DNA from: an uncultured Oscillospiraceae bacterium
Lineage (GTDB): Bacteria; Bacillota; Clostridia; Oscillospirales; Oscillospiraceae
Direction: 5' to 3'
NCBI GenBank assembly: GCA_947585425.1
Contig: CANPWZ010000020.1
Location: 1-33,085, forward strand
DNA length: 33,085 bases
In this document: piece by piece, positions 1 through 33,085 of the stretch
Layout: each line of letters begins with the position of its first letter
Numbering within the stretch: position 1 is the first letter of the stretch
Position numbers and translations under genes: made by a program
The notes under the pieces: model-generated
Seen by the model: the letters and a program-made list of their open reading frames with translations, nothing else
Told to the model about the DNA's origin: nothing
Databases searched by the model: none

Positions 1-4
1 ATAC

Positions 5-10
5 GGGAGG
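5..10 (+). promoter_or_regulatory. Ribosome binding site of efp
   Basis: GGGAGG lies 8 bases before the ATG at 19 and 14 bases before the alternative ATG at 25. The spacing favours 19 as the start, even though many EF-P proteins begin at the residues encoded from 25. The promoter lies outside the window. Confidence 0.7.
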
Positions 11-18
11 AATTACCC

Positions 19-588
19 ATGGCAATGATCACCGCAGGCGATTTCCGCAACGGCGTGACCTTCGAGATGGACGGCAAGGTCATGCAGGTCCTTGAGTTCC
101 AGCACGTGAAGCCCGGCAAGGGCGCCGCCTTTGTGCGCACCAAGTACAAGAACGTCATCACCGGGGCCATCCGCGAGGAGTCCTTCAACCCCACCGCCAA
201 GTTCGAGCAGGCCTTCGTGGACCGCAAGGACATGGAGTACAGCTACACCGACGGCGACCTGTACTACTTCATGGACCCCGAGACCTACGACCTGGTGCCC
301 ATCTCCAAGGACATCCTCAGCGACAACTTCAAGTTCGTCAAGGAGAACATGGTCTGCAAGATCAGCTCCTACAAGGGCAGCGTGTTCGGCGTGGAGCCCC
401 CCAATTTCGTGGATCTGGAGGTCACCGACACCGAGCCCGGCTTTGCCGGCAACACCGCCACCAACGTGACCAAGCCCGCCACCCTGGAGACCGGCGCCGA
501 GATCAAGGTGCCCCTGTTCATCGGCCCCGGCGACAAGATCCGCATCGACACCCGCACCGGCGAGTACCTGGAGCGGAGCAAGGGCTGA
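19..588 (+). CDS. efp: Elongation factor P
   Basis: EF-P binds between the ribosomal P and E sites and relieves stalling at polyproline stretches. The 189-residue product has the usual family length and all three beta-barrel domains: the N-terminal KOW-like domain opens with AGDFRNG, and the C-terminal OB domain ends with the family hallmark [17 protein letters not shown]. The tip of the domain I loop reads [10 protein letters not shown], with Lys34 at the position that is modified or contacts the tRNA CCA end in characterised EF-Ps. No modification gene (epmA/epmB, ymfI) is visible nearby. Codons end almost always in C or G, as expected for a highly expressed gene. It is followed after 21 bases by the CD1247-like gene, with which it is probably co-transcribed up to the terminator at 1049. 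Confidence 0.97.
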
Positions 589-609
589 CGCCCGGAAAGG
601 GACAAGACG

Positions 610-1032
610 ATGACCATCACCGAGAAAGTGGCCTACATCCAGGGCCTGTTCGACGGCATGGGCCTGGACAAGTCCAAGGAGCCCCAGGCCAGGGTGCTGT
701 CCGAGGTGCTGGACGTGCTGAAGGAGATCGGCGACGAGATCGACATGCTGGACGCCACCCTGGACGAGCACGGCAAGGAGTTCGACGGGGTGGAGGACGC
801 CCTCAATGACCTGACCGAAGGCCTCACCGAGCTGGAGGACGAGGTCTATGGCGTGGAGGACGACGGGGAAGAGGACGGCGAGGACGACTTCTTCCAGGTG
901 GAGTGTCCCAACTGCGGGGAGGAGCTGACCATCGACGGCGAGGTGCTGGAGGCCGGCTCCATCGACTGCCCCAAGTGCGGGCAGAAGCTCGCCCTGTCCT
1001 TCGACGAGGACGAGGAGAACGGGGACGACTGA
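610..1032 (+). CDS. CD1247-like acidic zinc-ribbon protein
   Basis: This 140-residue protein belongs to a small family often annotated as CD1247 N-terminal domain-containing protein in Clostridia. Its N-terminal part (about 1-80) is predicted to be helical and opens with TITEKVAYIQGLFDGMGLD. A very acidic linker of Asp and Glu (about 83-94) follows, then a zinc-ribbon-like module with paired cysteines Cys99/Cys102 (CPNC) and Cys120/Cys123 (CPKC). The tail is also acidic. The gene sits directly behind efp and shares its terminator, so co-expression with a translation factor is likely. The zinc ribbon suggests a regulatory or nucleic-acid-binding role, but the acidic surface argues against simple DNA binding. 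The molecular function is unknown to me. Confidence 0.8.
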   Translation: MTITEKVAYIQGLFDGMGLDKSKEPQARVLSEVLDVLKEIGDEIDMLDATLDEHGKEFDGVEDALNDLTEGLTELEDEVYGVEDDGEEDGEDDFFQVECPNCGEELTIDGEVLEAGSIDCPKCGQKLALSFDEDEENGDD

Positions 1033-1048
1033 ACCACAGTTCACATGG

Positions 1049-1082
1049 AAGGGCCCGGCTGGGAGTCCAGCCGGGCCCTTTT
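1049..1082 (+). terminator. Intrinsic terminator after the efp operon
   Basis: A perfect 14-bp stem (1049-1062 with 1067-1080) closes a GAGT loop. The 3' arm ends in TT and continues TT into 1082, giving a short U tract. It lies 17 bases after the stop of the CD1247-like gene and before the next promoter. The 5' arm begins with AA, so it may also work weakly in the opposite direction. Confidence 0.9.
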
Positions 1083-1099
1083 GGCCGCATGGGAAAGGA

Positions 1100-1129
1100 T
1101 TGACTTTTCCCGGCCCGGTTTGGTATAAT
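1100..1129 (+). promoter_or_regulatory. Sigma-A promoter of the ABC exporter operon
   Basis: The -35 box TTGACT (1100-1105) and -10 box TATAAT (1124-1129) are separated by 18 bases. TG at 1121-1122 makes an extended -10. Transcription should begin near 1136, so the in-frame ATG at 1128 overlaps the -10 box and cannot be the translation start. Confidence 0.85.
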
Positions 1130-1175
1130 GCGATTCGTGCGAAAAAATACGCAAAAGGCCGGGGAGGGGACCCCT

Positions 1176-2933
1176 TTGAAGCTGATTTTCCGATATTTGG
1201 GACGTTATAAGTGGAGCGTATTGCTGGTGATGGCCGTCAAGCTGCTGGGCACTATGGCGGAGCTGGCTCTGCCCTACATCCTGGAGCACCTGCTGGACAA
1301 GGTGGTGCCCCTGGGGCGGCTGGGCCCGGTGATCTTCTGGGGGCTGCTGATGATCGCGGCGGCCATCGTCACACGGCAGCTCAATGTGACCGCCAACCGA
1401 AGGGCGGTGGAGAACGCCCACAATATCTCCTACGATGTGCGCCAGGCCCTGTTCCATAAGACGGTGAACCTGTCCGGCGGCCAGTTCGACGCCTTCGGCC
1501 TGCCCAGCCTCATCAGCCGCATGACCAGCGACAGCTACAACGTGCAGTCCTGCGCCCAGTCCCTCCAGACCCTGTGCGTCCGGGCCCCCATCCTGCTGGT
1601 GGGCAGCATCATCATGGCCCTGACCATGGACGTGCGGATGGCCCTCATCATGTGCGTGATGGCCCCCGTGCTCATCCTGGTGTGCGTGGGGGTGTCCCGG
1701 TTCGGCATCCCCCTTTACAACAAGGTCCAGCAGCGGCTGGACGACGTGGTGCGCATCATGCGGGAGGACATCACCGGCATTCGGGTGGTGAAGGCCCTGT
1801 CCAAGGAGGAGTACGAGAAGGGGCACTTCGGCGCCGCCAACGAGGCCATGGCCAGAAGCGACATCAAGGCCAGCGCCATCATGGCCATCCCGGGCCCCGC
1901 CATGCAGGTGTGCCTGAACATCGGCCTGACCCTGGTGGTGGTGCTGGGGGCATACCGGGTCAACGGCGGGGAGATGGACCCTGGCGTCATCCTGGCGTTT
2001 CTGACCTACTTCAACATGATCATGATGGGGGTCATGGGCCTGAACCGGGTGTTCATGATGCTGAGCAAGGCCAGCGCCTCCGCCGACCGCATCGACCTGG
2101 TGCTCAGCGCGGAGGAGGACCAGACCACCCTGCCCGCGGAGAACTGCCCCGCCCCCGGCGGGGAGGAGTTCATCCGCTTCGAGCATGTGGACTTCAGCTA
2201 CGGCAGGACGGATGACCCCACCCACGAGGGCTTTGCGGGGGCGGAGCGGGAGAAGTGCCTGTACGACATCAGCTTTGCCCTGAACAAAGGGGAGAGCCTG
2301 GGCATCATCGGCTCCACCGGCTGCGGCAAGTCCACCATCCTGAACCTGCTCATGCGGTTCTACGATGTGGACGCCGGCGGGGTGTTCGTGGACGGAAGGG
2401 ACGTCCGCGCCTATGAGAAGGACGACCTCCACCGCAAATTCGGCGTGGTGTTCCAGAACGACATGGTGTTCAACGACACCCTCCGCCGGAACATCGACTT
2501 CGGCCGGGGGCTGGAGGAACAGGACGTGCTGGACGCCGTGGCCGACGCCATGGCCGCCGAGTTCATCGGCGAGCTGGACGCGGGCCTGGACTATGTGGCG
2601 GACATCAAGGGGGCCAACCTGTCCGGCGGACAGAAGCAGCGGCTGCTCATCGCCCGGGCCCTGGCCGGCCGGCCGGAGATCCTGATCCTGGACGACTCCT
2701 CCTCCGCCCTGGACTACAAGACCGACGCGGCCCTCCGCAAGGCCATCTTCGCCCGGCACCGGGACGCCGCCGTCATCATGGTGGCCCAGCGGGTGAGCTC
2801 GGTGCAGTCCATGACCAACATCCTGGTGCTGGAGGAGGGCCGGTGCATCGGCTACGGCAGCCACGCCCACCTGCTGGAGACCTGCCCCGCCTACCGCGCC
2901 ATCTACGAGACCCAGATGGGCTCCATGACTTAA
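1176..2933 (+). CDS. Heterodimeric ABC exporter, subunit with degenerate ATPase site
   Basis: This is a fused permease-ATPase half transporter of the type IV exporter family, about 585 residues. The start is taken as TTG 1176, preceded by GGAGGGG with 6-base spacing; the upstream ATG at 1128 lies inside the promoter. The N-terminal half has six hydrophobic segments. The ATPase half has Walker A GSTGCGKS (about 379-386), Q-loop VVFQND, signature LSGGQ (about 482-486) and Walker B ILILDD. The catalytic Glu after the Walker B Asp is Asp507, and the switch His is Gln538 (VAQRVSS). These changes mark the degenerate partner in heterodimers such as BmrCD and TM287/288. The next gene supplies the other half, starting 17 bases downstream. 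The substrate (drug, lipid or peptide) cannot be read from the sequence. Confidence 0.92.
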   Translation: MKLIFRYLGRYKWSVLLVMAVKLLGTMAELALPYILEHLLDKVVPLGRLGPVIFWGLLMIAAAIVTRQLNVTANRRAVENAHNISYDVRQALFHKTVNLSGGQFDAFGLPSLISRMTSDSYNVQSCAQSLQTLCVRAPILLVGSIIMALTMDVRMALIMCVMAPVLILVCVGVSRFGIPLYNKVQQRLDDVVRIMREDITGIRVVKALSKEEYEKGHFGAANEAMARSDIKASAIMAIPGPAMQVCLNIGLTLVVVLGAYRVNGGEMDPGVILAFLTYFNMIMMGVMGLNRVFMMLSKASASADRIDLVLSAEEDQTTLPAENCPAPGGEEFIRFEHVDFSYGRTDDPTHEGFAGAEREKCLYDISFALNKGESLGIIGSTGCGKSTILNLLMRFYDVDAGGVFVDGRDVRAYEKDDLHRKFGVVFQNDMVFNDTLRRNIDFGRGLEEQDVLDAVADAMAAEFIGELDAGLDYVADIKGANLSGGQKQRLLIARALAGRPEILILDDSSSALDYKTDAALRKAIFARHRDAAVIMVAQRVSSVQSMTNILVLEEGRCIGYGSHAHLLETCPAYRAIYETQMGSMT

Positions 2934-2950
2934 GAGAGGAGGAGAGCGCC

Positions 2951-4726
2951 ATGCCCGGACCCAGCGACCGGGGCGGCCAGGGCCGTCCCAGAGACACCCG
3001 CGGCACCCTGCGGCGGATCTTGAACTATCTGGCGGAGTACAAGTGGATCGTGCTCCTCCTGCTGCTCTGCGCTTTTGCCAGCAACATCGGCAACCTGCTG
3101 GGGCCCTCCTTCGCCGGGGAGGCCATCGGCGTGGCGGAGGCCGGCGCGGGCAGGGTGGACTTTGACAGGGTGTTCTTCTACGCCAAATGTATGCTCGCGG
3201 CCTATCTGGGCAGCAATCTGCTGTCCTTCCTGGTGAGCCAGGGGATGATGCGGGTGAGCCGCCGGGTGGCCCAGCGGATGCGCAAAGACGTGTTCGACAA
3301 GCTGATGGCCCTGCCGGTGAAATACTTTGACCGCAACCAGGCCGGCGACATCATCAGCCGGGTGTCCTATGACATCGATGTGGTGTCCACCAGCCTCTCC
3401 ACCGACGTGGTGCAGATTTTGACCTCGGTGGTGACGGTGGCGGGCTCTTTCGTGATGATGTGCGTCACCTCCCTGCCCCTGGTGACGGTGATGCTCATCA
3501 CCATCCCGGCGTCCATCCTGTACACCCGGTACATGGGAAAGCGGACCCGGCCCCGGTACTCCAAGCGCAGCAGGGCCTACGGCGAGATGAACGGCTTTGT
3601 GGAGGAGATGTTCTCCGGCCAGAAGACCATCCTGGCCTACGCCCACGAGGACGGGGTGTGCGATGAGTTCAGCGCCATCAACCACAAGGCGGCCGACGCC
3701 TACCGGGACGCGGACTCCTTAGGGATGACCATGGGCCCCACCATCGGGCTCATCTCCAACCTGGGGCTGGCCCTCATCGGCCTTTTGGGGGCGGTGTTTT
3801 ACCTCTTCAACATCGTGAACCTGAAGCAGATCTCCAAGTTCGTGCTGTACTCCCGGAAGTTCTCCGGCCCTATCAACGAGATCGCCAACATCATCAACGA
3901 AATTTATTCCGCCCTGGCCGCCGCCGAGCGGGTGTTCCAGCTGCTGGACCAGCCGGAGGAGCTGGCCGACCTCTGTAGCGCGGAGGAGCTGGCCGACCCC
4001 GCCGGAGCGGTGGAGGCCGACCACGTGTCCTTCGGCTACCTCCCCGGCAAGACCATCCTCCACGATCTGAGCCTGGCGGCGGAGCCGGGGCAGACGGTGG
4101 CCATCGTGGGCCAGACGGGGGCGGGCAAGACCACCGTCATCAACCTGCTCATGCGGTTCTACGACGTGGACTCCGGCGAGATCCGGGTGGACGGCAGGGA
4201 GATACGCACCCTCACTCGGAAGAGCCTCCGCCGGGCCTACGCCATGGTGCTCCAGGACACCTGGGTGTTCCGGGGGACCATCTTCGAGAACATCGCCTAC
4301 GGCAAGGAAAACGCCACCATGGACGAGGTGGTACAGGCCGCCAAGGCCGCCCGCATCCACGGGTACATCATGCGCCTGCCCGAGGGCTACCGCACCGTGG
4401 TCAGCGAGGACGGCGGCAACATCAGCAAGGGGCAGAAGCAGCTGCTCACCATCGCCCGGGCCATGCTGTACGACACCCGGATGCTCATCCTGGACGAGGC
4501 CACCTCCAACGTGGACACCCACACCGAGCAGCAGGTGCAGAAGGCCATGCGGGAGCTGATGCGCGGCAAGACCAGCTTCGTCATCGCTCACCGGCTCTCC
4601 ACCATCCAGAACGCCGACAAGATATTGGTCATGGACCACGGCGACGTGGTGGAGCAGGGCACCCACGAGGAGCTGATGGCGGGGAAGGGTTACTATTACA
4701 GGCTGTACGCCTCCCAGTTTGAATAA
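2951..4726 (+). CDS. Heterodimeric ABC exporter, subunit with catalytic Walker B
   Basis: This is the second half transporter (591 residues) of the exporter pair. The start is ATG 2951, directly behind a purine-rich AGGAGGAG site; a longer in-frame reading from 2843 would overlap the preceding gene without need. Six membrane segments precede an ATPase domain with Walker A GQTGAGKT (about 387-394), Walker B MLILDE with catalytic Glu516, and switch His547 (IAHRLST). Its signature motif is ISKGQ (about 491-495) instead of LSGGQ. The two subunits are therefore complementary. Walker A/B of this protein with LSGGQ of the first gives one consensus ATP site; Walker A/B of the first with ISKGQ gives the degenerate site. 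This matches the one-active-site design of known heterodimeric exporters. Substrate unknown. Confidence 0.92.
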   Translation: MPGPSDRGGQGRPRDTRGTLRRILNYLAEYKWIVLLLLLCAFASNIGNLLGPSFAGEAIGVAEAGAGRVDFDRVFFYAKCMLAAYLGSNLLSFLVSQGMMRVSRRVAQRMRKDVFDKLMALPVKYFDRNQAGDIISRVSYDIDVVSTSLSTDVVQILTSVVTVAGSFVMMCVTSLPLVTVMLITIPASILYTRYMGKRTRPRYSKRSRAYGEMNGFVEEMFSGQKTILAYAHEDGVCDEFSAINHKAADAYRDADSLGMTMGPTIGLISNLGLALIGLLGAVFYLFNIVNLKQISKFVLYSRKFSGPINEIANIINEIYSALAAAERVFQLLDQPEELADLCSAEELADPAGAVEADHVSFGYLPGKTILHDLSLAAEPGQTVAIVGQTGAGKTTVINLLMRFYDVDSGEIRVDGREIRTLTRKSLRRAYAMVLQDTWVFRGTIFENIAYGKENATMDEVVQAAKAARIHGYIMRLPEGYRTVVSEDGGNISKGQKQLLTIARAMLYDTRMLILDEATSNVDTHTEQQVQKAMRELMRGKTSFVIAHRLSTIQNADKILVMDHGDVVEQGTHEELMAGKGYYYRLYASQFE

Positions 4727-4762
4727 GACACAGGGAGGGCCGCGCCCTTTCGGAGCTTTTGC

Positions 4763-4791
4763 TTGTATTTCAGCCGCGCGTGTGGTAAGAT
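4763..4791 (+). promoter_or_regulatory. Candidate promoter of the glycosylation cassette
   Basis: TTGTAT (4763-4768), a 17-base spacer and TAAGAT (4786-4791) with TG at 4783-4784 form a plausible extended -10 promoter. It lies 63 bases before the first gene of the cassette. A short 5-bp hairpin at 4736-4748 just upstream could be a weak terminator for the exporter operon, but it lacks a clear U tract, so read-through is possible. Confidence 0.55.
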
Positions 4792-4854
4792 AAACACGAT
4801 ATATTGGGAAGTTATGGTCATATTGATTTTTTACGGAAACAGAGGTACTAAGAG

Positions 4855-6444
4855 ATGACCGAACGCTTGGACAGAGCCTGGTCCGGGGTATCCCGGCCTG
4901 TGCGGGCGGCCTTCTTCGGCGCGCTGATCGCGGGCCTGCTTGGCCACATCATAGGGATTACCAACTTCTTCCAGAACCATGACGGTATCCTGAACTTCCA
5001 TTTCGTGCCCAAGACCCACTACGGCCTGTGGTTCAGCCCGGTGGTGGGGGCCCTGGGCGGGGAGGTGACGGTGCCGGGCATCGCCATCGTGCTGGGGGTG
5101 GTCTGCATCGCGGTGAGCGCGGGGCTGATGGTGTCCTTCCTGGGCGTCCGTTCCCGGTGGATGGCCCTGGTGGCGGGGGTCATGATGGCGCTGTTCCCCA
5201 CGGTGGTCTGCACCAACGCCTACGGCTACTCCGGGATCCTGAGCTTCAGCTCCCTGCTGCTGGCCAGCCTGGCGGTGTGGTGCGTGGACCGGGGGTGGCC
5301 GGGGACCGTGGCGTCCCTGGTGCTGCTGACCCTGTCCCTGGGCACGGACCAGTCCCACATCAGCTGGGCCGCCGCCCTGCTCCTGCTGCGGATGATCCTG
5401 GAGGCCTTCCGCTGGGAGGGCAGTGCGTGGGACTACGTGCGCCGGGGGCTCAAGTACGTGGCGGTCCTGGCGGGGGCGGTAGTCTGCTATTACGGGATCC
5501 TGCAGGTGGTGCTGGTGGTCACGGACCTGGAGCTGACCGCCTACCGGGGCGTGGATCAGATGGCCCGGATCCGATGGGACGAGCTGCCGGCGCTGCTGGT
5601 GGAGACCTATAGGAAGGTGGCCCGGTTCTTCCTCCGGGACCAGTACGGCGAGGCCACGGCCTTCACGGCGTGGCTGTACCGGGCCATGCTGGTCTGCGCG
5701 GCCGGGGGCTACGCCCTGCTGGCGGCGCGCTGCCGGCTGTACCGGCGGTGGCCGATGATGCTCTTCTCTCTGATCCTCATGGGGCTCTTCCCCCTGGCGA
5801 TCCACCTGATCGCGGTGCTGGGCCAGGACGCGGACACCCACTGGGTGATGATCTACGCCTTCGTGCTGCTGCCGGTGATGTCCCTGGTCTTTGCCGATCG
5901 GTGCGAGCAGGAGTCGGCGGACCGGGGGGATAGCCGCAGGAGCCGGCTGGACACGGTGGCGTCGGTGCTGGCGGCGGCGGCCCTGCTGGTGGGCGTCGTC
6001 CAGAGCTGCGCGTGGTACGTGGTCACCGACGAGTGCTACACCGCCCTGCGCCTGACCAACTCCGCCATCTACGCCAGGAGCGTGCAGCTGTGCGCGGACC
6101 TGACGGATCGGGGGTACACCGCCGATATGCCCCTGGCCCTGCTGGGGGAGCAGGCGGCCCCCTATTTCGCCCCGGCGGAGGGCGTATACAGCAAGAGCCA
6201 GTATACCGGGATCGTCTCCCCCTCCTTCGCGGGGGACCCCCGGCATCTGTACCTGTATCTCCGGCAGATCGTGGGCTTCCCCCACACCCAGGCCGGCGAG
6301 GATCAGATCGATGCCCTGTGCCGGGATGAGGAGATCTTCGCCGACATGCCCGTCTACCCCCAGGAGGGGTCCGTGCGGGTGGTGGACGGCGTGATGGTGG
6401 TGAAGCTCTCCGGCGTGTCCAGCCCGGAGCAGGCGGCGCCATGA
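4855..6444 (+). CDS. GtrII-like polytopic membrane glycosyltransferase
   Basis: The 529-residue protein is an integral membrane protein with about ten hydrophobic segments and a soluble C-terminal tail from about residue 390. The N-terminal region resembles the Glucos_trans_II (GtrII) family: after the first membrane helix comes NHDG (about 42-45) and then a loop with GLWFSP, where acidic and aromatic residues of GT-C enzymes cluster. In serotype-conversion systems such enzymes move a sugar from undecaprenyl phosphate to a surface polysaccharide outside the membrane. Here it is first in a set with an ArnC/GtrB-like loader and putative flippase proteins, which fits that role. The start ATG has only AGAGG at 4841 as ribosome binding site. 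The acceptor (teichoic acid, secondary wall polymer or capsule) is not known. The family call is by pattern only, so moderate. Confidence 0.7.
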   Translation: MTERLDRAWSGVSRPVRAAFFGALIAGLLGHIIGITNFFQNHDGILNFHFVPKTHYGLWFSPVVGALGGEVTVPGIAIVLGVVCIAVSAGLMVSFLGVRSRWMALVAGVMMALFPTVVCTNAYGYSGILSFSSLLLASLAVWCVDRGWPGTVASLVLLTLSLGTDQSHISWAAALLLLRMILEAFRWEGSAWDYVRRGLKYVAVLAGAVVCYYGILQVVLVVTDLELTAYRGVDQMARIRWDELPALLVETYRKVARFFLRDQYGEATAFTAWLYRAMLVCAAGGYALLAARCRLYRRWPMMLFSLILMGLFPLAIHLIAVLGQDADTHWVMIYAFVLLPVMSLVFADRCEQESADRGDSRRSRLDTVASVLAAAALLVGVVQSCAWYVVTDECYTALRLTNSAIYARSVQLCADLTDRGYTADMPLALLGEQAAPYFAPAEGVYSKSQYTGIVSPSFAGDPRHLYLYLRQIVGFPHTQAGEDQIDALCRDEEIFADMPVYPQEGSVRVVDGVMVVKLSGVSSPEQAAP

Positions 6445-6508
6445 GGGCGGGGCCCCGCAGCCGGGAGGCCAGGCTGAACGACAATATCCTGAAGGTGGGG
6501 GACAGGAC

Positions 6509-7633
6509 ATGATCCCATTCAATCAACCTACGATCACGGAGCTGGAGGAGCGGTATCTGGTGGACGCTCTCCACCACAGCCGCCTTGCCGGCGACGGGGC
6601 CTATACCATGCGGGTCTACCGGCAGATGGAGGAGCTCTTCGGCATCCGCAATGTGCTGCTGACCACCTCAGGCACCACGGCCCTGGAGATGGCGGCGCTG
6701 CTCATCGACCTGGCGCCGGGGGACGAGGTGATTGTGCCCTCCTTCACCTTCTCATCCACCGTGAACGCCTTTCTGCTGCGGGGGGCCAAACCGGTGTTCT
6801 GCGACATCCGGCCCGACACCCTGAACATGGACGAGTCCCTCATCGAGGGGCTCATCAGCCCCAGGACCCGGGCCATCTACTGCGTGGACTACGCCGGCGT
6901 GCCCTGCGAGATGGACGAGATCGGACGGATCGCCCGGGACCACGGCCTCTTCGTCATCGAGGACGCGGCCCAGGCGATGGGCTCCACCTATAAGGGCCGG
7001 TACGCCGGGACCCTGTCGGAGTTCGGCTGCTTCTCCTTCCATGAGACCAAGAACTACGTCATGGGCGAGGGCGGCGCCATCGTCCTGGACCAGGAGAAGT
7101 ACATGGAGCGGGCGGAGATCATCCGGGAGAAGGGCACCAACCGCCGCCAGATGCTGGACGGCCTCACCGACAAGTACACCTGGCACGACATCGGCTCCTC
7201 CTTCCTGCCCTCGGACCTGCTGGCCGCCCTCCTCTGCGCCCAGCTGGAGCGGTACGACGAGATCATGGCCAAACGCCGGGCGGTGTGGGACGCCTACCAC
7301 CAGCGGCTGCGGCCCCTGGAGGAGGCCGGGAAGCTGCGGCGGGCCATGGTGCCGGAGCATGTGGTCCACAACGGCCATATGTACAACATCGTGCTCCCCT
7401 CGGAGGCGGTCCGCAGCCGCCTGGTGGCGGAGCTGAAGGCCCGGGGCACCCTGGCTTTCATCTGCTATGTGCCCCTGCACTCCGCTCCTATGGGCCGGCG
7501 GCTGGGCTGGCGGGCGGAGGACTGCCCTATCACCGAGGACTACGGCGGCAGGGCCCTGCGCCTGCCCCTCTACGCGGACATGACTCTGGAACAGGTGGAA
7601 CAGGTGGTGGACCAGCTGACGGAGATCCTGTGA
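6509..7633 (+). CDS. rffA: dTDP-4-amino-4,6-dideoxygalactose transaminase (RffA/WecE type)
   Basis: A 374-residue PLP enzyme of the DegT/DnrJ/EryC1/StrS family. It matches E. coli RffA (WecE) closely along its length: MIPFN start, LAPGDEVIVPSFTF, FCDIRPDTLNMDESLI, the PLP-binding EDAAQ (151-155), and FSFHETKNY with catalytic Lys181, followed by REKGTNR and KYTWHDIGSS. RffA converts dTDP-4-keto-6-deoxyglucose and glutamate to dTDP-Fuc4N, the precursor of Fuc4NAc in enterobacterial common antigen. The strong RffA-like motifs support the same substrate, though related enzymes make dTDP-Qui4N. No RmlA/RmlB genes for the keto-sugar are in the window, so it must come from elsewhere in the genome. 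The gap to the next gene is 34 bases, and that gene is the likely acyltransferase for the new amino group. Confidence 0.9.
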   Translation: MIPFNQPTITELEERYLVDALHHSRLAGDGAYTMRVYRQMEELFGIRNVLLTTSGTTALEMAALLIDLAPGDEVIVPSFTFSSTVNAFLLRGAKPVFCDIRPDTLNMDESLIEGLISPRTRAIYCVDYAGVPCEMDEIGRIARDHGLFVIEDAAQAMGSTYKGRYAGTLSEFGCFSFHETKNYVMGEGGAIVLDQEKYMERAEIIREKGTNRRQMLDGLTDKYTWHDIGSSFLPSDLLAALLCAQLERYDEIMAKRRAVWDAYHQRLRPLEEAGKLRRAMVPEHVVHNGHMYNIVLPSEAVRSRLVAELKARGTLAFICYVPLHSAPMGRRLGWRAEDCPITEDYGGRALRLPLYADMTLEQVEQVVDQLTEIL

Positions 7634-7667
7634 GGGCGGGGACGACTTCCTTAGGAGGGGACAGGGC

Positions 7668-8327
7668 ATGAGAGATCGTGCGATCATATTCGGGGACCAG
7701 GTCTTCGCAGAGACGATCCGGCTGGACCTGGACATGGCGGGCATCCAGATCTGCGCCTTCTGCGTGGACGAGGCCTACCGGCATCGGGACAGCGTGGGGG
7801 GCCTCCCCCTGGTCTCTTTCGAGACGGTCCAGGACAGCTATCCGCCGGACCAGTTCGACGCCTACGTGGGCGTGGGGTACTCCCGCATGGGGGAGATCCG
7901 CATGGACGCCATGCGCCGTCTGGCGGAGAAGGGCTACGATCTGCCCAATTTCATCGCCCCCACGGCCACCGTGCTGCCGGGACCGGCCATGGGCCGGGGG
8001 AACCTGATCCTTCCCCGGGCCTTCATCGGCAGGGAGGTGTCCATCGGCTCGGGCAACGTGATCCTCCCCATGGCCCACATAGCCCACAACAACGTGCTGG
8101 GGGACGGGAACTTTATCTCCACCAGCGCCATGATCTGCGGCTTCGCCCAGGTCTCCAACAACTGCTTCATCGGCGCCAACTCCTGTGTCCGGGACAAGAT
8201 CCGGCTGGCGCCCTATACCCTGGTGGGCGGACACGCCTACATCGACCGGGACACCCGGCCCCACGGCGCCTACGCCGCGCCCCGGGCGGTGGAACTGGCC
8301 AAGGACAGCCTGGACGTGGCTCTGTAG
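7668..8327 (+). CDS. PglD/NeuD-like left-handed beta-helix N-acyltransferase
   Basis: The 219-residue protein has the two-part build of the PglD/NeuD sugar acyltransferases. A small Rossmann-like N-terminal domain (RDRAIIFGDQVFAETI, to about 85) is followed by hexapeptide repeats (about 90-200), for example NLILPRAFIGREVSIGSGNVI and NNCFIGANSCV. A His in the IAHNNVLGDGNF segment aligns by eye with the catalytic-base His region of PglD. These enzymes acylate the 4-amino group of nucleotide-linked amino sugars, usually from acetyl-CoA. Placed behind an RffA-type transaminase, it probably takes the role that the unrelated GNAT enzyme WecD (RffC) has in E. coli. The start ATG follows TTAGGAGGGG. 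Acyl donor and product are inferred. Confidence 0.8.
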   Translation: MRDRAIIFGDQVFAETIRLDLDMAGIQICAFCVDEAYRHRDSVGGLPLVSFETVQDSYPPDQFDAYVGVGYSRMGEIRMDAMRRLAEKGYDLPNFIAPTATVLPGPAMGRGNLILPRAFIGREVSIGSGNVILPMAHIAHNNVLGDGNFISTSAMICGFAQVSNNCFIGANSCVRDKIRLAPYTLVGGHAYIDRDTRPHGAYAAPRAVELAKDSLDVAL

Positions 8328-8361
8328 GCGGCTCCGGGCCAAGACAGGAGGGGGGATCCCT

Positions 8362-9321
8362 TTGGACGGCAAGAAGAGACTGAGCTTCGTCATCCCCTGC
8401 TACCGCAGCGAGCAAACGGTGGCGGCGGTGATCGACGAGATCCGGCAGGTGGCCGGCGGCGCGGACTGGGAGATCGTGGCGGTGAACGACGGCTCCCCGG
8501 ACGGGGTGATGGCGGTGCTGGAGGACCTGGCGGCCCGGGACCATCGAGTCAAGGTGGTGGACCTGGCCAAGAACATGGGCAAGCACGCCGCACTGATGGC
8601 GGGCTACGCCCGGACCACCGGCGACATCGTGGTGGGCTTGGACGACGACGGGCAATGTCCCCTGGACCGGCTGTGGGATCTGCTGGCCCCCCTGGACCAG
8701 GGGTACGACATCGCCATCGCGCGCTACGGGAGGAAGAGGCAGAGCCGCTTCAAGAACTTCGGCAGCCGCGTCAACGACTGGATGGCCCGGTTCCTGCTGG
8801 GCAAGCCCAAGGATCTGAAGACCTCCAACTTCTACGCCATGCGGCGGTTCGTCTGCGACGAGATCGTCCGCTGCCGGAACCCGTTTCCCTATGTGGAGGG
8901 CCTCTTCCTGCGCACCACCAGCGCCATCGCCAACGTGGATATGGACGAGCGGGAGCGGATCGCGGGGCGCAGCGGCTACGGCCTGCGGAAGTCCCTGGCC
9001 CTCTGGCTCAACGGCTTCACCGCCTTCTCCGTCAAGCCCCTGCGCCTGGCTTCGGTGCTGGGCTTCCTCGTCGCCATCCTGGGCTTCCTCATCGCCTTCA
9101 TCACCGTGGTGCGGAAGCTGATGTACCCCGCCATTGCCGCGGGCTACAGCTCCCTGCTGGCGGCGGTCCTGGTGATCGGCGGCATGATCATGGTGCTGCT
9201 GGGCGTGATCGGCGAGTACGTGGGGCGGATCTACATCTGCCTCAACGACTCCCCCCAGTATGTGGTCCGGCGGACCATCAACATCGACGGCGGCCGGAAG
9301 GGACAGGGGGACGCGGAATGA
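8362..9321 (+). CDS. Polyprenyl-phosphate glycosyltransferase, GT2, ArnC/GtrB-like
   Basis: The start is taken as TTG 8362, behind AGGAGGGGGG at 8347, giving about 319 residues; an earlier in-frame ATG at 8185 would lie inside the preceding gene. The GT-A domain begins RLSFVIPCYRSEQTV, with nucleotide-binding Asp43 (NDGSPDG) and the DDD metal motif 94-96 (GLDDDG). The ArnC/GtrB-like pattern continues with NMGKHAALMAGY, then two C-terminal membrane helices (about 225-290) and the closing GLL-type GEYVGRIY motif. Members load a sugar from a nucleotide carrier onto undecaprenyl phosphate at the inner membrane face. ArnC itself uses a modified 4-amino sugar, which fits the neighbouring transaminase and acyltransferase. 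The stop overlaps the start of the ATP-grasp gene (ATGA). Confidence 0.88.
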   Translation: MDGKKRLSFVIPCYRSEQTVAAVIDEIRQVAGGADWEIVAVNDGSPDGVMAVLEDLAARDHRVKVVDLAKNMGKHAALMAGYARTTGDIVVGLDDDGQCPLDRLWDLLAPLDQGYDIAIARYGRKRQSRFKNFGSRVNDWMARFLLGKPKDLKTSNFYAMRRFVCDEIVRCRNPFPYVEGLFLRTTSAIANVDMDERERIAGRSGYGLRKSLALWLNGFTAFSVKPLRLASVLGFLVAILGFLIAFITVVRKLMYPAIAAGYSSLLAAVLVIGGMIMVLLGVIGEYVGRIYICLNDSPQYVVRRTINIDGGRKGQGDAE

Positions 9322-10511
9322 AGCGGATCATGCTCCTGGGGGGCAACTACTTCCAGACCACGGCGGTCCGGGCCGCCCGGGATATGGGCTACTACGTCAT
9401 CACCGTGGACTACCTGCCGGACAACCCCGGCCATCGGTACGCCCACGAGTACCACAACATCAGCACTCTGGACCGGGAACGGGTGCTGGACCTGGCCCGG
9501 CGGCTGGAGATCGACGGCATCCTCTCCTACGCCTCGGACGTGTCGGCGCCCACGGCGGCCTATGTGGCCGGCGCCCTGGGCCTGCCCACCAACCCGCCGG
9601 AGGCGGTGGAGGTCCTGACGGACAAGGGCGCCTTCCGCCGCTTCCTCCGGGCCAACGGATTTAACGCCCCCCGGGGGGACACCTTCACCCGGTACGAGGA
9701 CGCCCTGGCCTTCTGCCGGGACGCCGCATGGCCGGTGATGGTGAAGCCCACCGACTCCGCCGGCAGCAAGGGCGTCCACCAGGTGGCGGGGCCGGAGGGG
9801 ATGGAAAACGCCTGGCGCTCGGCCATGTCCTTCTCCCGGAACGGCCGGATCTGCGTGGAGGAGTTCATCGACAAGGACGGCTATGAGATCGACGCGGACA
9901 GCTTCCTGGTGGACGGGAGGCTGGCCTATTTCGGGGTGATGGACCAGCACAACGACCTGGCCTGCAACCCCTTTGTGCCGGTGGGGCTGTCGGCCCCGTC
10001 CTTCCTGTCCCCGGAGCGGCGGGCGCTGGCCCGGCGGGAGCTCCAGCGGCTGCTGGGCCTGCTGGGCATGGAGATGGGCGCGCTGAACGTGGAGTTCGTA
10101 TTCGACCGGGCGGGCCGGCTCTACTTTCTGGAGGTGGGCCCCCGCAGCGGCGGGAACCTGATCTCCGACACCATCCTGCTGGGATCCGGCGTGGACTTGG
10201 CCTCCGCCGCCGTGCGGGCCGCGGTGGGCGACCCCTGCGGGGACCTGACAGAGCGCCCCTTCCACATCTGCGTGTCCTCCTATGTGATCCACGCCCGGCG
10301 GGACGGCGTCTACCGGGATCTGCGGATCGCGGAGGAGCTGCAAGGCGACGTGCTGCGGCTGGACCTCTTCGTCCGGCCCGGGGACCCGGTGCGCTACTAC
10401 GACGACGCCAGCGCCGCCATCGGCGCGGCGATCCTGCGCTTTCCGGACCAGGAGACCATGGCCCGGCGCATGGACCGCATGGCGGAGCTGATCTGCCCCA
10501 TCCTGGCATAG
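9318..10511 (+). CDS. ATP-grasp ligase in glycosylation cassette
   Basis: A 397-residue ATP-grasp enzyme. The start ATG 9318 overlaps the previous stop codon, so the two genes are translationally coupled. The N-terminal pre-ATP-grasp domain (LLGGNYFQTTAVRAARDMGY) resembles those of PurK and carbamoyl-phosphate synthase-like ligases. The ATP-grasp fold shows VMVKPTDSAGSKGV (Lys for phosphate contact), EEFIDKDGYEIDADSF and the metal-binding end NVEFVFDRAGRLYFLEVGPRSGG. Such enzymes join a carboxylate, activated as acyl phosphate, to an amine or thiol. Between a polyprenyl-phosphate loader and flippase-like genes, an attractive inference is that it attaches an amino acid or other acid to the 4-amino sugar or to the lipid carrier. 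No substrate can be read from sequence; amino-acid ligase and sugar N-acyl ligase are both open. Confidence 0.8.
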   Translation: MKRIMLLGGNYFQTTAVRAARDMGYYVITVDYLPDNPGHRYAHEYHNISTLDRERVLDLARRLEIDGILSYASDVSAPTAAYVAGALGLPTNPPEAVEVLTDKGAFRRFLRANGFNAPRGDTFTRYEDALAFCRDAAWPVMVKPTDSAGSKGVHQVAGPEGMENAWRSAMSFSRNGRICVEEFIDKDGYEIDADSFLVDGRLAYFGVMDQHNDLACNPFVPVGLSAPSFLSPERRALARRELQRLLGLLGMEMGALNVEFVFDRAGRLYFLEVGPRSGGNLISDTILLGSGVDLASAAVRAAVGDPCGDLTERPFHICVSSYVIHARRDGVYRDLRIAEELQGDVLRLDLFVRPGDPVRYYDDASAAIGAAILRFPDQETMARRMDRMAELICPILA

Positions 10512-10532
10512 CCCGGAGGAAGGAGGCCCTTT

Positions 10533-10895
10533 ATGGACCGGGACACTGCGCGGGCCCTCCTGGCCCTTCATCTGCTGCTGGCGGTGTACTCCCTGGCCGG
10601 AGTGTGCGGCAAGCTGGCGGCGGGCCGGCCCTTCCTGAGCCTGCCCTTCTGCCTGTGGTACGGCGGGGCCCTGGTCCTGCTGGGGCTGTACGCCCTGGGC
10701 TGGCAGCAGGTCATCAAGCGCCTGCCTCTGACCGCGGCCTACGCCAGCAAGGCCGTCACCGTGATCTGGGGCATCCTGTGGGGCGCCCTCCTCTTCCATG
10801 AGGAGATCACGGCGGGAAAGCTGGCCGGCGCGATGCTGATCGCGGCGGGGGTGCTGCTCTTCTCCCGGGGAGAGGGGGCCGGGGACCATGGATAG
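10533..10895 (+). CDS. SMR/EamA-type four-helix membrane protein, ArnE/ArnF-like (first)
   Basis: The 120-residue protein has four hydrophobic helices and the small-multidrug-resistance/EamA half-repeat layout: a helix-1 region LALHLLLAVYSLAGVCGK, then LPLTAAYASKAVTVIWGILWGALLFHEEIT and a last helix GAMLIAAGVLLF. The HEEIT motif before the final helix is typical of EamA and Arn flippase subunits. ArnE and ArnF together are thought to flip undecaprenyl-phosphate-aminoarabinose. This gene overlaps the next SMR-type gene by 8 bases, so they probably form a heteromeric flippase. The start ATG has GGAGGAAGGAGG upstream. Drug export is an alternative, but the operon context favours lipid-linked sugar. 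Confidence 0.75.
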   Translation: MDRDTARALLALHLLLAVYSLAGVCGKLAAGRPFLSLPFCLWYGGALVLLGLYALGWQQVIKRLPLTAAYASKAVTVIWGILWGALLFHEEITAGKLAGAMLIAAGVLLFSRGEGAGDHG

Positions 10896-11241
10896 CCGGA
10901 CCGCGGCCTACGCCCTGCTCCTGCTGCTGGGGGCCTTCCTGGGGGCGGTGAGCCAGGTGATGCTGAAAAAGGCGGCCCTCCGCCGCCACGCCTCCCGGCT
11001 CCGAGAGTATCTGAACCCCCTGGTGGTGTGCGCCTACGCCCTGTTTTTCGGCACCACCCTGCTGTCGGTGCTGGCTTACCGGGCCGTGCCACTGTCCATG
11101 GGGCCGGTGCTGGAGTCCACCAGCTACCTCTATGTCGCCATCTTCGGCGTCACGATCTTCCACGAGCGGCTGGACCGGCGGAAGCTGGCGGGACTGGCCC
11201 TGATCCTGGGGGGCATCCTGGTCTACGCCCTGCTGGGATAG
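10888..11241 (+). CDS. SMR/EamA-type four-helix membrane protein, ArnE/ArnF-like (second)
   Basis: The 117-residue protein is the partner of the preceding gene, which it overlaps by 8 bases in another frame. Four helices are visible: AYALLLLLGAFLGAVSQVMLKK, LVVCAYALFFGTTLLSVLAY, YLYVAIFGVTIFHERL and LAGLALILGGILVYALLG. The charged VMLKKAAL at the end of helix 1 and the HERLD motif before helix 4 are seen in ArnE/ArnF-like proteins and EmrE relatives. It ends the glycosylation cassette. A flippase role for the undecaprenyl-phosphate sugar made by the upstream genes is inferred; no GtrA-type flippase is present in the window. Confidence 0.75.
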   Translation: MDSRTAAYALLLLLGAFLGAVSQVMLKKAALRRHASRLREYLNPLVVCAYALFFGTTLLSVLAYRAVPLSMGPVLESTSYLYVAIFGVTIFHERLDRRKLAGLALILGGILVYALLG

Positions 11242-11336
11242 AAAAAGGGCGACCCCACGAAAGGCGTCACCCGATACCATAAGTTATGATCAGATCGGAA
11301 ACAGGCGCCTGAACGCGCCTTGGGAGGAGGATCGGC

Positions 11337-12218
11337 ATGCGATACGCCATCGAAAACGAGTTTTTGCGCCTGACGGCCGATACCCATGGAGCGGAAGCCG
11401 TCAGCGTGATCGACAAGCGCAGCGGGGCCGAGATGCTTTGGCAGGGGGATCAAGCGGTATGGGGCCGCCATGCGCCCATCCTGTTCCCCTATACCGGCAA
11501 ACTGCCCGGCGGGAGGATGCTGGCCAAAGGCGGGGAATACCGCGGCGGACAGCACGGCTTTGCCCGGGATATGGAGCATAAGATGGCGCGGCACACCGAG
11601 GATACGCTGGTGTTCGAACTGGCGGCGGACCAGCGGACCCGGGCCCTCTGGCCCTACGACTTCGTGCTGCGCAGCACCTTTACGCTGGCTGAGCGCACCG
11701 TACACCACAGCCTTACGGTGGAGAACCCCGGCGAGGATGAGCTGCGGTTCGGCATCGGGTACCACCCGGCCTTCGCGATCCCCTTTGATGACCGGCATAC
11801 CACCGCCGACTATGAGTTCCGCTTCGAGCGGGAGGAGAGCCCGCTGTGCGTCAGCGCCCTGCCGGACGGCCTGCTGAGCGGGCACAGCTACTACCTGGGC
11901 CGCAACATCCGCAGCATCCCGCTCACCGACGAGCTGTTCCAAAACGACAGCCACTGCATGGTCAATCTGCGCAGCCGCACGCTGGCCATCGTGGAAAAGG
12001 ACAGCGGCAGGGCCGTCAGCTGCGACATCGAGGGCTATCCCTATGTGCTGATCTGGAGCGCCAAGGCGCAGCCGGTGCGCTTTGTGTGCATCGAGCCGTG
12101 GCACAGCCTCACCGGCGAGGAGGGCGGCCCGGAGGAATGGGAGGAGCGCCCCAGCGCCGCGGCCCTGAAAAAAGGGGAGAGCTGGACGACCACGCTCTCC
12201 ACCTCCTTTATCCGCTAA
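11337..12218 (+). CDS. LacX-like aldose 1-epimerase family protein
   Basis: The 293-residue protein has the galactose-mutarotase beta-sandwich pattern of the LacX/YphB branch. Motifs are APILFPYTGKLP (about 47-58), GGQHGFARDMEH (about 71-82) with the first catalytic-type His, GIGYHPAF with the second His, and a Glu in the late FVCIEPWHSL segment. The family interconverts alpha and beta anomers of aldoses or sugar phosphates; the LacX branch substrate is not firmly known. The start ATG 11337 follows GGAGGAGG. Third-position choice is looser than in the upstream cassette, and there is a 95-base gap, so it looks like a separate gene. Its TAA stop overlaps the stop of the convergent permease gene. 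Confidence 0.85.
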   Translation: MRYAIENEFLRLTADTHGAEAVSVIDKRSGAEMLWQGDQAVWGRHAPILFPYTGKLPGGRMLAKGGEYRGGQHGFARDMEHKMARHTEDTLVFELAADQRTRALWPYDFVLRSTFTLAERTVHHSLTVENPGEDELRFGIGYHPAFAIPFDDRHTTADYEFRFEREESPLCVSALPDGLLSGHSYYLGRNIRSIPLTDELFQNDSHCMVNLRSRTLAIVEKDSGRAVSCDIEGYPYVLIWSAKAQPVRFVCIEPWHSLTGEEGGPEEWEERPSAAALKKGESWTTTLSTSFIR

Positions 12219-13009
12219 GCGCCGGCATAGCGGAACACATTGTAGACGCTGATCAGGATGATGACCGCCATCAGCGCGATGAACAGCTTTTCCACCGCGG
12301 CGTTGTCCAGCTTTTTGTTGATGGCGCGGCCCGCGATCCCGCCTCCGATCCCGCCGCACACCATAAGGATCAGCGCCGGCCAGTCGAACTCCGGCACGGT
12401 GTGAGTGGCCAGGGTGGTGATCAGACTGGCGATCTGGCTGAACAGGATGATGTAGAGGCTGTTCTGCGCGGCGGTCTTCGTATCCATCCCGAAGAAGAAA
12501 TACAGCACCACCAGATTGATCGGCCCGCCGCCGATGCCCAGGAAGCTGGACAGGATCCCGAGGATCAGCCCGATCAGCAGGCAGGCGGCGGGGTGGGAGA
12601 CGCTGTGGGTCCTGATCCTGCTTTTGTAGACGGTATAGACAAGGGTAGCCGCGGTGACCAGCGCCAGGCAGGCCGCCTGGACCGCGCCCACGGTGTTCGG
12701 GGCGGAGAACATGGCCTTGACGGCGCTGAAGAGCTGCTTCCCCGCGACGCCGCCCGCCGCCGCGCCGACAGCCATCGGCGTGCCGGTCTTCAGCTCCACC
12801 TTGCTCTCCCCGGAGAGCAGGTTCCGAGAGACGGAATAGCAGCTCATGGAGAGGACGGTACAGCCGGATAAAAAGCTGATCGTGGACACGCTGGCAAGAG
12901 CGCTCAGATCCAGCACAGGCTTGATGATGACGCCCCCGCCGATCCCGCAGATGGCGCCGGCGACAGAGGCGAGAAAGCTCACCAGAAAAAACAGCAGCGA
13001 TCGAAGCAT
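12215..13009 (-). CDS. TSUP family permease (TauE/SafE)
   Basis: The 264-residue membrane protein has about eight helices and the two-fold repeat of TSUP (sulfite exporter TauE/SafE) proteins. The half-motifs are GAICGIGGGVIIKPVLDL near the N-terminus and GILSSFLGIGGGPINLVVLYF at about residue 160. TSUP members export sulfite, sulfoacetate or related organosulfur anions; the substrate here is unknown. The start ATG is at 13009 with AGGAGGG upstream; the frame stays open further upstream but runs antisense through the MATE gene and is not coding. The stop overlaps that of the mutarotase by 3 bases, leaving no room for a terminator between them. Confidence 0.87.
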   Translation of the reverse strand: MLRSLLFFLVSFLASVAGAICGIGGGVIIKPVLDLSALASVSTISFLSGCTVLSMSCYSVSRNLLSGESKVELKTGTPMAVGAAAGGVAGKQLFSAVKAMFSAPNTVGAVQAACLALVTAATLVYTVYKSRIRTHSVSHPAACLLIGLILGILSSFLGIGGGPINLVVLYFFFGMDTKTAAQNSLYIILFSQIASLITTLATHTVPEFDWPALILMVCGGIGGGIAGRAINKKLDNAAVEKLFIALMAVIILISVYNVFRYAGA

Positions 13010-13077
13010 AGTTCCCTCCTGACAGATATACCGATTTGAGGTCAAAAATGATGATACGGGGACGCCGGTCCCGCCGC

Positions 13078-14463
13078 TCAGGGCCGCTCTTTGGCCTCCC
13101 GCTCTGCCGACAGCTTCCGCAGGATGGCCCGGAAGCGGAAGAAGAACAGGATCGCCGTGAAGGTCACCGCGATGACGTCCGCTACCGGCTCCGCCAGATA
13201 GACCGCCGTGGCCTGATCCGCCATCAGGTGGGGCATGAGGAAGATCAGCGGCAGCAGCAGGACGAATTTCCGCACGATGGCCACCGTGGCGGAGCAGACG
13301 GTCTGCCCCAGGGACATGAAGGTCATCTGGCAGGCCACCTGGACGCCGAACAGCCCCAGCGCCCCGCAGTAGATGCGCAGGGCCCTGGCGGAGTAGTCCA
13401 GCAGGGGCCCCGCCGGGGTGAAGATGCCGGCGAAGACCTGGGGGAACAGCATGATCATGGCCCACAGGGTGACGGAGTAGGCGGCGCTCACCGCCAGCAG
13501 CAGGCGGAACACCTGCCGGACCCGGGCGGCGTTCCGGGCGCCGTAGTTGTAGCTGCTGATGGGCTGGGCCCCCTGGGACAATCCCTGAAGGGGCAGCATG
13601 GCGAACTGCATCACGCTGGTGAGGATGGTCATGGAGCCCACGGCCACGTCGCCCCCGTAGCGGTACAGGGAGGAGTTGAAGGCCAGGGAGATGACGCTCT
13701 CGCTGGACTGCATGATAAAGGGGGCCAGCCCCAGCGCCACGCAGGGCAGCACCAGCTTGGGGCGGATGGGGAGCGTGCCCCGCTTCAGGCGGAGGATGGT
13801 GCGTCTGCCCGCCAGAAAGGCCACCACCCAGGCGCAGGAGGCCCCCTGGGAGAGGACGGTGGCCAGGGCGGCCCCCCGCACTCCCATACCCAGCAGATAG
13901 ATAAAGACGGGATCCAGGATGATGTTGCACACCGCGCCCAGCAGCACGGTGAGCATCCCTACTTTTGTGAAGCCCTGGGCGGTGATAAAGGAGTTCATCC
14001 CCAGGGTGAGCTGGACGAACACCGTGCCCAGGGCATAGATCTGCAAGTAGGACGCGGCATATTCGATGGTGTTCTCACTGGCGCCGAAGGCCAGCAGGAA
14101 GGGCCGGTGCCACAGCAGCAGGGCGGCTGTCAGCAGGAGGGAGACGATCACCTGGAGGGTGAAACAGCTCCCCATGGTGTCCTCCGCCGCCTTGGGATCG
14201 CCCTCCCCCATGAAGATGGAGGCCCGGGGCGCGCCGCCGCCGCTGATGAGCACCGCGAAGGCGGCGACGATCATGATGACGGGCATACACACCCCTACGC
14301 CGGTGAGAGCCAGATCCCCCACATCGGGCATATGGCCGATGTAGATGCGGTCCACCACGTTGTACAGCATATTGATGAGCTGCGCGGCGATGGTGGGGAT
14401 GGCCAGCCGGAACAGCAGACCGCCCACCGGCGCGGTGCCCAGATAACGGTTGTCCTGATCCAT
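13078..14463 (-). CDS. MATE family multidrug/Na+ antiporter
   Basis: The 461-residue protein has 12 hydrophobic helices and MATE hallmarks: LAIPTIAAQLINMLYNVVDRIYIGHM in helix 1, GDPKAAEDTMG in the first cytoplasmic loop, and the mirrored LQGLSQGAQPISSYNYGA in the second half, typical of the DinF/NorM-like MATE subfamilies of Firmicutes. It exports cationic drugs or metabolites in exchange for Na+ or H+. AGAGG precedes the ATG at 14463. No good promoter is seen in the 87 bases upstream, which carry a strong hairpin (14492-14519), so expression may depend on read-through or an unrecognised promoter. A weak 5-bp hairpin at 13059-13072 follows the stop. Confidence 0.92.
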   Translation of the reverse strand: MDQDNRYLGTAPVGGLLFRLAIPTIAAQLINMLYNVVDRIYIGHMPDVGDLALTGVGVCMPVIMIVAAFAVLISGGGAPRASIFMGEGDPKAAEDTMGSCFTLQVIVSLLLTAALLLWHRPFLLAFGASENTIEYAASYLQIYALGTVFVQLTLGMNSFITAQGFTKVGMLTVLLGAVCNIILDPVFIYLLGMGVRGAALATVLSQGASCAWVVAFLAGRRTILRLKRGTLPIRPKLVLPCVALGLAPFIMQSSESVISLAFNSSLYRYGGDVAVGSMTILTSVMQFAMLPLQGLSQGAQPISSYNYGARNAARVRQVFRLLLAVSAAYSVTLWAMIMLFPQVFAGIFTPAGPLLDYSARALRIYCGALGLFGVQVACQMTFMSLGQTVCSATVAIVRKFVLLLPLIFLMPHLMADQATAVYLAEPVADVIAVTFTAILFFFRFRAILRKLSAEREAKERP

Positions 14464-14491
14464 GGATACGCCTCTTTTCGGATACGAAGAG

Positions 14492-14519
14492 CGGGGCGGC
14501 CGCGTAAGCGGCCGCCCCG
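14492..14519 (-). terminator. Hairpin after the flavoprotein gene
   Basis: A perfect 12-bp GC-only stem (14492-14503 with 14508-14519) closes a 4-base loop, between the flavoprotein stop and the MATE start on the minus strand. On the minus strand the 3' flank reads CTCTTCGT, so the U tract is poor. It may be a weak terminator or a transcript-end stabiliser that lets some transcription through into the MATE gene. Confidence 0.6.
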
Positions 14520-14551
14520 ATGATGTCTGTAACGGTTCGTTCCCGAGGGGA

Positions 14552-15544
14552 TCAGCCCTGCTTGGAGGGGGGAGTGGTGGGCTCGCAGACGGCGGTGTAG
14601 TGGGCCTTGCGGGCCTGGAACTCGGGATCCTTAAAGAGGTTCATCAGGCGGCCCTCGTTCTCGAAGATGTCCTGGCCGTGGGCCAGCTTGCCGCTGAGGA
14701 CGTCGTGGGCGTGCTCGATGTGGCCGTTGGGGACGATGGAGGGGTCGAACACGAACTTGGTGGCGCCGTCCACCACCTCCAGATGGCCCTCCATGCCGCA
14801 GTACTCGCACACGGCGTGGGTGGTGCCGGGGAAGATGTAGAAGGCGTTGCCCTGGCAGTGGGGGCAGGCGCCCTCCACGCCCTTCCACAGGGACAGGTTC
14901 TCGGAGCCGGCTACCTGCACGTCGTTGTCGATGATGTACTGGGCGGCCTCCACCAGGTTGCGGCCGATCTCCTTCATCCGCGCCACCTTGTCGTCCTGCA
15001 TGATGACGTCCTTGGACCAGGAGAAGTACTCGTTGTTGACGATCTTCCAGCCCTGGCTCAGGGCGAACATGGCGTGGTCGGTCTCGCAGCGGACGGCCCA
15101 GTCGGAGCCGCCGATGGCCACGAAGGACATGGCCTTCTGCTTGAAGTAGCGGGGATTCAGGCCGGGCTTGCCCTGCTCCTTCAGCTTGCCGTCCAGCATG
15201 AGCAGCATGCCGGTGTCATGGCCGGGGCCCATGCGGTCGGTGATGGTGTGGAACAGGCCGGAGGCGCCGGACTCGAAAATGGGATCGACCATGATGACGC
15301 CGTCGGCCTCCACGATCTTCTCGTAGAAGGCGGAGAAATCGTCCTTGCGGGTGCAGACCATGCCCTTGCCCATGACCAGGCCCCGGGAGCAGGCCACGCA
15401 GCCGGAGCAGAACTGGATGTTCCAGTCCAGCAGATGGATGAACTCGATCTCGGCCCCCATCTCCTTCGCGGCCTCCAGGGCCACGCGGCACATGGTGTCG
15501 TTGTTGCCGTTTTTGGTACCTAAGGAAACGCCCAGGATCTTCAT
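14552..15544 (-). CDS. Iron-sulfur flavoprotein-like NAD(P)H-dependent reductase with zinc ribbon
   Basis: The 330-residue protein begins with a flavodoxin-like NADPH-dependent FMN reductase domain (MKILGVSLGTKNGNND, FMN phosphate loop at 7-16). A cysteine cluster Cys46, Cys49, Cys52 and Cys64 (CSGCVAC, then C before KDDF) resembles the [4Fe-4S] site of Isf-type flavoproteins. The C-terminal part adds a zinc ribbon with Cys227/Cys230 (CPHC) and Cys246/Cys249 (CEYC) and a further 80 residues. It probably passes electrons from NAD(P)H or ferredoxin to an unknown acceptor. A near-consensus promoter, a GAGGAGG site and very biased codons suggest high expression. The zinc-ribbon extension is unusual for the family in my experience. 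Substrate unknown. Confidence 0.75.
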   Translation of the reverse strand: MKILGVSLGTKNGNNDTMCRVALEAAKEMGAEIEFIHLLDWNIQFCSGCVACSRGLVMGKGMVCTRKDDFSAFYEKIVEADGVIMVDPIFESGASGLFHTITDRMGPGHDTGMLLMLDGKLKEQGKPGLNPRYFKQKAMSFVAIGGSDWAVRCETDHAMFALSQGWKIVNNEYFSWSKDVIMQDDKVARMKEIGRNLVEAAQYIIDNDVQVAGSENLSLWKGVEGACPHCQGNAFYIFPGTTHAVCEYCGMEGHLEVVDGATKFVFDPSIVPNGHIEHAHDVLSGKLAHGQDIFENEGRLMNLFKDPEFQARKAHYTAVCEPTTPPSKQG

Positions 15545-15634
15545 CTTTTTTCCTCCTCAAATGATTTTTTCATGTAATTCGGTGAAAGAAACGCACGGAA
15601 GAGCGGAGCGCGTTGTGCATTTCCACTTATTTGT

Positions 15635-15663
15635 ACTATAACACGGTGGGGGAGGGATGTCAA
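15635..15663 (-). promoter_or_regulatory. Near-consensus promoter of the flavoprotein gene
   Basis: On the minus strand, TTGACA (15663-15658), a 17-base spacer and TATAGT (15640-15635) form an almost perfect sigma-A promoter, with an extended TGT in front of the -10. The -35 box lies only 3 bases after the stop of the small upstream gene. The 5' leader is about 85 bases. Confidence 0.88.
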
Positions 15664-15666
15664 TAA

Positions 15667-15789
15667 TCAGGTTCCGCCGCCCCCCAGCGCCCTGAACAGG
15701 CAGACGGCCGCTACGATCACCACGACCGCCAGGACGATGATCAGGATCTGACGCAGGTAATGGTTTTTGGGTTCGGGTGTTTTTGACAT
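15667..15789 (-). CDS. Small single-pass membrane peptide (40 aa)
   Basis: The start ATG at 15789 is preceded by AAGGAGGT at good spacing, giving a 40-residue peptide. It has a polar, basic N-terminus (MSKTPEPKNHYLRQ), one strong membrane helix (ILIIVLAVVVIVAAVCLF) and a short glycine-rich tail. It starts 14 bases after the cardiolipin synthase stop, so it belongs to that operon. I recognise no family. A helper or regulatory peptide for the phospholipid enzyme is possible but unsupported. Confidence 0.6.
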   Translation of the reverse strand: MSKTPEPKNHYLRQILIIVLAVVVIVAAVCLFRALGGGGT

Positions 15790-15803
15790 GGGGGATACCT
15801 CCT

Positions 15804-17321
15804 TTAACACAGCGGCGCCAGGATGCGGAGGATCCCGTCCACCGTCCAGCTCCAGAAGCCGCTCTTCACGTTTTTGCCCAGCTCCATCTGCCGGCACTGC
15901 TCCTGGGTGGCCAAAAAGTCGGCCTTTACGTCCTTCAGCAGGGAGGCGCCGTAGAACAGGGAGTTGTTCTCAAAGTGGAGGAACAGGCTGCGGTAGTCCA
16001 GATTCACGGTGCCCACGGTGCCCACGATGTCGTCCACCACGCAGCCCTTGGCGTGGACGAAGCCGGGGGCGTACTCGTAGATCTTCACCCCGGCCTCCAG
16101 CAGCACGGGGTAAAAGCTGTGGGACATGCGGAACACCAGCGCCTTGTCGGGCACGCCGGGCATGATGATGCGCACGTCCACCCCCCGGCGGGCGGCCCGG
16201 CAGAAGGCGTCCATCAGGGCGTCCCCGGGCATGAGGTAGGGGGTGAAGAACCAGGCGTAGTCTTTGGCCTGGGACAGCAGCTCGATATACAGCTCATTGC
16301 TGGCGGCGCTGGGCCGCAGGGGGGAGTCGTAGTAGCTGAGGAGATAGCCGTCGGCGGGGGCGTCCGGCGCCGGGGCGGGCGGGGCGGCCAGCAGCTCCGC
16401 GGGGATGGGCTCGCCGGAAAAGGCGTTCCAGAACTCGGTGAACATCCGGGCGTAGCCCTCCACCGCCTCGCCGGTGAGGCGGAAGCCGACGTCCTTCCAG
16501 TGGCCGAACTTCACCACTCGGTTGATATACTCGTCCGCCAGGTTGACGCCGCCGCTGAAGGCCACCCTGCCGTCGATAATGAGCATTTTGCGGTGGTCCC
16601 GGTAGTTGACGGTGCCCCGGATGGAGCGCAGGGGGTTGAAGGGGATGCACTGGATGCCTTTGGCGCGCAGCTCCCGCACGTTTTGGCCGGAATAGGTGGA
16701 GATGCTGCCCAGATCGTCGTACATCACCCGCACATCTACGCCCTGGGCGGCCTTTTCCGCCATGATGTCCACCATGGAGTCCCACATGATCCCCCGTTCC
16801 ACGATGAAGTACTCCACGAAGATGTACTTTTCGGCCTTCTTCATCTCCTCCAGCATGGCAGGAAAGAGCAGGTCGCCCAGGGGGTAGTAGACGGCCTCCC
16901 GATTCACATAGAGGGGGCAGCCGGTGAGGGTGTGGAGGTAGCGGAAGGTAGCGGCCATGCGGGGGGCCTCCCGGCCCAGGGCGCCGCAGAGGGCCTCGGT
17001 GTCATCCGTCCCCCCCGGATAGGGCCGGGCGGCGGACAGCCGCTTCTGCAGGGGCCTGGTGGACCGCCGGTTGCCCAGGATCAGGTATAGCAGGGCGCCG
17101 GCGATGGGGAAGGTCAGGATGACCAGCAGCCACAGGATCTTGTAGGTGCCCTCGTCCCGCTTGGTGATGATGAACAGCACCGCCAGCAGGGCGAAAACGG
17201 ACAGGATCAGGTTGATGAGCCCGGCCCAGGGAGCAAGCCAGCGGACCAGCAGAAAGAGCCACAGCAGCTGGAGCAGAACGGCGGGGATCAGGATCAGCAC
17301 ACGGCGGATGACTTTTTTCAT
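15804..17321 (-). CDS. cls: Cardiolipin synthase
   Basis: The 505-residue enzyme joins two phosphatidylglycerols to cardiolipin plus glycerol at the membrane. Two N-terminal membrane helices (about 7-29 and 34-53) and a third hydrophobic stretch (62-82) form the PLDc_N region. Two phospholipase D motifs follow: His243/Lys245/Asp250 (HRKMLIID) and His423/Lys425/Asp430 (HAKGCVVD). The start is ATG 17321 with AAGGAGGT upstream; a possible ATG at 17342 overlaps the previous gene. It lies 22 bases after the helicase-loader gene, in one operon with dnaD. The pairing of replication-initiation proteins with cardiolipin synthesis is notable, since acidic phospholipids influence DnaA activity in other bacteria. 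Confidence 0.93.
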   Translation of the reverse strand: MKKVIRRVLILIPAVLLQLLWLFLLVRWLAPWAGLINLILSVFALLAVLFIITKRDEGTYKILWLLVILTFPIAGALLYLILGNRRSTRPLQKRLSAARPYPGGTDDTEALCGALGREAPRMAATFRYLHTLTGCPLYVNREAVYYPLGDLLFPAMLEEMKKAEKYIFVEYFIVERGIMWDSMVDIMAEKAAQGVDVRVMYDDLGSISTYSGQNVRELRAKGIQCIPFNPLRSIRGTVNYRDHRKMLIIDGRVAFSGGVNLADEYINRVVKFGHWKDVGFRLTGEAVEGYARMFTEFWNAFSGEPIPAELLAAPPAPAPDAPADGYLLSYYDSPLRPSAASNELYIELLSQAKDYAWFFTPYLMPGDALMDAFCRAARRGVDVRIIMPGVPDKALVFRMSHSFYPVLLEAGVKIYEYAPGFVHAKGCVVDDIVGTVGTVNLDYRSLFLHFENNSLFYGASLLKDVKADFLATQEQCRQMELGKNVKSGFWSWTVDGILRILAPLC

Positions 17322-17343
17322 GGGGATACCTCCTTGACGCATG

Positions 17344-18342
17344 TCACTGCGGGCGGCGGAGATCGTCCCCGTAGAAGGTCAACTCCTGATACAGCCCGCC
17401 GATGCGGGAGGTGAGCTGGGGGGTGTACCGGGCGGCGATCTGCTCCATGGACAGGTTGGTGGAGATGATGGTGTGAAGACCGGCCTGGAGGCGGCTGTTC
17501 ACCACCTCGTACAGGGAGGCCTGGGCCAGGGGGGTAGTGAACTCGCTGCCCAGATCGTCCAGGATCAGCAGGTCGCAGCCCAGATAGCGGCGGGCGTCGT
17601 CCCTGGCCTCCCGGCCCTCGTCGGCGTCCCTGGTGAACTTGCGGGTCTCGAAGGCGGCGAACAGGTTGACGGCGGTGTCGTATACCACGGAATGGCCCCG
17701 TGAGGACACCTCCCGGGCGATACAGCCGGACAGGAAGGTCTTGCCTAGGCCGGTGCCGCCGGACAGCAGCAGGTTTTTCAGGGGATAGTCCGGGAACTGC
17801 CGGGCGAAGCCCTCGCACACGGCGACCACCCGTCTCATGTTCTCCCGGGGGGAGCGGCCCTCCCCCTGCCAGGGCCTGTCGCTGTATACGTCCAGCCGCA
17901 GTCTGTCGAAGGACTGCTCTTCCGTCAGGCCCAGCAGGGCGGTGAGGGACTTCATCTGCTCCTCGGCGCAGAGGTCTTTCAGGCAGGCGCACATCTTCCC
18001 GTCCGCCCAGCCGGTATCCCCGCAGAGGGGGCAGTCCGGGGCGTCCTCCAGCTCCGCCGGATCCACCCCCAGCTCCCGCAGCAGGGCGGTCCGCTCCGCC
18101 TGGAGGGACTGGTTCCTTTCCCGGATGGCGGCGATCTCCGGCCCGTCGGGCCGGACGGGCCTGCCGCCGGTGGCCAGCTGGGCCAGGTCGGCCATGGTGC
18201 CCCGCAGGGCCAGATCCAGCGCCCGCAGCCGGGGGCTGCGGGCATATAGCTCCCGCTCCAGGGCGAAGCGGCGGCGCTCCCGGGCCTCCCTCCGCCGGTT
18301 CAGCCGGGTCACCGCCCGCTGGGTCACGCCGGGCTCATACAT
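17344..18342 (-). CDS. DnaI/DnaC-like helicase loader ATPase
   Basis: The 332-residue AAA+ protein has Walker A GGTGLGKT (195-202) and Walker B LLILDD (about 258-263) with the IstB/DnaC-type context (LGSEFTTPLAQASLYEVVNSRL). A cysteine cluster at Cys104, Cys107, Cys118 and Cys120 (CPLCGDTG) is the zinc motif seen in Firmicutes DnaI-type loaders. The N-terminal 100 residues are helical and charged. The protein probably loads the replicative helicase together with the DnaD-domain protein encoded 6 bases upstream. The start ATG 18342 uses AAGGGGA inside the end of dnaD as its ribosome site. An IstB transposition helper is the main alternative, but no transposase is present and dnaD is adjacent. 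Confidence 0.85.
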   Translation of the reverse strand: MYEPGVTQRAVTRLNRRREARERRRFALERELYARSPRLRALDLALRGTMADLAQLATGGRPVRPDGPEIAAIRERNQSLQAERTALLRELGVDPAELEDAPDCPLCGDTGWADGKMCACLKDLCAEEQMKSLTALLGLTEEQSFDRLRLDVYSDRPWQGEGRSPRENMRRVVAVCEGFARQFPDYPLKNLLLSGGTGLGKTFLSGCIAREVSSRGHSVVYDTAVNLFAAFETRKFTRDADEGREARDDARRYLGCDLLILDDLGSEFTTPLAQASLYEVVNSRLQAGLHTIISTNLSMEQIAARYTPQLTSRIGGLYQELTFYGDDLRRPQ

Positions 18343-18348
18343 AGGCGC

Positions 18349-19326
18349 TCAGTCCCCTTTCTTCTGCTGCTGTTCCAAAAATCGGTCCAGCCAGTCGTCG
18401 TTCTTTTTGATGCGCTCCCGGCTGGGCTGGAAGTCGGCGGGGCCGGCCCGGCCCGGCCTGCTCTCCTGCCGTTTGGGGGGCTTGTCCCCCGCCTTTACTT
18501 GCTCCGGGGTGCGCCAGCCGGCCTGCTGCCAGCGCTCTAAAATGCGGTTCATGTAGGGCCAGTTCATGCCGCCCTTCTGGTACACGGTGCGCTCATAGGC
18601 CAGGCGGATGAGTTCGTCGCTGTGGCCGGCCTCCACCCATTGGGCGATGAACTCCCGCTCCTTTTCCACGGCGGGGCGGCGCTCCGTCACCCCCACCGCC
18701 GACAGGACGGCCTGTTCCCGGCGGTCGATCCGCTCCTGGAGCCGGAGATACTCCTCCGCCCGCTCCATCGTGTCCAGTCCCAGCCGCGTCCAGCGGAAGC
18801 CCTCCCGCTGGACGCGGGGCATCCGGGGCAGATAGCCGGGGCTGCCCCGCTGCCGCCGTTCCTCCCGGATCACGAAGGCCGTCATGGTGAGGATCACCTC
18901 GGAGGGGAGGGCCAGGTAGTCGTATAACGTGTACAGGCACTTCAAATCGTTGTCGGTGAACACCCGGCCCAGGGCCCGCTCCATCTCCCGATAGAGGGAC
19001 TGGAAGTCCGGCTCCCGCTCCAGAGCCGCGTTCACCTCGCTCCGGGTGTACTCGGGGGAGGAGGCGCTCTCCGGGCCCGGGACCTGGGGGGCGGAGGCGG
19101 CGCTGCCGCCGCTTTGGGCCAGACCCAGGGCGGACAGCCGCCGCAGGGCCCGGTCGAACCGGGGCGCGTCCCATCGGAGGGCGGCCGCGGCCTTTTCCTC
19201 GTCTCCGCCCCGCTCCAGCAGGGCCAGGTACAGGAGGGCGCCGTCCCCGTCGCCGGCCTCCACCAGCCGCCGGGCGGCCTGGGCCGACATGGACAGTATC
19301 TCGTTGGGCAGCAGCAGAGCCGCCAT
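18349..19326 (-). CDS. DnaD-domain replication protein
   Basis: The 325-residue protein has a short winged-helix-like N-terminal region (about 1-75, with the DEEKAAAALRWD module resembling a winged-helix reader). A variable linker is followed by two DnaD/DnaB-like helical domains: LEREPDFQSLYREMERALGRVFTDNDLK (about 100-130), and near the end YERTVYQKGGMNWPYMNRILERW, the YxxxIxxW-type motif of this family. The C-terminus is basic. DnaD proteins remodel DNA at oriC and recruit the helicase-loader complex, consistent with the next gene. It is first in the operon, with a promoter at 19363-19391 and a GGAGAGGAGGG ribosome site. Confidence 0.88.
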   Translation of the reverse strand: MAALLLPNEILSMSAQAARRLVEAGDGDGALLYLALLERGGDEEKAAAALRWDAPRFDRALRRLSALGLAQSGGSAASAPQVPGPESASSPEYTRSEVNAALEREPDFQSLYREMERALGRVFTDNDLKCLYTLYDYLALPSEVILTMTAFVIREERRQRGSPGYLPRMPRVQREGFRWTRLGLDTMERAEEYLRLQERIDRREQAVLSAVGVTERRPAVEKEREFIAQWVEAGHSDELIRLAYERTVYQKGGMNWPYMNRILERWQQAGWRTPEQVKAGDKPPKRQESRPGRAGPADFQPSRERIKKNDDWLDRFLEQQQKKGD

Positions 19327-19362
19327 GGGGATCGCCCTCCTCTCCTCAAAGCTGTAGAATCT

Positions 19363-19391
19363 ATTTTACATGATTGAGGGGGAAATGGCAA
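19363..19391 (-). promoter_or_regulatory. Promoter of the dnaD operon
   Basis: On the minus strand TTGCCA (19391-19386), a 17-base spacer and TAAAAT (19368-19363) lie 37 bases before the dnaD start. The -10 region shares the 12-base string ATGTAAAATAGA with the divergent lysozyme promoter. Confidence 0.8.
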
Positions 19392-19437
19392 GAGGGCGGC
19401 GCAAATTGTAAATTTTCTGCGAGGCGGAAAATAGGGG

Positions 19438-19466
19438 TTGTCATAACGGGGCGAATTATGTAAAAT
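19438..19466 (+). promoter_or_regulatory. Promoter of the SLH-GH25 lysozyme gene
   Basis: TTGTCA (19438-19443), a 17-base spacer and TAAAAT (19461-19466) precede the gene by 38 bases. GAAAGGAG at 19490 is the ribosome site. The box is embedded in ATGTAAAATAGA (19458-19469), an inverted copy of the string at 19360-19371. Confidence 0.8.
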
Positions 19467-19504
19467 AGAGAGGAAACAATGTCCATCCAGGAAAGGAGAC
19501 CGCT

Positions 19505-20821
19505 ATGAAAAGACGCATCCTCCCGCTGCTGCTGGCCGCCGTTCTGCTGCTGAGCTGCGCTCCCGCCGCGGCCGGCAGCGCCCCTGTGACATCCCCCTTC
19601 AGCGACGTGCCCGAGAATATGTGGTGTTACCCCTACGTGCTGGATCTGTACCAGAAGGGGATCGTCCGGGGCGTTGGGAACGACATCTTCTGCCCGGACG
19701 GCCTGGTGACCTGGGGCCAGGCGTTCAAGCTGATCCTGGGCGCCGTCGGCGTTACGGCCGACGAGTCGGAAAACAACGGCAGCTGGGCCGACGTCTACAT
19801 CCAACCCGCCATCTCCAACCGGCTGGTGGACTCCTTCCGCGCGGCCAATCTGGAAAAGACCCCCACCCGTTTACAGATCGCGCGTATGGTGGCCCGCGCC
19901 CTGGATCTGACTTCTATCTCCGGCGAGTCCCCCTATGTCGACTGCGATAACGGCTATGTGACGGAGCTGGATGAAAAGGGCATCATGGAGGGCGTCGTGG
20001 TGGACGGCCAGCGGTATTTCTACCCCGACGCGGGCATGACCCGGGCGGAGATCACCACCACCATCTGGCGGATGATGAACGTGAACTACACCCAGGGGAT
20101 GCAGCGGGCGGGAAGCTGGTGGGTGGACCTGCTGGACGAGGTGGAGGCCTCCCCCTTTACCAGAGACCAGTTCTCCCTGGATGAGAACGGCCGGATGCAG
20201 TACAGCGGCGGCTATTACGCCCTGGGCGTCGACGTGTCCCGGCACAAGGAGACCATCGACTGGGAGGCGGTGAAGGCGGACGGCATCGACTTCGCCATCA
20301 TCCGCTGCGGCGCGCGGTATCTCCAGAGCGGCACCATCTTTGAGGATGGAAACTATCGGAAGAATATCGAGGGCGCCCTGGCCGCCGGGCTGGACGTGGG
20401 CGTGTACTTCTTCTCCCAGGCCCTGAACGCGGAGGAGGGGCTGGAAGAGGCGGAGTATGTGCTGGATCTGATCGACGGGTACGATGTGACCTACCCGGTG
20501 GTATGTGACTGGGAGTCTCTCGGCGGCTCCACAGGCCGGACCTGGAGCAGCGAGGTGGAGGACACCACCGCCGGCATCGCCGCCTTCTGTGAGCGGATCC
20601 GGGAGGCGGGCTACACCCCCATGATCTACTTCAACAAGGCCTGGGGCATGACCCGGATGGATCTGCGGGAGCTTGACCAGTATGACTTCTGGTTCGCCGA
20701 ATACACCAAATATCCCTCCTGCCCCTACAACTTCCAGATGTGGCAGTATTCCAGCAGCGGCAAGGTGGCGGGCATCCGCTCGGACACCGACATGGACATC
20801 TGCTTCGTGCCCTACAACTGA
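19505..20821 (+). CDS. Secreted SLH-domain GH25 lysozyme
   Basis: The 438-residue exported protein starts with a signal peptide (MKRR plus a Leu-rich core). LLSC ending at Cys18 could be a weak lipobox, and AAAGSA gives an alternative signal peptidase I site. Three SLH-like segments follow: FSDVPENMWCYPYV (about 32-83), WADVYIQPAISNRLVD (94-135) and YVDCDNGYVTELDEKGI (144-192, with MTRAEITTTIWRMM). SLH domains bind pyruvylated wall polymers. From about 238 a glycoside hydrolase 25 domain (GVDVSRHKETIDWEAVK) carries the acidic residues Asp243 and Asp335/Glu337 (CDWES) of the muramidase active site. It probably cleaves the MurNAc-GlcNAc bond while anchored to the wall. It ends at the shared terminator 20831-20870. 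Confidence 0.88.
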   Translation: MKRRILPLLLAAVLLLSCAPAAAGSAPVTSPFSDVPENMWCYPYVLDLYQKGIVRGVGNDIFCPDGLVTWGQAFKLILGAVGVTADESENNGSWADVYIQPAISNRLVDSFRAANLEKTPTRLQIARMVARALDLTSISGESPYVDCDNGYVTELDEKGIMEGVVVDGQRYFYPDAGMTRAEITTTIWRMMNVNYTQGMQRAGSWWVDLLDEVEASPFTRDQFSLDENGRMQYSGGYYALGVDVSRHKETIDWEAVKADGIDFAIIRCGARYLQSGTIFEDGNYRKNIEGALAAGLDVGVYFFSQALNAEEGLEEAEYVLDLIDGYDVTYPVVCDWESLGGSTGRTWSSEVEDTTAGIAAFCERIREAGYTPMIYFNKAWGMTRMDLRELDQYDFWFAEYTKYPSCPYNFQMWQYSSSGKVAGIRSDTDMDICFVPYN

Positions 20822-20830
20822 CTCACAGGA

Positions 20831-20870
20831 AAAGCGCCCCGTCCGAACCCGGACGGGGCGCTTTGTGTTT
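20831..20870. terminator. Bidirectional terminator between lysozyme and nucleoside kinase genes
   Basis: A perfect 15-bp stem (20831-20845 with 20850-20864) closes an AACC loop. On the plus strand the 3' arm ends CTTT and continues GTGTTTT; on the minus strand it ends CTTT followed by TCCTG. It separates two convergent genes and very likely ends transcription from both sides. Confidence 0.93.
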
Positions 20871-21788
20871 TCAGCCGATGAACTCGTGGAGCAGGGAGTC
20901 GGGGGGCACCAGCTTGGGGTCGATGGGATCGAAGAGGTCGAAGGCGGCCACCATTTCCAGCAGCTCACGCCGGCGGGGGTTGTCCTCGGGCACGGCGGAC
21001 ATGATGGGCCTGGCGTAGGAGGCCATCACCGACACCTCGTAGGCCAGGGAGGAGTCCAGCTTGATGTGGGCGGTGTCTTTGTAAGGGGAGATATACAGCT
21101 TCTCTCCCCGGCGGACGTTGCCCCACATCTCCAGAGTCCCGGCCACGTCGGTCCCCCGGTAGTTGTAGTCCCGGACGGCCCGGCGGGTCAGCCGCAGCCA
21201 GGTGGCCTTGAACACCGTTTTGTCCCCGTCTTTCACGTCGCTCCGGGCGGAGATATAGAGCCGGGCGGCCTCCGGGTGGCGGCTGGTGAGCTCGGTGTTC
21301 AGGGCGTGGATCCCCTCGAAGATGGCCACCTCGTCGGGGCCCACCTTCAGGGGAGTGCCCTTGCTGTCGTTGCGCATCTGGCGGGCGAACTCGAAGTGGG
21401 GCACCAGCACCCACTCCCCCCTGGCCAGCTTCTCAAAGTGCTCGTCCAGCAGGTCCAGGTCCATCATCTTCGGGGACTCGTAGTCAATGGAGCCGTCGGG
21501 GGTGCGGGGGGCGGTCCGGGGGTTCTGATGGACGAAATAGTCGTCCATGGACACGGCGTAGGTGCCGATGCCCCGGCGCTCCAGCTCTTCCCGGAGCTTG
21601 TGGGCGGTGGTGGTCTTGCCGGAGCCGGAGGGGCCGGACAGCAGCACCACCGGGCTCTTCGCGCGGTTCTCCACGATCCTGTCCGCGCACCGGGCGATGG
21701 CGTCCTGATAGCGGGCGTCGCACTCCTCCATGAAGCCTTTGACGTCCCGGCGGACGGCCTCGTTGATGTCAGTCAGCTGATATGCCAT
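20871..21788 (-). CDS. Uridine kinase-like nucleoside kinase
   Basis: The 305-residue protein belongs to the phosphoribulokinase/uridine kinase family. It shows Walker A GPSGSGKTT (about 52-60), SMDDYF (about 80-85, the acidic pair of the active site), PHFEF and EGIHALN, the analogue of EGI in uridine kinases. Udk phosphorylates uridine and cytidine using ATP or GTP. At 305 residues it is longer than classic Udk (about 210), with an N-terminal extension of about 45 residues and a longer C-terminal part; this long form is found in Clostridia next to mutL or other housekeeping genes. It is last in the nine-gene operon, 10 bases after mutL, with its AAGGAGT site at the mutL stop. Confidence 0.85.
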   Translation of the reverse strand: MAYQLTDINEAVRRDVKGFMEECDARYQDAIARCADRIVENRAKSPVVLLSGPSGSGKTTTAHKLREELERRGIGTYAVSMDDYFVHQNPRTAPRTPDGSIDYESPKMMDLDLLDEHFEKLARGEWVLVPHFEFARQMRNDSKGTPLKVGPDEVAIFEGIHALNTELTSRHPEAARLYISARSDVKDGDKTVFKATWLRLTRRAVRDYNYRGTDVAGTLEMWGNVRRGEKLYISPYKDTAHIKLDSSLAYEVSVMASYARPIMSAVPEDNPRRRELLEMVAAFDLFDPIDPKLVPPDSLLHEFIG

Positions 21789-21798
21789 AAAAAACTCC

Positions 21799-23718
21799 TT
21801 ATGCGCGCTTGAATTGCTTTTCCAGCTGCTTTTTGGTCAGCTCGATGGCCACCGGCCGGCCGTGGGGGCAGTATTTCACTTCCCCGCTCATGACCATCCG
21901 GGCCACCTCCTCCAGCTCCTCCTGCCCGGAGCGCCAGCCCCCCTTGATGGCCGCCTTGCAGGCCATGGTGTGGAGCAGCTCGTCCCGGACGCCGGAGGGG
22001 TCGGCGGCGCCCGTCACCCGCAGCCGCCGGGCCAGCTCCAGCAGGGCGGACTCGATGTCCCCCGCCTCCAGATAGTCGGGGGCGGAGCGCACCGCCAGGG
22101 CGTTTGAGCCGAACTCCTCCAGCTCGAAGCCGAACCGGGACAGCAGCGCCGTCTGCTCCAGCAGCAGGGCCCGTTCCTCCGGGGCGGGGGTAAAGGCGAG
22201 GGGGGTCAGCAGCTCCTGGACCATGGGCTTGTAGTCCGCCGCCTTGAGCCTGTCGAAGTTGGCCCGCTCGTGGGCGGCGTGCTTGTCGATGAGAAATGCC
22301 TTCTCTCCCTGTTCCACCAGCACATAGGTGCGGAACAGCTCTCCCCGGACCACCCAGGGCTCCTCCTCGGCTGCGGGCTCAGGAGAGGGAGTGGGTTTGG
22401 GTCCCGGCGCGGGGACGGGGAGCTCGGGCTGAGGCGCGGCCCGCTTGGGCGCGGGCTCGTCCACGGGCAGAGGCTTCACCCGGCGGAAGGGGGTGGGGCT
22501 CACCGCTGTGGGCCGCTGAGGGGCCGGGCCGGCCCCCGCCTTGTACTCCTCCACCGTCATCCGCTCCCCCATCGGGGACCTGGGGGCGGTGTAGTCGTGG
22601 AGGGGCAGAACGGACTGCCTTTGCGCCGGGACGGCGGGGCCGTGGCCCATGGGCAGCGGCAGCTTTGTCTGGTGGGGGGTGACGGCGTCCTCCCCCTTTG
22701 GGGCGGAGAGAGACGCCTGGGGGCGGGTGCGGTCCCGGTCCAGGGCGGAGAGTACCGCGCAGTACACGGCGGTGAATACCGACTGCTCCTTTTGGAACTT
22801 TACCTCCGTCTTGGCCGGGTGGACGTTCACATCCACCTCCGAGGGCCGGAGGGTCAGGTGGATGACACAGGCGGGGAATTTGCCCACCATCTTCTGATTC
22901 TTGTAGGCCTCCTCCACCGCGGCGGTCATGACCCGGCTCTTGATATACCGGCCGTTGACGAAAAAGTGCTGATAGCCCCGGCTGCCCCGGCAGCAGGTGG
23001 GCAGGGAGGTGAAGCCGGACACGGCCATCCCCTCGCCGGAGCCGGTCACCGGCAGGAGACCCAGGGCGATGTCCCGGCCCAGCACGGCGTAGACGGCGCT
23101 CTTCAGCTGTCCGTCCCCGGGGGTGAGCAGCTCCTGCTTCCCGTCCCGGAGGAACTTGACGGACAGCTCCGGGTGGGACAGGGCGATCCGCTGGACCGCC
23201 GCGAACACGGCGGCCCCCTCGGAGGCGTCCTTCTTCATGAATTTTAACCGGGCGGGGGTGTTGTAAAACAGGTCCCGGACGGAGATGGCGGTCCCCTTGG
23301 GGCAGCCCGCCTCCTCCTGGGAGGTGACCACCCCGGCCTCCAGGGTCAGGACGGTGCCCAGGGCCTCGTCCTCGGTGCGGGTGCGCAGCTCCACCAGGGA
23401 CACCGCCGAGATGGCGGCCAGAGCCTCCCCCCGGAACCCCAGGGTGCCGATGGCCTCCAGGTCGTATTCGGTGGCGATCTTGGAGGTGGCGTGGCGGAGG
23501 AAGGCGGTGGCGGCCTGATCGGCCGGGATGCCGCAGCCGTCGTCGCTCACCCGGATGAGGCTCATCCCCCCGTGGACGATCTCCACCGTCACCGCCGCGG
23601 CTCCGGCGTCGATGGCGTTCTCCATCAGCTCTTTTACCACCGAGGCGGGGCGCTCCACCACCTCGCCGGCGGCGATGAGGTCGGCCACATGGGGGTCAAG
23701 CTGTCTGATGACGGGCAT
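21799..23718 (-). CDS. mutL: DNA mismatch repair protein MutL (endonuclease type)
   Basis: The 639-residue protein has the GHKL ATPase domain with VVKELMENAIDAGA (Glu30, Asn34), DDGCGI and GFRGEAL, followed by the transducer domain (FVNGRYIKSR, EVDVNVHPAKTEVKF). A proline-rich linker runs from about 340 to 460. The C-terminal domain carries the metal site of nicking MutLs: DKHAAHERANFD (consensus DQHAxxExxxxE, with Asp as the last residue here), ACKAAIKGG and CPHGRP. Strand choice is thus probably by nicking, as in bacteria without MutH. The start is ATG 23718, 7 bases after GGAGG; the ATG at 23724 is only one base from that site and overlaps the dtd stop. It lies in one operon with mutS. Confidence 0.95.
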   Translation of the reverse strand: MPVIRQLDPHVADLIAAGEVVERPASVVKELMENAIDAGAAAVTVEIVHGGMSLIRVSDDGCGIPADQAATAFLRHATSKIATEYDLEAIGTLGFRGEALAAISAVSLVELRTRTEDEALGTVLTLEAGVVTSQEEAGCPKGTAISVRDLFYNTPARLKFMKKDASEGAAVFAAVQRIALSHPELSVKFLRDGKQELLTPGDGQLKSAVYAVLGRDIALGLLPVTGSGEGMAVSGFTSLPTCCRGSRGYQHFFVNGRYIKSRVMTAAVEEAYKNQKMVGKFPACVIHLTLRPSEVDVNVHPAKTEVKFQKEQSVFTAVYCAVLSALDRDRTRPQASLSAPKGEDAVTPHQTKLPLPMGHGPAVPAQRQSVLPLHDYTAPRSPMGERMTVEEYKAGAGPAPQRPTAVSPTPFRRVKPLPVDEPAPKRAAPQPELPVPAPGPKPTPSPEPAAEEEPWVVRGELFRTYVLVEQGEKAFLIDKHAAHERANFDRLKAADYKPMVQELLTPLAFTPAPEERALLLEQTALLSRFGFELEEFGSNALAVRSAPDYLEAGDIESALLELARRLRVTGAADPSGVRDELLHTMACKAAIKGGWRSGQEELEEVARMVMSGEVKYCPHGRPVAIELTKKQLEKQFKRA

Positions 23719-23720
23719 GG

Positions 23721-24155
23721 TCATACCTCCAATAAAATGGTCACGGGGCCGTCGTTCTGGGAGAACACCTGCATATCCGCCCCGAACTCCCCGTGCTCCA
23801 CGGGGAACCCCCGCCGGCGGCACTGGTCCATGAACCGCTCATACAGCGGGACGGCCACATCGGGCTTTGCGGCGTGGGAGAATCCCGGCCGCCGGGAGGA
23901 CGTGTCGGCGTAAAGGGTGAACTGGCTCACCGCCAGGATGGAGCCCCCTGCGGCGGCCAGATTGAGGTTCATCTTCTCGTTCTCGTCCTCAAAAATGCGG
24001 AGGCCGCAGACCTTGTCGGCCATCTTGTCGGCCTGGGCCTCGGTGTCGTCGGGGCCCACCCCCAGCAGCACCAGCAGCCCCCGGCCGATCTGGCCGTTGA
24101 TCCTGCCGTCGATCTCCACACGGGCGTTTTTCACCCTTGTCACTACCGCGCGCAT
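23721..24155 (-). CDS. dtd: D-aminoacyl-tRNA deacylase
   Basis: The 144-residue protein hydrolyses D-amino acids mis-charged on tRNA and also Gly from tRNA-Ala. Length is typical. The catalytic SQFTLYAD (about 77-84) and the cross-subunit Gly-cisPro motif NDGPVTI near the C-terminus are intact. The start ATG 24155 has AGGAGGAT upstream, 19 bases after mnmE. The stop codon TGA overlaps an ATG, but mutL probably starts at the next ATG, 2 bases beyond the stop. Confidence 0.95.
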   Translation of the reverse strand: MRAVVTRVKNARVEIDGRINGQIGRGLLVLLGVGPDDTEAQADKMADKVCGLRIFEDENEKMNLNLAAAGGSILAVSQFTLYADTSSRRPGFSHAAKPDVAVPLYERFMDQCRRRGFPVEHGEFGADMQVFSQNDGPVTILLEV

Positions 24156-24174
24156 GGCGTATCCTCCTCTCGCG

Positions 24175-25542
24175 CTATTTGCCCACGCAGAACCGCTGGA
24201 AGATCAGGTCGGTGACGTCCTCCCGGACGGTGCGGCCCGTCAGCTCGCCCAGGGCGGACATGGCCTCCTCCACGTCGGCCGCCACCGCGTCGGGGGGCAT
24301 CCCGGCGGACAGGGCCTCCGCCCCCCGGCGGATGGCCTCCTGGGCCCGGGAGGCCGCCTCCATCTGCCGGGCGTTGGTGAGGACGGCGGCGGAATCGTCC
24401 GCCCCCGCCGGGAACAGGGTGGCCACGGCCTGTTCCAGCTCATCCAGCCCCTGGCCGGCGGGGGCGGACACCTCCACCGTGGGGGGCAGCTTTGACAGGT
24501 CAGAAAACGGCCCCGGCGCGGAGGGCAGGTCGCGCTTGGTCCGTACCAGAACGGTGGGGGCCAGGGACATGGCCCGCTCCAGGAGGGCGGTATCCTCCTC
24601 CGTCACCGGGCGGGAGGAGTCCCACAGCACCAGGATCAGCTCCGCCCCCTCCATGGCGGAGCGACTGCGCTCCACGCCCAGGCGCTCCACCGCATCGTCG
24701 GTGTCCCGGAGGCCGGCGGTGTCGATGAGCCGGAGGGTCATCCCGGCCAGGTTCACCCGCTCCTCCACCGTGTCCCTCGTGGTGCCGGGGACGGGGGTGA
24801 CGATGGCCCGCTCCCGGCCCAGCAGGGCGTTGAACAGGGTGGACTTCCCCGCGTTGGGCCGGCCAACGATGGCGCAGGGGAGGCCCTCGTTGACGGCCCT
24901 TCCCCGGCGGTAGGTGGCGGCCAGATCGTCCAGCCGGCGGGCGGCCCCGTCCAGGGCCTCCCCAAATTCGGCGGCCCGGAAGGGGTCGATGTCCTCGTCG
25001 GGCCAGTCCAGCACCGCGTGGAAGTGGGCGCAGACCCCGGCCAGATCGTCATAGACTTCTTCAATGGCGGCGGCCAGCGCGCCGCCCAGCTGGTTTGCCG
25101 CCTGCCGGACGGCGGCGGGGGTCTCGGCGTGGATGAGATCGGCCACCGCCTCGGCCCGGGTCAGATCCAGCCTGCCGTTCAAAAAGGCCCGGCGGGTGAA
25201 CTCCCCGGCCTTTGCCTGCCTTGCCCCGGCGGCGAACAGGGCCTCCAGCCCCAGGGCCAGGGCGGCGGGGGAGCCGTGGCACTGGAGCTCGGCGGTGTCC
25301 TCCCCGGTGTAGCTGTGGGGGGCCCGGGACAGGGTGGCAAGGCACCGATCGATGACCGCGCCGCTCAAGTCCCGCAATTCGCCGTAGACCAGCGCCCGGC
25401 CGGGCCGGGAGGTCATGGGCCCGCCGCGGGCGGGAGTGAACACCCGGTCCAGCACCGCGATGGCGTCCGGCCCGGACAGCCGCAAAATGCCGATGGCCGA
25501 CGGCGCGGGGGCCGTCGCGATTGCCGCGATGGTATCGTTCAT
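24175..25542 (-). CDS. mnmE: tRNA modification GTPase MnmE (TrmE)
   Basis: The 455-residue GTPase works with MnmG to place the cmnm5 group on U34 of certain tRNAs. The N-terminal folate-binding domain shows IGILRLSG and SYTGEDTAELQCHGSP. In the G domain, G1 is GRPNAGKS (227-234), G3 is DTAGL (274-278) and G4 reads TKRD rather than the usual NKxD. The C-terminal FCVGK carries the required Cys452. It is usually near mnmG, rsmG, rnpA and rpmH at the origin; here it instead sits between mutS and dtd in the repair operon. AGAGG at the mutS stop provides the ribosome site. Confidence 0.95.
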   Translation of the reverse strand: MNDTIAAIATAPAPSAIGILRLSGPDAIAVLDRVFTPARGGPMTSRPGRALVYGELRDLSGAVIDRCLATLSRAPHSYTGEDTAELQCHGSPAALALGLEALFAAGARQAKAGEFTRRAFLNGRLDLTRAEAVADLIHAETPAAVRQAANQLGGALAAAIEEVYDDLAGVCAHFHAVLDWPDEDIDPFRAAEFGEALDGAARRLDDLAATYRRGRAVNEGLPCAIVGRPNAGKSTLFNALLGRERAIVTPVPGTTRDTVEERVNLAGMTLRLIDTAGLRDTDDAVERLGVERSRSAMEGAELILVLWDSSRPVTEEDTALLERAMSLAPTVLVRTKRDLPSAPGPFSDLSKLPPTVEVSAPAGQGLDELEQAVATLFPAGADDSAAVLTNARQMEAASRAQEAIRRGAEALSAGMPPDAVAADVEEAMSALGELTGRTVREDVTDLIFQRFCVGK

Positions 25543-25555
25543 AAACTCAAACCTC

Positions 25556-28192
25556 TTACGAGAGCTGCTGTTTCAGTTGATAGAGCAGGTTCATGGCCTC
25601 GATGGGGGTGAGCGTCTCCACCGAGGTGGAGCGCAGGGTATCCAGCACGGCGGAGCCCGCCATATCCCCCAGGGAGAACTGATCGCCGGTGCCGGACGCG
25701 GCGCTTTGGACGGGGGCGGCCCCGCCCCGCTCCTCCAGCTCGGCCAGGATGGCCCGGGCCCGGTCGATGACCCTGGCCGGCACCCCGGCCAATTTCGCCA
25801 CCTCGATGCCGTAACTCTGATCCGCCCCGCCGGGGACGATCTTCCGCAGAAACACGATGCCGTCCCCCCGCTTTTTGGCGGCGATATGGTAATTCTTCAC
25901 GCCTTCGATGGAGTCCTCCACCTCGGTGAGCTCGTGGTAGTGGGTGGCGAAGAGGGTCTTTGCCCCCAGCCGCTTTTTGTCGGCGCAGTACTCCAGCACC
26001 GCCCGGGCAATGGACATCCCGTCGTAAGTGGAGGTGCCCCGGCCGATCTCGTCCAGCACCAGCAAAGACTTGGAGGTGGCGTTTTTCAGCATCTGGGCCA
26101 CCTCGGTCATCTCCACCATGAAGGTGGACTGGCCGGCGGACAGGTCGTCGGACGCGCCGATGCGGGTGAACACCCGGTCCACCGCCCCGATCCGGGCGGA
26201 CCTGGCCGGCACGAAGGAGCCCATCTGGGCCATGAGGACGATGAGGGCCACCTGGCGCATATAGGTGGATTTGCCCGCCATGTTGGGCCCGGTGATGATG
26301 GCGAGCCGGTCCGCCCCGCCGTCCATATAGGCGTCGTTGGGGACGAACAGGCTGTCCTTCAGCATCTTCTCCACCACGGGATGGCGGCCCTCCCTGATGT
26401 CGATGACGCCGCTGTCGTCCACCAGGGGGCGGCAGTAGCCGTTCTCCACCGCCACGGAGGCGAAGGAGGTGAGCACGTCCAGGGCGGCCACGCCGGAGGC
26501 GGCCTGCTGCACCTGCCGCACCCGGCCGGCGGCGGTCTCCCGCAGCTCGCAGAACAATTGGTATTCCAGGGCCACCACCCGGCTCTGGGCGGAGAGGATC
26601 TCGTGCTCCAGGTCCTTCAGCTCCTGGGTGAAGAACCGCTCGCAGTTCACCAGGGTCTGCTTGCGGATGTAGTCGTCGGGCACCAGGGAGAAATAGCTCT
26701 TGGACACCTCGATGTAGTAGCCGAATACCTTATTATAGCGCACTTTCAGGCTCTTGATGCCGGTGCGCTCTTTCTCCCGGGTCTCCAGGGCGGCCACCAT
26801 GTCCGCCCCGTGGTCCAGCACGTCCCGGAGGTGGTCCACCTCCTCATTGTAACCCTTGCGGATGAAGTCCCCCTCCCGGATGGTGAAGGGGAGGCGGTGG
26901 TCGTCCTCGTCGTCCCGGATGGCGGAGCGGAGCAGGGCCTGCAAGTCCTCAAGCTCCGTGAACCGCTCCAGGAAGCCGAACCGCCGGGGGGCCGCCTGGG
27001 CCAGGGGAGCGGCCTGCTCCGCCAGGGCGGGCAGGACCCCCAGGCCCTCGGCCAGGGTGAGCATATCCCGGGCGTTGGCGCTGCCGTAGGACACCTTGCC
27101 GATGAGCCGCTCCAGATCGGGCACCCGCCGGAGGGTGAGGGACAGCTCCTCCCGCGTCACCGTGTCGGCGGTGAGGGCGGCTACCTGGTCCTGCCGCACG
27201 GCGATGGCGGCGGGGTCCCGGAGGGGCTGCTCCACCCAGGAGCGGATGAGCCGGTGGCCCATGGGGGTGCGGGTCCGGTCCAGCACCCACAGCAGGGAGC
27301 CCTTCTTCTCCTGGCCCCGGATGGTCTCGGTGAGCTCCAGGGTCCGCCGGGCGGTCAGATCCAGCTCCAGGTACTTCGGCCCCGTCCCCTCGCCCAGCTC
27401 CAGGGCGGTGAGGTGGCTGAGATCGGTCTTTTGGGTCTCCTTCAGATAGGCGGCCAGGGCCCCGGCGGCCCGCCAGCAGAGGAGGCCGCCGTCCTCCTCC
27501 GGGGGCGCCTGATGGGCATCCACCAGGCCGCAGGAGATCAGGGCCTCCCTGGCCCTGGCGGGCTGGAAGGGGGCCTCGCCCCCGGCTTCGCAGAGACAGC
27601 CCAGCCGCTCCTTCAGGAAATCGGTGAGCTCCTTTTCCGAGGCCGCCCCGTCGGACAGGATGGCCTCGCTGGGGGGGCAGGCGGACAGCCGGTTCATCAG
27701 GTGGGTGAGCCAGCCCTCCCCGGTGAAGGGGGCAGCGGTGAACTGGCCGGTGGACAGGTCGCACTGGGCCAGGGCGGCCCCGGCGCTGTCCCGGTAGACG
27801 GCGCAGATAAAGTTGTTGCGGCTCTCGTCCAGCATCACGTCGTCCATGGCGGTGCCGGGGGTGACGATGCGGATGATGTCCCGGTCCACCAGCCCCTTGG
27901 CCAGGGCGGGGTCCTCCATCTGCTCGCAGATGGCCACCTTATACCCCCGCTTGATGAGCCGGGCGATGTAGTTCTGGGCGGAGTGGTAGGGCACCCCGCA
28001 CATGGGCACCCGCTGGTCCTCGGGCTTGCCCCTGTCCCGGGTGGTGAGGGTGAGGCCCAGCTCCTCGGTGCCGATCCTGGCGTCGTCATGGAACATCTCA
28101 TAGAAGTCGCCCAGGCGAAAGAACAGCAGGCAGTCGGGGTACTGCTCCTTGATCTGCCAGTATTGCCGCATCATGGGGGTCAGTTCGGCCAT
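25556..28192 (-). CDS. mutS: DNA mismatch repair protein MutS
   Basis: The 878-residue protein recognises mismatches. The mismatch-reading FYE motif (Phe30-Glu32 in GDFYEMF) identifies it as MutS1 rather than MutS2. The ATPase part has Walker A GPNMAGKSTYMRQ (about 633) and Walker B LLVLDEIGRGTSTYDG. The start is ATG 28192, behind GAGGGAG; the frame is open to 28231 but that would overlap the mreC end. The C-terminal DPxx-like linker is followed by LTPIEAMNLLYQLKQ, the tetramerisation tail typical of the family. It is co-transcribed with mreC upstream and mnmE downstream. Confidence 0.96.
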   Translation of the reverse strand: MAELTPMMRQYWQIKEQYPDCLLFFRLGDFYEMFHDDARIGTEELGLTLTTRDRGKPEDQRVPMCGVPYHSAQNYIARLIKRGYKVAICEQMEDPALAKGLVDRDIIRIVTPGTAMDDVMLDESRNNFICAVYRDSAGAALAQCDLSTGQFTAAPFTGEGWLTHLMNRLSACPPSEAILSDGAASEKELTDFLKERLGCLCEAGGEAPFQPARAREALISCGLVDAHQAPPEEDGGLLCWRAAGALAAYLKETQKTDLSHLTALELGEGTGPKYLELDLTARRTLELTETIRGQEKKGSLLWVLDRTRTPMGHRLIRSWVEQPLRDPAAIAVRQDQVAALTADTVTREELSLTLRRVPDLERLIGKVSYGSANARDMLTLAEGLGVLPALAEQAAPLAQAAPRRFGFLERFTELEDLQALLRSAIRDDEDDHRLPFTIREGDFIRKGYNEEVDHLRDVLDHGADMVAALETREKERTGIKSLKVRYNKVFGYYIEVSKSYFSLVPDDYIRKQTLVNCERFFTQELKDLEHEILSAQSRVVALEYQLFCELRETAAGRVRQVQQAASGVAALDVLTSFASVAVENGYCRPLVDDSGVIDIREGRHPVVEKMLKDSLFVPNDAYMDGGADRLAIITGPNMAGKSTYMRQVALIVLMAQMGSFVPARSARIGAVDRVFTRIGASDDLSAGQSTFMVEMTEVAQMLKNATSKSLLVLDEIGRGTSTYDGMSIARAVLEYCADKKRLGAKTLFATHYHELTEVEDSIEGVKNYHIAAKKRGDGIVFLRKIVPGGADQSYGIEVAKLAGVPARVIDRARAILAELEERGGAAPVQSAASGTGDQFSLGDMAGSAVLDTLRSTSVETLTPIEAMNLLYQLKQQLS

Positions 28193-28227
28193 GGTCTCTC
28201 CCTCTTTCTCCCGGAAACGGCGGGGAA

Positions 28228-29064
28228 TCACTCCCCGCCGCCGTAGTCGGTGATCACGTAGACGTACTTGATGTTCTGGATGTCGGCGGCGGGGGCCACC
28301 ACCGCGTAGCGGCTGATGCCGTCCACATCGGTGCGCAGGTCCTTTACGCTGCCCACCAGGATGTCCTCCGGGTACACGCCGCCCAGGCCCGAGGTGGCCA
28401 CCTGGTCCCCCGCCATTAGTTGGGCGTCCTCTCCCAGGAAGGACAGCTTCAAAAGCCCCTCCAGCATCAGGGTGAAGTCCCCCTGGAGGATGGCGTCCGC
28501 GTCGGCCCGGGCCACCCGGCCGCCCAGCTGGGCGTCGGGGTCCAGGATGGTGGTGACGGCGGCCCAGTTGAGGCCGGCCTCGGTGACCACCCCCACCAGA
28601 TTGCCGTACTGGTCGATCACGCAGTCATCCACCGCCACGCCGTCCACCGTGCCCCGGTCGATCATCATCTCCGCCTCCCAGTTGGAGGTGGAGCGCCGGG
28701 TGACCGTGGCGTCCTTATAGGCCAGCTCGGGCCGCTCCTCCGCCAGGCCCAGCAGGTCTTTCAGCCGCTCGTTCTCCCGGACGGCGTCCTCCCCGTTCCG
28801 AGCGGCCTGTTCCATCTCGGCCAGCCGCTGATGCAGGGCCTCGTTCTCCGCCAGCAGCTCCTCGTAGCGGAACGTGCGGTCATACTGGCCCTGGGCCCAG
28901 TCGGTGATCCAGGCGGAGATGGCCCGCACCGGGGTGGCCAGTACCTCCAGCACCTCCGCCACCGGGTTCACCCCCATGATGAAGGAGCCCAGGGCGATCA
29001 CCGCCGCCAGCAGGGCCGCCGCGATCAGCAGGAGCCCTCCGTTGTCCTTGAAAAACTGCTTCAT
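28228..29064 (-). CDS. mreC: Rod shape-determining protein MreC
   Basis: The 278-residue protein has one N-terminal membrane helix (LLLIAAALLAAVIALGSFIMG), a coiled coil (about 68-103, YEELLAENEALHQRLAEMEQ) and a beta-domain with DRGTVDGVAVDD and VATSGLGGVYPEDILVG, the signature of MreC. It links MreB to the elongasome outside the membrane. MreD, RodA or MreB do not follow in this operon, which is unusual: mutS follows instead. A 9-bp hairpin (28218-28226 with 28232-28240) holds the stop codon in its loop. Confidence 0.93.
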   Translation of the reverse strand: MKQFFKDNGGLLLIAAALLAAVIALGSFIMGVNPVAEVLEVLATPVRAISAWITDWAQGQYDRTFRYEELLAENEALHQRLAEMEQAARNGEDAVRENERLKDLLGLAEERPELAYKDATVTRRSTSNWEAEMMIDRGTVDGVAVDDCVIDQYGNLVGVVTEAGLNWAAVTTILDPDAQLGGRVARADADAILQGDFTLMLEGLLKLSFLGEDAQLMAGDQVATSGLGGVYPEDILVGSVKDLRTDVDGISRYAVVAPAADIQNIKYVYVITDYGGGE

Positions 29065-29076
29065 AAACCGCTCCTT

Positions 29077-29655
29077 TTATAACGGAAAGGGAGGCAGGCC
29101 GAACTCCTCCGCCAGTACCCGGCCCAGCCGGAACATGGGCAGGCCCACCACGTTGCCGTAGTCCCCCCGGATGCCCTCCACCAGCAGGGCGCCCCGGCCC
29201 TGGATGCCGTAGGCCCCCGCCTTGTCCATGGGCTCCCCGGTGGCGAGGTAGCCCCGGATGTCCCCCTCGGACAGGGGGCGGAAACGGACGGCGGTGTTTT
29301 CGTGGAAGGTGACGGCCTTTTCGCCCCGGATCACGGTGACCCCGGTGTACACATGGTGTTCCCGGCCCGACAGGGCGGACAGCATGGCAAAGGCGTCCTC
29401 CGGGCTGTGGGGCTTGCCCAGGATGGTATCTCCGATGGCGACCACCGTGTCGGCGGCGATGACCAGGGGCTCCGGCCCCTCCAGGGCGGCCACGGCGGCC
29501 CCCTTCCGGCGGGACAGTTCCTCCACCATCTGGGCGGGAGGGGTGCCGGGGGCCACGGTCTCGTCCACGTCGGAGACGTGGACCCGGAAGGTCAGCCCCA
29601 TCTGGGCCAGCAGCTCCCGCCGGCGGGGGGACTGGGATGCGAGGATGATCTCCAT
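29077..29655 (-). CDS. maf: Maf family nucleotide pyrophosphatase
   Basis: The 192-residue protein hydrolyses non-canonical or excess nucleoside triphosphates (dTTP/UTP or modified bases in characterised members). Hallmarks are ILASQSPRRRELL at the N-terminus, ADTVVAIGDTILGKP (about 67-81) and the late AYGIQGRGALLVEGIRGDYGNVVGLP. The start ATG 29655 follows GGAGAG. It lies 12 bases before mreC, a common partnership (maf-mreB-mreC) in Firmicutes. Confidence 0.95.
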   Translation of the reverse strand: MEIILASQSPRRRELLAQMGLTFRVHVSDVDETVAPGTPPAQMVEELSRRKGAAVAALEGPEPLVIAADTVVAIGDTILGKPHSPEDAFAMLSALSGREHHVYTGVTVIRGEKAVTFHENTAVRFRPLSEGDIRGYLATGEPMDKAGAYGIQGRGALLVEGIRGDYGNVVGLPMFRLGRVLAEEFGLPPFPL

Positions 29656-29672
29656 AGCTCTCTCCAAAAAAG

Positions 29673-31757
29673 TTATTCCACGTCCCGGTAGTAGAGGCCC
29701 CGGGTGTAGCCGTTGGGGACGTAGTTCCCCTCGCCCCGGTAGCGGTCCAGCACCTGGGCGCACTCCACGCCGTTCTCGGTGGTGAACAGCAGCCGGAGGG
29801 CGGACACGCCCGCCCGCCTATAGTCGGCCTCCTTGTCCGCCAGATACAACTTGTTGGCGTTGAGGATCTCGTTGCGGCAGCCGGGGGCCCGCTCCACCGG
29901 GAAGCGGACGCCCTTCCGGTCAGTGAGCAGGTTCACGTTCCCGCACACGCATTTGCCCGACTGGTTTTTGATGGCGCAGTTCTCGGTGATCATCAGGGGC
30001 AGGCGGCCGTAGGCGATGAGCTCCACCGGGATGGCCTTGGCCAGGTCCCGGATCTGGGCCAGCTTCAGCTCAAAGGAGGCGGTGAGGGTCTCGAACCCCA
30101 TCCGCTTGTACTCCTTGATGGCCTGGCTGTTGAACACGTGGAGGCCGAAGTCTCCCCGGAGGTGGAAGCCCATCTCCTTCGCCAGGGAGACGAAGCCAAG
30201 GTTACCCAAAAACGCGTCGGTCACGCCGGCCTTCCGGCAGGTCTCCAGCTGGCGGCGCAGCCCGTCCATCTCCCGGTCCAGGCAGATGCGGGGCAGCACC
30301 GCCGCCACGGGCACCTGCCGGTCCATCACCGCCCGGATCTCGTCCGGGTGGGCGGCGATCTCCTCCGCGGGCAGGAGGATCAGATCGGGCCTGCGCTTCA
30401 AAAGCTCAAAAGTGAGCTGCTCCGCGTGGCGGAGGGACACCTGGACGGTGGGCTCCCCCCGGAAATTCTCGTACCGGGCGCCCGGATTGTACTGCCCGTG
30501 GCGGCGCTCCGGCAGGGCGGTCCGCTGCCGGGACAGCTCCTCCAGGGCCTGCCGGCGCAGGGAATTGACGGCGGACAGGGGGACGGACAGCCCGTCCTCC
30601 ACCAGGGCGAAGGCCCGCTCCGCCCGGTAGGGGGTGCCGCCGGTCTTGGAGAGCTGGGCCTCCACCACCTCCCGGGTGACAGGCCGCTTCCGGGCCACCT
30701 CGGGCAGGTCGCCGGAGGCCACCGCCTGGCGGCCGTCAGGGTCCTCCACCCCCACCTGGACGGGCTGGCCCAGGCGGACCATGGCGTAGAATTTCACCGG
30801 CACCCGGGGGCCCTCCCCCTTTTCCACGGCGGCCCGGGCGGCGGCGAACAGCTCCTTGGGCTCGGAGGTGTCCTGCCGGACGCCGAACATATCGGGGCCC
30901 TTCCTGCCGGTGAAATACCCGTCGGTGAAGCCCTGGCGGGAGAAGGCCTGCTCCAGCCGGCGCATCTCCGCCGGGGAGGGCTCCCGCCCGTCCAGCAGGG
31001 CGGAGGCGTAGGTCCTGGTGACGATATAGACGTATTCGGGCCGCTTCATGCGCCCCTCGATCTTGGCGCAGGCCACCCCCATGTCCTCCAGCTCCTTCAG
31101 GTGCCCCGCCAGGGACAGGTCCTTGAGAGACAGGGGGTAGCTTTCCGGCAGGTCGTCCCCCCAGCCGTAGGGCAGGCGGCAGGGCTGGGCGCACATGCCC
31201 CGGTTGCCGCTGCGCCCGCCGATGACCGAGGACAGGAAACACTGGCCCGACCAGCACATACACAGCGCCCCGTGGACGAACACCTCGATCTCGATGGGGG
31301 ACTTTTCGCAGATATAGGCGATGTCCCGCTTGGACAGCTCCCGGCCCAGCACCACCCGCGTCATGCCCAGGTCGGCCGCCGCCCTCACCCCGTCCAGGTT
31401 GTGGATGGTCATCTGGGTGGAGGCGTGGACGGGCAGATCGGGGGCCACCTGGCGCAGGATGCGGACGATCCCCATGTCCTGCACCAGCACCGCGTCCGCC
31501 CCCAGCCGGGAGGCCTCCACGGCGCAGTCCGCCGCCGCGGCCATCTCCCGGTCGGAGCAGAGGGTGTTCAGGGTGAGATAGACCTTGACCCCCCGCAGAT
31601 GACAATAAGAAACCGCCTCCGCGAGCTCCTCGGAGGTGAAATTCCGGGCGCCGCGGCGGGCGTTGAATTGTCCGAATCCCAGGTAGACCGCGTTGGCCCC
31701 GCCGCAGACAGCGGCGCGCAGGGCCTCCGGGCTGCCCGCGGGGGCCAGAAGTTCCAT
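29673..31757 (-). CDS. U32 family protein with DUF3656, RlhA-like
   Basis: The 694-residue protein begins MELLAPAGSPEALRAAV, the U32 signature, and carries the iron-sulfur-type cysteine pattern CMCWSGQCFLSS...NRGMCAQPC (about 170-195). After the U32 core it has the DUF3656 segment (about 350-470, with EAQLSKTGGTPY), then a second TIM-like portion. This long layout is that of E. coli RlhA (YdcP), which hydroxylates C2501 of 23S rRNA using prephenate; the short TrhP and collagenase-like members lack the insert. A role in RNA hydroxylation is inferred from family. The start is ATG 31757 with CCGGAGGG upstream; it sits between zapA and maf. Confidence 0.87.
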   Translation of the reverse strand: MELLAPAGSPEALRAAVCGGANAVYLGFGQFNARRGARNFTSEELAEAVSYCHLRGVKVYLTLNTLCSDREMAAAADCAVEASRLGADAVLVQDMGIVRILRQVAPDLPVHASTQMTIHNLDGVRAAADLGMTRVVLGRELSKRDIAYICEKSPIEIEVFVHGALCMCWSGQCFLSSVIGGRSGNRGMCAQPCRLPYGWGDDLPESYPLSLKDLSLAGHLKELEDMGVACAKIEGRMKRPEYVYIVTRTYASALLDGREPSPAEMRRLEQAFSRQGFTDGYFTGRKGPDMFGVRQDTSEPKELFAAARAAVEKGEGPRVPVKFYAMVRLGQPVQVGVEDPDGRQAVASGDLPEVARKRPVTREVVEAQLSKTGGTPYRAERAFALVEDGLSVPLSAVNSLRRQALEELSRQRTALPERRHGQYNPGARYENFRGEPTVQVSLRHAEQLTFELLKRRPDLILLPAEEIAAHPDEIRAVMDRQVPVAAVLPRICLDREMDGLRRQLETCRKAGVTDAFLGNLGFVSLAKEMGFHLRGDFGLHVFNSQAIKEYKRMGFETLTASFELKLAQIRDLAKAIPVELIAYGRLPLMITENCAIKNQSGKCVCGNVNLLTDRKGVRFPVERAPGCRNEILNANKLYLADKEADYRRAGVSALRLLFTTENGVECAQVLDRYRGEGNYVPNGYTRGLYYRDVE

Positions 31758-31777
31758 GTCGTCCCTCCGGCGGCGGT

Positions 31778-32092
31778 TCAGCGCTTTTGCTGGAGCTTGA
31801 AGATCTCCCGCTTGGCCTCGCTCAGCTCCATCTTCAGTTTGGAGTTCTCCTCCATCAGCTCCTTGCACTGGCGGCGGAGGTTCTCCGAGGCGTCCTGCTC
31901 CTTGAAGCGGTCGTCGGCGATGTTGAAGGCGGTGAGGACGGCGCAGTCCAGCTGGGAGATCCTGCCCCCGTCGGAGGTCTCCTTCATCTTGCCGTTGACG
32001 TAGTCGGCTACCCTGCGGACGTAGTCCTCTCCCTCGGAGGCCAGCAGGGTATAGCTCAGGCCCCCCACGGTGACGGTGACGCGGTTTTGCAT
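31778..32092 (-). CDS. zapA: Cell division protein ZapA
   Basis: The 104-residue protein stabilises FtsZ bundles at the Z-ring. The N-terminal VTVTVGGLSYTLLASEGEDYVRRVADYVNGKM is the ZapA globular head, and the C-terminal half (about 60-104) is a coiled coil rich in Glu, Lys and Leu heptads. GGGAGGAG precedes the ATG at 32092. It is the first gene of the nine-gene operon and is followed 20 bases later by the U32 gene. Confidence 0.93.
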   Translation of the reverse strand: MQNRVTVTVGGLSYTLLASEGEDYVRRVADYVNGKMKETSDGGRISQLDCAVLTAFNIADDRFKEQDASENLRRQCKELMEENSKLKMELSEAKREIFKLQQKR

Positions 32093-32126
32093 GGCGGTCT
32101 CCTCCCTTATTTTTATCTAATTATAT

Positions 32127-32135
32127 ATTATAACA
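32127..32135 (-). promoter_or_regulatory. Extended -10 promoter of the zapA operon
   Basis: On the minus strand TGT-TATAAT (32135-32127) is a perfect -10 with the extended TG. Upstream, at 17-base spacing, only TTCCCT is found as -35, so the promoter may rest on the extended -10. It is 35 bases before the zapA start. Confidence 0.7.
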
Positions 32136-32166
32136 CAGCGCTTGGAAAAAGGGAATAAAAAATATC

Positions 32167-32195
32167 TTGACAGGGGGAATTTTCTATACTAAAAT
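32167..32195 (+). promoter_or_regulatory. Sigma-A promoter upstream of glyS
   Basis: TTGACA (32167-32172), a 17-base spacer and TAAAAT (32190-32195) form a strong promoter. Transcription should begin near 32202, leaving a leader of about 220 bases before glyS, or a short RNA of about 95 bases if it stops at the hairpin near 32297. Confidence 0.85.
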
Positions 32196-32201
32196 GCGTG
32201 G

Positions 32202-32297
32202 CATACGGGAGCGCGCGGCAGCCAGCCGTGAACTCAGGACCTGCGAGAAATCTGTTCGCCCTGAGGCTTGAGCGGTCTCAGGGCGTTACTTTTTCTT
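32202..32297 (+). ncRNA. Candidate regulatory leader or small RNA before glyS
   Basis: The stretch from the expected transcription start to the terminator-like hairpin makes a transcript of about 95 bases. CTCAGG at 32233-32238 can pair with CCTGAG at 32260-32265, which is also the 5' arm of the terminator stem. The two pairings are mutually exclusive, as in attenuators. Start and end are inferred from promoter and hairpin; no known RNA family was recognised. Confidence 0.45.
32257..32297 (+). terminator. Terminator-like hairpin in the glyS leader
   Basis: A 9-bp stem (32257-32265 with 32277-32285) with an 11-base loop is followed by the T-rich TTACTTTTTCTT. It lies downstream of the promoter at 32167 and 127 bases before glyS, so it may end a small RNA or attenuate glyS. 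Confidence 0.65.
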
Positions 32298-32312
32298 GAA
32301 AGAAAAAGTAAC
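32285..32312. repeat. AT-rich perfect palindrome
   Basis: A 12-bp perfect inverted repeat (32285-32296 with 32301-32312) has a TGAA loop and ends in GTTAC/GTAAC. It overlaps the T tract of the preceding hairpin. Its A+T content is unlike the surroundings. Sequences of this GTTAC-T-rich/GTAAC type look like small dispersed extragenic repeats, but only one copy is in the window. Confidence 0.6.
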
Positions 32313-32423
32313 CAAAAAGAACTTTAAGTGAAGGGCAGAGAAAACACGGGGTAACCGCGAAGGGCGCGCCGCGCCTTCGCCGCCGGGCAGGAGCGGCGGC
32401 AAATCCAAAAAGGAGTGCTTTTC

Positions 32424-33085
32424 ATGAAAAATACCGACAAGACCATGGAGCAGATCGTCAACCTGTGCAAGGGCCGGGGCTTTATCTTCGCCGGCTCCGA
32501 AATTTACGGCGGCCTTGCCAACACCTGGGACTACGGCCCCCTGGGCGTGGAGCTGAAAAACAACGTGAAAAAGGCCTGGTGGAAGAAATTTGTCCAGGAG
32601 AACCCCTACAACGTGGGGCTGGACGCCGCCATCCTCATGAATCCCCAGGTGTGGGTGGCCTCCGGCCATGTGGGCGGCTTCTCCGATCCCCTGATGGACT
32701 GCCGGGAGTGCCACGAGCGCTTCCGCGCCGACAAGGTCATCGAGGACTGGTGCCAGGAGAACGGCTTTGACCTGGGCCACAGCGTGGACGCCATGTCCCA
32801 GGCCCAGATGAAGGACTTTATCGAGGAGCACAAGGTCTGCTGCCCCTCCTGCGGCAAGCACAACTGGACGGACATCCGGCAGTTCAACCTGATGTTCAAG
32901 ACCTTCCAGGGGGTCACCGAGGACGCCAAGAACACCGTGTACCTCCGGCCCGAGACCGCCCAGGGCATCTTCGTCAACTTCCAGAACGTCCAGCGCACCA
33001 CCCGCCGCAAGCTGCCCTTCGGCGTGTGCCAGGTGGGCAAGTCCTTCCGCAACGAGATCACCCCGGGCAACTTCACCTTCCGCAC
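32424..33085 (+). CDS. glyS: Glycyl-tRNA synthetase, alpha2 type (5' part)
   Basis: The first 220 codons of a gene cut by the window end are present. The N-terminus [30 protein letters not shown] and [15 protein letters not shown] are those of the homodimeric (archaeal/eukaryal-like, GlyQS-independent) glycyl-tRNA synthetase, not the alpha2beta2 form. A zinc-binding-like insert has [12 protein letters not shown] and CPSCGK. Class II motif 2 begins in the [11 protein letters not shown] segment close to the end. The enzyme charges tRNA-Gly. The start ATG 32424 is preceded by AAGGAG. The leader may control it. Confidence 0.95.

Follow-up and report, generated by a model that had tools for sequence, protein, structure and literature searches.

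In Gram-positive three-component glycosylation systems such as CsbB-GtcA-YfhO and GtsABC, as described in PMC8035078, a C55-P loader with a GT-A fold works with a small flippase and a GT-C; the transfer step is carried out by YfhO and PMT_2 proteins, and the systems tabulated in that source have putative flippases of the GtrA/GtcA or Wzx type and, where the sugar is known, use Gal, Glc, or GlcNAc. The flippase of the Gram-negative Arn pathway (ArnB, ArnC, ArnE/ArnF, and ArnT) is an SMR pair, according to PMC9574504. Genes for dTDP-Fuc4N in capsule and flagellar islands of Clostridium are already in print (PMC12342839, PMC13317340), and the loci resemble the present one in this respect; the portions of these papers that describe them mention neither an ArnC-like loader nor an SMR pair nor an ATP-grasp enzyme, all of which are encoded here.

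The cassette considered here occupies positions 4855-11241 of the window, by which we mean the whole stretch of 33,085 nucleotides that was analyzed. Like the Gram-positive systems, it includes a predicted GT-A-fold loader, a small candidate flippase, and a GT-C transferase; it differs from them in that the flippase candidate is an SMR pair rather than a GtrA/GtcA or Wzx protein, the sugar is predicted to be a 4-amino-4,6-dideoxy species, and the cassette brings its own transaminase, acyltransferase, and ligase. A 4-amino sugar (here a predicted one) from a DegT enzyme, an ArnC-like GT2, an SMR pair, and a GT-C are features held in common with the Arn pathway, whereas the transaminase is of the WecE rather than the ArnB type, no formyltransferase occurs among the seven genes, the GT-C is a GtrII protein, and lipid A is not expected as the acceptor. 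Enterobacterial WecE, which serves the Fuc4NAc of ECA, belongs to the same transaminase family and relies on the same rmlA/rmlB supply. In ECA, WecF moves the sugar from dTDP to the lipid-PP-linked repeat, unlike the cassette with its monosaccharide loader and candidate flippase. The sequence-only reading of this DNA knew of no system on record that combines exactly these genes, and a search of open-licence PMC papers agrees.

In the reading that we favor and regard as somewhat probable, the locus specifies Gram-positive multi-component transmembrane glycosylation with a Fuc4N-type sugar, an ArnE/F-like SMR flippase, and an ATP-grasp enzyme that puts a substituent, perhaps an amino acid, on the nitrogen. 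The observations behind it are gene content, family membership, rmlA and rmlB in a genome with no rmlD over its cut-off, and recurrence of the module.

Cassette layout and sugar-nucleotide supply

All seven plus-strand genes were found with the families previously assigned to them and with the short gaps or overlaps described (64, 34, 34, -4, 21, and -8 bases from 5' to 3', the last being the overlap of the SMR1 and SMR2 frames). A simple sigma-70 scan detected no promoter-like site, and at least 60 families of direct repeats were present across the cassette, none of the 20 families listed framing it. The flanking genes encode an ABC exporter (ending at 4726) and an aldose 1-epimerase (starting at 11337).

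The 374-residue WecE/RffA protein (6509-7633, plus strand) matched PF01041 (313.9 bits, Pfam) and passed both NCBIfam cut-offs for WecE, scoring 508.7 bits on NF008687 (cut-off 375) and 457.3 bits on TIGR02379 (cut-off 434.85), in accord with the earlier assignment as a dTDP-4-keto-6-deoxyhexose 4-transaminase; its score on the ArnB model NF008658 was 185.3 bits against a cut-off of 631. The closest PDB sequence matches were 6blg and 4piw, and K181 of the HETKN motif, presumably the PLP-binding residue, was invariant in 15 of 15 aligned sequences. All 10 of the relatives' WecE proteins scored also passed both cut-offs; with 457-509 bits on the two models compared to 580-655 for these relatives, the window protein is the outlier of its clade, and its substrate might therefore differ.

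Elsewhere in the genome (98% complete, 58 contigs), rmlA and rmlB were found over their cut-offs and adjacent to each other on contig C11, away from the cassette contig, whereas no rmlD exceeded its cut-off, the best match being rmlB itself. The next DegT match in the genome reached 42.5 bits compared to 313.5 for the cassette WecE. Given rmlA and rmlB without rmlD, the dTDP-4-keto-6-deoxyglucose formed by RmlA and RmlB most plausibly feeds the cassette WecE. With rmlD as the gene checked, we rejected dTDP-rhamnose as the obvious end point of the rmlA/rmlB pathway in this genome. The idea that the cassette has its own sugar synthesis thus holds for the last step or steps and fails for rmlA and rmlB, which had been proposed as genes to look for elsewhere. 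Amination at C4 by WecE would yield a dTDP-4-amino-4,6-dideoxyhexose, Fuc4N by family; since the two WecE models differ in the C4 configuration that they name (galacto or gluco), the sugar would be Fuc4N or Qui4N.

Candidate N-modification enzymes

The 397-residue ATP-grasp carboxylate-amine ligase (9318-10511, plus strand) combines a CPSase_L_D2 match (48.2 bits) with LAL_C2 (29.5 bits, barely over the Pfam cut-off of 29.4). We propose that it links a carboxylate, in the likeliest case an amino acid, to the 4-amine formed on the sugar. Its nearest folds (4dim, 3vot, and PurT) were closely ranked, and because PurT is among them the gene may instead have a formyl-transfer role. The 219-residue NeuD/PglD/VioB-like hexapeptide N-acyltransferase (7668-8327, plus strand) scored 44 bits on Hexapep (Pfam) and 116.7 bits on TIGR03570, below the cut-off of 160.8; its top three PDB matches are annotated as acetyltransferases, one being UDP-N-acetylbacillosamine N-acetyltransferase. 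This enzyme would acetylate the amine of the sugar itself or that of the aminoacyl group attached to it, and an extra assumption is required if acyltransferase and ligase both serve one amine.

In a rival reading, the same lipid-linked system handles plain Fuc4NAc, with the hexapeptide enzyme substituting for WecD and the ATP-grasp protein acting on something else or on the acceptor. Such an arrangement, which we consider unlikely, would suit the resemblance of the acyltransferase to sugar N-acetyltransferases and two loci (L035 and L045) that have an acyltransferase without an ATP-grasp match, so that acylation by itself can be enough. It is less easily squared with the position of the ligase gene, since in the 80 best of the 270 loci retrieved with SMR2, 37 of 38 ATP-grasp matches share the strand of the SMR genes, the median distance from SMR2 being 0.7 kb. 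Nor does it sit well with the six clusters (L099-L104) that carry close relatives of the window ATP-grasp protein, four of which also contain a WecE-like (DegT) gene.

By sequence comparison, both the WecE and the ATP-grasp proteins of the window are divergent members of their families. Of 13 relatives aligned with the latter, 12 are 19-27% identical to it and one is 38% identical; among its seven closest matches (38-43%), six are in clusters without an SMR pair and the seventh (L033) lies inside a WecE/SMR locus. The low WecE score and L033 pull the favored reading in opposite directions. A locus search with the ATP-grasp protein returned 29 stretches, none confirmed as related loci.

Predicted loader, SMR pair, and GtrII transferase

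The ArnC/GtrB-like GT2 (319 residues, 8362-9321, plus strand; the TTG start was our choice) matched Glycos_transf_2 (101.9 bits, E 4.9e-29, Pfam), and its closest PDB sequence matches were ArnC 9hwj (E 1.4e-39) and sll0501, although it scored only 159.2 bits on the ArnC equivalog NF007986 (cut-off 529). With hydrophobic segments in its last third, the protein has the predicted character of a membrane-linked GT-A-fold polyprenyl-P loader and would place the sugar on undecaprenyl phosphate.

SMR1 (120 residues, 10533-10895) and SMR2 (117 residues, 10888-11241), both plus strand, are four-helix SMR/EamA-type proteins, of which SMR2 (34.5 bits) exceeded the Pfam EamA cut-off of 28.2 and SMR1 (24.7 bits) did not. 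Scores for SMR1 and SMR2 were 31.5 and 33.6 bits on ArnE (NF011625, cut-off 92) and 21.3 and 17.5 on ArnF (NF002816, cut-off 99). A Pfam scan of 18 window proteins detected no GtrA, the SMR pair standing in its place. We propose that the two are putative flippase subunits, forming an ArnE/F-like heterodimer that would flip the lipid-linked sugar.

The 529-residue GtrII protein (4855-6444, plus strand) is placed among the GT-Cs by its match to PF14264 (123.8 bits, cut-off 30, E 1.1e-35), and a simple scan gave 8 hydrophobic segments at a stricter threshold and 11 at a looser one; a fold model made without an alignment (pLDDT 42.7) was too poor for use. As the candidate extracytoplasmic transferase, it would pass the sugar on to an acceptor such as a glycan of the cell surface. 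We infer the substrates, the order of N-modification, flipping, and the acceptor.

Alternatively, the module might make a precursor that goes into a repeating polysaccharide or is used to glycosylate proteins, rather than one that decorates a wall polymer with single sugars. A transporter gene of the MatE family, which falls in one superfamily with the Wzx flippases, lies 1.8 kb past the cassette (13078-14463, minus strand), and WecE loci L033, L045, and L046 sit in larger polysaccharide clusters. The cited sources predict dTDP-Fuc4N genes for a Clostridium butyricum capsule (PMC12342839) and RfbB/RffA for a flagellar island (PMC13317340). The other flank genes scanned, a subset of window genes (two ABC exporter genes, aldose epimerase, TauE, and FMN reductase), include neither a polymerase nor an initiating transferase, and loader, flippase, and GT-C together constitute the single-sugar arrangement of PMC8035078, which makes a precursor role improbable in our estimation.

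Recurrence of the module and its meaning

We did not find the exact seven-gene set in any of the 129 other loci examined, which are not all independent (judged by length, L182 and L225 apparently duplicate G178:C5 and G290:C30, respectively); in the best partial match, L180 from Faecalibacterium sp. UBA1771, GtrII is missing and the other six genes are present. Looking for the set in other genomes, which had been suggested as a check, thus showed a core that recurs with swapped parts and not the full set. The loader, flippase, and GT-C logic proposed earlier is supported. Counting was by tblastn at 1e-6, using a single query or a few for each family, by which divergent members, GT-Cs above all, are missed, and the counts are lower bounds where contig ends cut the flanks, as at several loci. 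Genes were called with a home-made codon score or, at low G+C, as longest frames (L045 and L046 by the latter).

The search with SMR2 gave 270 loci. Of the best 80, 79 carry an SMR1-like gene (the single miss is at a contig end), 59 an ArnC-like gene, 46 a WecE at 42% or more, and 37 an ATP-grasp gene; close WecE, ArnC-like, and ATP-grasp genes occur together in 29. All 46 close WecE genes are encoded on the same strand as the SMR genes, and their median distance is 2.5 kb. When the flank held no close WecE, the genome carried one elsewhere in 30 of 34 cases (21/23 plus 9/11; one gene, in G693, is partial, and another, in G688, is on the same contig just outside the flank), compared to 34 in 391 genomes of a class sample; base rates for WecE cover the window's family and class but no Coriobacteriia. 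Across 300 family genomes, 10 of the 13 with SMR2 fall among the 17 with WecE (p 4e-12, kinship ignored); on the other side, seven of these 17 have no SMR2 at E 1e-12, and two of the seven (G134 and G194) possess a weaker SMR pair. The SMR pair is tied to the WecE transaminase both inside single loci and from genome to genome, and chance neighborhood was rejected on this co-occurrence of SMR1, SMR2, and WecE. Because the same families recur together across other genomes, the grouping of the seven genes is more than chance.

These data also bear on an efflux-pump reading, in which the SMR pair would be a neighbor by chance. Neither protein reaches the ArnE/ArnF cut-offs, Glu occupies the presumed central TM1 position in 4 of 14 SMR1 rows, and the pairs at L189, L205, and L218 lie apart from recognizable glycosylation genes in the flank. 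Against this stand the near-constant pairing of SMR1 with SMR2, the WecE genes retained in trans, and the window proteins themselves, neither of which has Glu in its first 30 residues; the central Glu is often lacking in lipid-type SMRs, as stated in PMC9574504. We regard an efflux pump as very improbable.

Beside WecE, the 16 family loci show ArnC-like genes in 14, ATP-grasp in 10, SMR in 8, and YfhO, a part of the described CsbB-GtcA-YfhO system, in 8; in G178 the longer stretch L093 also shows a loader, a ligase, and an SMR pair, 10-13 kb away from WecE, and these do not enter the count. The corresponding numbers for 33 class loci are 27, 13, 9, and 1, with GtrII in 2. Large membrane partners in related loci include YfhO, PMT_2, DUF6056, DUF2142, GtrII, and several proteins without a Pfam match. 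Counting against the favored reading, GtrA was found in L035 and alongside an SMR pair in L043. Some related cassettes contain amino-acid-type enzymes (ornithine-cyclodeaminase/SbnB-like, lysA-like decarboxylase, octopine-dehydrogenase family, PaaK-like ligase, or a second DegT). Record titles with the SMR pair and WecE tie name Lachnospiraceae, Ruminococcaceae/Oscillospiraceae, Solobacterium, Olsenella, Atopobium, and Gordonibacter, with Gemmiger formicilis and Fournierella massiliensis among the named species.

In one survey, Gammaproteobacteria were the only group reported to have Fuc4NAc (PMC7725333). Since the window WecE and all 10 relatives pass curated WecE cut-offs, Fuc4NAc-like sugars may be more common than that survey suggests. 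The cassette belongs to a Gram-positive bacterium related to gut species, and related gene sets recur in other gut bacteria; SMR lipid flipping and the ligase chemistry are steps amenable to direct test, as is the possibility that commensals display a new epitope on their surface. More tentatively, and with distinctly less confidence than we place in the favored reading, the module could represent an undescribed kind of surface modification that is widespread among gut Firmicutes and Coriobacteriia, in which N-aminoacylated Fuc4N would be delivered from undecaprenyl phosphate by way of a dedicated heterodimeric SMR flippase. This would be a Gram-positive counterpart of the Arn pathway, whose exchangeable amino-acid enzymes and GT-Cs would make the decoration, and perhaps also the charge that it carries, variable.

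Composition of the cassette and probable supply of its sugar

All seven plus-strand frames that the sequence-only reading had described at 4855-11241 were present, close-packed with successive intergenic gaps of 64, 34, 34, -4, 21, and -8 bases; the ArnC-like gene was taken to begin with the TTG at 8362. GtrII matched PF14264 above the Pfam cut-off, and WecE exceeded the cut-offs of two NCBIfam models (NF008687, 508.7 bits versus 375; TIGR02379, 457.3 versus 434.85). The hexapeptide acyltransferase lies near NeuD/PglD/VioB, under the cut-off for that model, and the ArnC-like product is a GT2 protein nearest to ArnC and PgfS, far under the equivalog cut-off of each. The ATP-grasp protein has a borderline LAL_C2 domain (Pfam), and SMR1 and SMR2 are of the SMR/EamA type, scoring weakly against ArnE. 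Among solved structures, the best relatives were 6blg and 4piw for WecE, acetyltransferases of the PglD kind for the acyltransferase, and ArnC (9hwj) and sll0501 for the ArnC-like protein, each consistent with the family assignment.

A check for rmlA and rmlB elsewhere in the genome, proposed with the original reading, found both over their cut-offs as neighbors on contig C11, along with a second rmlA-like gene, barely over cut-off, on contig C9. No rmlD exceeded its cut-off in this 2.0-Mb genome, where the best match (44.2 bits versus 224.05) was rmlB itself. The cassette WecE was the sole strong DegT match (313.5 bits); four others exceeded Pfam's low cut-off with partial profile coverage (best, 42.5 bits). 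The presence of rmlA and rmlB, the lack of an rmlD over cut-off, and the single strong DegT protein would together make the cassette WecE the evident outlet for dTDP-4-keto-6-deoxyglucose. Since the two WecE models differ on the product (galacto versus gluco), the predicted Fuc4N is a family reading rather than a test result. Ten WecE relatives scored 580 to 655 bits on both models, compared with 457 to 509 for the window protein, which is the divergent one among those scored.

Distribution of the core genes

WecE relatives were found in 17 of 300 family genomes (E of 1e-60 or better) and in 34 of 391 class genomes (1e-90), the window's own genome being counted in both; none occurred in the five other same-genus genomes listed. 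In the sibling genome G285, 93% DNA identity to the window stopped at base 4746, 5' of the cassette, and window 11300-15600 gave only weak matches, a pattern that indicates an accessory cassette. Window 1-1081 and window 1074-4746 matched G285 (L143) in opposite orientations, and an inversion breakpoint likely lies at 1074-1081, beside ABC exporter genes.

The 16 other family WecE loci included ArnC-like genes (14), ATP-grasp (10), SMR (8), YfhO (8), GtrA (2), and rmlA or rmlB at 45% or more (6); corresponding counts for the 33 other class loci were ArnC-like 27, ATP-grasp 13, SMR 9, rmlA or rmlB 10, GNAT 9, GtrII 2, and YfhO 1. Several loci (L031, L179, L186, and L217) shared the order large membrane protein, WecE, ArnC-like, ATP-grasp, SMR1, SMR2, with additional genes interspersed and rmlA and rmlB sometimes adjoining. 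The exact seven-gene set did not recur: among 129 loci the best (L180) held six of the seven families, lacking GtrII, and the others at most five.

Other gene contents were also observed. L098 (3985-12864) encodes GtrII-like, hexapeptide acyltransferase, epimerase-like, and ArnC-like proteins, two DegT aminotransferases, a GFO/IDH/MocA oxidoreductase, and an SMR pair; its architecture is that of the cassette, probably with a different amino sugar. In G240 one cassette is apparently broken inside the ArnC-like gene across contigs C17 (L044; WecE) and C79 (L096; ATP-grasp, PaaK-like ligase, SMR pair, rmlA, and rmlB). Between its ArnC-like and ATP-grasp genes, L031 (12214-15582) carries an epimerase, a cupin, a DAHP-synthase-family protein, a HAD hydrolase, and a protein without Pfam match, interpreted here as a cytidylyltransferase; together these genes may form a side pathway to an acidic sugar.

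Association of the SMR pair with WecE

A profile search of genome contigs with SMR2 yielded 270 relatives, of which the best 80 were kept as loci; their record titles included Lachnospiraceae, Ruminococcaceae, Oscillospiraceae, Faecalibacterium, Gemmiger, Solobacterium, Olsenella, Atopobium, Gordonibacter, and others. Among these best 80 of 270, SMR1 was present in 79, an ArnC-like gene in 59, ATP-grasp in 37, and a WecE-like gene in 57, with 46 of the last being close (at least 42% identity) and all 46 sharing the SMR strand; close WecE, ArnC-like, and ATP-grasp genes occurred together in 29. The 80 loci include those of two cultured commensals, Fournierella massiliensis (L238) and Gemmiger formicilis (L246 and L257), the latter species showing a GNAT match but none to ATP-grasp at its locus. 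When the flank lacked a close WecE, 30 of 34 SMR2 genomes carried one elsewhere. Of all the evidence that the SMR pair would serve the WecE product, this link in trans is the strongest. The SMR1/SMR2 pairs of L189, L205, and L218 had no recognizable glycosylation genes in the flank, with WecE elsewhere in those genomes.

Neither SMR1 nor SMR2 of the window has Glu in its first 30 residues, and 4 of 14 aligned SMR1 rows have Glu at the position taken as central. According to one review (PMC9574504), Asn often replaces the central Glu in lipid SMRs, which were singletons in the review's genome set, whereas those in the loci here are paired.

Possible modifications, acceptor, and relation to known systems

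Loci (ACYLTRANSFERASE) held ATP-grasp alone, the acyltransferase alone (L035 and L045), or the two together (the window, L036, L046, and L180), "alone" signifying no match for the other enzyme. We infer that these enzymes vary the N-substituent, with an N-acetyl-aminoacyl group as the simplest outcome where both are present. A wall-anchored hydrolase with SLH and GH25 lysozyme domains (19505-20821, plus strand) suggests a secondary wall polymer, which could be the acceptor of the cassette sugar. There was no sign that the MatE-family transporter gene at 13078-14463, 1.8 kb past the cassette on the opposite strand, belongs to it.

Known or proposed SMR-type flippases of lipid-linked sugars include ArnE/F and mycobacterial Rv3789 (sources among PMC9574504, PMC11127046, and PMC7389260), the Gram-positive flippases named in PMC8035078 (section 8) are of GtrA/GtcA and Wzx types, and PMC12342839 and PMC13317340 predict dTDP-Fuc4N genes in Clostridium capsule and flagellar islands; the literature base also includes PMC7725333. 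In agreement with the original reading, which knew of no described system with this exact set, we recognized no published description of the gene combination in the open-licence PMC literature, whose matches were mostly screened by listing. The cassette is real and coherent with a recurrent core. It is best read as a variant form of multi-component transmembrane glycosylation, and the window carries a divergent example. The underlying logic is already known, but the coupling of SMR, WecE, and ligase is testable and would be useful to specialists.
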